Assembly: GCF_003610555.1 (NCBI RefSeq)
Contig: NZ_RAPQ01000008.1
Span: forward strand, 2,100,490-2,164,489
Length of the DNA stretch: 64,000 bases
Direction: 5' to 3'
Origin: Marinifilum flexuosum
Lineage (GTDB): Bacteria; Bacteroidota; Bacteroidia; Bacteroidales; Marinifilaceae
Part shown: one piece after another, positions 1 through 64,000 of the stretch
Layout of the letters: each line of letters begins with the position of its first letter
How positions within the stretch are numbered: position 1 is the first letter of the stretch
The notes under the pieces: model-generated
Seen by the model: only the letters and a program-made list of their open reading frames with translations
What the model was told of the DNA's origin: nothing
Databases searched by the model: none
Made by a program: the position numbers and the translations under genes

Positions 1-1
1 G

Positions 2-1594
2 GCCTTTAATGGAAGTAATTTGAAAACCAAGTCCAGACCAAAAATCACAACAAAAAATGCTGGATTGGCAAGTGATATTCTTTGGTGTGTAAATGGTAGT
101 GGACAGCTTTTTACGGTGAATCCGGAAGACATGACGACAGTTCGTAAGCGTGATTTGGCTGAAGGTACGTGGACTGTAGCTATGGATTTTCACAATCATC
201 AGTTTTATACCATCGGACGTGGTAAACCTTACAAGTTGTATCGTTACGATGTAGATGTTGAGAATGATTATGCAGTGTCGGAACCAACCATTATCAATAG
301 CAATTTGGGTTTTGGTGGTCCTCGTTTGGAATATGCCAATGACGAAGGCTTTTTGTATTTTTCTAATAAAGACTACATTTATAAATTAAATCCTACTGAT
401 GGAAGTGTATTGGAAACATTTAATATTGATGATGGATTGAACAATACAGGAGGAGGAGATATTGCAAAAGGAAAAGATGGAAACTGGTACATGTCGACCT
501 TTGGTGGTTTATATGCTTTAACTTTTAACGAGGGCTCGAACGAAGTGAATGCAGTTCGAAAAAGTGCGGATAACTTGCCTTTTACACCAACTTCTTTATG
601 TATCGATACGAAACAAACTCCGGATATTTGGGTTGCTGATAATTTTACACCTTCAAGTTTGTATGTAATGGATACGCAAACAGGAGGGTATGATACCCGT
701 GATCCGGATAATGAATTGGCAATTAATGACCTTACAAAAACACCTTTGGAATACGAGAATGTTGGAGATTCTGACAATGATGGTTGTCCTGATGACATCG
801 ATGAGTTTCCCAATGACCCTGAGGTGTGTCTAAAAACGGTTACGCCAACAAAATATGGATGGGGAAGTCTTGCTTTTGAAGATTTGTGGCCATATAAAGG
901 AGATTATGATTTTAATGATTTGGTGGTAAATTACAGGTATACCATGATGATTAATCTGGATAACAAAGCAGTTCGAATGGAGGCTAAATTATGGGTGAAG
1001 CATGTTAAGGGAGCTTCGTTTAATAATGGCTTTGGTATTCAGTTCGATAATTTGTTGCCAGGTCAGATTGAAAGTGTTACCGGTACAGATATCAGATCAG
1101 ATTACATAGACATACAAGCCAATGGTTTGGAGGCAAATCAGGAAAAAGCTGTTGTTATTGCATTTGATCAGTCGCAGAACTATAGAAATGAAACCAGTGA
1201 ACCTGATCCAGATTATAATGAGCTAACGATTAATATACGATTCACAGAACCTTTGGATTTGGATGAAATTGGAACAAGTCCTTTTAACCCTTTCCTGATT
1301 GTGAATGGAAATAGAACAAAAGAAATTCATTTGTCAAATCATAGTAGAACTTCATTGGGAGAGCCCTATTCCAGTCAAAGTGTAACCAACCTGGATTCAG
1401 ATGGAGATTATAGATCACCCAAAGGATTGCCTTGGGCCATTGCAATTGCTCACGAATTTAAATACACAAAAGAGAAGGTAGAGATTATCGAAGGCTATAA
1501 TCATTTTGCCAAATGGGCCGAGAGTGGTGGAGAATTATACCCTGATTGGTATAAGGATAATGCAGGATACAGAAATACGGATAAAATTGAATAA
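2..1594 (+). CDS. LruC-domain surface protein, 5' end outside window
   Basis: The reading frame is already open at position 2, so the TTG at position 20 is only an apparent start and the true start lies left of the window. About 530 residues are visible. The N-terminal two fifths look like a beta-propeller (repeated short blades with tryptophans and glycines). A thrombospondin-3-like acidic calcium segment follows (DSDNDGCPDDIDEFPNDP). The C-terminal part matches the LruC / DUF4842 domain, with WGSLAFEDLWP followed by YDFNDLVV. Family members are secreted or surface proteins of Bacteroidota with unknown ligand. The gene ends convergently with the flavoprotein gene, with a strong shared hairpin between them. 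The domain call is fairly sure; the function is not known. Confidence 0.8.
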   Translation, partial: AFNGSNLKTKSRPKITTKNAGLASDILWCVNGSGQLFTVNPEDMTTVRKRDLAEGTWTVAMDFHNHQFYTIGRGKPYKLYRYDVDVENDYAVSEPTIINSNLGFGGPRLEYANDEGFLYFSNKDYIYKLNPTDGSVLETFNIDDGLNNTGGGDIAKGKDGNWYMSTFGGLYALTFNEGSNEVNAVRKSADNLPFTPTSLCIDTKQTPDIWVADNFTPSSLYVMDTQTGGYDTRDPDNELAINDLTKTPLEYENVGDSDNDGCPDDIDEFPNDPEVCLKTVTPTKYGWGSLAFEDLWPYKGDYDFNDLVVNYRYTMMINLDNKAVRMEAKLWVKHVKGASFNNGFGIQFDNLLPGQIESVTGTDIRSDYIDIQANGLEANQEKAVVIAFDQSQNYRNETSEPDPDYNELTINIRFTEPLDLDEIGTSPFNPFLIVNGNRTKEIHLSNHSRTSLGEPYSSQSVTNLDSDGDYRSPKGLPWAIAIAHEFKYTKEKVEIIEGYNHFAKWAESGGELYPDWYKDNAGYRNTDKIE

Positions 1595-1616
1595 TGATTA
1601 TTAGATTATAAATGCA

Positions 1617-1655
1617 AACACCCCAAATACAATCAGCTATTTGGGGTGTTGTTTT
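1617..1655. terminator. Bidirectional intrinsic terminator
   Basis: Perfect 13-bp inverted repeat (arms 1617-1629 and 1638-1650, AACACCCCAAATA and its complement) with an 8-nt loop. It is followed by GTTTTT on the + strand and lies between two convergent stop codons at 1594 and 1655. Confidence 0.85.
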
Positions 1656-3154
1656 TATGCTTCTTTTACCTTCTCGGGTTTCCAACTGTTCAATTTAATT
1701 AAATCCGGAAATGCTTTGGGTTTGTATATCGATTTTTCTTCGAAAACCCTTAAACATTCTTGTACTCCTTCACTAATACTTGGGTGAGGATGAACATTTT
1801 GTCGGATGTCTTTTAAGGTTCCTTTTTGAGTGATTTGGTAGGCTATGGAAGTAATTAATGTAGAGGCTTGCGGACCAGCTGCTCTCATTCCTAAAATTCG
1901 ATCATTGCCATCGTCGCTAACAATAATTTTAATAAAACCATCAATCGCACGCATTGCAACTGCACGGTTTACCAAGGAATTCGAGTAAGTAGCCACCTTA
2001 TATGGGATTCCTCTTTTCTGACAAGCTTTCTCGTTTAATCCAACTGCAGCAACCTCTGGCTTAAAGAACATTAGCGTAGACATGTTCGAATAGTCTAGAG
2101 GATACTCCAGATTTCCATACAAAGCTTCTACAATATATCTTCCTTGTAGCTCTCCAACTGAATAAAGCTGTGCGTGACCTGAAACATCACCGGCAGCAAA
2201 AACATTACATGCCTTAAAGTCGTCGGTTGCACAAACCTCGTTGATATTCAAATAACCACGCTCGGTTCTTTCAATACCAACATTTTCAAGACCGATATTA
2301 TCCAGGTTTGGAATTCTACCAATGGCTACCAGCGCAACGTCCACTTCAATTACTTTTGAATGTCCATCCTGGTAATCAAGCACGACTTCCAGAAAATCTG
2401 GTCGTTTTCTAATGCATCTTAAATTGGCTGTATGGTGTATAATTACACCATTATTTTCAAGATTTTTCGACACAAAGCTACTTAAATCATCATCTTCGTA
2501 TGGAATTACCTTGTGCTGTCTATCCAATAAGTGTACTTCGGTTTGATTGTAGTTGGAGAATATGGTAGCAAATTCACAACCAATAATCCCCGAACCTAAA
2601 ATGATCATTCGTTCAGGAAACTCTTTCAGATTCATAATGCCTTCCGAATCGATAATTCTTTCCTGATCAATATCTACGTCAGGCATTGGGCGAGGTCTCG
2701 ATCCGGTTGCAATAATAAAGTTATCGCCATGAACAAGCTCTGTATTCTTTTCAGATTTAACTTCTATGGTATGCGAGTCAATAAATTTTCCCCAACCATG
2801 TTTTAAAGTGATGTTTCCAAACTTTTCAGTTGGGTCTGCATAGGTTTCAATCTGCGAAAGCATTTGCAATTGCTTTTGTTTTGCAGCTTGCATAATGGTT
2901 TTTTGTACCTGCTTGTAATCAACATTCAATCCCGATGCCCGGTACCCCCTCATTACTGATGAGGCAATGGAATAGTCTCTGGAAAGTTCCCACATTGCTT
3001 TTGAGGTAAGAGCTCCGTTCATAATTCCAGCTCCACCAAGATGTTGTGCCTCGATAAGACAAACCGATTTGCCAAAATCAATTGCACGCATTGCTGCCGA
3101 GAAGCCTGCAGGACCACTTCCCAATACAACAAGGTCGTATTTTTCTATACTCAT
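1655..3154 (-). CDS. Class-I pyridine nucleotide oxidoreductase fold without redox cysteines
   Basis: FAD/NAD-binding flavoprotein of the lipoamide dehydrogenase / soluble transhydrogenase fold, 499 residues. I chose the ATG at 3154 because MSIEKYDLVVLGSGPAGF is the usual family N-terminus; the frame runs 29 codons further up without family-like sequence. The FAD GxGxxG is at about residues 11-16, a second dinucleotide fold starts near the GSGIIGCEF motif, and the dimerisation domain ends with HPHPSISE. The site that normally reads GGTCLNVGCIPSK is GGAGIMNGALTSK (residues 40-52), so both disulfide cysteines are absent. Soluble transhydrogenases (SthA) have also lost one cysteine. This suggests hydride transfer between nicotinamide nucleotides or another non-disulfide role rather than lipoamide oxidation. 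The substrate is unknown. Confidence 0.85.
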   Translation of the reverse strand: MSIEKYDLVVLGSGPAGFSAAMRAIDFGKSVCLIEAQHLGGAGIMNGALTSKAMWELSRDYSIASSVMRGYRASGLNVDYKQVQKTIMQAAKQKQLQMLSQIETYADPTEKFGNITLKHGWGKFIDSHTIEVKSEKNTELVHGDNFIIATGSRPRPMPDVDIDQERIIDSEGIMNLKEFPERMIILGSGIIGCEFATIFSNYNQTEVHLLDRQHKVIPYEDDDLSSFVSKNLENNGVIIHHTANLRCIRKRPDFLEVVLDYQDGHSKVIEVDVALVAIGRIPNLDNIGLENVGIERTERGYLNINEVCATDDFKACNVFAAGDVSGHAQLYSVGELQGRYIVEALYGNLEYPLDYSNMSTLMFFKPEVAAVGLNEKACQKRGIPYKVATYSNSLVNRAVAMRAIDGFIKIIVSDDGNDRILGMRAAGPQASTLITSIAYQITQKGTLKDIRQNVHPHPSISEGVQECLRVFEEKSIYKPKAFPDLIKLNSWKPEKVKEA

Positions 3155-3352
3155 AAAATGCTGTTGTTTATTGTTTTTGCTGATAATATTTTGTTTGAAA
3201 TCAAACCATACATAGGAAAAACTCAGCGATTTTGTATGCACCTATGCATTTAAAGCATTAAGATAGAAAGAAAAATTCAACTTCAGTAACTAATGATATG
3301 TTTTGCAGATAAAAAAGTCTTTTTTTATGAAATGAACTTGCTGTATACAAAA

Positions 3353-3376
3353 AGAGACGTATGAATTTACGTCTCT
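3353..3376 (-). terminator. Intrinsic terminator
   Basis: 9-bp stem (3353-3361 with 3368-3376, AGAGACGTA) with a 6-nt loop, followed on the minus strand by TTTTT. It lies just past the stop of the gene at 3399-4058. Confidence 0.7.
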
Positions 3377-3398
3377 GTATTCTAGTACATCAGCTTTA

Positions 3399-4058
3399 TT
3401 AATAAACCAATTCTCCTTTTTTCAATTCCTCATAGGTGAATTTATACAGTATTTTATGAAGTAGAAAGGCTTCGTTTAAGTTTTCATTGGTAAATTCCTG
3501 ATCGTGTTCAATCATATTTGCCAACTCCAAAAGAAACTCATCATCACGTAGGTTTGGATAATCCTGTTCAATAAGGTAAATGTCTGAAAATTGCATAAAT
3601 GGTAATCTACTCAGAACGGCTTTTCTTTGCTCGTTGTAGGTATCTAAATCAGTCGCTTTATTGTCTGAGAAATAGAAATTTTGTAAACTCTCTACGAAGA
3701 AATCATCGAAGCTTTTCATGATGATGATTCGATCCTTTCTTAAGCGAAAAAGTTCACATTTATCACTTTCTGGCTGTAAGCTTTCTTCTTTTTCAATTGC
3801 TTTGCTGATATACAGATATGCAAGATGAGCCAATCCAATATTTTCGTCTTCATCATCAATCATATCCCAATGAATCATCATAATAATTGCTTTACCCAAT
3901 TGGGATACATAAGAGTCTTCCCATAGTAGAAAAGGATTATTTTTAATGGTGGAATAAATATCGCGCAAAGCTGATTTAGAAGCTTTAATTTTTCCATTTT
4001 GTCCATTCTCTATTGCAGCAGAAACCAACTCTTTTAACTCTTCTGTATTTTGTGTCAT
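3399..4058 (-). CDS. Uncharacterised helical cytoplasmic protein
   Basis: 219 residues if started at the ATG at 4058 (MTQNTEELKELV). The frame extends to 4106, but that extension runs through the terminator of the upstream pyrI gene, so the internal start is preferred. The protein has no signal peptide or membrane segment. It is acidic and almost entirely helical by composition, with repeated leucine/glutamate helices. I do not recognise a family. It follows pyrB-pyrI on the same strand, but the hairpin between them suggests separate transcription. Confidence 0.7.
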   Translation of the reverse strand: MTQNTEELKELVSAAIENGQNGKIKASKSALRDIYSTIKNNPFLLWEDSYVSQLGKAIIMMIHWDMIDDEDENIGLAHLAYLYISKAIEKEESLQPESDKCELFRLRKDRIIIMKSFDDFFVESLQNFYFSDNKATDLDTYNEQRKAVLSRLPFMQFSDIYLIEQDYPNLRDDEFLLELANMIEHDQEFTNENLNEAFLLHKILYKFTYEELKKGELVY

Positions 4059-4094
4059 GATCAATTTATAATTTGCAGCAAAGGTAGAAAAATA

Positions 4095-4119
4095 AAAAAA
4101 GCCCACTAGGGGCTTTTTT
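4095..4119 (-). terminator. Intrinsic terminator of pyrBI
   Basis: Stem of AAAAAAGCCC (4095-4104) with GGGCTTTTTT (4110-4119) and a short loop. On the minus strand it ends in a run of T, about 26 bp beyond the pyrI stop codon. Confidence 0.75.
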
Positions 4120-4144
4120 AACTAACAAGAAAATCACAATGCAA

Positions 4145-4603
4145 TTAAATGATTTCAATATGTTTGTGATCAGTAATTTTTTCGCAATAGTGGCACTTTA
4201 AAGTAATAGGAGTTTTTTCAATTACCTTAAATCTGGTTGTTACAGCCTCTACATTTGTAATACACTTTGGATTCATACATTTTGCAATGCCAATCACTTT
4301 GTCAGGCGACTCAACAATTTTCTTTTCAACTACCTGGTAGTTCTTGATGATGTTTAGTTTTGCATGAGGAGCAATCAATGAGATTTTATTGATTTCGTCA
4401 TCTTCGAAGAATTTTTCAGCAATTTTGATGATGGCTTTTTTACCCAATATTTTACTTTCAAGATTGTTCCCGAAGGTTACAGAATTATCACAATTGTCTA
4501 GTCCAAGTATATTAATTACCTGAAAAAGATATTCTGCTGGAATGTGGTCAATTACAGTTCCATTTTCGATCGCGCTTACTTGTAATTCTTTTTTTGCGTT
4601 CAT
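4145..4603 (-). CDS. pyrI: Aspartate carbamoyltransferase regulatory subunit
   Basis: 152 residues, full length for PyrI. The N-terminal part is the allosteric nucleotide-binding domain, starting with KELQVSAIENGTVIDHIPA. The C-terminal zinc domain carries four cysteines in the usual CxxxxC (CMNPKC) and CxxC (CHYC) arrangement, which joins regulatory to catalytic subunits. The gene lies 33 bp downstream of pyrB in the same direction, as in the classical pyrBI operon. PyrI makes the PyrB trimers sensitive to CTP and ATP, so this organism has the enteric-type feedback-regulated enzyme of pyrimidine synthesis. Confidence 0.96.
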   Translation of the reverse strand: MNAKKELQVSAIENGTVIDHIPAEYLFQVINILGLDNCDNSVTFGNNLESKILGKKAIIKIAEKFFEDDEINKISLIAPHAKLNIIKNYQVVEKKIVESPDKVIGIAKCMNPKCITNVEAVTTRFKVIEKTPITLKCHYCEKITDHKHIEII

Positions 4604-4636
4604 ATTTTGATGTTCTTTTTAGCGTGAAAAATGTGA

Positions 4637-5542
4637 TTATAAATCAAGAGCTTTTGCAATAATTGCCTGGCGTGCATAAACACCATTAAGAGCTTGTTGG
4701 AAATAGTATGCTTTAGGATTTTCATCTACATCAACAGCAATTTCGTTTACTCTTGGAAGTGGATGAAGAATTCTCAGGTTATCTCTGGTATTCTCAAGCA
4801 TATCATTCTTTAGAATGTACACATTCTTCACTTTCTCATACTCCAACGGATCGGCAAAGCGCTCACGCTGAACACGAGTCATGTACAAGATATCAGCATC
4901 ATTAATGATGTCGTTGAACTCGGTGTGTTCATGATATTTAATGTTGTTCTTGTTCATGAAAATCTTGTACGCCAAAGGAATTTCCAATTCTTTTGGAGCA
5001 ATAAAGTGGAAGGTTGGGTTAAAATGCGACATCGCCATTAGCAAGGAGTGAACGGTACGTCCGTATTTTAAATCTCCTACCATAAAGATGTTAAGGTTTT
5101 CCAGAGTTCCTTGTGTTTTGTAAATTGAGTAAAGGTCAAGCATGGTTTGGGTAGGATGCTGATTGGCTCCATCACCTGCATTGATTACCGGAACATCGGA
5201 TACTTCGGAAGCGTAGCGAGCTGACCCTTCAATTGGATGGCGCATAACCACCAAGTCGCAATAATTACTTACCATTTTGGTGGTATCTTTCAAAGTTTCA
5301 CCCTTGGTAACACTTGACGAAGAGGAATCGGTAAATCCTACAATTTTACCACCCATTCTGCTAATAGCAGTTTCAAAACTTAGTCGAGTACGAGTAGATG
5401 GCTCGAAAAAAAGCGAAGCAACAACTTTACCTTCCAATAGGTTGCAGTTTGGATTTTTTTCGAATTCGGCTGCTCTGGCCAATACTTCCAGGATTTCTTC
5501 TTTTGTGTAGTCGTCGATCGATACTAAACTTTTGTTATCCAT
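4637..5542 (-). CDS. pyrB: Aspartate carbamoyltransferase catalytic subunit
   Basis: 301 residues. PyrB condenses carbamoyl phosphate with aspartate, the first committed step of de novo pyrimidine synthesis, in the cytoplasm. The carbamoyl-phosphate loop STRTRLSFE lies near residues 53-61, followed by SSSSVTKGE with the catalytic loop lysine. [14 protein letters not shown] and the aspartate-binding HPLPRVNEI are both present. The start ATG at 5542 gives the typical family N-terminus. The gene is first in an operon with pyrI and sits behind a leader with a strong intrinsic terminator (5592-5639), which suggests control by attenuation. Confidence 0.97.
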
Positions 5543-5545
5543 TGA

Positions 5546-5803
5546 TTAAAAATTAAAAGTGTATATAAAATGCTTGTTTATTATTCTGCACAAAAAAAAA
5601 CCAACAATTACCGAAATTAATGGTAATGTTGGTTTTTTTGAAAAATATTTTTGAAGGGGATTACCCAAATAACAATCAAGAAAAAACGCCTTGTTATTGC
5701 GTTTACATCGAAATAAATAATGGAAAATGTGAGCGAAGAAGTAATGAAACTTACTTCTTTCTGATATAAATGCGGCTCTAGATTGAATAATTATGTACTC
5801 CAT
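5546..5803 (-). other. Possible pyrBI leader ORF (85 codons)
   Basis: Reading frame on the minus strand running from just after the predicted transcription start, through both leader hairpins, to 3 bp before the pyrB start codon. It is rich in Phe, Tyr and Ile codons (U-rich), with no recognisable protein family. It may be a leader peptide whose translation is coupled to attenuation, as for the E. coli pyrBI leader, or a chance frame in AT-rich DNA. No separate gene is visible in 5543-5932. Confidence 0.35.
5592..5639 (-). promoter_or_regulatory. Candidate pyrBI transcription attenuator (leader terminator)
   Basis: On the minus strand a near-perfect stem (5622-5639 with 5594-5612; one bulged base) with a 9-nt loop is followed by nine T residues (5600 down to 5592). 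That makes a textbook intrinsic terminator 50 nt ahead of the pyrB start codon. A second leader hairpin (5736-5744 with 5751-5759, 9-bp stem) lies near the predicted 5' end. Because the terminator lies between promoter and pyrB rather than after a gene, attenuation is the simplest reading. Confidence 0.65.
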
Positions 5804-5812
5804 TCTAGATTA

Positions 5813-5845
5813 CAAATATAGGTATAATTTATTCGAGAAATCAAA
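5813..5845 (-). promoter_or_regulatory. Bacteroidota-type promoter of pyrBI
   Basis: On the minus strand TTTG (5845-5842) lies 21 nt ahead of TATATTTG (5820-5813). These match the -33 TTTG and -7 TAnnTTTG boxes of Bacteroidota promoters. Initiation would fall around 5807, giving a leader of about 265 nt. Confidence 0.6.
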
Positions 5846-5932
5846 TGAAAACTTGATTAATTATTAACAAATTTTTAATCTTGGCATTATATTGATTATT
5901 AAAAATAGTCTATTGGATTGAGAGATAACAAG

Positions 5933-6544
5933 CTAGGCAGTACGAATATATTCTACTTTTACGCTGGTAATTTTTTCAAATTTTTGAATTAATCTTTCCA
6001 CTTCACTTTGGCGAATGCTTAGTGTAATTTTGCAAGTTAAGTTAAAATCCTGCCCAAGTTGTTCTGGTTGCTCATCCTTTATGATTTTCATGATATCATT
6101 CATTACCAGGTAATCGAAATGTATGTCATAAATATCATTTACTGTTTTGTCTAAAATTTCAGCATTTGAAATGGCATCGGCTGCTGCAGTTTTGTAGGCA
6201 TGAATTAGTCCACTGGCTCCAAGTTTCGTTCCACCAAAATAACGTACCACCACAATAAGAATGTTGGTAAGATCATTGGATAGAATTTGCCCTAAAATGG
6301 GTTTTCCTGCGGTTGAAGAAGGCTCTCCATCGTCGTTGGCACGGAAGTTTTTCTTATCTGCGCCAAGCATGTATGCATAGCAGTGATGACGAGCATCGTA
6401 ATACTCTTTTTTTAGTTTGGCAATGTGTTCTTTGATTTCTTCTTCGGTGCTAACCGGATAAGCATAGGTTATAAATTTACTGCCTTTTTCTTTGTATAAG
6501 CCTTCGCATTGTTGGCTAATGGTTTTATAAGTATCGTTACTCAT
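5933..6544 (-). CDS. YigZ/IMPACT family protein
   Basis: 203 residues from the ATG at 6544. The UPF0029/IMPACT N-terminal domain is clear: KGSKFITYAYPV, then DARHHCYAYMLG, NDDGEPSSTAGKPILGQI and VVRYFGGTKLGASGL. A shorter C-terminal domain of the YigZ type (DUF1949) with a ferredoxin-like fold follows. Eukaryotic IMPACT binds GCN1 and relieves translational stress signalling. The bacterial role is not settled, though ribosome or RNA association is suspected. It is followed only 21 bp upstream by the EamA transporter gene on the same strand, so the two may share a transcript. Confidence 0.9.
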   Translation of the reverse strand: MSNDTYKTISQQCEGLYKEKGSKFITYAYPVSTEEEIKEHIAKLKKEYYDARHHCYAYMLGADKKNFRANDDGEPSSTAGKPILGQILSNDLTNILIVVVRYFGGTKLGASGLIHAYKTAAADAISNAEILDKTVNDIYDIHFDYLVMNDIMKIIKDEQPEQLGQDFNLTCKITLSIRQSEVERLIQKFEKITSVKVEYIRTA

Positions 6545-6565
6545 CAATTCAATAAAACTTGTTTT

Positions 6566-7426
6566 TTAATTTGTAAGGATAAAAATAGCAATAATTGCGA
6601 GTACTATTCCCAAAAGGTTTATTTTGTTTAGTTTTTCTCTGAAAATACCTATTCCTATTAAAACGGAAACTGCAACAATTCCAATATTGATGATGCTAAA
6701 GACAACGGAACTATCGAAGCCTGATTTGTTCAATGAGGCGATTAAAAAGTGCAGAGAACCAAAGTTAACCAATCCCAGGAGAAGACCTCCAATTAATACT
6801 TTTGCTCGAAATAGTTCTTTGAAATTTTGCTTTTTAATGATCAAAACAACAAAACCTGAAATGGCCGCAATAGCGAAGAGTAGGGTAGAGAATATTTCCT
6901 GTCCACCAGATGTAAGGTATTCTTCCTGTGCATATTTTACAAGAGAGTCAACAGTTCCTGCAACAAAGAACAGTAGTATTGGCAGCCACAAATATTTGCG
7001 CTGGGTGGCATCAGTTTGATCTTTATAAATACTTAAAAGTACAGCACTTATGGCCAAAACAAATCCGATAATTTTTTGTGTAGAAATTGCTTCCTGATAA
7101 AATACAATGGAAAAAATCATTGGCAATACAAAAGACATTTTACTAGCTAGTGTTGTAATGGAAATTCCTGCTTTTTGAGTTGATCTCCCAATTATAAAAA
7201 AGGCAGCAATAAAAGCAGTTCCAATTATAAACGAAATGTTAAACCATGGCTGGTGAACAATTTGTGTGAAAGTAATATTTGAATCACTTAAAAGAAATCC
7301 ACAAACAGATGCTGTGATGTAGTTAATTATAATGGCAAGCAGAATATCTACTTTATATTTTTCCAGATATTTAAAGCAAACAAAAATTCCGGCAGAGGAT
7401 AGTATGGCAAAAAGTAAGTATAGCAT
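6566..7426 (-). CDS. EamA/DMT-family membrane transporter
   Basis: 286 residues made almost wholly of hydrophobic helices, about ten in two repeated halves, ending with a short charged tail. The second half carries the typical DMT pattern of closely spaced helices with a conserved glutamate/lysine stretch (FREKLNKINLLGIVLAI). Such proteins export small metabolites, often amino acids or nucleotides; the substrate cannot be told from sequence. The length is normal for the family. It sits directly upstream of the YigZ gene on the same strand. Confidence 0.88.
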   Translation of the reverse strand: MLYLLFAILSSAGIFVCFKYLEKYKVDILLAIIINYITASVCGFLLSDSNITFTQIVHQPWFNISFIIGTAFIAAFFIIGRSTQKAGISITTLASKMSFVLPMIFSIVFYQEAISTQKIIGFVLAISAVLLSIYKDQTDATQRKYLWLPILLFFVAGTVDSLVKYAQEEYLTSGGQEIFSTLLFAIAAISGFVVLIIKKQNFKELFRAKVLIGGLLLGLVNFGSLHFLIASLNKSGFDSSVVFSIINIGIVAVSVLIGIGIFREKLNKINLLGIVLAIIAIFILTN

Positions 7427-7471
7427 TGGTTAGAATTTTGGCGAAAAATAAGGAATGAAACCCAAAAAGAA

Positions 7472-7496
7472 AAGCAGATCCAAAATGAATCTGCTT
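7472..7496 (-). terminator. Intrinsic terminator after dnaA
   Basis: 8-bp stem (AAGCAGAT at 7472-7479 with ATCTGCTT at 7489-7496) and a T-rich minus-strand continuation, 36 bp after the dnaA stop. Confidence 0.6.
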
Positions 7497-7531
7497 CTCA
7501 GGGTAGCAATATAGTATAGTTAGTAATTGAA

Positions 7532-8962
7532 CTACATTTTTAATTTTTTGTCAATTTCATCAATTTGAGTTTTGAATCCTCTATCGGTATCCATTAAGTT
7601 GTTAACTGTTTTACAAGCATGTAATACTGTTGCGTGATCTTTGTTACCAATTTGCGATCCAATTGACGCCAAAGATGCTTTTGTTAAAGTTTTGGAAAAA
7701 TACATGGCAATTTGTCTGGCCTGTACAATTTCTCTTTTTCTTGTTTTTGCCTGAAGAACATCAATAGGCAATGAAAAATGGTCACAAACAACTTTTTGAA
7801 TGTAATCAATAGAAAGCTCACGTTTTGTATTTTTAACCAATTTGTCAATAATACTTGTTGCCAGCTCAAGATTCAATTCTTTTTTATTCAATGTAGATTG
7901 AGCCAATAAGGAAATTAATGCTCCTTCCAACTCTCTTACATTATTGGTAACATTACTTGCAATGTATTCAATAACATCCATGTCAAGAACAATACCATCT
8001 TTGTATGCTTTTTGCTGAAGAATTCTAACCCTTGTATCATAGTCAGGATTTTGAAGATCAGCTGATAAACCCCATTTAAATCGCGATAATAAACGGTTCT
8101 CCATACCTTTCAGTTCTATCGGAGCCTTATCAGAGGTAAGAATTAACTGCTTACCTGATTGGTGCAAGTGATTGAAGATATGGAAGAATGTATTCTGTGT
8201 TTTTTCTTTACCTGCCAATTCTTGAATGTCATCAATAATTAGGACATCAATCATTTGATAGAAGTGAAGAAAATCATTCTTGTTGTTATTGCGAATAGCC
8301 TCAGTAAACTGCGTTTGGAATTTATTGGCACTTACATAAAGTACGGTCTTATCCTGATACAATTCTTTGGTTTTAAGACCAATTGCCTGAGCCAAGTGAG
8401 TTTTTCCTAAACCAGAATCTCCATATAAAACCAATGGGTTAAAAGCAGTTCCCCCAGGGTTTTCAGCAACAGCCACACCTGCTGATCTAGCCAATCTGTT
8501 ACAATCACCTTCAATAAAGTTGGTGAATGAATAATCAGGATTTAACTGAGAATCGATATGTAATTTTTTGATTCCAGGAATTACAAACGGATTTCGAATG
8601 GTTTGTTCTTCCTTATCTGTTGGCATATTAACCGGGCGATTTTTTGTATTCGCAGGATTATTGCCAGGAACAACAACTGAAATAGGCTTAGCATTAGCAA
8701 TGTGATTATTCTCCATTACTACATTGTATTCCAATTTTGCACCATTACCAATTTCTTTTCGTAATGTTTTTCTAAGAATATCAATGTATTGCTCTTCCAA
8801 ATACTCATAAAAGAAATGACTTGGCACTTGTAAAGTCAAGACTTGATTCTCCAAGTTCAAAGGTACGATTGGTTCGAACCATGTTTTGAAGCTAATTGGA
8901 GGAACATTGTCTTTTATTACAGCCAAACAATTATTCCAGACCTGGAAGTGATTATTATTCAT
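7532..8962 (-). CDS. dnaA: Chromosomal replication initiator DnaA
   Basis: 476 residues with all four DnaA domains. Domain I (about 1-80) includes SFKTWFEPIVP. A short linker precedes the AAA+ domain with Walker A GDSGLGKT (181-188), Walker B VLIIDDIQ (about 240-247) and the arginine-finger region NRLLSRFKWG. The C-terminal DNA-binding domain carries the signature DHATVLHACKTV near residues 442-453. It opens the origin by binding DnaA boxes as an ATP filament. The gene is monocistronic, with a terminator after it. No clear cluster of TTATCCACA-type boxes was found in the 390 bp upstream, so the origin is probably elsewhere. Confidence 0.98.
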   Translation of the reverse strand: MNNNHFQVWNNCLAVIKDNVPPISFKTWFEPIVPLNLENQVLTLQVPSHFFYEYLEEQYIDILRKTLRKEIGNGAKLEYNVVMENNHIANAKPISVVVPGNNPANTKNRPVNMPTDKEEQTIRNPFVIPGIKKLHIDSQLNPDYSFTNFIEGDCNRLARSAGVAVAENPGGTAFNPLVLYGDSGLGKTHLAQAIGLKTKELYQDKTVLYVSANKFQTQFTEAIRNNNKNDFLHFYQMIDVLIIDDIQELAGKEKTQNTFFHIFNHLHQSGKQLILTSDKAPIELKGMENRLLSRFKWGLSADLQNPDYDTRVRILQQKAYKDGIVLDMDVIEYIASNVTNNVRELEGALISLLAQSTLNKKELNLELATSIIDKLVKNTKRELSIDYIQKVVCDHFSLPIDVLQAKTRKREIVQARQIAMYFSKTLTKASLASIGSQIGNKDHATVLHACKTVNNLMDTDRGFKTQIDEIDKKLKM

Positions 8963-9253
8963 TTCTATTTCAGTGTTTTAAAAAATTAGGGTGTGTCAAT
9001 TTTTGCATATGCAAGATTGTGAAAAAAAAAAAGAAAAAAAAATTATTTTTCTATTGATTTTTTAAAAAGAATGTCTAACCTACTATAAATCGACGATACA
9101 GAAATGAAAAAAAATCCAAATTTATTAAGTGTCAGAAAAACAGCGAGTTGTGAAAAATAATTTTTTAAAAGCCTGACTTTTAGCAGGTTTCTATATCATA
9201 CTTTTAAGTCTTAAAAGCTTGTTTAGAATTAAACAATAATAAAACATAAGACG
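8963..9253. other. AT-rich intergenic region upstream of dnaA
   Basis: Contains long A tracts (about 9020-9050) and no gene that I can support. I looked for DnaA boxes of the TTATCCACA type and saw none convincing. It should hold the dnaA promoter on the minus strand. Confidence 0.5.
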
Positions 9254-9349
9254 ATGGCTGTTAAAAAGAATTTAACAGATCCTTATTACACCAACAAAAT
9301 CAATGGGTTAATAGCTTCTAGCTTAACCATAATGGGAATGGTTAAGTGA
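9254..9349 (+). CDS. Candidate 31-residue small protein
   Basis: ATG-initiated frame of 32 codons including TGA. It begins MAVKKNLTDPYYTNK, continues with a short hydrophobic stretch and ends GMVK. Codon use resembles the neighbours, and the stop lies 4 bp from the convergent stop of the MlaD-like gene. No family is recognised. It is the only plausible coding stretch in the dnaA-MlaD gap, but short open frames also occur by chance. Confidence 0.35.
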   Translation: MAVKKNLTDPYYTNKINGLIASSLTIMGMVK

Positions 9350-9353
9350 ATAG

Positions 9354-10580
9354 CTAATCCTCGGGTGTTATTTTAATAATAAAGGCATCCGGGAAATCTG
9401 CTTTAATTCTTTTAAGTTTTCTAATAATTTCTTTATAGTTCTGAGTGTCTTCTAATGTGTATTTATACAGTCCATTATAATATACTTCTTCAATTTTTTT
9501 GTGGCCCTTAAAAATTGGGTCATTAAGATCAACTTGGGATTTGGATGAAAGAATTTGAACTCTATAATGGGTTTGTTTCTCCTTGTCTAACTTCTTTTTG
9601 GTTTTATTAGAATTCATATATACTGTTTTCCCTGTATCGAATAAGGAGAAGTGCATGTACTTTTTAGGGTTGTTTTTTAAGTCGATTAACAAATTGGTCA
9701 AGCTATTCGAAGCAGCCTCCAAATTCATGTATAAGGTGTCATTGTTAATCAACATTCCCATCGATCCTTGACCAGAATTGATTTTCTCTAATATTTCGTT
9801 GGATTGTTTTAGAGTTAGCTTCGCGTTGTTAATGGTTTCTGCAATTTCTACTGCTTTTAACGAATCACTAATTGATGAGAAGTTGGTTAGGATATTTGAG
9901 ATGTTCTTATTGTTCTCTTTTAAATTTGTTGTTATGGAATCAACATTTGATATGATATTTTCCATATGAGTTTTCTGTCCTGTAACTATAGTATCTAAAG
10001 TTCCAGATGTGTTTTCAAGTTTCTGAAAAGTTTGCTCTATACTACTAAAGCTTCGTGTAAGGTTCTCACGAGTATCTTTATTAAATATGTATTGTATAAC
10101 TGAGAGAACAGAGTCTACACTAGACATTAGGTTTTCTGCTTTTCTTTTTAAAGGAAGCATTTGCATACTTACTTGTTCTTTTAAGTCACCTTCCATACTT
10201 CCCAATAGAGTATCACCAGTGCTTAAAGTTAATTTTGAATTGCCAGGGTGTAATTGTATCTCTTTTGTTCCCATGATGTCCGAGCTTACAATTCGTGCTT
10301 CGGTATCTTTAGGCAATTGAAATTCGTCTGAAATAGAAAATTCAACAATTAGGTTATCTGCCTTCGAACTAAATTGAATAGATTTAATCTGTCCGATTTT
10401 ATATCCTCTTAAAGTAACAGGGCTTGATTTTTTTAGTCCATCAACTCTTTCGTATTTGGCACAAAAACTTTGTTCAGATGATAGCATGTTAAATCCTTTT
10501 AAGAAATTGATGCCCCAAATTAAAATTGCAATGGCACCTATAACAACTAAGCCAATTATTGAATCTTTTGAAATTTTCAT
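9354..10580 (-). CDS. MlaD-like lipid-transport protein with SPOR-like tail
   Basis: 408 residues. An N-terminal membrane anchor (about 8-28) is followed by an MlaD/MCE domain (about 38-118) with GLKKSSPVTLRGYKIGQI. A long helical region of roughly 200 residues follows, then the conserved segment with NNPKKYMHFSLF. MCE proteins carry phospholipids between inner and outer membranes. The last 75 residues (HYRVQILSSK to DAFIIKITPED) resemble the SPOR-like peptidoglycan-binding repeats common in Bacteroidota, including a YKY motif and a closing DAF. That tail is unusual on an MCE protein. The amidase gene 64 bp upstream carries a related tail, so the two probably form an envelope operon. Confidence 0.88.
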   Translation of the reverse strand: MKISKDSIIGLVVIGAIAILIWGINFLKGFNMLSSEQSFCAKYERVDGLKKSSPVTLRGYKIGQIKSIQFSSKADNLIVEFSISDEFQLPKDTEARIVSSDIMGTKEIQLHPGNSKLTLSTGDTLLGSMEGDLKEQVSMQMLPLKRKAENLMSSVDSVLSVIQYIFNKDTRENLTRSFSSIEQTFQKLENTSGTLDTIVTGQKTHMENIISNVDSITTNLKENNKNISNILTNFSSISDSLKAVEIAETINNAKLTLKQSNEILEKINSGQGSMGMLINNDTLYMNLEAASNSLTNLLIDLKNNPKKYMHFSLFDTGKTVYMNSNKTKKKLDKEKQTHYRVQILSSKSQVDLNDPIFKGHKKIEEVYYNGLYKYTLEDTQNYKEIIRKLKRIKADFPDAFIIKITPED

Positions 10581-10644
10581 ACAAGCTGTATTATATAATA
10601 GATATTGTACGTAGGAAAAAACGGTTTGTTTAATGTAAAACTAA

Positions 10645-11799
10645 TCATGTTTTTTGAAGTTCCTTCGCTTTTGAAAGAGAAATTCGTTTACCCTTGAAGA
10701 AAGCTACTACAAAACAGTCTTTTATTTTTTTGCGTACAGTCTTTTGTAAGTTTACTATTTCTGAATAATTCGATGTTGAACCTATGGTGTATTTATAAGT
10801 TCCATTTATTTTTCGTTCTCTTATGTTTTTTAAATTTTTAAAAGCTCTAGAGTTTAAAGGAATTTGTTTAATGGATGATTTTAATTGAATACAATACTCA
10901 ACTTGTTCCGCAGCGATTACCAATTGATTAATTTCATTTTCAATTTTTTTCTCATTTTCCTTTTGCTTATGTAGAACTACGCTGGTTTGTTCTACTTTAT
11001 CTTTGTAAGCTCTAAACGCTCTGAAAATAGCACTGGCTAAATAATCTTGTCCTTTTTTAGTTTTTAGGAACTTTTCTTCTGTTGGATTTGATATGAAGCC
11101 TACTTCAACCAAAATAGAAGGCATGCTTACTTGCTTTAGTACCCAAAAACCAGCTTCTCTAACACCTCTGGAGTGACGACCCACTCTGTTTTTAAATTGA
11201 TGTTCGGTTAGTTCGGCCATGCTAATACTTTTATCACGATTTACACCTTGCATCAAATTAAAAATAATGTATGATGCCGGATTGTTTGGATCGAAACCTT
11301 CATATTTGGTAGACCAATCGTCTTCGTATTGCATAACAGCGTTCTCTTTCATCGCTACTTCAAGGTTCTCTTTTGTTTTGTGCAATCCTAGCGTGTAGGT
11401 TTCTGTTCCCCTAATCCTGGAATTGTTATTTGCATTGGCATGAATGGAAATAAACAGATCTGCTTTGTGCTTGTTTGCAATCTCCGATCTTTTATTTAAA
11501 GGAATAAATACATCCGTCTTTCTGGTATATACTACATTCACATTCGGAAAATATTTCTTTATATATCCACCAAGTTTTAACGAGATATTTAAAACAATAT
11601 CTTTTTCACGAGATGTTTTTCCCAGTGCTCCAGGGTCTTTTCCACCATGTCCTGCATCAATCACTACTGTTTTAATATGGTAAGATTGGTCTTGGGCATA
11701 CAATCTATTACCAAAACTAAATGATGTTAGCAATAGAATTAATGCAAGGGATGTTCTTGTAAATAATCGCTTTATAATTTTACGAGAGTTAATGTTCAT
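10645..11799 (-). CDS. N-acetylmuramoyl-L-alanine amidase with SPOR-like tail
   Basis: 384 residues from the ATG at 11799 (MNINSRKIIKRLF), chosen because it gives a normal signal peptide ending near LYAQ; the frame reaches 11838 only through a TTG. The Amidase_3 domain has the zinc ligands in order: TVVIDAGHGGKDPG, the glutamate in GTETYTLG, and SIHANAN, with the late catalytic glutamate in ILVEVGFISN. It cleaves the amide between MurNAc and the stem peptide during cell separation. The C-terminal 85 residues (YCIQLKSS to VVAFFKGKRI) look like a diverged SPOR domain. It lies directly upstream of the MlaD-like gene and divergent from the LptD-like gene. Confidence 0.93.
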   Translation of the reverse strand: MNINSRKIIKRLFTRTSLALILLLTSFSFGNRLYAQDQSYHIKTVVIDAGHGGKDPGALGKTSREKDIVLNISLKLGGYIKKYFPNVNVVYTRKTDVFIPLNKRSEIANKHKADLFISIHANANNNSRIRGTETYTLGLHKTKENLEVAMKENAVMQYEDDWSTKYEGFDPNNPASYIIFNLMQGVNRDKSISMAELTEHQFKNRVGRHSRGVREAGFWVLKQVSMPSILVEVGFISNPTEEKFLKTKKGQDYLASAIFRAFRAYKDKVEQTSVVLHKQKENEKKIENEINQLVIAAEQVEYCIQLKSSIKQIPLNSRAFKNLKNIRERKINGTYKYTIGSTSNYSEIVNLQKTVRKKIKDCFVVAFFKGKRISLSKAKELQKT

Positions 11800-11960
11800 T
11801 AGACAAATTTCATAAAAGAACTTAAAAAATGTTTTCAAGTTCGTTTCGATTAGGGATTATAGTACTTTTATTTGTATTTTTGGCGACTTAAGCACGAACT
11901 GTAGTTTAACTAGCAGTACGAAACTAAATCAGAACTTTTCACAAAAATAACAGATATAAA

Positions 11961-14634
<2,674 letters not shown>

Positions 14635-14635
14635 G

Positions 14636-14663
14636 GAGTCGCAATAGTGCGGCTCTTTTTTTT
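14636..14663 (+). terminator. Intrinsic terminator
   Basis: Stem GAGTCGCA (14636-14643) with TGCGGCTC (14648-14655; one G-T pair), followed by eight T residues. It ends the LptD-like gene and touches the convergent stop at 14662. Confidence 0.85.
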
Positions 14664-15228
14664 ATGCAAGAATCCAGTTTTTCAGTATCAAATTTCCTCT
14701 TTCTGTCATTATAGATTCCGGGTGAAACTGCACGCCACATAAATCTAATTCTTTGTGTCGTATCGACATGATGACTTCATTTTCATCGGTAGAGGTAATG
14801 CTAAGGCAATTTGGAAATTGTTCTCGCGAAACAGCCCAGGAGTGATACCTGCCTGAGTTAAATGTGTCTGGAAGGTTTTTAAAAAGAATTTCAGAAGGTT
14901 TTGTAACGAGAGTTACTTTAGGTATGCCATGAATAATTTCAGGTAAATTGTAAATGCGGGCACCGTAGTATTCGGCAATGTATTGCATTCCCAAACAAAC
15001 TCCCAGAATAGCTTTTTGCCCGGCATATTTATTCAGAATTTCTCCCATTACTTTCACTTCCGATGGTAATCCGGGGCCAGGAGAAAAGATAATACGATCG
15101 CATGTGTCTAGTTCATCCCAATCAACATGATTGTTTCTCATGACAATGCAGTTGTCGCAGTATTGCTCAACAATGTGAAATAAATTATAAGTGAATGAAT
15201 CGTAATTATCTATAATAGCTATTCTCAT
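14662..15228 (-). CDS. Glutamine amidotransferase of anthranilate/aminodeoxychorismate synthase
   Basis: 188 residues, the usual length for PabA/TrpG. This class-I glutaminase has the triad cysteine in GVCLGMQ, the histidine and glutamate in VQFHPESI, and the oxyanion region FSPGPGLP. It supplies ammonia to the chorismate-using partner (TrpE or PabB) for tryptophan or folate synthesis. No partner gene is in the window, so which pathway it serves cannot be decided; in many bacteria a single copy serves both. Confidence 0.92.
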   Translation of the reverse strand: MRIAIIDNYDSFTYNLFHIVEQYCDNCIVMRNNHVDWDELDTCDRIIFSPGPGLPSEVKVMGEILNKYAGQKAILGVCLGMQYIAEYYGARIYNLPEIIHGIPKVTLVTKPSEILFKNLPDTFNSGRYHSWAVSREQFPNCLSITSTDENEVIMSIRHKELDLCGVQFHPESIMTERGNLILKNWILA

Positions 15229-15300
15229 TAATGCTTTTTTCTTTTAACTTAGCGACCGCAAAATAAATGAATTTTTAACAAATACTAATTATTAACTGAA

Positions 15301-15678
15301 ATGAAAAAGTGTATTAATTCAGAAAAAGCGCCTAAAGCAATCGGACCATACAGCCAGGCAGTAGAAGCAAACGGAACTTTGTACATATCAGGTCAGCTTC
15401 CTGTTGATGTTGCTACCGGTAAATTTGTTGAAGGTGGTGTTAAAGAACAAACTGAGCAAGTAATGAAAAACATTGGTTACATTTTGGAAGAAGCAGGTTA
15501 TAGCTTTAAGGATGTAGTTAAATCAACTTGTTTGTTGAGCGATATTTCAAACTTTGCTGTAATGAACGAAGTTTATGGCGAATATTACAAAGAAGATTGT
15601 CCTGCACGTGCAGCATTCGCGGTTAAGGATCTTCCTCTAGGTGCTTTGGTTGAGATTGAAACCATTGCTGTGAAGTAA
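15301..15678 (+). CDS. ridA: RidA family enamine/imine deaminase
   Basis: 125 residues, typical length. The motifs are EKAPKAIGPYSQAV at the N-terminus, LYISGQLP, and the catalytic arginine in CPARAAFAV followed by LGALVEIE. RidA hydrolyses reactive 2-aminoacrylate and related imines released by PLP enzymes, protecting the cell. It is divergent from the glutaminase gene and followed by a strong terminator, so it is transcribed alone. Confidence 0.95.
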   Translation: MKKCINSEKAPKAIGPYSQAVEANGTLYISGQLPVDVATGKFVEGGVKEQTEQVMKNIGYILEEAGYSFKDVVKSTCLLSDISNFAVMNEVYGEYYKEDCPARAAFAVKDLPLGALVEIETIAVK

Positions 15679-15703
15679 TTCAATTTACCAAGATATAATA
15701 AAG

Positions 15704-15734
15704 GGCTGCCAATTGTCGATTGGCAGCCTTTTTT
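15704..15734 (+). terminator. Intrinsic terminator after ridA
   Basis: Perfect 10-bp stem GGCTGCCAAT (15704-15713) with its complement at 15719-15728, a 5-nt loop, then six T residues. It lies between convergent stops. Confidence 0.92.
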
Positions 15735-16683
15735 AGTTTTTATCCAGCGCTACATATACAGGCAAATGATCGGATGTGCCACCATGATAGGTGTGATACG
15801 AATAGGTTCTGTTAGGTTTGTAAATTCCTGCTTGATGGTCGAAATACAGCAAGTTTTTATCGCCATGAATGGTAAGGCGAGGGCTGGTTATTTTAATTCC
15901 TTCTCCGTTTAGCATTCCTTTACTGATAATGATTTGATCGAACATCAGCCAATGTTTTTTGGCAAACAAACTGCCCAGCTTCTTATTGTAGGGGATAGTT
16001 GCCAGATTATAAAACTCGTATGTGCCAATGTTCTTATGTGATTTAGCATGTAGGTGTTTGCTGATGGATTTGCTTATTGGCAAATCGTTAAAATCACCCA
16101 TAATAACTATTTTAGCATCCACATCCTCGCTAAGAATGGCTTTTGCCTTTTGGTGCAAGCAATTGGCAGCTGCAATGCGTTTTGGGTTCGATGCCAGGAT
16201 GCCTTCACCTCTTGACGGCCAATGATTCACAAAAAAATGAATGATATCATTTTCTATTTTCGTTTTTACATACAAAATATCTCTTGTGGCAAAATGAGAA
16301 TTGCCATTCAATCTTACTGGTATTTTTTCAGAAGCTAAAATTTCTACTACTTTTTGGTGGTAGAGTAGGGCAACATCAATCCCTCTTCTGTCGGGACTGT
16401 CGAAATGTACATAGCCATATTCACCTTTGAATACTGGTTGATAAATCAGATCTTTTAAAACTGTAGCATTCTCAATTTCGGCAACACCAATGGCAATTGG
16501 CAATTTGTTGTCTTGAATAGATGCAATGGCTGCTGTAATGTGTTCCAGCTTGCTTACATAGCGATTCTCTGTCCAATGATTGCTGCCATTAGGCAAATAG
16601 TCATTGTCGTTCTTTTTCGGATCATCTTGGGTATCGAAAAAGTTCTCGAGATTATAGAATGCAATGGTATGTTCTTCTTTCAT
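15733..16683 (-). CDS. Endonuclease/exonuclease/phosphatase family protein
   Basis: 316 residues with no signal peptide. Fold markers appear in order: FYNLENFFDTQDDP, the metal-binding glutamate in GVAEIEN, RGIDVALLY, NHWPSRGEG, the catalytic MGDFNDLP, and the terminal TSDHLPVYV histidine. These are the two metal sites and the catalytic Asp/His of the DNase I-like superfamily. Bacteroidota members are often annotated as nucleases or phosphodiesterases without a known substrate. It lies 16 bp downstream of the small membrane-peptide gene in the same direction. Confidence 0.9.
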   Translation of the reverse strand: MKEEHTIAFYNLENFFDTQDDPKKNDNDYLPNGSNHWTENRYVSKLEHITAAIASIQDNKLPIAIGVAEIENATVLKDLIYQPVFKGEYGYVHFDSPDRRGIDVALLYHQKVVEILASEKIPVRLNGNSHFATRDILYVKTKIENDIIHFFVNHWPSRGEGILASNPKRIAAANCLHQKAKAILSEDVDAKIVIMGDFNDLPISKSISKHLHAKSHKNIGTYEFYNLATIPYNKKLGSLFAKKHWLMFDQIIISKGMLNGEGIKITSPRLTIHGDKNLLYFDHQAGIYKPNRTYSYHTYHGGTSDHLPVYVALDKN

Positions 16684-16699
16684 CGTTTGGTAAATGCTA

Positions 16700-16900
16700 T
16701 TAGGAATATCTTCTTTTGCCTTTCATGAATTCTCTTTTGCTCTTCTTTTTGGTCAGATAATAAATGATTGGACCCAAAAGAGGCGGAAAGAAGGCCAATA
16801 ATAACCTGAAGGCTCCATTTCTCTCACTTGCATTTTTAATGGCATCTATCAAGGCGAAAATATGAAGTATGCCAATTAGTATGATGTAGATAATGTTCAT
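16700..16900 (-). CDS. Small PLDc_N-type membrane protein
   Basis: 66 residues. Two membrane helices with the pattern AFRLLLAFFPPLLGPIIYYLTKKK match the PLDc_N family, once seen as the N-terminus of cardiolipin synthases but widespread as a stand-alone protein. The tail is strongly basic (KSKREFMKGKRR). Its role is unknown. The gene may share a transcript with the downstream nuclease-like gene. Confidence 0.8.
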   Translation of the reverse strand: MNIIYIILIGILHIFALIDAIKNASERNGAFRLLLAFFPPLLGPIIYYLTKKKSKREFMKGKRRYS

Positions 16901-16947
16901 GATTTTAGTGTTTATGAAGTATGTTTGGTTTTCAATATAAAATGTGC

Positions 16948-19317
16948 TTATTCATATCTTAACGATTTTACAGGATCTAGTTTTGATGCTCGGTACGAAT
17001 GTGTTAGCACTGTTACAATTACGACAATACTTGCAATAAGAAATGTAAAGGTGTAAAAGCTCCATTCGATATCTGTTTTTAGGGCATAATCTTTTAACCA
17101 GATGTTCATTGCATAATTCGTAATTGGGATAGAGAGGATGCAGGCAATTGCCACGTAAATGATATTGGTCTTAACAAAAGAATAGATGATATCCATTTCT
17201 GAACAACCTAAAACCTTTCTTATGCCAATCTCTTTGGTTCTGCTTCGGGCAATAAATAGTGTAAGCCCAAATAAACCAAATGAAGCAATTATCATGGTAA
17301 AAAATGCGAAAATACTTACGATGGTAAATTTATTTTTCTCACCTGCATACATCTGTTTAATCAAATCTTCCACTGAACTTACTTCCAGTTTGGTGTCAGG
17401 AGACAGTTTGTTCCAAGAAGTGTGTAGATGGGAGAGAAGATCTTCTTTTGATTCTTCATGATACTGTATTGCAATTTGAGAAAGATAGTTTTCTGTTATT
17501 ACAATCATTAATGGAGGGACTTCGCTATGGAAAGAGTGTAAGTAAAAATCTTTTACTACACCAATGATGTTATATGATTCCAGTTTGTTGCCTACTGCAT
17601 TTTCTATTCCAAATGCCTTAACTGCCGTTTCGTTTAAAATACAAGCTGTTTTAGAATCGTTGGCACTGTTGTTAGTAAAGTAACGCCCCTCTACCAATTC
17701 CACTCCCATGGTTTCCAGAAATCCATAGTCTACAAAAAAGCCCTCTACTTTTACTTTTTCTTCCTTGTTTTGCTGGTGTGGAAACATCATTGTGGCACTG
17801 CTGTAGGTAGGTAAGCCTCGAGCAGCTCCACCAGCTTTTATTACGCTGGAATGTTGTCGAACTTCATTTAAGAAAGGCTTAAGTAGTTTTCCACTCCGAA
17901 CATTTGCCAATAAAATATTCTTGTTGTGAAAGCCAGGATGCTTACTTATGGCAAGCTGATATTGAGCATTAATTACAAAAGCACAAGCAACAAAAAAACA
18001 AAAGATTATTAACTGCATGATAATTAATGATGAGCGTACGAAATTTTTCTTTTTGCCTTGTACGATTTTTACTTTCAGTATGTCTACAACCTTTAATCTT
18101 GATAATCCCAATGATGTATATAATCCGGCAAGGAAACCAATAAAAATGCTTAAGAAAAGGTAGGCCAATAGGTAATAAATAACATTGCCTGATATTATTG
18201 GAAGGCTGGTTTCGAATAAACTTTCGGCATATGGTCTGGCAAGAATCATTAAAAGTATGGATATGGGTAATACCATTACCGATAAAATAAGCGATTCGGT
18301 TAAAAACTGCAGGCTTACTTGTTTGTTAGCTGCGCCAAATGTTTTTCTAATCCCGATTTCTGTCGATCGGTTCGAGGATACAGCGGTTGAAAGAATTACG
18401 TAATTAATAAGAGCCACAAGGATAATTGCAATAGCTATGGCAATAAATATTTTAATTGAGTTCCAGTTGCCTTTTAAATCATTGGATTGAATGTGTTGTG
18501 AATTGAGGTATACATCCGAAAGGTTTTGAAGTGAATACGAAAATTCCTTGTTGTTGTTAAGATACTTGCTTTCAAAACTCTTTAGTTGTTTTTCAACCTC
18601 TGCCACTTGTCTGCTGTCTGTTAGTTTAACCCATGTGTTGCATAGGTTGTATTCCCAATTTGTTTCAATGCTTTTAGTGTTGAAGTGTTTGTTAAAACGA
18701 GGAATGTTGTGTAAGCCGTTAATTAAACAATTGGGACGAAAAGTGGAGTTTTTAGGTAGATCTTTAAAAACAGCTTTTACTGTAAAGGTATGTTCTACTT
18801 TGTCAACAGAAGCAAGTATTTCTTTTCCCATTACATTATTGGTGCCGAAAATTTTCTTAGCCGTCGATTCCGAAATGCAAATAGATTGTTTGTCTTTAAG
18901 TAATTCACCATCATTATGACCATGTATGAGGGGAATAGTAAAAATGTCAAAAATATCAGACTGACAACCAACAACCCTTTTCATGTTTATGTTTTCATCC
19001 TGTATTTGAATTTGAAATGATCTTACCTGTCGAATGTTACTGGTTTTCGAAACTTGGGGAATCACTTCTTTAATTGTTTCGGCTAGGATATATGGGGTTT
19101 GATCGCTATTGATATTAAAGTTAATGTAATGATTGATCACCCTATAAACTGAGCTTTTGTTTTTGTGTGTTTGATTAAAACTTAGCTGGTTAATCACAAA
19201 GAGAACGATAATAAAAGAGGCTGCTAAAGCTATTGAAAGACCAACAGTATTGATTAATGTAAATGTAAGGTTATTGCGCAGGTTTTTAATGGCGGTTTTA
19301 AGGTAGTTTCTAAACAT
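16948..19317 (-). CDS. FtsX/MacB-type ABC permease
   Basis: 789 residues. The layout is one membrane helix, a MacB-like periplasmic core (about 45-250), three helices of a first FtsX domain containing STEIGIRKTFGAANKQVSLQF, a fourth linking helix, a second periplasmic core, and a final three-helix FtsX domain with RTKEIGIRKVLG near the C-terminus. Such double-FtsX permeases in Bacteroidota work with a separate ATPase in peptide or lipid efflux and lipoprotein handling. No ATPase gene is adjacent, and the gene appears monocistronic, so the function stays open. Confidence 0.9.
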   Translation of the reverse strand: MFRNYLKTAIKNLRNNLTFTLINTVGLSIALAASFIIVLFVINQLSFNQTHKNKSSVYRVINHYINFNINSDQTPYILAETIKEVIPQVSKTSNIRQVRSFQIQIQDENINMKRVVGCQSDIFDIFTIPLIHGHNDGELLKDKQSICISESTAKKIFGTNNVMGKEILASVDKVEHTFTVKAVFKDLPKNSTFRPNCLINGLHNIPRFNKHFNTKSIETNWEYNLCNTWVKLTDSRQVAEVEKQLKSFESKYLNNNKEFSYSLQNLSDVYLNSQHIQSNDLKGNWNSIKIFIAIAIAIILVALINYVILSTAVSSNRSTEIGIRKTFGAANKQVSLQFLTESLILSVMVLPISILLMILARPYAESLFETSLPIISGNVIYYLLAYLFLSIFIGFLAGLYTSLGLSRLKVVDILKVKIVQGKKKNFVRSSLIIMQLIIFCFFVACAFVINAQYQLAISKHPGFHNKNILLANVRSGKLLKPFLNEVRQHSSVIKAGGAARGLPTYSSATMMFPHQQNKEEKVKVEGFFVDYGFLETMGVELVEGRYFTNNSANDSKTACILNETAVKAFGIENAVGNKLESYNIIGVVKDFYLHSFHSEVPPLMIVITENYLSQIAIQYHEESKEDLLSHLHTSWNKLSPDTKLEVSSVEDLIKQMYAGEKNKFTIVSIFAFFTMIIASFGLFGLTLFIARSRTKEIGIRKVLGCSEMDIIYSFVKTNIIYVAIACILSIPITNYAMNIWLKDYALKTDIEWSFYTFTFLIASIVVIVTVLTHSYRASKLDPVKSLRYE

Positions 19318-20481
19318 TTGGGTTGGGTTTTTGATTAATGCTAAAGCTATATAATAAATTTTAATCTATTATGATATTCAACGTAAAATTTAGTTGTCAA
19401 ATATTGTTTGCTTATGTAAGTGTCAGATATGGAATTTATTAAATCGGTTTGAAATTTTATAGTAATGGCCTGATAGTTTGTTGTAAGATTCACTTTAGTT
19501 GATTATAAATGATATCTATTAGAGAATCGGAAGGACTAAAAAGTACTTTAGTGTGCTATGTTTATTTGTATTCTTGGATAATAATATTCTTGTTGATGGT
19601 AAGTTGAAGATTTGACTAGACTGGTTATAGATAGTTGTTGCTTATTGATGAATTATAATGTCAGAATTATAATTGTTATCAAAATAAAAACTAAGTAGCC
19701 CCAACGGAAAATCTCAACCGAGCGGCGGAATATTTCAACCGACCGACGGAAAATCTCAACCGAGCATCGGAAGATTGCAACCGACCGACGGAAAACCTCA
19801 ACCGAGCAGCGGAAGATCGCAACCAAGTGGCGGAAAACTTCAACCGAGTAGCGGAAGGTCGTAATCATGCACCATAGAATTATAACACTCTGTTGGAATA
19901 AGGTAATACGTTATCAAGCAATCGCAACACATAGGCGGAAGGTAATAATATGTGGAGGCTGAAGAACAACCGAGCAACGGAAGATAATAATACGACAATC
20001 CAAAATATTAACTCAAAGGCGGAAAAGGGTAATAATTTAAAATACGAGCTAATTAATTGTAGAATTGATTCTTGTATTGTAGTGGTAATTGGTATTGAGG
20101 AGAAAATTAGTTGTTAATATCATGAGGCAAAAAGTTAGTAAATCGATAAAAGTATTGTATTTGCTAGATAAATCATGAAATATATAATGTAAATCATTTT
20201 GAATTTTTAGTAAAATTTAACTTGTTGATTAAAATATATGTTGCTTCAAGTTTTGATTTATAATTATAATAATGGGGGTTTAATTTTATTTAACCGCATT
20301 TGAAATGCTTGTGTTTACAGGGTGAATTCCACAATGTATAAGAAAATCAGAAAGAAAGAGTGTTGAAAAGATGATAGAAAAATGGTAGGTGTTAAAAAAT
20401 AATTAAAGAATTATTTGCACATAATAATAGGAGTGATTAATTTCATATGGAAATTCAAACTTACTTAAATATAATTATAAC
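19318..20481. other. 1.16-kb non-coding region
   Basis: I see no convincing gene on either strand. It contains the 21-bp minisatellite (19699-19866), degenerate fragments of the same repeat near 19931, 19966 and 20015, and AT-rich DNA from about 20040 that should carry the promoter of the following gene. Frames through the minisatellite stay open only because its period is a multiple of three. Confidence 0.7.
19699..19866. repeat. 21-bp minisatellite with 42-bp alternation
   Basis: About eight head-to-tail units of 21 bp. Odd units contain GGAAAAYCTCAACCGAGC; even units contain GGAAKATYGCAACCGACCG with some drift. The alternation implies a 42-bp higher-order unit. There are no spacers, so it is not a CRISPR array. 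It is richer in GC than the flanks. Confidence 0.85.
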
Positions 20482-21198
20482 ATGGCTAGTGCTACAAGGC
20501 TTTACAACTGCTTCGATGCGGTTTTTATCAGTTTTTCAAGTCAAACTATAAGTATACTTGAACCAGAACATTCAAAATTCGAATCCTTCTCGACTTACTT
20601 TAAGCCGGAAATTTTACAGCAAGTAAAAGATCAGTATAATGCTGCAAGTAGTATTCCTTCCGATAAGGTTCATATTGATATTCAGGCAAAATCTACTGAT
20701 AACATTAATAAGGAGGTAGATGAGTGTGCTAAGCTTTATCAGCGTTGCAAGTTTGATATTGAATTGGTATTTCCGAATGATAAGAACCTTTGGAATCAGT
20801 TTGGCTTTAATGATTACGAGGATGCGCGTAAATCTGCCAAAAACATGTATATGTTCTATTCTGATTTTCAATTCATGGTAAATTTGCATAAAGAGGACCT
20901 GATGAAAACGGCCTGGACAGAAGATATGTTTACCAAAATTGATGAAAGAAAGAATAATTTAAAGGCCTTGATGGATGCTCAGACCAAATGTATGGTTGAG
21001 CGTGGCAGAGCAACAGAACAGCGTATAGAAACTTTAAATGTTTTGTACGAAAGCTTGGCGAAATATGTAAAAGCTGCAAAATATATTTACGAAGGTAACG
21101 ATGAGATGTTGAAGTGGTTTAAATTCCCGGTTACGGCTAATGGTAAAAAGGAAGATGCTGCTGAAGAAGTGGTTACTGACGAACAAAAAAATGAATAG
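20482..21198 (+). CDS. Uncharacterised helical protein
   Basis: 238 residues, no signal peptide and no membrane segment. It is mostly alpha-helical and charged, with an acidic C-terminal tail (EDAAEEVVTDEQKNE). Three cysteines are scattered. No family is recognised. The start ATG has normal Bacteroidota upstream sequence, codon use is ordinary, and a good terminator follows, so it is very likely a real monocistronic gene. It follows the large non-coding region. Confidence 0.75.
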   Translation: MASATRLYNCFDAVFISFSSQTISILEPEHSKFESFSTYFKPEILQQVKDQYNAASSIPSDKVHIDIQAKSTDNINKEVDECAKLYQRCKFDIELVFPNDKNLWNQFGFNDYEDARKSAKNMYMFYSDFQFMVNLHKEDLMKTAWTEDMFTKIDERKNNLKALMDAQTKCMVERGRATEQRIETLNVLYESLAKYVKAAKYIYEGNDEMLKWFKFPVTANGKKEDAAEEVVTDEQKNE

Positions 21199-21256
21199 TT
21201 TATAGGATAAAGCTCGATTCAACACTTTTTTCATGGTTGATTGGGTGTTGAATTTT

Positions 21257-21285
21257 AACCCCGACTTGGTAACTCGGGGTTTTTC
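21257..21285. terminator. Intrinsic terminator
   Basis: 8-bp stem AACCCCGA (21257-21264) with TCGGGGTT (21274-21281) and TTTT after it. A second 9-bp inverted repeat (21217-21225 with 21245-21253) lies just before. Both lie between convergent genes. Confidence 0.8.
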
Positions 21286-21346
21286 TTTTGTGAAAAAATC
21301 CTCAAACTCCGAAGAGAATGAGGATTTCACAAAGGTTCATCCGTAG

Positions 21347-22552
21347 TTATTTCTTGCTTAAAGTATCTTCAACTTTTCTTGTATAGGTTAACCTGGCCTG
21401 TGGTTTCCAGGTTTTTCCTTCGTCGGTTGATACTTTGTTTTCTACTGTAAATTGGTTACTGTCAATTTTTATATAGGTAAATTGGCGACACATTCTTGTC
21501 GCATTTGGTTTATCGGAGTAGCTTACCTGTGTATCTTCCATTACCAATACATTGTCTTTTAATTCACCCTGAAACATGTCGAATGTTGATGTGAAATCGT
21601 TGAATGCAGCAATTCTGTATTTCTTGGTTCCAGCATCGTAAGTAAAGTTAATGCTTAGGTTGTTTGGGAAGCCATTTTCGTAGCTAATCTTCTCTTGTAG
21701 CAAGTTGGTAGAAGCAAATTTGATGCAAGATTCAGTGGTTCCTCTTTCTCGATAGGTACCACGACGTCCCATAAACTCAAGTTTTACATCCCAGTCACCT
21801 TCCATGAAAGCCAATTTCGAGATCTCCTTACGTTTAGGCATTGTAAATAATGATTTATCGATCTTAGGATTAATCTCTACACTTTCGATTTGAGTAATTC
21901 TGTCGCGTTGCCAAAAAGTGCGTTCAATAAAGAAAGGGATAGTGATGCCATCCACTTCTCTAAAATCATCGAAATACATTTCGGCTGGCACAGGCTGTGC
22001 AAAATCAACCCAAGGTGCTTCACACTTGTACTCCAAGTAAGTTTTGGTGTTTAGGTACCATTTTTCCGATTTGCCATCCTCACGTGTAAGTTTTAGCACA
22101 AACATTTCCTCTCCATCAACATTTTCTTTTCCTATGTATTCAACCTTATGATCTTTCTTTTTGTAGTTTAAAAAAGGAGTAAAGAATTCAGCCTTTTGTT
22201 TGAAAACATTGGTTTCGCTTGAATTGATATTTCTGGCATATTCAATCTCTTGCCAAGGATCAATGGTCCAACCGCAATTCCCATTAAATCCTTCGAAAAC
22301 ATGTTGCTCGCCTAAATACAAATCAGAATAATAGGCTCCGCATTTTGTTTTGTAGCTTGTAAAGTCTTTTTCAAGACTAAAAGCGGTAAAACGACCTTTT
22401 ATTTTTAGGGCTTCTACCTTTTCCCATTTTTCTGCTCCTCCGTGAGCTTCAATGTGCTTGGCTATGATTTCTTCAGCAGTTTGAGCTACAAGAATGCCTG
22501 GCGTTAAAAACAAAGCAAAGAGGAAGAATGCTTGTAGTTTTTTCAGTTTCAT
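21347..22552 (-). CDS. Secreted outer-membrane lipoprotein-sorting-like protein with DUF1579-like domain
   Basis: 401 residues with a signal peptide ending near VAQTAEE. The first 235 residues resemble the LolA/LolB-like lipoprotein-sorting fold (KHIEAHGGAEKWEKVEALKIKGRF, then a long beta half-barrel). The last 150 residues (KLAFMEGDWDVKLEFMGRRG onward) resemble the DUF1579/nitrobindin-like calycin fold. It probably binds a hydrophobic ligand in the periplasm, but no ligand is known. It sits 54 bp downstream of the PQQ-propeller gene on the same strand and is likely co-transcribed with it. Confidence 0.78.
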   Translation of the reverse strand: MKLKKLQAFFLFALFLTPGILVAQTAEEIIAKHIEAHGGAEKWEKVEALKIKGRFTAFSLEKDFTSYKTKCGAYYSDLYLGEQHVFEGFNGNCGWTIDPWQEIEYARNINSSETNVFKQKAEFFTPFLNYKKKDHKVEYIGKENVDGEEMFVLKLTREDGKSEKWYLNTKTYLEYKCEAPWVDFAQPVPAEMYFDDFREVDGITIPFFIERTFWQRDRITQIESVEINPKIDKSLFTMPKRKEISKLAFMEGDWDVKLEFMGRRGTYRERGTTESCIKFASTNLLQEKISYENGFPNNLSINFTYDAGTKKYRIAAFNDFTSTFDMFQGELKDNVLVMEDTQVSYSDKPNATRMCRQFTYIKIDSNQFTVENKVSTDEGKTWKPQARLTYTRKVEDTLSKK

Positions 22553-22606
22553 GTGGGTATGTTTTTATTGATTGTTTTTTTTTATTTGATAGACTCAACT
22601 TCCGAA

Positions 22607-23833
22607 TTATTTCAATTCGTAACAAGCCATTTCAGTTAGATTTCTTAAATAGATTTTTCCATTAGTAAAAGAAGGTGCTGTCCACGATTTTCCATCAATA
22701 GCTTGTATGTTACCCAACTCGATGTATGCCTCAGGAGTAGCTTTTACCTGTATTAGTTTTCCTTTATCGGAAAGTACCAAAAGCTGATCGCCAATACGTA
22801 TTAAACTGCCTTTGCCATAACCTCTCTTGGTCCATTTTTTTTCACCAGTTTTAACCGAGATGCATTGAAGGGCTGCTACATGGAAACCATATACATAGCC
22901 ATCGTGATAAATGGATGAGCTGTAGTCGTTTTTCATACTGGTACCGCGTGATATTTCCTTTGCTTTATTGTTGTTTACTTCAAGAACGATAAAACCAGGA
23001 TTTCTAACAGCAGAAATAAATATCTTATTGCCATCAAAAACAATTGGCATTCCTGTAGGATTGCTAATAGGAGAGTTGTATGTCCAAAGTGTATCGCCTG
23101 CAGTAGTAAGAGAGTACACTTTTCGGCCGTTGGCAAAAATAATGCATTCCTTATCGTTAATTTTACCATGTACAGGTGAGTTGTAAGTTGCTATGCCTTC
23201 TCCTTTTTTCCATACTTCTTTACCTGTTTTTTTGTCGAATGCCATAAATGCTCTTGAATCGGTACCACCTACTTCAACAATAACATTATTTCCTACAAGT
23301 ACTGGTGATGAGCTAAATCCCCAACGTGGAATTTTACTTCCATATTCTTTCATGAAATCTACTTGCCAAAGAGTTTTGCCATCTTTCTTTGAATTGGCAC
23401 TTAATTTCCCGTAACTGCTTAAACTGTAAACATTCTTTTCTCCAATTGCAGGAGTAGATCTAGGTCCATCGCCAAAAGTATCGAAGAACATGTTGTCTAC
23501 TTTAGTTCTCCATACTTCATCGCCAGTTTTTTCATCGAATGCCGCAATAAACTCATCTCCAGTAATGCTATCCTTTCTTTCGCTAATCATGGTGTAGATA
23601 TTGCCTCCTGAAATGGTTAGTTCGGAGAAACCATCACCTAGTTTTTTCTTCCAAACCAGTTTTGGCTCCTTGTCTGTAAAACTTGTAAGTTCAACATTGT
23701 CGGTAGAGCCACTTCTTTGTGCACCTCTAAATTGATTCCATTCCTGATTTGGAGCTTCTTGAGAGTGTGCAGGATTTAGTAGCGCAGAAAACAGTAGTGC
23801 GCAAATGGTAAATAATAGATTCGTCTTTTTCAT
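22607..23833 (-). CDS. Periplasmic PQQ-type beta-propeller protein
   Basis: 408 residues with a signal peptide (cleaved near AHSQ). There are seven or eight repeated blades with the typical DEKTGDEVWRT, KKDGKTLWQVD and DKKTGKEVWKK tryptophan docking motifs. It lacks a dehydrogenase catalytic insert, so it is more like a BamB/PQQ_2 scaffold than an alcohol dehydrogenase. The pairing with the downstream lipoprotein-sorting-like gene suggests a shared periplasmic role. Enzyme activity is not indicated. Confidence 0.88.
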   Translation of the reverse strand: MKKTNLLFTICALLFSALLNPAHSQEAPNQEWNQFRGAQRSGSTDNVELTSFTDKEPKLVWKKKLGDGFSELTISGGNIYTMISERKDSITGDEFIAAFDEKTGDEVWRTKVDNMFFDTFGDGPRSTPAIGEKNVYSLSSYGKLSANSKKDGKTLWQVDFMKEYGSKIPRWGFSSSPVLVGNNVIVEVGGTDSRAFMAFDKKTGKEVWKKGEGIATYNSPVHGKINDKECIIFANGRKVYSLTTAGDTLWTYNSPISNPTGMPIVFDGNKIFISAVRNPGFIVLEVNNNKAKEISRGTSMKNDYSSSIYHDGYVYGFHVAALQCISVKTGEKKWTKRGYGKGSLIRIGDQLLVLSDKGKLIQVKATPEAYIELGNIQAIDGKSWTAPSFTNGKIYLRNLTEMACYELK

Positions 23834-24242
23834 TTGATTATTCTTATTTGATATTAGTCTTTAGGTTTGTCTTAAAGTACGATAAGGGATTGAAAATCAC
23901 ATTCATCAATAAACTGATGTATCAAATACCAAGCCGAAGGCTAGAAGTGACAAGTTATAAGCCAATTAATAAAAATATAGCTCTTCAGGTGCAGTATAAA
24001 GTTGTTCGGTAATGAACAATTTCTGTCCGTAAATGAATCAATTTTAAGCTAAATTTTACTTGCTATTTAGAATGATATTTTGATGTCAATTGTATAAAGC
24101 AAAAAGTCTGTGAGTTCCCTTATTTAAAATAGGTATGAATTGTTTAGATGTGTTCCCAAACAGATAGTATTTAGACTTATCGGTAACATAAATATTGAAC
24201 TTTGTAGAAGCTAAATGAGATACGTGATTACAATTAGATCTT
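23834..24242. other. Intergenic region between divergent genes
   Basis: 409 bp without a supportable gene. It must carry promoters for the PQQ-propeller gene (minus) and the hydrogenase-like operon (plus). GAACTTTG at 24197-24204 is one base from a -7 TAnnTTTG box for the latter, but no good -33 box was seen. Confidence 0.45.
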
Positions 24243-25952
24243 ATGGATGTATTAAAGCCAGTTTATACAGAACAGAACGATTGTCAGGATTGCTACAAGT
24301 GCATACGAGAATGTACTTTAAAGGCAATTAAAGTAGTGAATAATTCAGCCCAGATCCTTCATAACGATTGTATTTATTGTGGTACTTGTACACAAATATG
24401 CCCTGTAAATGCAAAAAAAGTACGCGACGATGTGAAGCGAGTGAAGGCAATGATTAATCGAGGAGATCATATTATTGTTTCCATAGCTCCCTCTTTTGTA
24501 ACCGAATTTCCGAATCTAAAAGATGATCAGTTTATTTCAGCACTTAAGGAATTAGGTTTTGCTGAAGTTTCGGAAACGGCACTTGGAGCACAGGAGGTTT
24601 CAAAACATGTAGCTAGTTATGTAGATGGTGGTGAGAATGGAGTTTATATTTCATCTGCTTGTCCTTCGGTAGTGGAAATGATTTGTAAGCATTATCCTAT
24701 ATTTAAGCAGAATATTACACCATTTTTATCTCCCTTGTTAACTCATGCCAAGTACTTAAAGGAAAAATTTCCTGATTCAAAAGTTGTTTTTATAGGGCCA
24801 TGTATTGCCAAGAAAGCAGAAAGTGATGAGTTTCCTGAATTATTGGATGCATCCTTAACTTTTACTGATTTGAAGAATTGGTTGGAAGAGGAAAATCTGG
24901 ATCCATATTTGTTTCCTGAAGATAAGGTGAATAATAGTTTTATTCCTGGCAAAGCGGGACGTGGCATCTTGTATCCAATTGATGGTGGAATGATCATGGG
25001 AATAAAGCAAAATGTTAGTGCTACTGATGCGGTTTACATGACTTTCTCGGGCATTGGAAACATTAAAAATGTTTTAAGCGATTTAAACAAATATGGTAAA
25101 ACCAACAAACTATTTTTGGAGTTATTGGCTTGCGAGGGAGGATGTGTAAATGGTCCAGGTGCTGAGAAAGAGTATTCTACGGCGATTAAACGCCTGGAGG
25201 TAATTAATAAATTGGACTCGGATGAAGCAGCTGTTTTGAATACCGATTTTTCCATTCAGCGTAATTTCGATTCCATTTCGCCAATTCCAAAATATGAGCA
25301 TTCCGAAAATAGTATAAAAGAGGCTTTAACCATGATTGGTAAGTATTCTGATAAAGATGAAATCAATTGTGGGGGATGTGGATACAATTCATGTAGAGAA
25401 TTTGCAGAGGCATATTTGGAGGATCGTTCAGAACCAAATATGTGCGTATCGTATATGAGGAAAATTGCACAGGATAAATCTTCAGCATTACTGCGTAAAA
25501 TTCCATCGGGTGTTGTAATTGTAAATGATGAGTTAAAAATTATAGAGGCCAATCAAAGTTTTGCTGGAATACTAGGCGAAGAAATTGAAGAAGTTTATGA
25601 AACCATACCTGGTTTGGTTGATGCTGATTTGAAAAAGATAATTCCATTTCATAAGCTGTTTGCATCTGCCTTAGCAACAGGGGTAGATAATTTGGAACGA
25701 GACATAAAACATGACAATAAAATGCTGCATGTAAGTATTTTTAGTATCCATAAGCATAAAATTGTTGGGGCAATTGTTAGAGATATGTCTCAACCATACA
25801 TCCAAAGGGAAGAGGTTGTGAATCGAGCAAAAACTGTAAACCGAAAAAATCTGGAAACGGTGCAGAAGATTGCATACTTACTTGGAGAAAATGCATCGGA
25901 AACCGAGGAAATGCTGAATTCGATTGTGGAATTTTATAAGCCAGCAGAATAA
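24243..25952 (+). CDS. FeFe-hydrogenase-like sensor with PAS domain (copy 1)
   Basis: 569 residues. Two [4Fe-4S] ferredoxin motifs come first (C14/17/20/24 and C43/46/49/53). The FeFe-hydrogenase H-cluster domain follows with L1 SSACPS (C140), L2 IGPCIAKKAE (C187) and L3 ACEGGCVNGPG (C297, C301). An FeS domain has CGGCGYNSC, and a PAS domain occupies about residues 415-530. All four H-cluster cysteines are kept, but the proton-relay cysteine before C140 is alanine, as in sensory HydS-type (group C) enzymes. A role in sensing hydrogen or redox state is therefore more likely than H2 turnover. It is first in an operon with a SpoIIE-type phosphatase 26 bp downstream, its likely output. Confidence 0.9.
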   Translation: MDVLKPVYTEQNDCQDCYKCIRECTLKAIKVVNNSAQILHNDCIYCGTCTQICPVNAKKVRDDVKRVKAMINRGDHIIVSIAPSFVTEFPNLKDDQFISALKELGFAEVSETALGAQEVSKHVASYVDGGENGVYISSACPSVVEMICKHYPIFKQNITPFLSPLLTHAKYLKEKFPDSKVVFIGPCIAKKAESDEFPELLDASLTFTDLKNWLEEENLDPYLFPEDKVNNSFIPGKAGRGILYPIDGGMIMGIKQNVSATDAVYMTFSGIGNIKNVLSDLNKYGKTNKLFLELLACEGGCVNGPGAEKEYSTAIKRLEVINKLDSDEAAVLNTDFSIQRNFDSISPIPKYEHSENSIKEALTMIGKYSDKDEINCGGCGYNSCREFAEAYLEDRSEPNMCVSYMRKIAQDKSSALLRKIPSGVVIVNDELKIIEANQSFAGILGEEIEEVYETIPGLVDADLKKIIPFHKLFASALATGVDNLERDIKHDNKMLHVSIFSIHKHKIVGAIVRDMSQPYIQREEVVNRAKTVNRKNLETVQKIAYLLGENASETEEMLNSIVEFYKPAE

Positions 25953-25978
25953 AAAAACAAAGCTAAAGCTGAACGGAT

Positions 25979-27163
25979 ATGCAAGATAATTTTTACATAG
26001 AGGTTGAATGTCAGCAGAGAAATCAGGTGGGCCAATCGATTTGTGGTGATGTTTTTATGTCGCGAAAGCTGAAAGATGAAGGCCGAACCATACTTGTTCT
26101 TTCAGATGGATTGGGGAGTGGTGTAAAAGCCAATGTATTGGCTACACTTACATCATCAATGATTTTGAATTACATGAAGGTGAACAAGGATATCCGAAAG
26201 GCAGCAGAAGTAATCATGAAAACTTTGCCTGTTTGTAGCAAGCGAAAAGCTGGATATTCGACCTTTACCATTGTAGAGATTGAGTGTGATGGTGACACCA
26301 GGATTATTAGCTATGATAATCCCGATTGTTTGATATTAAGGGGCCTGGAGTCTTATAAGCCTGAATGTGAAGAATTGCATCCTGAAGGAGAGGCTAATAA
26401 AGGGAAAATACTTTATTCATATCGATTTAAAGCGCAAAAGGAAGACCGAATTATATTCTGTTCCGATGGAGTTACGAATTCGGGGATGGGAACCAAACGT
26501 TTGCCATTTGGTTGGGGAATGGAGAATGTGGATCAGTTTGCAAAAGCTTTGATTAGAAAGCAGCCATACATTTCGGCTCGCCGCTTGGGAAATGATATTG
26601 TAGAAAGAGCATGTGCAAACAATAGTAATCAGCCTAAGGATGATACATCCTGTGCAGTGTTATATTACCGCGAACCTCGTAATTTGATGATTTGTACAGG
26701 ACCTCCTTACGAAAAATCGAAAGATGTGCAGCTGGTAAAGCAAATGAGTGAGTTTGAGGGAACAAAAATTGTATGCGGAGGAACAACTGCCGGTATTGTA
26801 TCAAGAGAGTTGCAAAAGCCAATAGAGGTTGATTTAAATATTTGCGATAGTGAATTGCCTCCGGTTTCCTTTATCGAAGGAGTAGATTTGGTAACCGAAG
26901 GGATATTGACCTTGGGAAAGGTGCATAGAATCTTGAGCAATTACAACCAAAATACGGTTCTAAGAAATGGTCCTGCCGATAGAATTGTTAAACTCCTACT
27001 CGAGAGTGACAAGATATTTATCATTAATGGAACCAAGATCAATGTAGCACATCAGGATCCTAAACTTCCTGTTGAATTGGAAATTAGAAGAACCGTTGTT
27101 AAGAATATCGTTGCCTTGCTTGAGGAAAAGTTTTTAAAAGAAGTAGATCTTAGCTATATTTAA
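25979..27163 (+). CDS. SpoIIE/PP2C-type serine phosphatase (copy 1)
   Basis: 394 residues. The PPM-fold metal motifs are ICGDVFMSRK, LSDGLGSGVKAN (the DGxGSG signature), a later CSDGVTNSGMG and KDDTSCAVLYYRE. A 150-residue C-terminal domain begins at the ICTGPPYEKSKD segment, shared with copy 2 but not recognised otherwise; its glycine-rich KIVCGGTTAGIV stretch suggests ligand binding. In sensory hydrogenase clusters such phosphatases are the usual output partner. The gene is co-directional and close to the hydrogenase-like gene. Confidence 0.88.
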   Translation: MQDNFYIEVECQQRNQVGQSICGDVFMSRKLKDEGRTILVLSDGLGSGVKANVLATLTSSMILNYMKVNKDIRKAAEVIMKTLPVCSKRKAGYSTFTIVEIECDGDTRIISYDNPDCLILRGLESYKPECEELHPEGEANKGKILYSYRFKAQKEDRIIFCSDGVTNSGMGTKRLPFGWGMENVDQFAKALIRKQPYISARRLGNDIVERACANNSNQPKDDTSCAVLYYREPRNLMICTGPPYEKSKDVQLVKQMSEFEGTKIVCGGTTAGIVSRELQKPIEVDLNICDSELPPVSFIEGVDLVTEGILTLGKVHRILSNYNQNTVLRNGPADRIVKLLLESDKIFIINGTKINVAHQDPKLPVELEIRRTVVKNIVALLEEKFLKEVDLSYI

Positions 27164-27193
27164 ACTGTACTAGATAACAAAACAACAAACTAG

Positions 27194-27445
27194 ATGGCTG
27201 AGAAAATTGAAATCACCATTTGCTTGGGAAGCTCATGCTTTTCAAGAGGGAATGGTAAAGCACTTAAAGCAATTAATACATACTTAGAAGAGAATAAATT
27301 AAAAGATAAGGTTTTCTTTCATGGAGAACTTTGTACGGGCAATTGTGCTAAAGGACCAATTCTTAAAATTGATGATGAATTATACGAAGAGATTGATCCG
27401 GAAGGCGTAATTGAAATATTAAATGGGGTTTTTGGCCTTGTTTAA
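27194..27445 (+). CDS. Thioredoxin-like [2Fe-2S] ferredoxin (NuoE type)
   Basis: 83 residues. The four cysteines, CLGSSC and CTGNC, have the CxxxxC and CxxxC spacing of the thioredoxin-fold [2Fe-2S] family found in NuoE and hydrogenase HydC subunits. There is no extra helical domain, so it is a minimal free-standing form. It lies between the two sensor/phosphatase pairs, 30 bp after copy 1 of the phosphatase, and probably passes electrons to or from the hydrogenase-like sensors. Confidence 0.9.
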   Translation: MAEKIEITICLGSSCFSRGNGKALKAINTYLEENKLKDKVFFHGELCTGNCAKGPILKIDDELYEEIDPEGVIEILNGVFGLV

Positions 27446-27482
27446 TTTATGCTTTAGTTTCCAACCCTAAAACTCCCGTATT

Positions 27483-29336
27483 ATGCCTTTAATCCTAACC
27501 AATAAGGACAAGTGTAATCTTAGTTATACTTGCATTCGTGTTTGTCCTGCCAAAGCGATAAAAATTGAGAATGATTATGCCCATATCATTGAAAACAGAT
27601 GTATTGGGTGCGGAAATTGTGTGACTGTTTGTGCTCAAGATGCGATCGAATATCGTAATTCCGAAGATCAGGTTAAAATATTACTGAGTGGTAACGATCC
27701 AGTTGTTGCGATTTGTGATCCAAGTATTTCTGGTGAATTCGATGATATTCTGGATTATAGAAACTTTGTAGGAATGATTCGAGCTTTGGGTTTCGATTAC
27801 GTGGTTGAAGCTGCGTTTGGAGCAGATTTGGTTGCATATAAATACAAGAAGCTTTTCGATAATTTCCATGGGAAATACTACATATCAACCAAGTGTCCTG
27901 CACTAGTAAATCAAGTGGAGAATTTCCATCCCGATTTGGTTGAAAATCTTGCTCCTATTGTACCTCCAAATGTGGCAATGGCAAAGGTTGTACATAAGAA
28001 ATATGGAAAGAATACAAAGGTTGTTTCTTTATCGCCATGCGTTGCAAGTAAAAATGATGTGAAGTTTTTTAATGGTTCGGATGGAGATATTCATGCAGTA
28101 CTCAGTTTTGTTGAACTCCGAAAATTATTTAAAGAATATGATATTACGGAAAATTCAGTAGAGTTTTCTGAATTTGATCCTCCATTTGCTCGTTTGGGAG
28201 GACTGTTTCCAATTAGTCATGGTTTGTTTCAAGCTGCTGATATTGATGTTAGCATGTTAAATGGAGGAATTATTAGTACTGAAGGAAGAAATAACTTCTT
28301 GCGTTCTATCAATGAATTTAAAACTCAGCATAATTTAAATCAGCATTTGGATTTATTTTATTGTGAAGGTTGTATTATGGGACCGGGAGCTTCTGCTGGG
28401 GGGCGTAAGTTTTCAAGAAGATCTCAAGTTATTAGATATGTGCGAAAGAGATTAAAGACTTTTGACGAGGAACAATGGCAGAAGGAGATTGATGAATATA
28501 AGAATTTAGATCTTAATCGAGGTTTTAAATCAAGAGGACAAAATCTTCCAACTCCATCGGAAGATGAGGTGCATGAGGTTCTTGTTGAAATGGGAAAAGA
28601 GAAGGTTGAAGACCAATTGGGTTGTGGTTCATGTGGTTATGAGTCGTGCCGTGAATTTGCCATTGCAAAATGTCAAGGTTTGGCAAATTATGAAATGTGT
28701 TCTTCCTATACCATTAAGAATATGAATTCTGTGATCAAAGAACTCAATATTACAAACTCTAAACTTTCACATACCAAAACTGCGCTAAAAGAATCGGAGA
28801 GGATAGCCAATGAAGAAAGAGTTATTGCTCAGGAAGCTTCAGAAACAGTATCTGCCATGCTGCAAAAATTACCTTCGGGAGTTGTAATAGTGGATGAAAA
28901 TCTGAAGGTTATTGAATCCAACACCAGTTTTGTGAATTTATTGGGTGATGAAGCAAGAATGCTAAGTGAAATTATTCCTGGTTTGGTTGATGCCGACTTA
29001 ACGAAATTGATTCCGTTTCATAAGCTATTTTCAACAGTTATTCTTAATGGTGAAGATATTTTGAATAAAGATGTACATTATGGCAATGCGCTTTTTAATG
29101 TATCGGTGTTTACGATTAAGAAAAACAAAATTGTAGGTGGAATTATCCGTGATTTATATGCTCCTGAAGTGAGAAAAGAAGAGGTGATCGGTAGGGCAAG
29201 AGCTGTAATTAAAGAAAACCTTCAAACGGTTCAGCAAATCGCATTTTTACTAGGGGAAAGTGCCTCTAAGACTGAGAAATTAATGAATTCGATTATCAAA
29301 TCTCACACTCCAGGTGATAAAGAAAGTTTAGAATAA
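27483..29336 (+). CDS. FeFe-hydrogenase-like sensor with PAS domain (copy 2, diverged)
   Basis: 617 residues, same layout as copy 1 plus a coiled-coil insert of about 45 residues between the FeS and PAS domains (SVIKELNITNSKLSHT onward). The first ferredoxin motif has Ser14 in place of the second cysteine (C11, S14, C17, C21); the second is intact (C40/43/46/50). H-cluster motifs: L1 STKCPA (C138), L2 LSPCVASKND (C186), L3 FYCEGCIMGPG (C294, C297). L3 is CxxC instead of CxxxC, one residue shorter than copy 1. The H-cluster may therefore be altered or absent. The stop overlaps the next start by one base (TAATG), so translation is coupled to the phosphatase gene. Confidence 0.88.
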   Translation: MPLILTNKDKCNLSYTCIRVCPAKAIKIENDYAHIIENRCIGCGNCVTVCAQDAIEYRNSEDQVKILLSGNDPVVAICDPSISGEFDDILDYRNFVGMIRALGFDYVVEAAFGADLVAYKYKKLFDNFHGKYYISTKCPALVNQVENFHPDLVENLAPIVPPNVAMAKVVHKKYGKNTKVVSLSPCVASKNDVKFFNGSDGDIHAVLSFVELRKLFKEYDITENSVEFSEFDPPFARLGGLFPISHGLFQAADIDVSMLNGGIISTEGRNNFLRSINEFKTQHNLNQHLDLFYCEGCIMGPGASAGGRKFSRRSQVIRYVRKRLKTFDEEQWQKEIDEYKNLDLNRGFKSRGQNLPTPSEDEVHEVLVEMGKEKVEDQLGCGSCGYESCREFAIAKCQGLANYEMCSSYTIKNMNSVIKELNITNSKLSHTKTALKESERIANEERVIAQEASETVSAMLQKLPSGVVIVDENLKVIESNTSFVNLLGDEARMLSEIIPGLVDADLTKLIPFHKLFSTVILNGEDILNKDVHYGNALFNVSVFTIKKNKIVGGIIRDLYAPEVRKEEVIGRARAVIKENLQTVQQIAFLLGESASKTEKLMNSIIKSHTPGDKESLE

Positions 29337-30520
29337 TGGAAGATAAATTTCACATCGACATAGATTGTCAACAATTATTCCATCATGGAGATATGATTTG
29401 TGGTGATGTTTTTCTTTCTAGAAGAATAAAGGAAGAAAACAGAACAATTGCAGTGTTAAGTGATGGAATGGGGAGTGGTGTAAAAGCTAATGTATTGGCA
29501 ACACTTACGGCTTCCATGGCAATGAATTTTACTGCGGAGCATAAGGATGTAATATCTATTGCCGAGATTATAATGAATACCCTTCCTGTTTGCAGTGTTC
29601 GTAAGGTCAGTTATTCTACTTTTACCGTAATTGATATCGAATATGATGGAACAACTAAGATTATAGAGTTTGATAATCCTTGTTGTGTTGTTATGCGGGG
29701 AGCAGAGGTTTATGATCCAGGTTGGAGAACCATAACTCTTGATAGTGAAGAAAATCAAGGAAAACAGTTAAGAACTTGTTCGTTTACCGCACGAAAAGAA
29801 GATAGGGTCTTGTTTTGGTCTGATGGTATCATGCAATCGGGGATGGGAAGTAGAGAGTTGCCATTTGGTTGGGGACATGAGAATGCTTTGAATTACGTGA
29901 AGAATATTGTAAGAACAACTCCATTTATATCTGCTAGAAATTTAGGATTGCAATTGGTGAAGAAAGCTTCCCGAAATGATAATGATGAACCCAAAGATGA
30001 TACCAGTGCAGGTGTAATTTATTACAGAGAGCCAAGAAAGCTATTAATATGCACTGGACCACCATTTGAAGAGGATAAAGATTCTGAATATGCAATGCGT
30101 GTTTATCACTTCAAAGGGAAGAAAATTATATGTGGAGGTACTACTGCTGAAATACTTGCTCGAGAATTGAGTTTGAAATTTGCAGCAGGTATGAAAATTA
30201 CAGATCCTGAATTACCGCCAGCTTCATATATGGAAGGAATCAACTTGGTTACCGAAGGAATTCTTACCATCGGAAAAGTTGCACGTATTTTGGAAGAATA
30301 TACCATCGATTATGATCTGGGAGATGGACCGGCAGATCAAATTGTGCATTATTTGTTGCAGAGCGATAAAATTTCAATTATATCGGGTACTCGTATTAAT
30401 TTTGCTCATCAAGATCCTAGTTTGCCTGTAGAACTTGAAATTAGAAGAACCGTAGTAAAAAAGATTGTAAGTCTACTCGAAGAAAAGTTTTTAAAAGATG
30501 TAAGCTTAACTTTTATTTAA
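29336..30520 (+). CDS. SpoIIE/PP2C-type serine phosphatase (copy 2)
   Basis: 394 residues, the same length as copy 1 and clearly its paralogue. Motifs are ICGDVFLSRR, LSDGMGSGVKAN, WSDGIMQSGMG and KDDTSAGVIYYRE, followed by the same C-terminal domain (ICTGPPFEEDKD, KIICGGTTAEIL). It starts inside the stop of the copy-2 sensor and overlaps the convergent response regulator stop by 4 bp. It is the expected output partner of the copy-2 sensor. Confidence 0.88.
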   Translation: MEDKFHIDIDCQQLFHHGDMICGDVFLSRRIKEENRTIAVLSDGMGSGVKANVLATLTASMAMNFTAEHKDVISIAEIIMNTLPVCSVRKVSYSTFTVIDIEYDGTTKIIEFDNPCCVVMRGAEVYDPGWRTITLDSEENQGKQLRTCSFTARKEDRVLFWSDGIMQSGMGSRELPFGWGHENALNYVKNIVRTTPFISARNLGLQLVKKASRNDNDEPKDDTSAGVIYYREPRKLLICTGPPFEEDKDSEYAMRVYHFKGKKIICGGTTAEILARELSLKFAAGMKITDPELPPASYMEGINLVTEGILTIGKVARILEEYTIDYDLGDGPADQIVHYLLQSDKISIISGTRINFAHQDPSLPVELEIRRTVVKKIVSLLEEKFLKDVSLTFI

Positions 30521-30897
30521 AGGTACTTATTTATAAGACTTAATAACTTTTGACCTGAAATTGGCTTTGAAATGTAATCGTCGCAACCTGCGGCGATGCT
30601 TTTTCCCCTGTCTTCAGCCATTGCATATGCCGTTTGTGAAATAACCGGAACTTTAGGATCTATTTTCTTTATTGCTCTAGTGGCATCAAATCCATTTAGT
30701 AATGGCATTTGTATGTCCATAAGAATTAGATCAATATCGTTTTGTGTGAACATTTCAATGGCATTTTGGCCATTCGTAGCCCAGAGAATATTAGCCCCTG
30801 TTCTTCCAATTACCTCTTCCAAAAACAGATAATTTGATTCAACATCTTCAGCTATTAGAATGGTTTTTTTAGACCAGTTAAAAGTGTCTGTGCTCAT
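30517..30897 (-). CDS. Receiver-only response regulator
   Basis: 126 residues, a single CheY-like receiver domain with no DNA-binding part. The acidic pair is in LIAEDVESN, the phosphorylated aspartate in LILMDIQMP, the threonine in SQTAYAM, and the lysine in YISKPIS. This style is typical of receivers that talk to hybrid kinases by protein contact. It is convergent with the phosphatase copy 2 and overlaps it by 4 bp, but nothing shows they share a pathway. Confidence 0.93.
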   Translation of the reverse strand: MSTDTFNWSKKTILIAEDVESNYLFLEEVIGRTGANILWATNGQNAIEMFTQNDIDLILMDIQMPLLNGFDATRAIKKIDPKVPVISQTAYAMAEDRGKSIAAGCDDYISKPISGQKLLSLINKYL

Positions 30898-31093
30898 AGA
30901 GTGTAATTAGGTTTTCAATATTTGTTAATCAAATTTAATTAATTTTTTGGAATAAAGTGTGACCTCTTTTATCCTGATAATATTCTTTTAAGATAATTAT
31001 CGAATATGGGTATTAATTAGGGTGACTATATGCTTTTGCGGATTGACTTTATCAGCATAATTGTTATTTTTGAGAATCTCTATAATAAATCTC

Positions 31094-33157
31094 ATGATAT
31101 TTAAACTAATCAGATCAGGACTTGGATTAAGTCTATTATTTCTCTCAATTGCTGTAAAAGCACAAATTTCTCATGGTGGAGAGCCATTATTTAAAAACGC
31201 GAAGTCTAAAATTGAGCCAAAGTTGGTTAAGCTTCCAAAATTTAATACAATATCGAAATCAGCCATAGAAAGTGATGGTAAGTATGGAGTAAGGTTAAAG
31301 CATGATCAGTATGCCTATTCATTCGATGTTGATTATAGTATTGAAAAAGATGGAGTATGGGAAGAGTTAAACGATGGTAGAAAAGTTTGGCGATTTTCAG
31401 TAAAATCGGAAGGAGCTTATTCTTTGGGACTGGAGTTTTCGGAATTTAGAATACCATTTGGAGCTCAATTATTTGTTTACAATGATCATTCCACTAAGGT
31501 ATTAGGTTCTTATACTTATGAAAATAATAAGAAATCAGGTAAATTTTCTATTGAACCTTTAAAGGGTGATGAGCTTACGATTGAATATATAGAACCTTCA
31601 GAAGTTGAATTTTCTGCTGAATTGTCTATAGAAACAATTCTACATGATTATAAAAATATTTTCAACTTGCTAAAAGGGAGTAATGTAAAGGCATCCGGCG
31701 GATGTAATGTGGATATAAGTTGCCCTGAGGGAAATGGTTGGCAAACTGAAAAAAGATCGGTTTGTCATATTTTATACAATGGGTGGATTGCATCTGGAGC
31801 TTTAATTAATAATACCAGACAGGATGGAACGCCTTATTTGTTAACTGCTTATCATGTAATGCACGAACAGGAAGTTGCTGATGCAGCAATTTTCTATTTT
31901 AATTACGAAAACTCTGGGTGTGGAACAAATGATGGAGAGAGATCTCAATCAATTTCTGGATCAACTTTAAGAGCTACAACATCAAATTTAGACTTTACTT
32001 TGCTAGAGCTATCTGTACAACCACCTTTATCTTATTCTCCTTATTATGCAGGATGGGATAGGTCAGGAACAATTCCAGTGAATACAACATGCATTCATCA
32101 TCCAAGTGGAGATGTTAAAAAGATTTCGATTGATATTAATCCTCCTGTAAGCGCTACATATTCGGATGCTCGATACACTTTTGATGAGAATACAAGCTGG
32201 CAAATTTTAGATTGGGAAGTAGGAACTACTGAAGGAGGTTCATCTGGTTCACCTCTTTTTGATCAAAACCATAGAATTATTGGTGATTTAACAGGTGGTG
32301 ATGCAAATTGCAGCAATTCTGTTAATGATTACTTTGCAAAATTTTCATCGAGTTGGGCAAATTACTCTAATATCAACCAACAGTTAAAACATTGGTTGGA
32401 TCCATTGAATTTGGGAGTGGAAACTTTAAACGGATATGATCCATCTTTTAAAATTAATGCCAGTAGTAAATGTGTTGGTAATGATTTTATCGTTGAAGCA
32501 ATCGTTAATGAAGGAGTAGAAAATATGTTGTGGGACTTTGGTGAAGGTGCTACACCAAGTCAAGCTGCTGGAGCTGGGCCTCATGATGTATCCTACAATA
32601 CAGTGGGAAATAAGACAATACAGCTTATCTATAGGTCAAATGGTGTGGATATTGAAATTAGTAGAGATGTAAAAGTTATTGATTTAACAAAGCTTAGTTT
32701 TGATTACTCAATACAAAATAAAAAATTAACATTGATTAATCAATCAGTTGACTTTGATTCTTTTACCTGGAATTTAGGAGATGCCAATACCTCAGATGAA
32801 GTTAGTCCAAGCCATGAATATCTTAACTATGGAGAATATACTGTGAGTTTGACAGGTACAAATGATTGTGGAAGTACCAGTGTTTCAAAACAAATTGAAA
32901 TGAATTATGACAAGCTTTTGTCGGTTTATCCAAACCCATCTGTAGATAAATTTACGGTTGACCTTAGCAAAATTATATATACTAAAATAAGTTGGGGCGT
33001 ATATTCAAATACAGGTATGGAAGTTAAGACTGGAATTGTATCAAGTTTTAGTAATACTTTGGAGTTTAACCTAAAGGGACTTTCAGCCGGAATATACATT
33101 CTTAGGATGAATGTGGATGGTGAGATATTAAAACGAAAATTACTCCTTGTAAAATAA
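31094..33157 (+). CDS. Secreted trypsin-like protease with PKD and type IX sorting tail
   Basis: 687 residues from the ATG at 31094, which gives a clean signal peptide (MIFKLIRSGLG to VKAQ); the frame upstream starts only at a TTG. After a propeptide of about 180 residues comes an S1 protease domain like lysyl endopeptidase. His is in LTAYHVM (usual form TAAHC), Asp in SNLDFTLLEL, and Ser in GGSSGSPLF. A degenerate and a full PKD domain follow (DFGEGATPS; WNLGDANTSDEVSPSHEY). The C-terminus (VYPNPSVDKFTVDL to LLLVK) is a type IX secretion signal, so the protein is exported to the surface or medium. It may open glycoproteins upstream of glycan use, but it is not in the PUL. Confidence 0.88.
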   Translation: MIFKLIRSGLGLSLLFLSIAVKAQISHGGEPLFKNAKSKIEPKLVKLPKFNTISKSAIESDGKYGVRLKHDQYAYSFDVDYSIEKDGVWEELNDGRKVWRFSVKSEGAYSLGLEFSEFRIPFGAQLFVYNDHSTKVLGSYTYENNKKSGKFSIEPLKGDELTIEYIEPSEVEFSAELSIETILHDYKNIFNLLKGSNVKASGGCNVDISCPEGNGWQTEKRSVCHILYNGWIASGALINNTRQDGTPYLLTAYHVMHEQEVADAAIFYFNYENSGCGTNDGERSQSISGSTLRATTSNLDFTLLELSVQPPLSYSPYYAGWDRSGTIPVNTTCIHHPSGDVKKISIDINPPVSATYSDARYTFDENTSWQILDWEVGTTEGGSSGSPLFDQNHRIIGDLTGGDANCSNSVNDYFAKFSSSWANYSNINQQLKHWLDPLNLGVETLNGYDPSFKINASSKCVGNDFIVEAIVNEGVENMLWDFGEGATPSQAAGAGPHDVSYNTVGNKTIQLIYRSNGVDIEISRDVKVIDLTKLSFDYSIQNKKLTLINQSVDFDSFTWNLGDANTSDEVSPSHEYLNYGEYTVSLTGTNDCGSTSVSKQIEMNYDKLLSVYPNPSVDKFTVDLSKIIYTKISWGVYSNTGMEVKTGIVSSFSNTLEFNLKGLSAGIYILRMNVDGEILKRKLLLVK

Positions 33158-33161
33158 CTGA

Positions 33162-33195
33162 AAAGCCATTCTCGTACAGAATGGCTTTATTTTTT
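33162..33195. terminator. Bidirectional intrinsic terminator
   Basis: Perfect 11-bp stem AAAGCCATTCT (33162-33172) with its complement at 33178-33188, a 5-nt loop and ATTTTTT, between convergent genes. Confidence 0.92.
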
Positions 33196-33216
33196 ACTAC
33201 AAGAATACTTTTTGTG

Positions 33217-34014
33217 TTACTTTTCTATTTTCTCGAATGAAGTAACAATTCCTCTAATTAGTGAAGAGGAGAATCCTTGATGTTCCATTTCATTTAATCC
33301 AACAATTGTACAACCTTTTGGTGTTGTAACCTTGTCAATTTCCGATTCAGGATGATTGCTGTTTTCCTGTAACATTTTGGCTGCACCTTTTACGGTTTGA
33401 GAAACAATTTGATTGGCTGTGTTTGCATCAAATCCAATTTGAATACCTCCCTGAATCATAGCACGAATAAAACGAAAAACAAATGCAATACCACAGGCTC
33501 CCAGTATTGTAGCAGCCTCCATTAATTCTTCATTAATGATTAAACTTTCACCTATTGCATCGAAAATAGATTTTACCTTTTGGGTATGTTCGGACGAAGA
33601 ATTTTTTCCACAAACACAGGTGACAGATTCTCCAATATCTGCAGCAATATTTGGCATAGCTCTAAATACAGGAATTTTATAATCCAACATCTCAGATATT
33701 TCATTGGTGCCTAAGCCAGTAGCCAATGAAACCAAAATGTGCTTGCCTTCTTTTATTTCAGGTTTAATCTCGTTAATGATCTTATCAACATTATAGGGTT
33801 TAACGGCCACTAAAATGATGTTGGAGTTCCTAACTGCATAAAGATTATCTGAGGTAATTTCTGCACCATATGGTTTTAAATCTTCTATTAGTTTGAGCTT
33901 TCTTCTGGTTGCAATAACATTTTCAGAATTAAAATCTTCATGTTCTAATAATCCTTTGGCGATTGATTTACCAAGGTTACCACATCCAATAACACAAATC
34001 TTTTCGTTTTTCAT
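33217..34014 (-). CDS. proC: Pyrroline-5-carboxylate reductase
   Basis: 265 residues. The Rossmann start is KICVIGCGNLGKSIAKGLL. The catalytic helical part has AMPNIAADIGESV, followed by ACGIAFVFRFIRAMIQGG and the closing VTTPKGCTIVGLNEME, all standard for ProC. It reduces pyrroline-5-carboxylate with NAD(P)H in the last step of proline synthesis. It is monocistronic and ends convergently with the protease gene. GCG replaces the more common GxGxMG start but keeps the nucleotide fold. Confidence 0.95.
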   Translation of the reverse strand: MKNEKICVIGCGNLGKSIAKGLLEHEDFNSENVIATRRKLKLIEDLKPYGAEITSDNLYAVRNSNIILVAVKPYNVDKIINEIKPEIKEGKHILVSLATGLGTNEISEMLDYKIPVFRAMPNIAADIGESVTCVCGKNSSSEHTQKVKSIFDAIGESLIINEELMEAATILGACGIAFVFRFIRAMIQGGIQIGFDANTANQIVSQTVKGAAKMLQENSNHPESEIDKVTTPKGCTIVGLNEMEHQGFSSSLIRGIVTSFEKIEK

Positions 34015-34177
34015 CTGTCTATTTTTATTTGATTTAATCAGGCAGAAGGTGTGAAAATACGCATGACAATAGGTAAAAATACAATTTATTTAAACAAGCT
34101 TATCTTATATTCGAGGGATTTCTATTTTAATTGACCTGAGATTTGGATAAAAATTTTCATTCTTTCAAAAAATGTCA

Positions 34178-34211
34178 TACTTTTGATAAATCGATTTAGT
34201 AAAACGGTTTA
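34178..34211 (+). promoter_or_regulatory. lacI promoter with twin LacI operators
   Basis: TACTTTTG (34178-34185) is a perfect -7 box. Directly after it lie TAAATCGATTTA (34187-34198, perfect 12-bp palindrome) and TAAAACGGTTTA (34200-34211, one mismatched pair). Both have the central CG of LacI-family operators. They cover the expected transcription start and lie 17 bp before the lacI start codon. Confidence 0.7.
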
Positions 34212-34227
34212 GTAAAAAGCAAAAAAC

Positions 34228-35226
34228 TTGAAAAAGAAATCTATAAAGGATATAGCCCAGGAGCTAGGTTATTCAAAAACAACAGTTTCCTTTGTTTTGA
34301 ATAATAAAGGGGATGAAAAAAATATCAGTAAAAAAACGCAAGAAAAAATACTGGCATACGTTCGTGAGGTAAATTATCAGCCCAATCAGATTGCTAAAAG
34401 TTTGAAAAAAGGGAAAACCAATACCATAGGCTATTTAATTCCCGATATATCTAACCCGTTTTATGCTAAAATTGGACGCCTGATAGAAGATTTGTTAGCA
34501 GATAAAGGATATCATTTAATCATTGGAAGTACCGATGAAACACAGGAAAAAGAAGATTTACTACTGAATATGTTTGTGAACCGACAGGTTGATGGACTTA
34601 TTCTGGCTTCCTCCTTCGAAAATTTGGGGATGTTAAATACATTGGCAGCTCAACGTTTTCCAATGGTGTTTTTCGATAGGGAACATCCTGATTTTTTTGG
34701 AAACTATATTCTTGTTGAGAATAAAAATGCAATGAAGGGTGCAGTCCAAAATGCAATCAAGCATGGATCTAAAAAAATAGGATTACTTTCTATTACGCCA
34801 AATGTTTATTCTCTGGAACTTCGAATCGATGGTTATCGCGAAGCTTTAAGCGAAAATGAGATTGATATCGATGATCATTTGATTCGAATCGTGGATAACA
34901 ATAATCTAAAAGAGAGTACCAAAGCCCAATTGCAGTATTTGATTGATGAACAAGTAGACGCTGTTGTATTCACCAATAACCAGATTACTGCTCATGCGAT
35001 TTGGGCAATGAATATTTTTCACAAGGAAAAAATTGAGGATGTAAGGTTTGTGAGCTTTGATAATCTGGATTTGTTCGATTATTCCCAACCAAAGGTTACT
35101 TCGGTTGCTCAACCTATTGAAAAGATAGCCAATTATACCGTGGATATTCTTGGGGAAGTGATGAATGAAAAAGAACACATAAGCAAAAGAATTGTATTAG
35201 AACCAAAATTAATAGAACGTTTATAA
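34228..35226 (+). CDS. LacI-family repressor of the PUL import operon
   Basis: 332 residues from a TTG start, needed to include the helix-turn-helix. The sequence begins KKKSIKDIAQELGYSKTTVSFVLNNKG, the classical LacI DNA-binding head, followed by the hinge (NYQPNQIAKSLKKGKTNTIG) and a periplasmic-binding-protein-like sensor domain. It binds DNA in the absence of sugar and is released by a small effector, probably mannose or a disaccharide from the glycan. Two palindromic operators overlap its own promoter. It is first in an operon with the MFS transporter (10 bp gap) and the ROK kinase, so autoregulation is likely. Confidence 0.93.
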   Translation: MKKKSIKDIAQELGYSKTTVSFVLNNKGDEKNISKKTQEKILAYVREVNYQPNQIAKSLKKGKTNTIGYLIPDISNPFYAKIGRLIEDLLADKGYHLIIGSTDETQEKEDLLLNMFVNRQVDGLILASSFENLGMLNTLAAQRFPMVFFDREHPDFFGNYILVENKNAMKGAVQNAIKHGSKKIGLLSITPNVYSLELRIDGYREALSENEIDIDDHLIRIVDNNNLKESTKAQLQYLIDEQVDAVVFTNNQITAHAIWAMNIFHKEKIEDVRFVSFDNLDLFDYSQPKVTSVAQPIEKIANYTVDILGEVMNEKEHISKRIVLEPKLIERL

Positions 35227-35236
35227 TTAACTATTT

Positions 35237-36391
35237 ATGAAAAACAATTATTTAAAATCAGGACCGATTTTCCTAGCCTTTCTTTGTATGGGCTTTGGTG
35301 ATGTTGTTGGACCTCTAACCAGTCAGTTACAAGCTGATTATGAGCTGACAAATTTTATGGCTGGATTGGTTACATTCATGGGATTCATCATGTTTGGATT
35401 ACTATCTGTACCAATGGCATTATTTCAAGATAGAAAAAGTAGAAAGTTTGTATTGTTGCTGGGAATGGTAATTGCATTAATTGGTTTGATTTTACCAATT
35501 TTGGGAGATTTTTCCTCGTTTGGATTATTATTAGGAGCATTATTACTGCTAGGAACAGGTGCTACTTTACTGCAAGTCGCTGGAAACCCTATAATGCGTG
35601 ATGTGTCACCAGAAGGAAAATACTCCAGAAATTTATCTTTTGGACAATTTTTTAAGGCAATAGGATCCTTGTCTGGAGCATTAATCCCTCTTATGGCAGC
35701 TAAATATTGGAATTTAGATTGGAAAATTTTATTCCCAATTTACTCTGTGGTTCTATTAATTGCAGTAATCTATTTGTATGTTGTTAAGATTGATGAACAA
35801 AAGGATGATGCAGCAACTCCTGCTTCATTTGGTTCTGTATTAGCTTTGCTTAAAAATCCATATGTGTTTTTTATGGTATTGGCTATTTTTCTTTATGTAG
35901 GAGCTGAAGTTAGTATGAGTGCAAAATTGCCAAATTATTTAGCGCATCAGTTCAATTATGACATTAAGGAATTAGGGCTATGGGGAACTTTGTTTTTCTT
36001 TCTGGCTTTAATGACAGGTAGATTTTTAGGAGGAGTTATTCTAAACTGGATGTCTCCTACAAGATTTTTGAAGGTGACAACTGTAATAGCCATGCTTGGT
36101 ATTTTAGGATTATATATCGCTCCAACTGCAGTTATTGGATTTGTTTCTATTTTCCTTATCGGATTAGGGTTTGCAAATATTTTTCCTTTGGTATTTTCTA
36201 TCACAATCGATGCAATGCCTGAGCGTAGCAATGAAATTTCGGGTTTAATGGTAACAGCAATTATTGGAGGTGCATTTGTACCATTGATTTTTGGTGCTGT
36301 AGCAGATATCTTTTCATTAATGGCTGGTTTTGTGGTAACATTGGTTTGTATCGGATATATTTTCGGTTTATCATTTTATAAAAGAAAGTAA
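35237..36391 (+). CDS. FucP-like MFS sugar transporter
   Basis: 384 residues with about 12 membrane helices and the loop motif RKSRKFVLLLG between helices 2 and 3. The QVAGNP segment in helix 4 is like the FucP/GlcP branch, which symports hexoses with protons. In this operon the likely substrate is mannose or another monosaccharide freed in the periplasm by the downstream glycosidases. The start ATG at 35237 is 10 bp after lacI and the stop is 8 bp before the kinase, indicating one transcript. Confidence 0.9.
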   Translation: MKNNYLKSGPIFLAFLCMGFGDVVGPLTSQLQADYELTNFMAGLVTFMGFIMFGLLSVPMALFQDRKSRKFVLLLGMVIALIGLILPILGDFSSFGLLLGALLLLGTGATLLQVAGNPIMRDVSPEGKYSRNLSFGQFFKAIGSLSGALIPLMAAKYWNLDWKILFPIYSVVLLIAVIYLYVVKIDEQKDDAATPASFGSVLALLKNPYVFFMVLAIFLYVGAEVSMSAKLPNYLAHQFNYDIKELGLWGTLFFFLALMTGRFLGGVILNWMSPTRFLKVTTVIAMLGILGLYIAPTAVIGFVSIFLIGLGFANIFPLVFSITIDAMPERSNEISGLMVTAIIGGAFVPLIFGAVADIFSLMAGFVVTLVCIGYIFGLSFYKRK

Positions 36392-36399
36392 TAATAAGA

Positions 36400-37497
36400 A
36401 TGAATATTTGGAGAGATGAAAGAGTTGTAATGACTCTTGATGCAGGAGGAACAAATTTTGTTTTCTCGGCTATGAAAAGTGGGGAAGAAGTAGTTGAACC
36501 TATTAGAAAACCATCAAATGCTGACAATTTAGATTTGTGTTTGCAGACCATTGTAGATGGATTTCAAGAAGTGTCCAATAAATTGAGTGAAAAACCGGTT
36601 GCCATTAGTTTTGCTTTTCCTGGTCCGGCTGATTATAGAAATGGTATTATTGGTGATTTACCTAATTTGCCTGCATTTAGGGGAGGTGTAGCATTGGGAC
36701 CAATGTTACGGGAGAAGTTCAATATTCCCGTATTTATTAACAACGATGGTGATTTATTTGTATATGGAGAAGCTCTAGGTGGTGTTTTGCCAGAGGTTAA
36801 TAACAAATTGGTACAGGCTGGAAGTCCTAAACGATATAAGAATCTTATTGGAGTTACTTTAGGAACTGGCTTTGGTGGTGGTTTGGTGCACAACGGTGAA
36901 TTGCTAATTGGTGATAACTCAATAGCCACTGAGGTTTGGCTAACAAGTAGTCGTATTTATCCAGAACGATTTGCTGAAGAGGGAATTAGTACAAGAGCCA
37001 TACAAAGAGAATTTCTTTCTCGTGCAAAAAGTGAATATCCTAAAGATTTAATGCCAAAAGATGTATACGATGTTGCTATGGATCAAACTAATCCGGATAA
37101 TGCAGCAGCATTGGAATCATTTAAAACTTTTGGAAAATGTTTGGGCGATAGTTTAGCCAATTTATTGACAATTACAGATGGAATAGCTGTTATTGGTGGA
37201 GGTCTTACAGGTGCTCATGATTTGTATATGCCAGCAGCATTGGAAGAAATGAACGGCAAATGTTATACTTCAAATGGAGATTCTTTGCCAAGATTAGTTC
37301 AGAAAGTATACAATATCGATAATGAAGATGAATTTGCAGAGTTTGCGGCAAATCATTCAACAGATATTAAAATTCCAGGAACAGATAAGACAATAAAATA
37401 TGATCCAAACCCTCGTTTGGCTGTGTGCTCTAGTGAACTTGGAGCAAGCAAAGCCATAGGTATTGGAGCTTATGCATTTGCATTGAAAAATTTGTAG
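36400..37497 (+). CDS. ROK-family sugar kinase without zinc motif
   Basis: 365 residues. The ATP-binding start is VMTLDAGGTNFVFSAM, followed by the sugar-binding FINNDGDLFVYGEALGG and IGVTLGTGFGGGLVHNGELLIG. The usual ROK zinc motif (GEIGH with CxCGxxGCxE) is absent; this place reads NSIATEVWLTSSRIYPERF. It probably phosphorylates the imported hexose (mannose or glucose) in the cytoplasm. It is third in the lacI-MFS-ROK operon. The missing zinc site places it in a divergent subgroup, so substrate prediction from classical glucokinases is unsafe. Confidence 0.87.
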   Translation: MNIWRDERVVMTLDAGGTNFVFSAMKSGEEVVEPIRKPSNADNLDLCLQTIVDGFQEVSNKLSEKPVAISFAFPGPADYRNGIIGDLPNLPAFRGGVALGPMLREKFNIPVFINNDGDLFVYGEALGGVLPEVNNKLVQAGSPKRYKNLIGVTLGTGFGGGLVHNGELLIGDNSIATEVWLTSSRIYPERFAEEGISTRAIQREFLSRAKSEYPKDLMPKDVYDVAMDQTNPDNAAALESFKTFGKCLGDSLANLLTITDGIAVIGGGLTGAHDLYMPAALEEMNGKCYTSNGDSLPRLVQKVYNIDNEDEFAEFAANHSTDIKIPGTDKTIKYDPNPRLAVCSSELGASKAIGIGAYAFALKNL

Positions 37498-37570
37498 TAG
37501 TAGTGTGATATCCGGATTGAGAATTTAATAGTGCTCTTTCCGGATTTTTCATTGTTAAAGATTAGATTAG

Positions 37571-37606
37571 AAAAGCCTGACGCTTTATGTGTCAGGCTTT
37601 TTGTTT
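37571..37606. terminator. Bidirectional intrinsic terminator
   Basis: 11-bp stem AAAAGCCTGAC (37571-37581) with its complement at 37591-37601 and T runs on either side. It ends the lacI operon and the convergent regulator gene. Confidence 0.9.
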
Positions 37607-37608
37607 GA

Positions 37609-40137
37609 TTAGTTCTCCTTTGATACAATATCTTTGAATGTATATTGATATTCTTCGTTGTAGAATTTTAGATATAGTTTCCTGTAGTGCTCAAATGTTT
37701 CTATTGCCAAGCTATGCTTTCCTTGCGATGCCAACAAATGACACTTTGTTTTTAGAGCAGTTTCATTCATCTGATCAAATTGGAATATTACATTAGATAT
37801 GGCAAGACTAATTACTTTGTCAAGATTTTCATCTTTAAGGATCTCTTCCAAAGTGCTTACAATCAATCCTGTATTTGAATCTTTGAATGAATCTAACCAT
37901 TCCGGGAAGATGTCTTGAAGCATTGAACCTCTTTGAAGAATAATGATGATTTCAGCTATATTTTCAATATTGCCTTGTTCTCGTATCAGTTTTATTTCAT
38001 TTCGAACATGCTCTAAATCGCAAAAAATATTTTCAGGAAGAACGATTTTCCAATAATTGTTATCAAAAACAACTTCAGTCCCTGGTAAATCCTCAAGAAT
38101 ACCTCTCAGTTTTTTGATGTTAACACCTCTGTTGTTTTTTGCGTTGCTTTCCGATTTATCAGGCCATAAATATTCTTGTATTCTTTTGGATGATATTCCT
38201 TTTCCTTCATTAATAGTATTTAAAAGGATTAAGAGAAATAGTTCTTTTAGGGTAGGACTAAATCTATAGGTAATATCTTTTCCTTTGTTATCAAAAACCT
38301 GAAAACCTCCAAATAAGATAATGGCATTTTGCTTTGGAGCTTCATAATCAGATATTGGAGCTTCAAATATTTCTGTTGAAGTGTAAGTTGTTTGTATTTC
38401 AGTTGTTCTACGATCCTTTTTAACTTTCCTGACTATAAATAATCCTAGAAGAATGATACAAATAACAAGTAAAGAGTAAAATATTTTAACCGAGAGAGGT
38501 AATCCTACTCCGTTAATATCAAAATTGTCTTTGTTTCCTGGTTCGTAACTGATTGTATAAATATTAACCTCATGGCTCAAATCTTCTTTTTTATGAGAGG
38601 TAATTGCGATGAGTTTATTTTCACTATTCCAGTAGTAAAGGTCAGCAAAAGAATCAATATCGAGGAAATTATACGGGATACTATCACCTATAAATGCAAT
38701 TCCTGCCTCGTTTATAAACCCTTTAATGGCTCTTAAATAAGTGTTTTGTTTTGTTGATGAAAACATTAAAGTATAGAAACTACTATCATTGGCAGTAACT
38801 TTCATACTATTGACCGGTAAATACTGAAATTGGTCGTCACATTTGTAGTCCCATAAGTGGGTTATTTCTTGATTTTTGAAATCAATTTTATGCAAATCGT
38901 AATAGAACTCTTTTCCTAAAATTTGCTTGCCCATAGAATTTCCCAGGCCACCAAAAATGTAGTAACAGTTTGAGTTTTTTCCAGACTGTCCTAAAGAAGC
39001 AAGATACCTTGGCCTTATTGTATCTCCTGAAAAGTTTAATTTATCCCAATTATTGGTTTCTGTATTAAATGATAAGATATCATTGAAATAAGAATAATAG
39101 CCATATCCACATACAGTGGTGATGTTTTTAGTTTCAGGATGAAGTAATTTGTTGTGATGCCACAGTTTAGGAGTGTCATCCTCAGTAGACTCTTTTTTGT
39201 TGTTCCATGAATTATTAATCGAATCATAGGAGGAAATCAAGTTCTGGTTATAACTGTAAGTAGTTATATTTCCATTCTTGTTATAAATAATTTGCTGTGC
39301 TTTTTCAAAACAAGGAAAACCATCAACTTTTTTATTTATAACCGATAGAGTTTTTGTTAACGGATCAAAACTTTGTATTGTACCATCCATGAATATGAAC
39401 TTGATTTGCTCACTTTTCTTGTCGTACAATAAGGAAGGCAATGAAGAGAAATTTAAGCTTTCTATTTTTTCCCACTTATTGTGATAATCAATTACCCAAT
39501 CAGGATTGTAAACTTTAGCCGTTTTACTGGAAAGAATATCTTTTACCAGGAAATTATCTGTTTTTTTGAATGGCCATAAATGTCTGGGAGCTCCATCAAT
39601 TCTAATACTTAAATCTTTTATCGAAATAGAAGGCACTTCATCAATAAAGAATCCGTATTTATTGATTACACCCAATGATAATGCAAAATCAGAATTCTGA
39701 GGAAAATCAATATCTGACTGCAGTTTTTTGTCTGCAAATTGCAGATTAATTTTATTATTAATCGCATCTATATGTAGTTCAAAATCAATCCATCGGTTAT
39801 TTTGAATTTCTTCTTTATTTAGATCTAAATGGAATTTTGTTTCACGCTTATTGTGTATCACAAATAAGTCTGGCATTCGGTAGGTAACCTGAATTAGATT
39901 TTTATTATTGGCTTCTTTAAGTGAAAGGATTTCGCCATAGTGTGTTTCAGATTCTCGAAAAGATAAATTAAAATGAATTGTAAAGTTATTGGTATAGGAA
40001 ATATTGCCATTGTGTGTAATATCAATGCCAGTTCGATTTTCTTTATTTACTTCATTAGATTTAAAATATACTCCATGATCTGCAAACAAATCAGGAATAA
40101 AAACTAACAGAAGAATTAAGCAATTGATTAATCGCAT
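37609..40137 (-). CDS. Membrane-spanning SARP-like regulator with LamG and kelch-type sensor
   Basis: 842 residues. After a signal peptide (cleaved near LFADHG) comes a LamG/concanavalin-like domain (about 20-170). A kelch-type beta-propeller follows (about 195-540; YYIFGGLGNSMGKQ, FNTETNNWDKL). One membrane helix spans 550-569. The cytoplasmic part has a winged helix (about 609-700; FSPTLKELFLLIL, ISSKRIQEYLWPDKSESNAKNNRGVNIKKLRGIL), followed by a helical BTAD-like domain to the end. This order resembles SARP activators fused to an outside glycan sensor. It is divergent from susC, whose promoter has 11-bp-spaced repeats as SARPs use. It replaces the hybrid two-component or SusR regulators usual in PULs. 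Ligand and target are inferred. Confidence 0.8.
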   Translation of the reverse strand: MRLINCLILLLVFIPDLFADHGVYFKSNEVNKENRTGIDITHNGNISYTNNFTIHFNLSFRESETHYGEILSLKEANNKNLIQVTYRMPDLFVIHNKRETKFHLDLNKEEIQNNRWIDFELHIDAINNKINLQFADKKLQSDIDFPQNSDFALSLGVINKYGFFIDEVPSISIKDLSIRIDGAPRHLWPFKKTDNFLVKDILSSKTAKVYNPDWVIDYHNKWEKIESLNFSSLPSLLYDKKSEQIKFIFMDGTIQSFDPLTKTLSVINKKVDGFPCFEKAQQIIYNKNGNITTYSYNQNLISSYDSINNSWNNKKESTEDDTPKLWHHNKLLHPETKNITTVCGYGYYSYFNDILSFNTETNNWDKLNFSGDTIRPRYLASLGQSGKNSNCYYIFGGLGNSMGKQILGKEFYYDLHKIDFKNQEITHLWDYKCDDQFQYLPVNSMKVTANDSSFYTLMFSSTKQNTYLRAIKGFINEAGIAFIGDSIPYNFLDIDSFADLYYWNSENKLIAITSHKKEDLSHEVNIYTISYEPGNKDNFDINGVGLPLSVKIFYSLLVICIILLGLFIVRKVKKDRRTTEIQTTYTSTEIFEAPISDYEAPKQNAIILFGGFQVFDNKGKDITYRFSPTLKELFLLILLNTINEGKGISSKRIQEYLWPDKSESNAKNNRGVNIKKLRGILEDLPGTEVVFDNNYWKIVLPENIFCDLEHVRNEIKLIREQGNIENIAEIIIILQRGSMLQDIFPEWLDSFKDSNTGLIVSTLEEILKDENLDKVISLAISNVIFQFDQMNETALKTKCHLLASQGKHSLAIETFEHYRKLYLKFYNEEYQYTFKDIVSKEN

Positions 40138-40532
40138 TATTTTATATGAGAGAGTTGGTTAATAATTAAAATCTTTTGTGAAAATCAAAGATATTCAAAT
40201 CTTATTATAGAATGAAGAAAGATGTTATAAAAAACTTGTAGAAGGGCCAATTTATAAGGTAATTTACGGTACTCTTACAAGCTTAAATTCACTTTAAATT
40301 TCATCTGCTGAATAATGTTGAGAATGGAGTAATTCAATTTTTCATCTCAAAAAAAAGTGAATTAGAATTAATAGATATAACATCCAGATAATCAATATCA
40401 AACAGACTGGTTAATGTATTTGATTTGGTGATTAATTCAATATTAATCGTGAATTAATACGTTTGCGCTAATATTGGCCTCAGAAAATTTCACATGATTT
40501 TGTGTTCATTGTATAATTAATATTTACTAACT
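40138..40532. other. Intergenic control region between regulator and susC
   Basis: 395 bp, no gene. On the minus strand TATCTTTG (40193-40186) is a good -7 box for the regulator gene. The right half carries the heptamer repeats and -7 candidates of susC (listed separately). The middle is AT-rich with no clear structure. Confidence 0.55.
40431..40476 (+). promoter_or_regulatory. susC promoter with three 11-bp-spaced heptamers
   Basis: ATTAAT repeats begin at 40431, 40442 and 40453 (ATTAATT, ATTAATC, ATTAATA), exactly 11 bp apart. TACGTTTG (40458-40465, perfect -7 box) begins 9 nt after the second heptamer, and TAATATTG (40469-40476, one mismatch) 9 nt after the third. No -33 TTTG is seen at the right distance, as expected for an activator-dependent promoter. 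SARP activators use heptamers with 11-bp period about 8 bp from the -10 box. Confidence 0.6.
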
Positions 40533-43500
40533 ATGAAGAAATGCTATTTAAGTAATCTTCATTCCATCTTAACTAACCCATTAAGTTTTGGAAGGAAGAT
40601 TAGCAGTTTAGCCTTGCTTGTTGCAGTATTAAGCTCTCCATTTGCTGCAAATGCAAACGTTAACAGTCTATCTGAAGACAATTCAGCGGTAGCTGTGCAA
40701 AAAATTGTTACAGGTACGGTAACTGAAGAGTCAGGAGTGTCATTACCTGGAGTGTCTGTTGTTGTAAAGGGTACAACAGTTGGTACGGTAACTGATATTG
40801 ATGGTAAATTTCAAATTGCTGTCGACGAATCAAGTGTATTGGTTTTTAGTTTTGTTGGGATGACAACTCAGGAAATTACAGTAGGTTCTCAATCTGTAAT
40901 TGATGTTGTTATGGCGGCAGATGCTTTACAAGTTGATGAAGTTGTAGTAACTGCTTTAGGTATTAAAAGAGAAAAGAAAGCTCTTGGTTATGCGGTTCAG
41001 GATGTAAAAGCTGAAGATTTGACCAAAGCGGGTGACGGTGATCTTGTAAGCTCTTTACAAGGAAAAGTAGCCGGTGTACAAATCAATCAAACCGGAGGTG
41101 GTGTTGGTGGTTCTTCCAGAATTGATATTCGTGGGGTAAGCTCACTTGTAGGAAATAATGAGCCATTGTGGATTGTTGACGGTGTACCATTTGATAATGG
41201 AAATTCAAATGATGGTTCTGTTTGGGGAGGTACTTCAAGAGCCGGTGGTGCTTTTGATTTAAATCCTGATGACATTGAATCTGTTTCTGTACTAAAAGGT
41301 GCCAATGCTGCTGCTCTTTATGGAGAGCGTGGTGGTAATGGTGTAATTTTGGTAACTACCAAGAAAGGAAAACGCAATAAAGGTTTAGGTATTAGTTATT
41401 CAGGTAGTATGACGCTTTCCGAAGCAGCATACATGTTGGATCTTCAGGATAAATTTGGACAAGGTATCAATGGAGAATACTATACTACTGAAACTGCATC
41501 TTGGGGACCTGAGATGAAAGGTCAGCAAGTTGAATCATGGACCGGTGAAATGATTCCTTTTGAAGACCAGGGGAACTTGTTAAAAGATTTTACCAGAACT
41601 GGTATAGCTCACAAACACAACGTATCTTTTTCTGGCGGTAATGATGATGGATCTTTCAGAATGTCTTTGGGAAAAGATATCATTAATGGAATCTACGACA
41701 ACCACAAGGTTGAGAAAACAACATTCGATTTGCGTGCTGATTATGACATTAACTCATGGTTGAATGTTGAAAGTAAGTTGTCTTTCTTCCTAACAGAAGG
41801 AGAGCAGAGGCCAGAGGTAGGAAACTACAGCTATGTAAGCTATTTCAATACAATGCCTCGAAATATTAGACCTAGTGATTTGAAACCAGGTTACGATATT
41901 ATTGCAGGAAAGCATGTAGAGAAGATCTATTCGGATGCCAGCCCTGGTAATCGAAACCCATACTTTTTGCAGGAGCAATATGTGAACAATGATAAGAAGA
42001 ACAGAACCTTTGGTTTTATTGCTGCCAATGTAAAACTTACATCAGACTTAAAAGCTAAGTTTAAGTATGGTATGGATTTTTTCCAGTTCTCATCATTAGA
42101 TGGTTACCAGTATGCTGATAACATCAATCCAAATCGTCCTGATTATAATCCAACACAGTCAAACTTTAAGGAAGAAAACTACGAGTTCCTGTTGTCTTAT
42201 AATAAGGATTTGAACGAAGATTTTACCATTAGCTTAAATGTGGGTGCAAATACCATGAAGCGTCATTTCAAACAGTTAAGATCTTTCTCAGGTAAATTGT
42301 CTTCTGAAGATGATTTCTATTTGGGTGCAGGGTCAAACATTAAGGCTGTTGAAAGTATTACAGAGTCTGAAGTAAGATCGATGTACGGATTTGGTCAGGT
42401 AGCTTATAAAAACATGATCTTCCTTGATTTTACTGCTCGTAATGATTGGTCTTCAACATTAACATCTGCTGATACAGAATTTGACAATTCTTATTTCTAT
42501 CCATCTGTAAGTTTAAGTGCTCTGTTATCAGAGATGTTTGAATTGCCGAAATTTGTTTCTTACGCAAAGGTAAGAGGATCTTTGGCACAGGTGGGTAAAG
42601 CTGCTGATCCATATCAAACCAGTCAGACCTATAAAATTGAAAGTGGAGACTTTGATCTTTCGAAAGGAAAAGTGCCGGATGTATTGGTAAACAAAGATTT
42701 AAAACCTGAGATTTCTACTTCATGGGAAATTGGTACAGATATCCGTTTGTTCAGTAACAGAATTGGTTTAGATTTCACTTACTACCAAGAAGATACTAAG
42801 AACCAGATTTTGAAGCTGTCTACTGACCAAACAACTGGATACCCATACCGATTAATCAATGCAGGTTTGATTCGTAACAAAGGGGTTGAGGTAATGTTGA
42901 CAACTGTTCCTGTTAAAACAGAAGACTTTAAGTTGACTGTAGGTTTCAATTTTGCGAAAAACAAAGGAACATTAGAGGAGCTTTACGAAGATATGCCTGT
43001 TTACAAGTTTGATGACAACGAAGGCTTTGTTGGATTGCCAGGTAAGAGATTGGGTATCATCAGAGGATCAAAATATGACAGAAACGAAAATGGCGATATC
43101 ATTGTTGATAACAATGGTTTGATGAAATTATCGAATGAAGAGCATAACATTCTTGGAAATGTTCAGGCAGATTGGACCGGAGCAATCAACTTGAATGCTG
43201 AGTATAAAGGGTTCTACTTGTCAGCATTGGTATCGATTCAGCAAGGTGGAGACATTCTATCTACCTCTGAACAAGCTGCTGTTTCTGCTGGTACTGCAAA
43301 GCGTACTCTTGAGAATAACAGAATGGCATTATTTGTTGATGGTGTAACTGTAGATGGTGGTGCCAACAATGTAATGATTTCTGCCCAGGATTATTGGAGA
43401 AAAGTAGCACAGGCTGATGAGGAGTTCATTTACGATGCTTCACATATCAAGCTAAAAGAACTTGCTATTGGATACAACTTACCAAAGACTATTTTGAATA

Positions 43501-43694
43501 AAATTCCAAATAATCCAATTCAATCGGCCAAGGTTTCTTTGATCGGACGTAACCTATTTTACTTCCACAAGAATACACCAGGAACAGTACCTGATGCCAG
43601 TGCTTACAGCTCTAGTTTCGTAGCACAAGCTTATGATTTTGCTCCGGTACCATCTGTTCGTACTTATGGATTTTCACTTAATCTTGGTTTTTAA
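40533..43694 (+). CDS. SusC-family TonB-dependent glycan transporter
   Basis: 1053 residues. A long signal peptide ends near AANANVN. A carboxypeptidase-D regulatory-like domain follows (VTGTVTEESGVSLPGVSVVVKG, about 58-135), then a TonB-box-like VDEVVVTALG, the plug domain (about 150-260) and a large beta-barrel ending in YGFSLNLGF. It imports oligosaccharides across the outer membrane using TonB energy. It is followed at 18 bp by its SusD partner and then a surface glycan-binding lipoprotein. Context suggests freed N-glycans as cargo. Confidence 0.97.
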   Translation: MKKCYLSNLHSILTNPLSFGRKISSLALLVAVLSSPFAANANVNSLSEDNSAVAVQKIVTGTVTEESGVSLPGVSVVVKGTTVGTVTDIDGKFQIAVDESSVLVFSFVGMTTQEITVGSQSVIDVVMAADALQVDEVVVTALGIKREKKALGYAVQDVKAEDLTKAGDGDLVSSLQGKVAGVQINQTGGGVGGSSRIDIRGVSSLVGNNEPLWIVDGVPFDNGNSNDGSVWGGTSRAGGAFDLNPDDIESVSVLKGANAAALYGERGGNGVILVTTKKGKRNKGLGISYSGSMTLSEAAYMLDLQDKFGQGINGEYYTTETASWGPEMKGQQVESWTGEMIPFEDQGNLLKDFTRTGIAHKHNVSFSGGNDDGSFRMSLGKDIINGIYDNHKVEKTTFDLRADYDINSWLNVESKLSFFLTEGEQRPEVGNYSYVSYFNTMPRNIRPSDLKPGYDIIAGKHVEKIYSDASPGNRNPYFLQEQYVNNDKKNRTFGFIAANVKLTSDLKAKFKYGMDFFQFSSLDGYQYADNINPNRPDYNPTQSNFKEENYEFLLSYNKDLNEDFTISLNVGANTMKRHFKQLRSFSGKLSSEDDFYLGAGSNIKAVESITESEVRSMYGFGQVAYKNMIFLDFTARNDWSSTLTSADTEFDNSYFYPSVSLSALLSEMFELPKFVSYAKVRGSLAQVGKAADPYQTSQTYKIESGDFDLSKGKVPDVLVNKDLKPEISTSWEIGTDIRLFSNRIGLDFTYYQEDTKNQILKLSTDQTTGYPYRLINAGLIRNKGVEVMLTTVPVKTEDFKLTVGFNFAKNKGTLEELYEDMPVYKFDDNEGFVGLPGKRLGIIRGSKYDRNENGDIIVDNNGLMKLSNEEHNILGNVQADWTGAINLNAEYKGFYLSALVSIQQGGDILSTSEQAAVSAGTAKRTLENNRMALFVDGVTVDGGANNVMISAQDYWRKVAQADEEFIYDASHIKLKELAIGYNLPKTILNKIPNNPIQSAKVSLIGRNLFYFHKNTPGTVPDASAYSSSFVAQAYDFAPVPSVRTYGFSLNLGF

Positions 43695-43712
43695 TTGCAA
43701 AAGAAGAACAAC

Positions 43713-45284
43713 ATGAAATTTAATAATTATATATACGCATTGCTTGGAATACTGCTGTTTAGCCAAGCTTGTTCCGATGATTTTGGAGATATGAATGTTC
43801 CTTCGGATTCAGCAACTCAAGTTGAACCAAGATTCTTTCTTCATGATATGCAAATGGAGGTATTTGCTAACTATCAGCGAAATGTAAATTTATATCCTGA
43901 TTTATACTCTCAATACTGGGCCAATACGGTTTCAGGATTTGGATCAGCTCGTTACGAATATGTTGATGGATGGATTGGAAACCAGTGGAAAGAATTCTAT
44001 ACCCGTCAATTGCCTAAATCAATAGCAATTAGCGATACATATGGTGAAGATCCATATTATGTTGATGCCATTGCCATCAAAGAGATTTGGATATGTTACT
44101 ACTGGTCAAGAATGACTGATTCATATGGTGATATTCCTTATTTTGGTGTTGGAAAAGGGGAATCTGTAGCCTATAATCCACAAAGTGAAGTGTACGCTGA
44201 TTTGTTCAAGCGATTGGATAATGCCGTTAATAGCATTACTGGAGATGCTGCTCAATATAGGTATTCAGATGGATATGATTTGATCTATGATGGAGATGCC
44301 TTGCAATGGAGAAAGTTTGGTAACTCACTTCGTTTGAGATTGGCGATGCGAATTTCCAATGTCGATCCTGAAAAAGCGAAAACAGAAGCGTTGGCAGCAA
44401 TCAACGGACCTGGTGGAGTTTTTGAATCAAATGCAGATGTTGTGAAAGTTCCAATGTGGAGCAAAGGATGGAACGATTATTTGCACCAAATGGGATGGAG
44501 TTGGAACAACATTCGCATGTCGAAAACTATGTCTGATTATCTGTACAATACATCATCCGTTGGTGAAGATCCAAGAACACCAAAATGGTTTACTTACCAA
44601 AGAACGGTAGATGATAAGAAAGTTGGCCAGACAAAAGAGCAGGTTGGCAAAGAAAAATACTTTGGACTGGAGAATGGATTTAATACGGTTCCAGCAAAAG
44701 TGAAAGAGGATTTTGCAGCCATTAATTTAACTGGTGGTTATATCGATTTTGTTGGTGATGGTGGAGAACACAAGATGTATTGTCCTGTAATGTTCTTTTC
44801 TGAAGTACAATTCTTAAAGGCAGAAGCAGCATTGAGAGGCTGGATTAGCGAAGATGCAAATGCTTTGTATTTAAGTGGTGTTCAGGCTTCAATGGACTAT
44901 GTTGGTGTTGCTTCTTCAGATGCAACTGATTACATCAATGGTTTGTCAAATTTGGGTGGTTCAAATGAAGAACAGTTAAAGCAAATCATTACTCAAAAAT
45001 GGATTGCCAACTTCCCTAACGGAGTTGAAGGATGGGCTGATTTTAGAAGAACTGATTATCCGGACATTACTTTACCAAAAGATGGTGTTAGTGGAAGTTC
45101 AACTGTGGACGCTGGCAGTTGGGTAAAACGTATTCGTTACCCAAACAATCAGCACGAGCAAAATAGTGCCAATATTCCATCTTCAATGAATACCAAAGAT
45201 ACGGATAAAATGGGCATTCGTGTTTGGTGGGATACTGCTAACACTAAGGATAAAGTTGGTGGTTTAATGAGTAGCAATTTCTAA
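43713..45284 (+). CDS. SusD-family glycan-binding lipoprotein (SusD-like_2)
   Basis: 523 residues from the ATG at 43713; the TTG at 43695 sits on the susC stop and is not needed. The lipoprotein signal is LLFSQACSDDFGDM, with acidic residues after the cysteine that direct surface export in Bacteroidota. The body matches the SusD-like_2 type: YWSRMTDSYGDIPY, QWRKFGNSLRLRLAMRI, and a C-terminal FPNGVEGWADFRRT. It forms the lid of the SusC channel and hands over oligosaccharides. It is second in the susC-susD-SGBP operon. Confidence 0.95.
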   Translation: MKFNNYIYALLGILLFSQACSDDFGDMNVPSDSATQVEPRFFLHDMQMEVFANYQRNVNLYPDLYSQYWANTVSGFGSARYEYVDGWIGNQWKEFYTRQLPKSIAISDTYGEDPYYVDAIAIKEIWICYYWSRMTDSYGDIPYFGVGKGESVAYNPQSEVYADLFKRLDNAVNSITGDAAQYRYSDGYDLIYDGDALQWRKFGNSLRLRLAMRISNVDPEKAKTEALAAINGPGGVFESNADVVKVPMWSKGWNDYLHQMGWSWNNIRMSKTMSDYLYNTSSVGEDPRTPKWFTYQRTVDDKKVGQTKEQVGKEKYFGLENGFNTVPAKVKEDFAAINLTGGYIDFVGDGGEHKMYCPVMFFSEVQFLKAEAALRGWISEDANALYLSGVQASMDYVGVASSDATDYINGLSNLGGSNEEQLKQIITQKWIANFPNGVEGWADFRRTDYPDITLPKDGVSGSSTVDAGSWVKRIRYPNNQHEQNSANIPSSMNTKDTDKMGIRVWWDTANTKDKVGGLMSSNF

Positions 45285-45304
45285 TAACTCAAAATCTTTA
45301 AGAA

Positions 45305-47170
45305 ATGAAAGCAATTAAATTAAATATAAAAATGTTGTCGTACCTGGCTGCTTTCCTTATGGTGTTTGCCTTTGCAGCTTGTGATGATGACGATAATGGA
45401 GGTGGAAATTACGAAACCGCTTCATTAGATGCTTTAATTACTGAGGCAGAAAGCTTAATCGCAAATAGCGAGGAAGGAATTAGCCCGGGAGACTACAAGC
45501 CTGGCTCTAAGGTAGAACTTCAGGAGGTTATCAATTGGGTGAACTGGGCCGTTGAGCGCGCAGATTCTCAGGATGACATCGTTGATGCAGCGAATAAACT
45601 TCAAATTTATATCAATAAATTCAAAGGTAATATTGTACAACTAGCAGTACCGATTATCGATCAGACCAATGATACTTATATCAAGATCTCCGATAATATC
45701 TTACCGGTATTTGCTAAGAGTTTTACCATCGAAACTAAGATCTATGTAGTTGATTTAGCTCAAAAGGGATATTCAAACAACATTTTCGCAACTGAGCAAT
45801 CAGGTCCTGATAGTGGTTTTGTGATCCGTTACTTCAGCGATGGTAACATCCACTTGAATGTAGGTAACGGTAGCGGATGGGATCAGGTTGAGACCGGAGC
45901 AGGAACCATGAAAGCAGGAGAATGGATGCATGTTGCATTTGTAAATGAAATTTCTAGCCAGAAGCTTTACATTAATGGTGTTGAAGTGGCTGCTCAAACT
46001 AAAACATACTCACCAGCTCCAGTAGCATCTTTCGTACTTGGAAATGGTCCAACCTGGACTGATCGTGTTATCAATGGTATGCTAAAGGATGTGAGAGTTT
46101 GGTCTACAGCAAGAACTGCTGATCAGATTGCAAGCAACCAGGATGCTACATTCGAAGGAACTGAGGAAGGTTTGGCAATGTATTTCCCATTCGATGCTGA
46201 TTTAGGAACTAACTTCAAGGATGTTACCGGAAATTATACTGCAACTTTTAAAGGTAGTGTATCATGGGCAGCAGATGGAATTCCACCAGTAATCGAGCTT
46301 AACTACGATGGATTGAATGCAGTAATTGCCGATGCTTCAGATCTTAAGAACAGCGTTGTTGAAGGTGAAAATGATGGTGACTATCCTGTTGGAACAATTG
46401 AATATTTACAATCATTGATAGACGAAGGTACAGCATTGTTGACAGCGGCTAAAAAGCAGGCTGAGTTAGATGAGAAAGCTGAATTCATTACAAGCAAACT
46501 TACTTTGGTTCAGGAAAATTTGGTAGCTGATGCAACTGGTGTTTATGTTGATCGTGATAATCCAAAAGCAATTGGTTTCAGAATTACACCTAACTACACT
46601 CCTCAAGGTGATTACACTGTAGAGTTTGATGTACGTGTGAAGTCATTGGGAATGTACGGAACAGGAGAATTCTTTAACAATGGTAACTACGGTATTTGGG
46701 TGTATGGTTACAAAGAGTTAACTGAAGAAGCATTATTGTCATCAGGTGGACTTTGGAACTTTACCAATGCAGGTAGTGGTTGGCAAGGACCAAAAGCTGA
46801 AGCTCTTTCAATCAAGTCTGGAGAGTGGCAGCATGTTGCTATCGTTCACGATAACACAGCAAGAACAACAACTTTATATGTTGATGGCGTAGAAAAAGGT
46901 GTTCAAACCGACATAGGAGCTCCTGAAGTTTCAGGTTGGGGAGAAATGTGGCTTGGAAACGGCTGGGGTAAAATGCATGGTTCTATCAAAGATTTCCGTC
47001 TTTGGGATGTTGCACGTGATGCTGTTGATTTAGATGCAGATATCGATGGTACTGAAGCTGGACTAAATGCTTACTTCCCACTAAATAAAGTTGGTGGTGT
47101 TAAGTTTAAAGATGTTACCGGTAACTATCATGGAGAGATGAGAGGAATCTCATGGAATGTTATTAAGTAA
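45305..47170 (+). CDS. Surface glycan-binding lipoprotein with two LamG-like domains
   Basis: 621 residues. The signal is lipoprotein type (AFAACDDDDNGG), with an acidic surface-export stretch. The layout is a helical FIVAR-like bundle (about 35-110), a LamG/concanavalin domain (about 125-280, GEWMHVAFVNEISSQKLYINGVEV), a second helical bundle (about 335-415) and a second LamG domain (about 420-615, GEWQHVAIVHDNTARTTTLYVDGVEK). No catalytic motif is seen. Its place after SusD and its domains suggest the SGBP of this locus. It ends the operon at a strong terminator. The glycan bound is inferred only. Confidence 0.85.
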   Translation: MKAIKLNIKMLSYLAAFLMVFAFAACDDDDNGGGNYETASLDALITEAESLIANSEEGISPGDYKPGSKVELQEVINWVNWAVERADSQDDIVDAANKLQIYINKFKGNIVQLAVPIIDQTNDTYIKISDNILPVFAKSFTIETKIYVVDLAQKGYSNNIFATEQSGPDSGFVIRYFSDGNIHLNVGNGSGWDQVETGAGTMKAGEWMHVAFVNEISSQKLYINGVEVAAQTKTYSPAPVASFVLGNGPTWTDRVINGMLKDVRVWSTARTADQIASNQDATFEGTEEGLAMYFPFDADLGTNFKDVTGNYTATFKGSVSWAADGIPPVIELNYDGLNAVIADASDLKNSVVEGENDGDYPVGTIEYLQSLIDEGTALLTAAKKQAELDEKAEFITSKLTLVQENLVADATGVYVDRDNPKAIGFRITPNYTPQGDYTVEFDVRVKSLGMYGTGEFFNNGNYGIWVYGYKELTEEALLSSGGLWNFTNAGSGWQGPKAEALSIKSGEWQHVAIVHDNTARTTTLYVDGVEKGVQTDIGAPEVSGWGEMWLGNGWGKMHGSIKDFRLWDVARDAVDLDADIDGTEAGLNAYFPLNKVGGVKFKDVTGNYHGEMRGISWNVIK

Positions 47171-47190
47171 TAATTACTTACAATTTATTT

Positions 47191-47214
47191 GGGAGCTGCT
47201 TTCCGGCAGCTCCC
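47191..47214 (+). terminator. Hairpin terminator of the susCD-SGBP operon
   Basis: Perfect 9-bp GC-rich stem GGGAGCTGC (47191-47199) with its complement at 47206-47214 and a 6-nt loop, 20 bp after the stop codon. The following sequence is AT-rich without a clean T run. Confidence 0.75.
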
Positions 47215-47320
47215 ATTATCAATATAACCTACGGGTAAAAAAAATCAGAATAATAGGTTTGCTTCTACCTAATATAAAAAGAAGGATTGTTTTGTAGCCT
47301 TTTCGCAAAAGGTATATTAA

Positions 47321-47388
47321 ATTAGAGAAATATTAGAGCGATAAGCTTATTATATATCAACCTTATTACTAAACCATATAGTAAAACC
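47321..47388 (+). promoter_or_regulatory. Control region of the glycosidase operon
   Basis: Two identical heptamers ATTAGAG at 47321-47327 and 47332-47338 are 11 bp apart. Further down, TTACTAAACC (47366-47375) is the exact complement of ten bases in the lacI operator region, and TAGTAAAAC (47379-47387) matches nine bases of the same region. The start codon of the first GH92 follows at 47391. Confidence 0.45.
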
Positions 47389-47390
47389 AA

Positions 47391-49667
47391 ATGCAAAAAT
47401 TAAAATCAATCAAAACACTAGGATTGTCATTTTTGTTGGGTGCACTTGCATCCTGTCAGCTAACAAGTGGTAACACAAATGATGATAGTTTAACTCAATA
47501 TGTTGACCCATATATTGGATCAGGGGGACATGGTCATGTGTTTGTTGGAGCCAGTGTGCCTTTTGGAGCAATTCAGGCTGGACCTAGCAATTTTCATAAA
47601 GGATGGGATTGGTGTTCATCATATCACTATTCAGATAGTATTGTTAAAGGATTTTCCCACTTGCATTTGAGTGGAACAGGTTGTACTGATTTGGGCGAGT
47701 TTTTAATTATGCCAGCTGTAGGAGAGTTAAAAATTAACCCAGGTTCCCAAGAAAATCCAGAAGAAGGTTATGCTTCTTATTACAGTCATGATACAGAAAA
47801 AGCCGAAGCTGGTTATTATAAAGTGTTTTTGGATACTTATAATGTAGGTGTTGAAATGACAACCACCGAAAGAGTTGCCATGCATCAAATTACCTATCCA
47901 AAATCAGAACAATCCAGATTAATTATTGATTTAAAAGAAGGTAATGGAGATCAGGCAACAGAAACTTTCTTTCATAAGGTAAATGATACCATTGTGGCAG
48001 GTTATCGCTTTTCAAAAGGATGGGCTGCAGATCAACGTGAGTATTTTGCAATGGTTTTGTCAAAGCCAGTTCAAAATATCATGGTTTATAATGGCGATAA
48101 AAAATTAGATGGAGATGCTGGAAAAGGGAAAGCTATCAAAGCATTTCTTAATTTTTCCACAGAATCTTTTGAGAAGGTTCAGGTGAAGTTTGGTATGTCG
48201 CCTGTAAGTATGGAAAATGCATTGCTAAATATCAAAACCGAAATGCCAAATTGGAGTTTCGATGAGATTCTTGCTGCAAACAAAGCCAAATGGAACAAGG
48301 AACTTGAAAAAATTCATATTGAAACTCAAAATAAGAAAGACAAAATAGTTTTCTATACTGCCATGTATCATACCCTAATTGCACCTAATATTTTCGATGA
48401 TGTAAATGGTGATTATAGAGGTACCGACAAAGAGGTTTACAACAATACCAACAGTACAAATTACACCCTGTTCTCGTTATGGGATACCTACAGAACAGCT
48501 CATCCATTGTATACAATTACACAACAGGAAAGAGTACCTGATATGATCAACTCAATGCTTGAAATTTATAAGCACCAAGCTAAGCTTCCTGTATGGCATT
48601 TAAGAGGAAACGAAACCAATACAATGGTTGGGTATAGTGCGGTACCAGTGGTTGTAGACGCTTGTCTTAAAGGATTTTCAGGTTTCGATATTAATTTGGC
48701 ATATGAAGCTGTTAAAACTACTGCAATGGGTGATTTCGAACCAGGAGTAAAAGAATTGCAGAAGTATGGATACATTCCTTGTGATATGATGCACGAATCG
48801 GTTGCAAGTGCAATGGAATATGCGATTAGCGATTGGGGAATTGCACAGTTGGCAAGAAAACTTGGTAAACACGATGATGCTAAGTATTTCACGGAACGAG
48901 CTAAGGCTTACCAAAAATATTTCGATCCCAATGACAAGTTCATGAAAGGTAAAATGAAAGATGGTAGCTGGAGAACTCCATTTGATCCTTTATCAGCACA
49001 GCATAGGGTAAATGATTATTGTGAAGGAAATGCATGGCAATATCTTTGGTTGGTTCCACAAGATCCTGAAGGCTTAATTCAATTATTGGGAGGTGATGAA
49101 CCATTTCTTACAAAATTGGACAGTTTATTCTCTATTTCTTCAGAATTGGAAGAAGGAGCTTCTGCTGATATTACCGGATTAATTGGACAATATGCTCATG
49201 GAAACGAACCAAGTCATCACATAACTTATTTGTATGCATATGCAGGAGAACAATTCAAAACTGCCGATAAAGTAGATTATATCCTTAATGAATTATATAC
49301 TGATAAGCCTGATGGATTATGTGGTAATGAAGATTGTGGTCAAATGTCAGCTTGGTATGTAATGTCATCTATGGGATTTTATCCTGTAAATCCTTCCAAT
49401 GGTGCTTATGTATTTGGTAGACCTTTATTTGATAAGGTGAGCATTAATTTAAGTGCAGACAAATCATTTACGATCATTGCCAATAACAATAGTAAAGAGA
49501 ATATTTATATCCAGTCGGTGAAGTTAAATGGACAGAACTATACCAAGTCATTCATAACTCATAAAGATATCATGAATGGAGGAGAGTTGATATTTGAAAT
49601 GGACTCAAAACCGAATAAAGAATTTGGTTTTAAAATAAAAGATAGACCAAAATCAATTGTGTACTAG
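47391..49667 (+). CDS. GH92 alpha-mannosidase lipoprotein (first)
   Basis: 758 residues. The lipoprotein signal is LLGALASCQLTSG. The GH92 N-terminal domain has YVDPYIGSGGHGHVFVGASVPFG and GFSHLHLSGTGC. The catalytic domain has the general-acid glutamate in YCEGNAWQYLW, HGNEPSHHITYLY and the base region GNEDCGQMSAWYV. GH92 enzymes are calcium-dependent exo-alpha-mannosidases that invert configuration. The intact EGNAWQ and NEPSHH motifs fit the alpha-1,2-mannosidases known from N-glycan PULs; linkage remains inferred. It has its own upstream region after the SGBP terminator and is 13 bp before the second GH92. Confidence 0.95.
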   Translation: MQKLKSIKTLGLSFLLGALASCQLTSGNTNDDSLTQYVDPYIGSGGHGHVFVGASVPFGAIQAGPSNFHKGWDWCSSYHYSDSIVKGFSHLHLSGTGCTDLGEFLIMPAVGELKINPGSQENPEEGYASYYSHDTEKAEAGYYKVFLDTYNVGVEMTTTERVAMHQITYPKSEQSRLIIDLKEGNGDQATETFFHKVNDTIVAGYRFSKGWAADQREYFAMVLSKPVQNIMVYNGDKKLDGDAGKGKAIKAFLNFSTESFEKVQVKFGMSPVSMENALLNIKTEMPNWSFDEILAANKAKWNKELEKIHIETQNKKDKIVFYTAMYHTLIAPNIFDDVNGDYRGTDKEVYNNTNSTNYTLFSLWDTYRTAHPLYTITQQERVPDMINSMLEIYKHQAKLPVWHLRGNETNTMVGYSAVPVVVDACLKGFSGFDINLAYEAVKTTAMGDFEPGVKELQKYGYIPCDMMHESVASAMEYAISDWGIAQLARKLGKHDDAKYFTERAKAYQKYFDPNDKFMKGKMKDGSWRTPFDPLSAQHRVNDYCEGNAWQYLWLVPQDPEGLIQLLGGDEPFLTKLDSLFSISSELEEGASADITGLIGQYAHGNEPSHHITYLYAYAGEQFKTADKVDYILNELYTDKPDGLCGNEDCGQMSAWYVMSSMGFYPVNPSNGAYVFGRPLFDKVSINLSADKSFTIIANNNSKENIYIQSVKLNGQNYTKSFITHKDIMNGGELIFEMDSKPNKEFGFKIKDRPKSIVY

Positions 49668-49680
49668 AAGTAAGTGAAGA

Positions 49681-51975
49681 ATGAAGAAGATTAGTTTTAT
49701 AATACTATTATTTCTTGCGATAAGTGCGTCGGCAAGCAAGAATAACGATAAAGAGAAGAATAATACGGTTGATTTAGTGAATACTTTGATGGGGACCGAT
49801 TCGGAGCATGCACTTTCGAACGGGAATACCTATCCGGCAATTGCTTTACCCTGGGGAATGAATTTTTGGACTCCCCAGACCGGAAAAATGGGTGATGGAT
49901 GGGGATACACCTATGATGCAAAGAAAATCAGAGGGATTAAGCAGACACATCAACCAAGTCCTTGGATCAACGACTATGCAGCCTTTTCATTAATGGCCGT
50001 AACCGGAGAACTGAAATATAACGAAGAGGAGAGAGCATCTTGGTTTTCGCATAAAGCAGAAGAGGCAAGACCTTATTTTTATAGTGTTTATTTAGCAGAT
50101 TACGATGTGGTTGCTGAAGTAACGCCTACAGAGCGTGCTGCTATGTTTCGATTCACTTTTCCCGAGAATGAGAACTCATACATCTTACTGGATGGTTTTT
50201 TCAAAGGATCACAAGTGAAAATCATCCCTGAGGAGAGAAAGATTATTGGTTATTGTAGAAATAATTCGGGAGGTGTTCCTGATAATTTCCACAACTATTT
50301 TGTGGCTGAATTCGATAAGGATTTTGAGGTGACTCATACCTGGGATGCGAACAAAATTCAGAAGGGTTCAAAAGAAGCCGAGGGAGAACATGTTGGTGCC
50401 GTGATTGGTTTTAAAACAAAGAAAGGTGAAACGGTTCATGTGAAAGTAGCCTCTTCTTTTGTGAGTCCTGAACAAGCACAATTAAATCTTTCAAGAGAAA
50501 TTAGTGATAAGTCTTTCAATCAACTAAAAGAAGAAGCAAAACAAGCCTGGGAAAAGGAGTTTAATAGAATTCAAATTGAAGGTGGAACAGAGGAGCAAGT
50601 AAGAACTTTTTACTCTTGTTTATACCGAGTTCTTCTATACCCAAGGAAATTTTACGAGATAAATGATAATGATGAAGTAATTCATTACAGTCCTTACAAT
50701 GGAGAGATACTGCCTGGTTACATGTTTACAGATAATGGCTTTTGGGATACATTCCGGGCAGTATTTCCATTTTTTACTTTGATGTATCCTGATTTGAATG
50801 CTCAAATTATGGAAGGTTTAGCAAATACCTACAAAGAAAGTGGTTGGTTGCCTGAATGGGCGAGTCCTGGTCACAGGGGATGTATGATTGGTTCGAATTC
50901 AGCATCCTTGATTGCCGATTCTTATTTAAAAGGAATTCGTGGTTATGATATTGAAACCTTGTATGAGGCCATCATTAAAAACACCAAAGGTTACAATAAG
51001 GATGTTACTTCTGTAGGACGTTATGGTGCGGAATATTACAACGAGTTAGGATATGTGCCATACAATGTGGGAATAAATGAAAACACGGCCAGAACATTGG
51101 AATATGCTTATGCAGATTTCTGTATTTGGAAGCTGGCTCAGGAATTGAATCGTCCACAAGAAGAAATTGATTTATTTGCCAAGAGAGCGCAAAACTTTAA
51201 TAATGTATTCGATAAAGAGTCAGGCTTGATGCGTGGGAAGAATAAGGATGGTCAGTTCCAGACTCCTTTTAACCCTTTAAAATGGGGTGATGCCTTTACT
51301 GAAGGAAATAGCTTGCACTATACCTGGTCCGTTTTTCAAGATGTGAATGGGTTGATTAATCTTATGGGAGGTAAAGAGAAATTCATTTCTACTTTAGATG
51401 GAGTATTTGAAATGCCACCAAAGTTTGATGATTCATATTATGGATTTACAATCCATGAAATTCGTGAGATGCAGATTGTGAATATGGGGAACTATGCTCA
51501 CGGTAATCAGCCAATTCAGCACATGATTTACCTGTATAATTATGCCGGTGAGCCATGGAAAACTCAATCTCGTGTACGTGAAGTAATGGATAACTTGTAC
51601 ACATCGCAGCCTGATGGTTATTGTGGTGATGAAGATAATGGACAAACATCGGCTTGGTATGTGTTTAGTTCCATGGGATTCTATCCTGTTTGTCCGGGTA
51701 CCGATGAGTATGTTTTTGGTTCTCCTCTGTTTGACAAGGTAAAACTGACTCTTGAAAATGGAAAAACCTTTACCATAAGCAGTACAAATAATTCCAAAGA
51801 GAATGTTTTTGTAAAGGATATTAAATTGAATGGGAAATCTTTTAAGAAGAACTTCATTAAGCATGGAGATATCTTAAAAGGCGGAAAAATAGATTTTAAT
51901 ATGTCGAAGAAAGCGAATAGGAAGCGTGGAACATCAGAAGACAGCTATCCTTATTCGATGAGCAATCAGAAATAA
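49681..51975 (+). CDS. GH92 alpha-mannosidase (second, different subgroup)
   Basis: 764 residues with a type I-like signal (MKKISFIILLFLAISASA). Motifs differ from the first GH92: THQPSPWINDYAAFS replaces GFSHLHLSGTGC, the general-acid segment is TEGNSLHYTWSV, the +1-site segment is HGNQPIQHMIYLY (Gln in place of Glu) and the base region is GDEDNGQTSAWYV. It is therefore a GH92 of another subgroup and probably cleaves a different mannose linkage (alpha-1,3, alpha-1,6 or other) than its neighbour. Translation is probably coupled to the first GH92, as only 13 bp separate them. A 17-bp inverted repeat follows it. Confidence 0.93.
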   Translation: MKKISFIILLFLAISASASKNNDKEKNNTVDLVNTLMGTDSEHALSNGNTYPAIALPWGMNFWTPQTGKMGDGWGYTYDAKKIRGIKQTHQPSPWINDYAAFSLMAVTGELKYNEEERASWFSHKAEEARPYFYSVYLADYDVVAEVTPTERAAMFRFTFPENENSYILLDGFFKGSQVKIIPEERKIIGYCRNNSGGVPDNFHNYFVAEFDKDFEVTHTWDANKIQKGSKEAEGEHVGAVIGFKTKKGETVHVKVASSFVSPEQAQLNLSREISDKSFNQLKEEAKQAWEKEFNRIQIEGGTEEQVRTFYSCLYRVLLYPRKFYEINDNDEVIHYSPYNGEILPGYMFTDNGFWDTFRAVFPFFTLMYPDLNAQIMEGLANTYKESGWLPEWASPGHRGCMIGSNSASLIADSYLKGIRGYDIETLYEAIIKNTKGYNKDVTSVGRYGAEYYNELGYVPYNVGINENTARTLEYAYADFCIWKLAQELNRPQEEIDLFAKRAQNFNNVFDKESGLMRGKNKDGQFQTPFNPLKWGDAFTEGNSLHYTWSVFQDVNGLINLMGGKEKFISTLDGVFEMPPKFDDSYYGFTIHEIREMQIVNMGNYAHGNQPIQHMIYLYNYAGEPWKTQSRVREVMDNLYTSQPDGYCGDEDNGQTSAWYVFSSMGFYPVCPGTDEYVFGSPLFDKVKLTLENGKTFTISSTNNSKENVFVKDIKLNGKSFKKNFIKHGDILKGGKIDFNMSKKANRKRGTSEDSYPYSMSNQK

Positions 51976-51987
51976 TCCACTAATTTA

Positions 51988-52080
51988 TTAAGCCAAAGGA
52001 ATAATATGCATTAAACCAGTTAGAGATTCGATTACCTACTTAGGTATTTACTCAGGTTTACTGTTATTCCTTTGGCTTAA
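51988..52080. repeat. 17-bp perfect inverted repeat (long hairpin)
   Basis: Arms TTAAGCCAAAGGAATAA (51988-52004) and its exact complement (52064-52080) enclose 59 nt. The loop has further nested pairing: TAAACC (52011-52016) with GGTTTA (52055-52060), and ACCTA with TAGGT around 52034-52045. TTTTG follows the right arm. It fills the gap between the second GH92 and PNGase F genes. Confidence 0.9.
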
Positions 52081-52097
52081 TTTTGTAATACAAGCCT

Positions 52098-53771
52098 ATG
52101 AAAACAAGAATACTATTCCTGGTAAGCATTTTATCTTTTTCTCTTTTGGTATCAGGAGCAGAGAAAAAAGAGAAGGGGTTTAAGATTAGCTATGAGCAAT
52201 ACAGCCATGGTAAACTGGTTCCCAATAGAGGTGTTTCAGCTACTGTGATCAATGGGATCGCGCAATTATCAAACTCTTCAAAAGTTGAAAGCTTCTTTAT
52301 TAATTACAAGTCAAAGAATGTGGTGAAGGTGCTGAAACTTAAGGATGGACAATTTCAGCAGATCACACCATTTTCAGAATTACCTACAGCAAAAGAAACC
52401 GACGAGAAGGAGACCATTTTAGGCTATGAATGTAAAAAAGCCAGTTTCCTTATTTTTTCAAATAGAGTAGATGTTTGGTACACCACTGAAGCAAAAGTAA
52501 GTGCATCGCCATCCTTATCTGTAATTATCGACAATGGATTGGTATTAAAATACGTGGTTAATGGGAATCGTACCATTCTGGCAAAATCCATTGAGAAGGA
52601 AAAGGGATTTATGGAATATCCTGCAGAAAATACTCCTAAAATTGACCAGGCACGTTATCGAGAGTTAATTATCAAATCAAGGTACAGGACCATTCCTGTA
52701 TTCGATAAGGAGCAAATCAATTTCCAGGGAGGTATAACGAATCCTAAGGAAAAAATCCTGAATCATACCTATCGTTTTTCAAAGGGTACGGTGATCATGA
52801 AAAAGATTAAAATGCCTGATTTGAATCCGGAAGGTAGTGTTTTTGTGAAGCTTACAAACTGGTCGAATGGTGATGCCTACGACAGAACAGGCTGTGTTTT
52901 TACCATTGCGAACAATGATAAAAATTCGATGCTGACAGCCCTGAAAAATGGAAAAGAGGAACTCCCTATCTATATTGACAAAAAAGGAGTGGAATACCAG
53001 GGAGTAGTGAGTGATGATAATTATACCGTACCTGTGGAGCTGATGAGATTCTTTACTTCATTTGGAGTGGGACATTTTAATGAGAAGAGACCGATCAATA
53101 ATTACAACTGGCAGGATTCTGTTGTCTACAAACAAGAAGTGACAGAATTAATTCCTTTACAAGAAGATGAAGTTTGGATTGGTGTATTCATTGGGAATTA
53201 TGACAAAGGTGGTCATAAGGTGAGCTTGGAGTTGAATTATTATCCTCCGTTTGAAGAGACTGCTGCGACAGAGAAATATATTCAACCACTATTTTATACT
53301 TTGAATGTGATGGAGGCAAGTGGTCAAAATTACGGTCGTATGTTTAAAAATGATACCCTGGCTGTGGAATTTACTTTAGATGAAAATGTGGAGGATTTAC
53401 AGTTGTTATATACCTCAACCGGTCACGGTGGATGGGGCAATGGTGATGAGTTTGTTCCTAAGGTAAACCAGTTGTTGATAGATGACGAGTTGATTTTTAA
53501 GCATGTTCCATGGAGAAGTGATTGTGCTACCTATAGAATGTCCAACCCAGCCTCTGGAAATTTTGGAAACGGATTGTCAAGTAGTGATCTTAGTCGTTCC
53601 AATTGGTGTCCTGCAACCTTAACATCGCCTTATTATATTCCTCTTAGTAATTTAAAAGCAGGGAAGCATGTTATTAAGGTAGTGATTGATCAAGGAGACG
53701 ATGAAGGATCCAGTTTTAACCATTGGAGTGTATCTGGTATTCTTGTTGGAAATAAAGAAATCTCTAAATAG
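52098..53771 (+). CDS. PNGase F-type peptide-N-glycosidase with extra N-terminal domain
   Basis: 557 residues with a signal peptide (cleaved near LVSGAEK). The C-terminal 340 residues are PNGase F: DAYDRTGCVFTI with the likely catalytic aspartate, STGHGGWGNGDEFVPK, HVPWRSDCATYRM and SRSNWCPATLTSP, which closely follow the two eight-stranded jelly-roll domains of the family. It hydrolyses the bond between asparagine and the first GlcNAc, releasing whole N-glycans. The first 190 residues form a separate beta domain (ETILGYECKKASFLI, RVDVWYTTEAKV) resembling the GLPGLI family and perhaps the N-terminal bowl domain of PNGase F-II. It is the key specificity gene of this locus. Confidence 0.94.
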   Translation: MKTRILFLVSILSFSLLVSGAEKKEKGFKISYEQYSHGKLVPNRGVSATVINGIAQLSNSSKVESFFINYKSKNVVKVLKLKDGQFQQITPFSELPTAKETDEKETILGYECKKASFLIFSNRVDVWYTTEAKVSASPSLSVIIDNGLVLKYVVNGNRTILAKSIEKEKGFMEYPAENTPKIDQARYRELIIKSRYRTIPVFDKEQINFQGGITNPKEKILNHTYRFSKGTVIMKKIKMPDLNPEGSVFVKLTNWSNGDAYDRTGCVFTIANNDKNSMLTALKNGKEELPIYIDKKGVEYQGVVSDDNYTVPVELMRFFTSFGVGHFNEKRPINNYNWQDSVVYKQEVTELIPLQEDEVWIGVFIGNYDKGGHKVSLELNYYPPFEETAATEKYIQPLFYTLNVMEASGQNYGRMFKNDTLAVEFTLDENVEDLQLLYTSTGHGGWGNGDEFVPKVNQLLIDDELIFKHVPWRSDCATYRMSNPASGNFGNGLSSSDLSRSNWCPATLTSPYYIPLSNLKAGKHVIKVVIDQGDDEGSSFNHWSVSGILVGNKEISK

Positions 53772-53782
53772 TACATGTAAAC

Positions 53783-53807
53783 GGGTATCTGTTCAGATAC
53801 CCATTTT
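53783..53807 (+). terminator. Hairpin between PNGase F and GH20 genes
   Basis: Perfect 9-bp stem GGGTATCTG (53783-53791) with its complement at 53794-53802 and a 2-nt loop, then ATTTT. It lies 11 bp after the PNGase F stop and 16 bp before the GH20 start, so it may end or throttle the transcript. Confidence 0.65.
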
Positions 53808-53823
53808 CAAATCCCCTAACTTC

Positions 53824-56127
53824 ATGAAAAACTATTATCTACTCAGCCTTGTTATTCTAACCGTTTTTTTCAGTGTGTCCTGCACATCGAATGTGAGAAA
53901 AAATAAGGGTATAAACCTGATCCCTTATCCTAACTCGCTAGCAAAACAGAAGGGGAATTTTAAGGTAAATCGGAAGACATTTATTACGATGAATTCTGAG
54001 AAGTCGCTTGAAATAGCAAAACTGCTGGTTCATAGATTTGAACCGCATTTAAACATACCTGTTCAATCTGAACTAACAGGAGAAAGCTCCCCAAATGCAA
54101 TTCATCTTTCTGTAGATTCAAATTACAATATCCCTTTCGAAGGGTATAAGCTGAAGGTGAATGAGAAGTCGGTGACTTTGTTGGCATCATCTGAAAATGG
54201 CTTGTTCTATGGGATGCAAACCCTTTTGCAACTGATCTATATTGAGGATAAGGGAAGAGGTGAGATTCCTTGTGTGCAGATAGCTGATAGTCCCCGATTT
54301 GCATGGAGAGGAATGCATCTGGATGTATCAAGACATTTTATGCCGACCTCATTTATTAAGAAGTACATTGATTATTTGGCTGCCAATAAATTGAATGTTT
54401 TTCATTGGCATTTGGTTGATGGAACTGGTTGGCGCATTGAAATAAAATCTCACCCGGAGCTGACTGATATAGGTGCTTGGAGAGTGGTGAAGGATGCTGA
54501 TAAGCCATGGAAAGATATCGAAGCATGGAAGGAAGGCGATGACAGACCAAAATATGGAGGATACTATTCTCAAGAGGAGATCAAAGAAATTGTAAAATAT
54601 GCACAAGGTCGTTTTATTACAGTTTTACCTGAAATAGAACTGCCTGGCCATTCGGAAATTGTCTTCGATTGTTATCCTCATTTGGTTTGTAAAGACAGCA
54701 GAGGAAAAAGCTTAAAAAATATCGGAGTATACTGTGCCGCCAATAAGGAGTCTTACCAACTGTTGGAAGATGTTTTGGATGAAGTAATAGAGCTTTTTCC
54801 ATCAGAATATATACATATTGGTGGTGATGAAGTAAACAAAAGCAATTGGAAGAAATGTGCGGCCTGTAAGAATTTGATGCGGAAACACAAGTACGATGAG
54901 AAAAGCCTGCAAAGCCATTTTGTGAATCATTTCGATAAATACCTGTTATCTAAAGGACGCAAGTTAATTGGTTGGCATGAGATTTTGGAAGGAGATTTAT
55001 CTTCATCGGCAAGTATCATGTATTGGGGTGGAATGAAGGGGCTCGAAAAAGCATTAAAGGAAGGCCATCCAACAGTTAATTCAACAGGTACATCTTATTA
55101 TTTTGACCATTATCAAAGTTCAAGTAAGAATGAACTACCCGCTTGGGGTGGATTTTCTCCACTTCATCAGGTTTATGAATTGAATCCACTTTCTCATATT
55201 TCAGATACTTCTTTGTATCAGAATGTGTTGGGTGTTCAGGCAAATGTATGGACGGAACATATGAAGACACCTGAAAAGGTGGAGTATATGATTTTCCCAA
55301 GAATATTCGCATTGGCTGAGAATGCCTGGACCAAAGAAGAGAATAAGTCATGGGAGAGATTTAGAACTACTGTTGATGAATTTATAGCGGACTATCAAAA
55401 GGCAGGTGCTAATTGCTCTATGAGTGCGTATCGTCCAATCATAAGTACGAAATTAGATACTCTCACCAAAATGCTTGAAGTGAGAATTGAACCTGAATTG
55501 GAAGCAGAGGTCTATTATACCTTAGATGGAAGTGAGCCTACGATAGAAAAAGAACACTTGTATACAGAACCATTCTTGTTGGATTCGACAAAAGTGTTAA
55601 AAGCGATTTCTGTAAAAAACGCTAAGGTGTTAACTGAAATGGAAACAGAACGGCTTATTGTGCATAAAGCGCGAGCCTGTGAAATAGATCTTAAAAATCA
55701 ACCTTATTCAAAGTATGCAGGAAAAGGAGGTATGACCTTGCTTGACCTTGAAAGAGGTGGCAAAATATGGGGAAATGGTAAGTGGCTCGGCTTCTTAAAT
55801 AAGGATTTAGATGCATCGATAAAGCTAAATACTGCCACTAATATAAAAAGCGTTTCTCTTAGTTGTATAACTGATAAGGGAGCAAGCATCCTGTTTCCAG
55901 AATCTATTCAAGTTTTTGTATCGAAGGATGGGAAAAACTATCAGCTAGCAGGAGAATGGTCAAAAACGGATTCCATTAGAAGTGTGGAGGAGCAAGGCGT
56001 GGAAAATAAGCTGTTAACTGTTGATTTGGAGGTTTTAAATTTTGAGTTTGTTAAAGTGATAGCCATTTGCCCTAAGCAAGAGAGAAGAGGGACTTTTATT
56101 TTTATCGATGAGTTGATTGTTGAGTAG
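53824..56127 (+). CDS. GH20 beta-N-acetylhexosaminidase lipoprotein
   Basis: 767 residues from the ATG at 53824 (MKNYYLLSLVILTVF), which gives a lipoprotein signal with VSCTSN; the frame upstream overlaps the PNGase F gene and is not used. The N-terminal GH20b domain (about 35-155) precedes the TIM barrel, with RGMHLDVSRHFMP, NVFHWHLVDGTGW and the catalytic Asp-Glu in YIHIGGDEVNK. A C-terminal chitobiase-type fibronectin-like domain (YYTLDGSEPT) and a discoidin-like end complete it. It removes terminal beta-GlcNAc by substrate-assisted retention. In this locus it would remove core or antenna GlcNAc from released N-glycans. Confidence 0.95.
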   Translation: MKNYYLLSLVILTVFFSVSCTSNVRKNKGINLIPYPNSLAKQKGNFKVNRKTFITMNSEKSLEIAKLLVHRFEPHLNIPVQSELTGESSPNAIHLSVDSNYNIPFEGYKLKVNEKSVTLLASSENGLFYGMQTLLQLIYIEDKGRGEIPCVQIADSPRFAWRGMHLDVSRHFMPTSFIKKYIDYLAANKLNVFHWHLVDGTGWRIEIKSHPELTDIGAWRVVKDADKPWKDIEAWKEGDDRPKYGGYYSQEEIKEIVKYAQGRFITVLPEIELPGHSEIVFDCYPHLVCKDSRGKSLKNIGVYCAANKESYQLLEDVLDEVIELFPSEYIHIGGDEVNKSNWKKCAACKNLMRKHKYDEKSLQSHFVNHFDKYLLSKGRKLIGWHEILEGDLSSSASIMYWGGMKGLEKALKEGHPTVNSTGTSYYFDHYQSSSKNELPAWGGFSPLHQVYELNPLSHISDTSLYQNVLGVQANVWTEHMKTPEKVEYMIFPRIFALAENAWTKEENKSWERFRTTVDEFIADYQKAGANCSMSAYRPIISTKLDTLTKMLEVRIEPELEAEVYYTLDGSEPTIEKEHLYTEPFLLDSTKVLKAISVKNAKVLTEMETERLIVHKARACEIDLKNQPYSKYAGKGGMTLLDLERGGKIWGNGKWLGFLNKDLDASIKLNTATNIKSVSLSCITDKGASILFPESIQVFVSKDGKNYQLAGEWSKTDSIRSVEEQGVENKLLTVDLEVLNFEFVKVIAICPKQERRGTFIFIDELIVE

Positions 56128-56251
56128 AATATATGATCTCTTGATCTTATCAAATATGTGCCTACAATAAATTAAAACACAAACTAATCCTGGATATTCA
56201 TTGGAGTGTAACCTACTGCAATTACTCTGGGATGAGAATAACCCTATAGAT

Positions 56252-57679
56252 ATGCATAGAAGAAATTTTCTAAAAAACTCAATCCTATTTACCGGAGGAC
56301 TAAGTCTTATTGGTACAAAAGGATTTAGTTTAACAAATGAAGTAAAATACATCTCAAATAGACCACCAGCAGCCGAAAGGAAATTTGTAAGTCCAGCTGT
56401 TGATGCGATCATTGCTAAGGTTAAAAAGTCAATTGCGAACAAAGAGTTGGCATGGATGTTTGAAAATTGCTTTCCAAATACATTAGACACAACGGTGACT
56501 TATTCTGAAAAAGATGGAAGACCCGATTCTTTTGTGATCACCGGAGATATTCATGCCATGTGGTTAAGGGACTCAACAGCCCAGGTTTGGCCATATCTGC
56601 CACTTGTAAATGATGATCGGAAATTGAAAGATCTTTTTCAAGGGCTCATCAACCGACAGAGCAAATGTATCAACATCGATCCTTACGCTAACGCGTTTAA
56701 CAAAGGTGCCGATGGATCACATTGGGAAAGTGATCAAACAGAGATGAAGCCTGAATTACATGAGAGAAAATGGGAAATAGATTCGTTGTGTTATGCAATT
56801 AGGCTGGCTTATCATTATTGGAAGAAAACCAATGATACGACATGTTTTGATCGTGCCTGGGTTGAGGCTATGAAATCTGTTGTGAGAACATTCAAAGAGC
56901 AACAGCGAAAGGAAGGTAAGGGGACATACTCTTTTTTAAGAACTACCAGCAAACCTACCGACTCACAACCGGGAAATGGTTATGGAAATCCAATTAATCC
57001 TGTTGGTCTTATTGTTTCTTCATTTCGTCCTTCTGATGATGCTACCATTTTCCCATTCTTGATACCATCAAATTATTTTGCCGTAGTTTCACTTAAGCAG
57101 TTGACAGAGATCTTAAATTCTTTGGGTATTGAAAAAGAACTGTCTGCATCTGCTTTACTATTGGCAGAAGAGGTGGAGGAAGCTTTACAGAAATATGCTT
57201 CCACTGATCACCTTACTTATGGCAAAACACTGGCCTTTGAGGCAGATGGCTTCGGCAACCAACTATTTATGGATGATGCGAACATTCCAAGCTTACTTTC
57301 TTTGCCTTATTTGGGAGCAGTAGATCAGGATTCTAAGCTGTATCAGAATACAAGAAAATTCATTCTGAGTAAGAATAATCCTTGGTTCTTTGAGGGAAAG
57401 GCTGCTGAAGGTATTGGAGGTCCGCATGTGGGAGTAGACATGATTTGGCCAATGAGTATCATTATGAGGGCAATGACCTCTGACAATGATGAGGAGATTC
57501 TGAAATGTCTTAAAATGTTAATGAATACACATGCTGGAACGGGTTTTATGCATGAGACCTTCCATAAGAATAAGCCTGAACATTTTACTCGTTCATGGTT
57601 TGCCTGGGCAAATACCTTGTTTGGAGAATTGATTTTGAAGATTTACAATGAAAAGCCAGAATTACTAAAACTTATATAA
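56252..57679 (+). CDS. GH125 exo-alpha-1,6-mannosidase
   Basis: 475 residues from the ATG at 56252, which gives a twin-arginine-like signal MHRRNFLKNSILFTGG; the frame reaches 56201 without a better start. GH125 hallmarks are FVITGDIHAMWLRDSTAQVWPYL, INIDPYANAF and FLIPSNYFAVVSL. The likely acid is the first Asp of DDATIFPF (D262) and the likely base the Glu of GFMHETF (E435). Their spacing of 173 equals that of the D220/E393 pair I recall for the characterised Clostridium enzyme. GH125 removes alpha-1,6-mannose from N-glycan cores. It is followed directly by the GH65 gene (1 bp gap). Confidence 0.95.
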   Translation: MHRRNFLKNSILFTGGLSLIGTKGFSLTNEVKYISNRPPAAERKFVSPAVDAIIAKVKKSIANKELAWMFENCFPNTLDTTVTYSEKDGRPDSFVITGDIHAMWLRDSTAQVWPYLPLVNDDRKLKDLFQGLINRQSKCINIDPYANAFNKGADGSHWESDQTEMKPELHERKWEIDSLCYAIRLAYHYWKKTNDTTCFDRAWVEAMKSVVRTFKEQQRKEGKGTYSFLRTTSKPTDSQPGNGYGNPINPVGLIVSSFRPSDDATIFPFLIPSNYFAVVSLKQLTEILNSLGIEKELSASALLLAEEVEEALQKYASTDHLTYGKTLAFEADGFGNQLFMDDANIPSLLSLPYLGAVDQDSKLYQNTRKFILSKNNPWFFEGKAAEGIGGPHVGVDMIWPMSIIMRAMTSDNDEEILKCLKMLMNTHAGTGFMHETFHKNKPEHFTRSWFAWANTLFGELILKIYNEKPELLKLI

Positions 57680-57680
57680 T

Positions 57681-59720
57681 ATGACTGTTTACTATAGATA
57701 CTTATACCTTTTTATTTTTTGTTTATTGATTCACATAGGTGTGAATGCCCAAACAAGGCAAGGATCTGGTTGGGTAATTGAAACAAGTGATTATTCCGAC
57801 TATACTGGAGTTTCAATAGCCAATGGACGCATAGGACTGCTACCATCCAAAGAACCGGGCAAAACGAAAGCTATTATTTTGAATCATGTTTTCGATAAGG
57901 AGTCAAAATATGGTGTTAGCAAGGTTTTGTTGGGTATTAATTTTGCAAACCTTGAAATAGTAATTAAGGGAGATACTCTAAAAACTGAGAATTGTACAGC
58001 ATGGACCCAAAAGCTGGATATGAAGAAAGCTGCTTTTACTACAACTTGTAGGTTTAAGAACTATGCTGATTTTTCTTTTACATCTTATGCATTGCGAGGC
58101 ATGCCTTATACTGGTATGATCGATGTTGAAATTACTCCATTGTTGAGAAATTTGAAAGTACAGGTAGGGGGTCAAATCGTTTGTCCTAACGAATATAAAA
58201 ATGTTGAATCTGGTTTTCGTGTGATGCAAGATTTGGATGCCAGAATGCCAGTTTTACAAACGGTAGCTGATAGTCCCTTTGGAAAGCACCACATGGCAAC
58301 CTCTGCTACTTTCATATTTGAAGAGGAGACTCCGGAATTAAAACGTAATGTTAAAGGCCCATTTCATCATGAGTTGGTTTTTACAAAGGATTTGAAAAAG
58401 GGGGAGAAGTATAGCTTTGCCTGGGCAGGGGCCGTATGTACTTCTCAAAACTTCGATGATCCTAAGAGTGAGTCTGAAAGAATGGTTGTCTTTCAGCTGT
58501 TGGGAAATAAAGAATCAGTAATCGAAAGACACCAAAAGCTGTGGGAAGAATTATGGCAAGGTGATATTGTAATTGAGGGAGATATTGAATCTCAGCAGGA
58601 TGTTCGCTTAGCTTTATATCATTTGTATTCTTTCTCGAGAGATGATTCGAATTTAAGTATTGCTCCAATGGGCTTGTCGGCTCAAGGTTATAACGGACAT
58701 GTCTTCTGGGATACTGAATTGTGGATGTATCCGCCATTGTTAGTGTTTAATCAGGATATTGCCCATTCACTTTTAAACTACAGGTTTCACAGGCTTGAAA
58801 AGGCTAAAAAGAAAGCTGCCAATTTTGGATATGAGGGAGCCATGTTTCCCTGGGAATCTGACGATACAGGTGAGGAGGCTACTCCAACCTGGGCATTGAC
58901 GGGAACTTTCGAACATCATATTACTGCTGATATTGGAATCGCTTTTTGGAACTACTACCGGGTGAGCAAAGATAAACAATGGCTAAAGGAAGTTGGATTT
59001 CCTGTATTGAAAGAGGTAGCTGATTTCTGGGTGAGTAGGTCTGTTAAAAATGAAGATGGTTCTTATTCCATTAACAATGTAGTAGGAGCCAATGAATTTT
59101 ACCATCATGCTGATGACAATGCTTTTACAAATGGTGCCGCCAAAACAGCATTGGAATTTGCAGTGAAGGCTGCGAAAGAACTTGACCTGTCTCCCAATAG
59201 TCAATGGAGTAAAATTTCCAAAGCTCTGTGCTTTCACTATTTCCCAAGCGGAGCAATGAAAGAAAACAGAACCTACAATGGGGAGGTGATCAAACAGGCC
59301 GACGTGAATTTATTGGCTTACCCACTGAATATTGTGAATAAGCCTGAAGATATTCGCAGAGACTTGGCTTATTATGAGCCGAAAATGGCTCCTGAAGGAC
59401 CAGCTATGTCTCACTCTGTACTTGCTGTTCTTTATGCTCGTTTGGGAGAAGCGGATAAGGCATTCGAGTTATTTAAGAGAGCTTACGAACCAAATAAAAG
59501 ACCTCCTTTTGGAGCTTTGGCTGAATCTGCATTTAGCCACAATCCATACTTTGCAACGGGTGCTGGGGGGATGCTACAATCTGTAATTTTTGGTTTTGCA
59601 GGCCTAAAAATAAACGATGAGGGGATTATTCAAGGTAGTACATGTCTTCCAAAGCAGTGGAGAAGCTTGACCATTAAGGGGATTGGTTGTGATAAGAAAA
59701 CATATGTGATTGAAAATTAA
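57681..59720 (+). CDS. GH65 alpha-glucosidase, kojibiose-hydrolase type
   Basis: 679 residues with a signal peptide ending in NAQTRQ. GH65 motifs include GHVFWDTELWMYPPLL and the general acid in VGANEFYHHADDNAFTN (E472). The position where hydrolases have a base glutamate reads GALAESAFSHNPYF (E615). The alpha-1,2-glucosidase of Flavobacterium johnsoniae (FjGH65A) is, as I recall, described with E472 and E616, a near-identical layout, so this is probably a hydrolase rather than a phosphorylase. Predicted activity is release of alpha-1,2-linked glucose, exported to the periplasm. The gene starts 1 bp after the GH125 stop. Another relative is ATHL1/PGGHG of collagen Glc-Gal-Hyl units. Confidence 0.88.
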   Translation: MTVYYRYLYLFIFCLLIHIGVNAQTRQGSGWVIETSDYSDYTGVSIANGRIGLLPSKEPGKTKAIILNHVFDKESKYGVSKVLLGINFANLEIVIKGDTLKTENCTAWTQKLDMKKAAFTTTCRFKNYADFSFTSYALRGMPYTGMIDVEITPLLRNLKVQVGGQIVCPNEYKNVESGFRVMQDLDARMPVLQTVADSPFGKHHMATSATFIFEEETPELKRNVKGPFHHELVFTKDLKKGEKYSFAWAGAVCTSQNFDDPKSESERMVVFQLLGNKESVIERHQKLWEELWQGDIVIEGDIESQQDVRLALYHLYSFSRDDSNLSIAPMGLSAQGYNGHVFWDTELWMYPPLLVFNQDIAHSLLNYRFHRLEKAKKKAANFGYEGAMFPWESDDTGEEATPTWALTGTFEHHITADIGIAFWNYYRVSKDKQWLKEVGFPVLKEVADFWVSRSVKNEDGSYSINNVVGANEFYHHADDNAFTNGAAKTALEFAVKAAKELDLSPNSQWSKISKALCFHYFPSGAMKENRTYNGEVIKQADVNLLAYPLNIVNKPEDIRRDLAYYEPKMAPEGPAMSHSVLAVLYARLGEADKAFELFKRAYEPNKRPPFGALAESAFSHNPYFATGAGGMLQSVIFGFAGLKINDEGIIQGSTCLPKQWRSLTIKGIGCDKKTYVIEN

Positions 59721-59723
59721 TTT

Positions 59724-61736
59724 ATGAGAGTAAGAGTAGTGTTCCTCGCTTTGTGCGCTGGATTGATGAGTTTATCCTGTTCTTTGGATAATAGAGTGGA
59801 GGTGGAATCACCCAATGGAGAATTGAAGTATGAATTGCATGTTAACGATCAAGGTCAACTGTCCTATGAATTATCAGTGGGGCAGCGTAAGTTGATTAAT
59901 GAATCTAAACTGGGGCTGGAAGCTACAGAGAGCAGACTTTCTATCGAAAAAGTAAAGATCGTTGATAAGAAAATTGTAGAAGTTGATGAGACCTGGAATG
60001 CTGTGTGGGGCCAAAACAAAAGGATTAAAAACAACTATAATCAGTTGCTTTTAGATTTGATTACCTCAAAAGGACTTAAGCTTCAATTACAAGTTAAAGC
60101 ATATGATGATGGTCTTGGTTTCAGGTATAAAATTCCTGAGCAAACAGGTGTTGATAGCATTTTGATTACCGATGAAAATACAGAGTTTAACCTGGCTGAA
60201 AATGGTACTGCCTGGTCTATTCCTGCTAATTTCGATAGCTACGAGATGCTATACAGAACAACTAAAATTGATGAGGTAAAAGGTGCCAATACTCCTGTAA
60301 CCTTTAAAACCAATGATGGAGTTTATTTAAGTATTCATGAAGCAAACCTGACAGACTATGCTGGCATGACTTTGCAAAATACAGGAGGAACAAATTTTGA
60401 AGCCAATTTGGTACCTTGGCCTGATGGAGTGAAAGTTAAAGCCAAAGGTTCTCTTTTGACTCCCTGGCGAACCATTACAATTAGTAAGAATGCAGCAGGA
60501 TTAGTTGAATCAAATCTGATTCAAAATTTAAATGAGCCATGTGCATTGAAGGATACCGATTGGATTGAACCTATGAAATACATTGGTATTTGGTGGGGCA
60601 TGCACCTGGGAGTGGAAACCTGGACTATGGGCCCAAAACATGGAGCCACAACTGAAAATATGAAGGCGTATATTGATTTTGCTGCCGATCACAATGTTCA
60701 GGCAGTGCTTGCCGAAGGCTGGAATACAGGTTGGGAAAACTGGGGGAAAGCACGTGCTTTTGACCAGCAAACTCCTTATGCTGACTTTGACTTTGATGAG
60801 GTGGTTCGATATACAAAAGCAAAAGGTGTGGAACTGATTGGCCATCATGAAACCGGTGGCGACTATATTTACTATGAGGAGTGCATGGACAAGGCTTTTT
60901 CCATGCTTAGAGATAATGGTATTCGAGTTCTAAAAACTGGATATGCCGGTCCAATACCAAATGGTCATTACCATCATGGACAGAAGATGGTACAACACTA
61001 CAGAAAGGTTGTGGAAAAGGCTGCAAAGTACAATTTAATGATCGACGCTCACGAACCAATTAAAGCAACAGGAATCAGGCGTACATATCCCAACATGATG
61101 ACTCGAGAAGGTGCACGAGGCATGGAGTGGAATGGCTGGAGCGAAGGAAATCCTCCCGAGCATTACGTGATTCTTCCTTTTACCAGATGTTTGGGTGGAC
61201 CTATTGACTATACACCAGGTACATTTGATATTCTTTACAAAAACAGGAAGGAGTATACCAAATGGAACAGCAACGATAAAGGAAATAGCCGAGTGAATAC
61301 AACGCTTGCCAAACAATTGGCTCTTTGGGTCTGCCTGTATAGTCCATTGCAAATGGCATCGGATATGGTAAGAAATTACGAAGATCAGCCAGCATTTGAA
61401 TTCTTTGAATTACTTCCTGCCGATTTTGATGAATCAAAAGTTCTATTGGCGGAGATTGGTGATGTGTATTCGGTTGCTCGTCGAAAAGCCAAGAACTGGT
61501 ATATTGGAACAATTACTGATGAGAACAGAAGAAATCTAGAGCTTGACTTATCCTTTTTAGAGGATGGTAAAAAATATATGGCAAGTATTTTTGAGGATGG
61601 AGATAATGCAAATCTCGAAAATAACCCTACAGATATTAATATTCGAAAAGTAGAAGTTGATTCGAAGACTGTATTGTCTGTAAAAATGATTGAAAGTGGA
61701 GGTCAGGCAGTTGCAATTGTTCCTATTGTGAATTAA
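59724..61736 (+). CDS. GH97 inverting alpha-glucosidase lipoprotein (SusB-like)
   Basis: 670 residues with a lipoprotein signal (LMSLSCSLDN). The N-terminal beta-super-sandwich (about 25-285) is followed by the TIM barrel and a short C-terminal domain. Three glutamates, HHETGG (E376), DAHEP (E444) and GMEWN (E468), have the spacing of SusB E439, E508 and E532. No nucleophile aspartate is seen where retaining GH97 enzymes have one (VLKTGYAG). It should therefore be the inverting, alpha-glucosidase-type branch rather than the retaining alpha-galactosidase branch. It starts 3 bp after GH65 and probably acts with it on alpha-linked glucose. Confidence 0.92.
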   Translation: MRVRVVFLALCAGLMSLSCSLDNRVEVESPNGELKYELHVNDQGQLSYELSVGQRKLINESKLGLEATESRLSIEKVKIVDKKIVEVDETWNAVWGQNKRIKNNYNQLLLDLITSKGLKLQLQVKAYDDGLGFRYKIPEQTGVDSILITDENTEFNLAENGTAWSIPANFDSYEMLYRTTKIDEVKGANTPVTFKTNDGVYLSIHEANLTDYAGMTLQNTGGTNFEANLVPWPDGVKVKAKGSLLTPWRTITISKNAAGLVESNLIQNLNEPCALKDTDWIEPMKYIGIWWGMHLGVETWTMGPKHGATTENMKAYIDFAADHNVQAVLAEGWNTGWENWGKARAFDQQTPYADFDFDEVVRYTKAKGVELIGHHETGGDYIYYEECMDKAFSMLRDNGIRVLKTGYAGPIPNGHYHHGQKMVQHYRKVVEKAAKYNLMIDAHEPIKATGIRRTYPNMMTREGARGMEWNGWSEGNPPEHYVILPFTRCLGGPIDYTPGTFDILYKNRKEYTKWNSNDKGNSRVNTTLAKQLALWVCLYSPLQMASDMVRNYEDQPAFEFFELLPADFDESKVLLAEIGDVYSVARRKAKNWYIGTITDENRRNLELDLSFLEDGKKYMASIFEDGDNANLENNPTDINIRKVEVDSKTVLSVKMIESGGQAVAIVPIVN

Positions 61737-61784
61737 TTTGTCATTACAATTGATTAATGATTCAATTGGTAGATTAACCTCAAT

Positions 61785-61819
61785 ATTAATCACCATTTAA
61801 TCTTGAATACTTTAATTTG
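61785..61819 (+). promoter_or_regulatory. Promoter with 11-bp-spaced heptamers before third GH92
   Basis: ATTAATC (61785-61791) and TTTAATC (61796-61802) are 11 bp apart; TTAATTTG (61812-61819, one mismatch to the -7 box) begins 9 nt later. TCAATATTAATC here is identical to the twelve bases around the second heptamer of the susC promoter. Confidence 0.5.
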
Positions 61820-62004
61820 AATTAGAAACAGTCTATAAGTTATTTATTAGAGTAATTATGATGATTTTTTTATTTAGGCAATGCAAAATGGACACGAATA
61901 GCATTAGCTATTTAAGGAGATTTTGCAGCAGTATAAATGAAAAAGTCGCATCATTAAATGATATAATAATTTTTAGACAGTTTCTGTAGATTAGAAATTA
62001 GTAA

Positions 62005-62046
62005 ACCGATCGGGAAAAAGCTTGGCTGGCGATAGTCCCGTTCGGT
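62005..62046 (+). promoter_or_regulatory. Leader hairpin ahead of third GH92
   Basis: ACCGATCGGGA (62005-62015) pairs with TCCCGTTCGGT (62036-62046), 11 positions with one mismatch and a 20-nt loop, followed by ATTATTTTT. It lies 38 bp before the start codon and may be a leader structure or terminator. GTAAACCGATCGG also resembles part of the LacI operators. Confidence 0.5.
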
Positions 62047-62084
62047 ATTATTTTTAAATCCACGATTACAATAAAACCTAACTA

Positions 62085-64000
62085 ATGAAGCGCTTTATAG
62101 GAATTTCAATTCTACTGTTTTTTTGTTTTAATGGCTTTGGTCAGTATTCCCAATATGTAAATCCTTTTATTGGAACTACGAATTTTGGAACCACAAATCC
62201 AGGGGCCATTGTGCCACGAGGAATGGTTTCGGTAACTCCATTTAATGTTTCCGGATCTGATATCAATAAATACGATAAGGATGCACGCTGGTGGTCTACA
62301 CCATACTCATGGGATAACTCTTACCTTACCGGATTTTCTCATGTAAATTTGAGTGGAGTGGGCTGTCCGGAACTTGGTGTTATTTTATTGATGCCAACCA
62401 CAGGAAAAGTCAATGCTGACCACAAGCAATATGGTTCTGTTATGAAGAACCAAAAGGCAACACCAGGCTATTATGCCACTAATTTGGAAAAGTACAGCAT
62501 CAAGGCAGAACTGAGTTCTACAAAACGCACTGGCATAAGTCGATATACCTTTCCAAAAGGAGAATCAAATATTCTATTAAATCTTGGATTAGGATTAACC
62601 AACGAAGTAGGAGCTAAGGTGAGAATCGTTAATAACAAGGAAATTGAAGGTTCTCGAATGACAGGTACTTTCTGTTACAATGATGGTTCGGAGCGTCCTG
62701 TCTATTTTGTGGCCCGATTCAGTAAACCAGCAAAGAATTTTGGAGTATGGAAAAACATGCCAAAACTACAAGCAGAAGCAGCTTGGAGCAAAACTTCGGG
62801 TGAATACAAATACTACGATGGATTTACCCGGGAAATGTTTGGTAACGAAATTGGAGCTTATTTCACATTTGATACAGAAGAAAACGAACAAATTATTGTA
62901 GAAGTTGGGGTTTCCTATGTTAGCATCGAGAATGCTCGATTAAACCTTAAAGCAGAGTCGAATGATTTTGATTTTGAGAAGACTAGAGCAGAAGCAGAAA
63001 AAGAGTGGAACGATATTTTAGGTAGAGTTAAGGTTGCAGGTGGAACAAAAGATCAGAAAACCATTTTCTACACGGCTTTGTATCATACTCAAATTCATCC
63101 GAATATCATTAATGATGTAAATGGGCAATATCCAGCAATGGAATCTTTCGAAATTAAGGAAACCAATGATTGCAATCGCTACACAGTGTTTTCTCTTTGG
63201 GATACCTACCGAAACTTTCACCCATTAATGGCTCTGCTTTATCCACAGGAACAATTGGATATGGTTCGTTCCATGGTGGATATGTATAAGGAAAGTGGAT
63301 GGTTGCCTAAATGGGAGCTAAACAGCAAGGAAACACATGTGATGGAAGGTGATCCTTCTATTCCTGTGATTGTTGATTCTTACTTGCGAGGATTGACCGA
63401 CTTTGATGTGGAAGCGGCTTATGCTGCCATGTACAAATCGGCAACAATGGAAGGGAAAAACAACAAATTGCGTCCTGATATCGATCATTACCTGGCAGAA
63501 GGATATGTGCCAATTGAAGAGGAATTCGATAATTCGGTATCGCATGCATTGGAATATTATATTGCCGATTGGAACCTGGCTCAGTTTGCAAAAGCTCTTG
63601 GGAAGAAAGCGGATTATCAGAAATTTCTGAATCAATCCTTAGGCTATAAAAATTACTATTCGAAAGAATTTGGCGTATTGAGACCTAAACTTGCCGATGG
63701 TACTTTCCTAAAGAATTTCGATCCAAAGCAAGGTGAAAACTTTGAACCATGTCCTGGATTCCACGAGGGAACATCATGGCAATATACTTTTTGCGTACCT
63801 CATGACATTAAAGGACTGACCAAAATAATGGATGGCAAAAAGAATTTCGTAAGCAAGCTACAGAAAGTATTCGATGAGGATCTTTACGATATGGCCAACG
63901 AGCCGGATATCCATTACCCATTCCTGTTCAACTATTTTAAAGGGGAAGAGTGGAGAACTCAGAAAGAAGTTCGTCGTTTGGTGGATGAATACTATAAAAA
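62085..64000 (+). CDS. GH92 alpha-mannosidase (third), 3' end outside window
   Basis: 638 codons are visible from the ATG at 62085; the frame is open at the right edge. The signal peptide ends near NGFGQYSQ. GH92 features are YVNPFIGTTNFGTTNPGAIVPRG, GFSHVNLSGVGCPELG and SLWDTYRNFHP. The acid region is FHEGTSWQYTFCVPHD, and NEPDIHYPFLFNYF replaces NEPSHHITYLY, a third variant distinct from the other two copies. The base region (GNxDxGQMSAW type) is expected about 60 residues beyond the edge. Its own promoter with ATTA heptamers suggests it heads a further operon of the same locus. Confidence 0.93.
   Translation, partial: MKRFIGISILLFFCFNGFGQYSQYVNPFIGTTNFGTTNPGAIVPRGMVSVTPFNVSGSDINKYDKDARWWSTPYSWDNSYLTGFSHVNLSGVGCPELGVILLMPTTGKVNADHKQYGSVMKNQKATPGYYATNLEKYSIKAELSSTKRTGISRYTFPKGESNILLNLGLGLTNEVGAKVRIVNNKEIEGSRMTGTFCYNDGSERPVYFVARFSKPAKNFGVWKNMPKLQAEAAWSKTSGEYKYYDGFTREMFGNEIGAYFTFDTEENEQIIVEVGVSYVSIENARLNLKAESNDFDFEKTRAEAEKEWNDILGRVKVAGGTKDQKTIFYTALYHTQIHPNIINDVNGQYPAMESFEIKETNDCNRYTVFSLWDTYRNFHPLMALLYPQEQLDMVRSMVDMYKESGWLPKWELNSKETHVMEGDPSIPVIVDSYLRGLTDFDVEAAYAAMYKSATMEGKNNKLRPDIDHYLAEGYVPIEEEFDNSVSHALEYYIADWNLAQFAKALGKKADYQKFLNQSLGYKNYYSKEFGVLRPKLADGTFLKNFDPKQGENFEPCPGFHEGTSWQYTFCVPHDIKGLTKIMDGKKNFVSKLQKVFDEDLYDMANEPDIHYPFLFNYFKGEEWRTQKEVRRLVDEYYK

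What the first reader, a model, noticed from the sequence alone, without database searches (positions are those of the whole stretch)
57681..61736. N-glycan locus equipped for the glucose cap of Glc1-3Man9GlcNAc2
Between the mannosidases lie a GH65 with the residue layout of a kojibiose (alpha-1,2) hydrolase (E472 and E615) and an inverting SusB-like GH97. The glucose cap of immature high-mannose N-glycans is Glc-alpha1,2-Glc-alpha1,3-Glc-alpha1,3-Man, so an alpha-1,2-glucosidase followed by a broad alpha-glucosidase would fit it exactly. PNGase F, GH92, GH125 and GH20 in the same run handle the rest. I know of no described PUL for glucosylated N-glycans. An alternative target is Glc-Gal-hydroxylysine of collagen.
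Basis: partly seen in the sequence, partly recalled or inferred. Interest (0 to 1): 0.8.

Follow-up and report, generated by a model that had tools for sequence, protein, structure and literature searches.

The report
Glucose-cap enzymes in N-glycan locus
A marine bacterium carries, inside a gene set that looks built to strip the sugar trees off other organisms' proteins, two enzymes predicted to remove the glucose cap of unfinished trees; close relatives keep the pair in the same place, but no experiment has shown what it acts on.

Summary
Window 57681-59720 encodes a GH65 hydrolase of the FjGH65A (kojibiose, alpha-1,2-glucosidase) type with E472/E615 in place; 59724-61736 encodes an inverting, PspAG97A/SusB-like GH97. 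They follow GH125 with gaps of 1 and 3 bases and precede a GH92. The locus is a high-mannose N-glycan utilization locus: SusC/D, three GH92, a PNGase F-II-like amidase, GH20, GH125 and, just past the window edge, an SSF transporter and a GH130 closest to UhgbMP.

In 15 of 15 Marinifilum/Labilibaculum-family loci examined, GH65, GH97, a following GH92 and GH130 occur together, while PNGase F (5 of 14) and GH20 (2 of 14) come and go. GH65 loci examined outside the family (0 of 72, 0 of 18, 0 of 20; sets overlap slightly) show no GH92 nearby. All 15 GH65s, and two flavobacterial ones beside GH125, carry His475 where the dextran enzyme has Glu475 at subsite +2.

Removing the cap of Glc1-3Man9GlcNAc2 is the best fit (about 0.5), but it is not shown, and alpha-1,2-glucose occurs only on the short-lived Glc3 form. 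Collagen and dextran fit worse. New variant of a known kind, moderate interest.

The parts
57681..59720 (+). GH65, predicted inverting alpha-1,2-glucosidase (FjGH65A type), export signal
   Evidence: Pfam; best solved relative 7fe3 5e-188; E472/E615, W391, E392, T407, K538 kept, E475 to H475
59724..61736 (+). GH97, predicted inverting alpha-glucosidase, lipoprotein signal
   Evidence: Pfam; 5hqc 1.4e-167, SusB 5.7e-138, retaining alpha-galactosidase 7.6e-57; motifs
56252..57679 (+). GH125, predicted alpha-1,6-mannosidase
   Evidence: Pfam 1.5e-173; 3on6 and BT3781 2p0v about 1e-194
62085..64000 (+). third GH92, runs off the window; ends 4322 in L084
   Evidence: Pfam; 6f8z 1.9e-93; linkage not assigned
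53824..56127 (+). GH20, predicted beta-hexosaminidase, lipoprotein signal
   Evidence: Pfam 4.7e-109
52098..53771 (+). PNGase F-II-like amidase
   Evidence: Pfam N-glycanase N and C and PNGase_F-II_N; 4r4z PNGF-II 1.8e-135
49681..51975 (+). second GH92, predicted alpha-1,2-mannosidase
   Evidence: 2wvx chains 1136 bits
47391..49667 (+). first GH92, lipoprotein signal
   Evidence: Pfam; 6f91 9.6e-184; linkage not assigned
45305..47170 (+). lipoprotein with two Laminin_G_3 domains, likely surface glycan binder
   Evidence: Pfam; role inferred from position
43713..45284 (+). SusD-like lipoprotein
   Evidence: Pfam
40533..43694 (+). SusC-like TonB-dependent receptor
   Evidence: Pfam Plug and CarbopepD_reg_2
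37609..40137 (-). 842-aa protein with weak Kelch matches, likely sensor/regulator
   Evidence: a similar-sized unlabelled ORF lies beside SusC in relatives; role inferred
34228..37497 (+). LacI regulator, MFS transporter, ROK kinase
   Evidence: Pfam; LacI-MFS-ROK near the same locus in L169, L171, L177, L179, L183

Best explanation
The locus is a high-mannose N-glycan utilization locus of the Marinifilum family that also handles glucosylated (immature, ER-type) glycans. PNGase F, where present, frees the glycan from glycopeptides and SusC/D imports it. In the periplasm GH65 removes the outer alpha-1,2-glucose and GH97 the alpha-1,3-glucoses, which uncovers the A arm for the alpha-1,2-mannosidase. 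GH92s strip alpha-1,2- and alpha-1,3-mannose and GH125 alpha-1,6-mannose. A Man-beta-1,4-GlcNAc unit passes the SSF carrier and is split by GH130 in the cytoplasm. Shown by sequence: families, catalytic residues, gene order, conservation. Inferred: linkage specificity, localisation, order of steps, and that the natural substrate is Glc1-3Man9GlcNAc2.
For: GH65 nearest to FjGH65A with catalytic and kojibiose-binding residues kept. GH97 of inverting alpha-glucosidase type; a related GH97, FjGH97A, is next best on nigerose (alpha-1,3) and PspAG97A acts on kojibiose (PMC10316084 passages). N-glycan enzymes in the same run: PNGF-II-like, GH125, a GH92 close to 2wvx, UhgbMP-like GH130. GH65 followed by GH97, GH92 and, further on, GH130 in 15 of 15 related loci, while PNGase F is in 5 of 14 and GH20 in 2 of 14. 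GH92 near GH65 in 0 of 72, 0 of 18 and 0 of 20 loci outside the family. His475 in 15 of 15 family rows and both L013/L015 against 2 of 105 others. No GH66 or GH31 in the 35 of 38 listed window ORFs scanned. Seven of 69 N-glycan identifications in a marine diatom were Glc1Man9GlcNAc2 (PMC8678454 passages).
Against: No activity data. Alpha-1,2-glucose occurs only on Glc3, which is trimmed first; the diatom passages name Glc1 only, which would need GH97 but not GH65. Subsite +2 is altered, so acceptor preference cannot be read from FjGH65A. FjGH97A prefers alpha-1,6 links, so the GH97 is not specific for this cap. His475 follows one clade and counts as few events. PNGase F is missing from 9 of 14 family loci. 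GH20 as a periplasmic lipoprotein does not fit a chitobiose core cut only after cytoplasmic GH130. GH97s near this one also occur alone (G032).
Confidence: 0.5

Rival explanations
1. The pair removes alpha-glucose decorations (Glc-alpha-1,2 and others) from a different mannose-rich glycan of marine eukaryotes, for example an undescribed protist or algal N-glycan or alpha-mannan side chain; the mannosidases then follow.
For: Explains why an alpha-1,2-glucosidase is kept in 15 of 15 loci although Glc3 is short-lived. PNGase F is dispensable (5 of 14). In L013 and L015 the GH65 lies with GH97, GH125, GH3 and a sulfatase, and no PNGase F or GH92 was seen in the stretches. Algal and protist N-glycan enzymes are said to be undiscovered (PMC10154615 passages).
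Against: No such glycan is named in the papers I saw. The UhgbMP-like GH130 and PNGF-II-like enzyme point to an ordinary N-glycan core.
Confidence: 0.22
2. GH65 and GH97 digest alpha-1,2-branched dextran-type or other alpha-glucan oligosaccharides, as in FjDexUL, and merely sit in the mannosidase operon.
For: The same two families work together in FjDexUL (PMC10316084 passages), and the GH66-GH31-GH97-GH65 order is found in L150 and L152. GH65s of the wider clade lie in alpha-glucoside-like contexts with GH13, LacI, GH32 or PfkB.
Against: No GH66 or GH31 in the 35 of 38 listed window ORFs scanned. FjGH65A and the DexUL GH65s form a separate clade. Glu475, which binds isomaltose at +2, is replaced by His.
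Confidence: 0.13
3. The GH65 removes glucose from Glc-alpha-1,2-Gal-hydroxylysine of collagen, as vertebrate PGGHG does.
For: PGGHG is the next nearest solved GH65 and shares W391, E392, K538 and the catalytic pair. Marinifilaceae were found on animal and plant detritus in the deep sea (PMC9765461, start of abstract in the listing).
Against: 630 bits to FjGH65A against 210 to PGGHG; Thr407 kept where PGGHG has Tyr. No beta-galactosidase family among the window ORFs scanned, GH97 would be idle, and the neighbours are mannosidases.
Confidence: 0.06
4. The GH97 removes alpha-galactose caps from fungal-type alpha-mannan, and GH65 is incidental.
For: A GH97 of a Bacteroides mannan system removes alpha-galactose from S. 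pombe mannan (PMC10154615 passage).
Against: The window GH97 is far from the retaining alpha-galactosidases (7.6e-57 against 1.4e-167) and lacks the KVDF motif. No GH76 endo-mannanase among the window ORFs scanned.
Confidence: 0.03

Closest known systems
FjGH65A, kojibiose hydrolase of Flavobacterium johnsoniae (7fe3, 7fe4; PMC8626586)
   Same: Acid E472, base E616 (E615 here), W391, E392, T407, K538; signal peptide; near a GH97 gene
   Different: 43.6% identity over 642 columns; E475 to H, R74 to K; works in a dextran locus; separate clade
FjDexUL branched-dextran locus (PMC10316084)
   Same: SusC/D plus the GH97-GH65 pair
   Different: No GH66 or GH31 here in the ORFs scanned; GH92, GH125, PNGase F, GH20 and GH130 instead
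Bacteroides thetaiotaomicron high-mannose N-glycan locus (BT3987 operon; PMC10154615 passages)
   Same: Three GH92 in series; one GH92 here close to the 2wvx chains (recalled as BT3990 of that operon)
   Different: PNGase F instead of GH18 endoglycosidase; GH65 and GH97 added; GH130 in the run
PNGase F N-glycan locus of G392 (unnamed, same class)
   Same: SusC/D, PNGase F, GH92s, GH130, SSF
   Different: No GH65 or GH97 in the 40 kb fetched
Vertebrate PGGHG (9sd7), collagen glucosidase
   Same: GH65 hydrolase with the same acid/base pair
   Different: 34.6% identity over 379 columns; Tyr at the Thr407 place
Bacterial GH99 endo-alpha-1,2-mannosidases
   Same: Can act on glucosylated N-glycans (PMC11025385 passages)
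   Different: Cut off the Glc-Man unit as endo-enzymes; here exo-glucosidases are predicted. I did not search the genome for GH99
ER glucosidase I (GH63) and glucosidase II (GH31), recalled
   Same: Same two reactions in the same order, if the reading holds
   Different: Unrelated enzyme families; glucosidase I does not hydrolyse kojibiose (PMC8626586 Discussion)

Membership tests
FjGH65A-type GH65 alpha-1,2-glucosidase | General acid and base Glu | tested here: met
   E472 and E615
FjGH65A-type GH65 alpha-1,2-glucosidase | Kojibiose-binding W391, E392 (and T407) | tested here: met
   all three kept
FjGH65A-type GH65 alpha-1,2-glucosidase | +2 residue Glu475 as in the dextran enzyme | tested here: not met
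   His475; bears on acceptor, not on the alpha-1,2 step
FjGH65A-type GH65 alpha-1,2-glucosidase | Groups with hydrolases, not phosphorylases | tested here: met
   best hit 7fe3 5e-188 against 5e-59 for a phosphorylase; tree holds only one phosphorylase, on a long branch
FjGH65A-type GH65 alpha-1,2-glucosidase | Activity on kojibiose | not testable with these tools
   needs an assay
PGGHG (collagen glucosidase) | Tyr at the Thr407 place | tested here: not met
   Thr407; one feature only
Inverting (SusB-like) GH97 alpha-glucosidase | Conserved Glu set, no Asp nucleophile | tested here: met
   motif meaning recalled
Inverting (SusB-like) GH97 alpha-glucosidase | Cleaves alpha-1,3-glucose | not testable with these tools
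   needs an assay
High-mannose N-glycan utilization locus | SusC/D with glycan-releasing enzyme and GH92 | tested here: met
   releasing enzyme seen in 5 of 14 family loci
High-mannose N-glycan utilization locus | Enzyme for the Man-beta-1,4-GlcNAc core | tested here: met
   GH130 closest to UhgbMP, 1.5e-153
High-mannose N-glycan utilization locus | Induction by high-mannose glycoprotein | not testable with these tools
   needs growth and transcript data
FjDexUL-type dextran locus | GH66 and GH31 dextranases with the pair | tested here: not met
   none in the 35 of 38 listed window ORFs scanned

The most novel reading that the evidence does not exclude
One marine bacterial family has a dedicated deglucosylation module for ER-type Glc1-3Man9GlcNAc2: a GH65 with an altered +2 subsite as the counterpart of glucosidase I in an unrelated enzyme family, and a GH97 as the counterpart of glucosidase II. 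It would be the first utilization locus known to be aimed at glucosylated N-glycans.
Probability: 0.45. Interest if true: 0.65.

Novelty: new variant of a known kind. Interest (0 to 1): 0.5.

Why it matters
If true, sediment bacteria feed on unfinished protein sugar trees of lysed eukaryotic cells, using a glucosidase I-like step taken from GH65. That would give tool enzymes for glucosylated N-glycans and a genomic marker for turnover of intracellular glycoproteins in marine detritus. The test is simple: two proteins and one labelled glycan. If the substrate proves to be another Glc-alpha-1,2-bearing mannose glycan, that glycan itself would be news.

Tried and rejected
Strict co-inheritance of GH65 and GH97: a first GH97 tree put the L013/L015 copies next to the Marinifilaceae clade, as in the GH65 tree, but its rows were mostly GH97s found beside GH65. 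With five GH97s from an independent search added, a lone GH97 of G032 fell nearer. Claim dropped.

PNGase F as the defining partner: 11 of 395 class genomes have it. The 10 other than the own genome show no GH65 or GH97 in the stretches fetched (40 kb, one 38.6 kb), and 4 of 10 show GH92 or GH125. Within the family it is patchy (5 of 14 loci). The pair goes with the mannosidases, not with PNGase F.

Class-wide co-location: 24 of 395 genomes match GH65 and 149 of 395 match the second GH92; among the listed places only the own genome has both close together (compared by eye). The GH92 search scored two candidates a genome and its list was cut, so this is a weak negative.

Linkage of the first and third GH92 could not be read from PDB similarity. 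The GH13 and GH3 tallies printed count longer family names by prefix and are not used. The own-genome phosphorylase is poorly aligned and not used there. No structure prediction or docking was made.

Papers: searched open-licence PMC text; subscription papers and preprints are not held. None of the titles and abstract starts listed describes a locus for glucosylated N-glycans. I saw passages by term search for PMC8537180, PMC10316084, PMC10154615, PMC6298971, PMC11025385, PMC8678454, PMC7773692, PMC12325347 and PMC9765461, and passages plus the whole Discussion of PMC8626586.
Full report
What is there. The window is contig 1, bases 2100490-2164489, of a 5.17 Mb genome in 16 contigs. It looks like a Marinifilum: the nearest named GH65 relatives are Marinifilum sp. 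D737 (94%) and M. breve (93%). The two ORFs are as stated. Pfam gives, in order, SusC, SusD, a LamG protein, GH92, GH92, PNGase F, GH20, GH125, GH65, GH97, GH92. The gaps are 1 base (GH125-GH65) and 3 bases (GH65-GH97), which suggests one transcript; 348 bases precede the third GH92. Past the window edge come the rest of that GH92, an SSF transporter and a GH130.

The locus is an N-glycan locus. The amidase is closest to PNGF-II (1.8e-135) and the GH125 to 3on6 and BT3781. One GH92 scores 1136 bits to the 2wvx chains, recalled as BT3990 of the Bacteroides high-mannose operon. The GH130 is closest to UhgbMP (1.5e-153), recalled as a Man-beta-1,4-GlcNAc phosphorylase. A review (PMC10154615, passages) gives these families these roles.

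The GH65. The best solved relative is FjGH65A (5e-188); human PGGHG follows at 3e-61 and a kojibiose phosphorylase at 5e-59. With residue roles from PMC8626586 and PMC10316084, acid E472 and base E616 are window E472 and E615, and W391, E392, T407 and K538 are kept. E475, which binds the +2 glucose of isomaltose in FjGH65A, is His; R74, which blocks the 6-OH of the +1 glucose, aligns with Lys. In 124 rows (PGGHG and the own phosphorylase set aside), His475 is in 15 of 15 Marinifilaceae rows and 2 of 2 of L013/L015, but in 2 of 105 others, where Pro (53) and Glu (31) are commonest; position 74 is Lys in 9 and Glu in 6 of the 15. In a quick tree the 15 form one clade (SH-aLRT 100) with L013/L015 as sister (90); FjGH65A lies in another clade with L150 and L152, whose loci hold GH66, GH31, GH97 and GH65 like FjDexUL. 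His475 therefore counts as few evolutionary events.

The GH97. Best relatives are 5hqc (recalled as PspAG97A, 1.4e-167), 8wg0 (recalled as FjGH97A, 4.7e-143) and SusB (5.7e-138); a retaining alpha-galactosidase follows at 7.6e-57. The motifs are those of the inverting type; of the three other GH97s in this genome two look alike and one is of the retaining type. PMC10316084 (passages) reports FjGH97A best on alpha-1,6 links, then nigerose, and PspAG97A on alpha-1,6 links and kojibiose. Action on alpha-1,3-glucose is plausible, not specific.

Conservation. G774, G783 and G784 share contig lengths with L004, L006 and L009 and are not counted twice. In 15 of 15, GH65 is followed by GH97 and a GH92, with a GH130 further on. 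GH92 lies upstream in 14 of 14 (L007 is cut); in G776 the second GH92 is split into two ORFs. GH125 is seen in 11 (8 beside GH65, 3 beside the ROK kinase); for the other 4 the stretch held does not reach the ROK region. PNGase F is in 5 of 14 and GH20 in 2 of 14. The loci were found through their GH65, so GH65 itself is there by choice; what is informative is that GH97, GH92 and GH130 always accompany it. Of the 33 genomes of this family searched, own included, 10 have a close GH65.

Controls. GH65 loci outside the family have GH92 nearby in 0 of 72 named, 0 of 18 order-wide and 0 of 20 class-wide cases. GH125 occurs in 2 of 72 (L013, L015), 0 of 18, 0 of 20; GH97 in 3, 4 and 0; GH130-like genes in 4, 1 and 0. 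The sets overlap a little (L137/L058, L139/L079, L140/L080 share contig lengths) and some flanks are cut. In reverse, 10 PNGase F loci outside the own genome show no GH65 or GH97 in the stretches fetched; 4 of 10 show GH92 or GH125. Other GH65 loci lie with GH13, LacI, SusC/D, GH32, PfkB or trehalase-like genes.

How it most likely works. Release by PNGase F where present, uptake by SusC/D, uncapping by GH65 then GH97, demannosylation by GH92 and GH125, import by SSF and phosphorolysis by GH130. Families, residues and conservation are shown; linkage, place and order are inferred. N-termini, judged by eye, suggest exported GH65, PNGase F and two GH92, and lipoprotein GH97, GH20, SusD, LamG protein and first GH92. 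The LamG protein has CDDDD after its lipobox, recalled as a surface-export signal. The role of GH20 is unclear: if the Man-beta bond is cut only by cytoplasmic GH130, a periplasmic GH20 cannot act on the chitobiose core and may trim GlcNAc-capped arms.

Weak points. Alpha-1,2-glucose exists only as the outermost glucose and is trimmed first. In the diatom Phaeodactylum 7 of 69 N-glycan identifications were Glc1Man9GlcNAc2, and the passages I saw name no Glc2 or Glc3 form. A strictly kept alpha-1,2-glucosidase is more than Glc1 needs. Either Glc3 from lysed cells or lipid-linked precursor matters, or another Glc-alpha-1,2 glycan is the target. Hence about one in two.

Collagen and dextran. PGGHG is more distant and has Tyr at the Thr407 place; no beta-galactosidase family, GH66 or GH31 is among the 35 of 38 listed window ORFs scanned. 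Both are lowered, not excluded.

Novelty. The paper searches listed no paper on a locus for glucosylated N-glycans. A 2025 survey of 2,154 loci in 79 Marinilabiliales genomes predicts mannan use among others; its text holds no GH92, GH65 or N-glycan (PMC12325347, term counts and passages), so this locus may be in it under mannans. Bacterial GH99 enzymes already are known to accept glucosylated substrates (PMC11025385 passages). I call it a new variant of a known kind.

Noticed in passing
L013:1-21989 and L015:1-22004: Two Flavobacteriaceae MAG loci hold GH3, DUF4838, GH97, GH125, GH65 and a sulfatase together (L013 also GH18 and a phosphatase-like gene); their GH65s share His475 with the Marinifilum family.
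   Followed up: partly
window 31061-33157 (+): Secreted trypsin-like protease with PKD domain and C-terminal sorting domain, about 1 kb upstream of the LacI-MFS-ROK genes; could supply glycopeptides.
   Followed up: no
window 24243-30520 (+): Two successive pairs of [FeFe]-hydrogenase-like protein plus SpoIIE phosphatase.
   Followed up: no
window 37609-40137 (-): 842-aa protein with only weak Kelch matches, beside SusC; an ORF of 842-849 aa lies there in several relatives. Possibly an unusual locus regulator.
   Followed up: no
L012:1-14665 and L140:1-13386: GH65 with GH97, a different GH130-like gene and sugar transporters (L140 also GH13): another mannose/glucose mix without GH92.
   Followed up: no
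G032 contig 2, 280987-282981 (L206/L207): A GH97 nearer to the window's than those of L013/L015, with no GH65 or GH92 labelled in the stretch fetched.
   Followed up: partly
L180:10390-12682: In G776 the second GH92 reads as two ORFs; broken gene or draft error.
   Followed up: no
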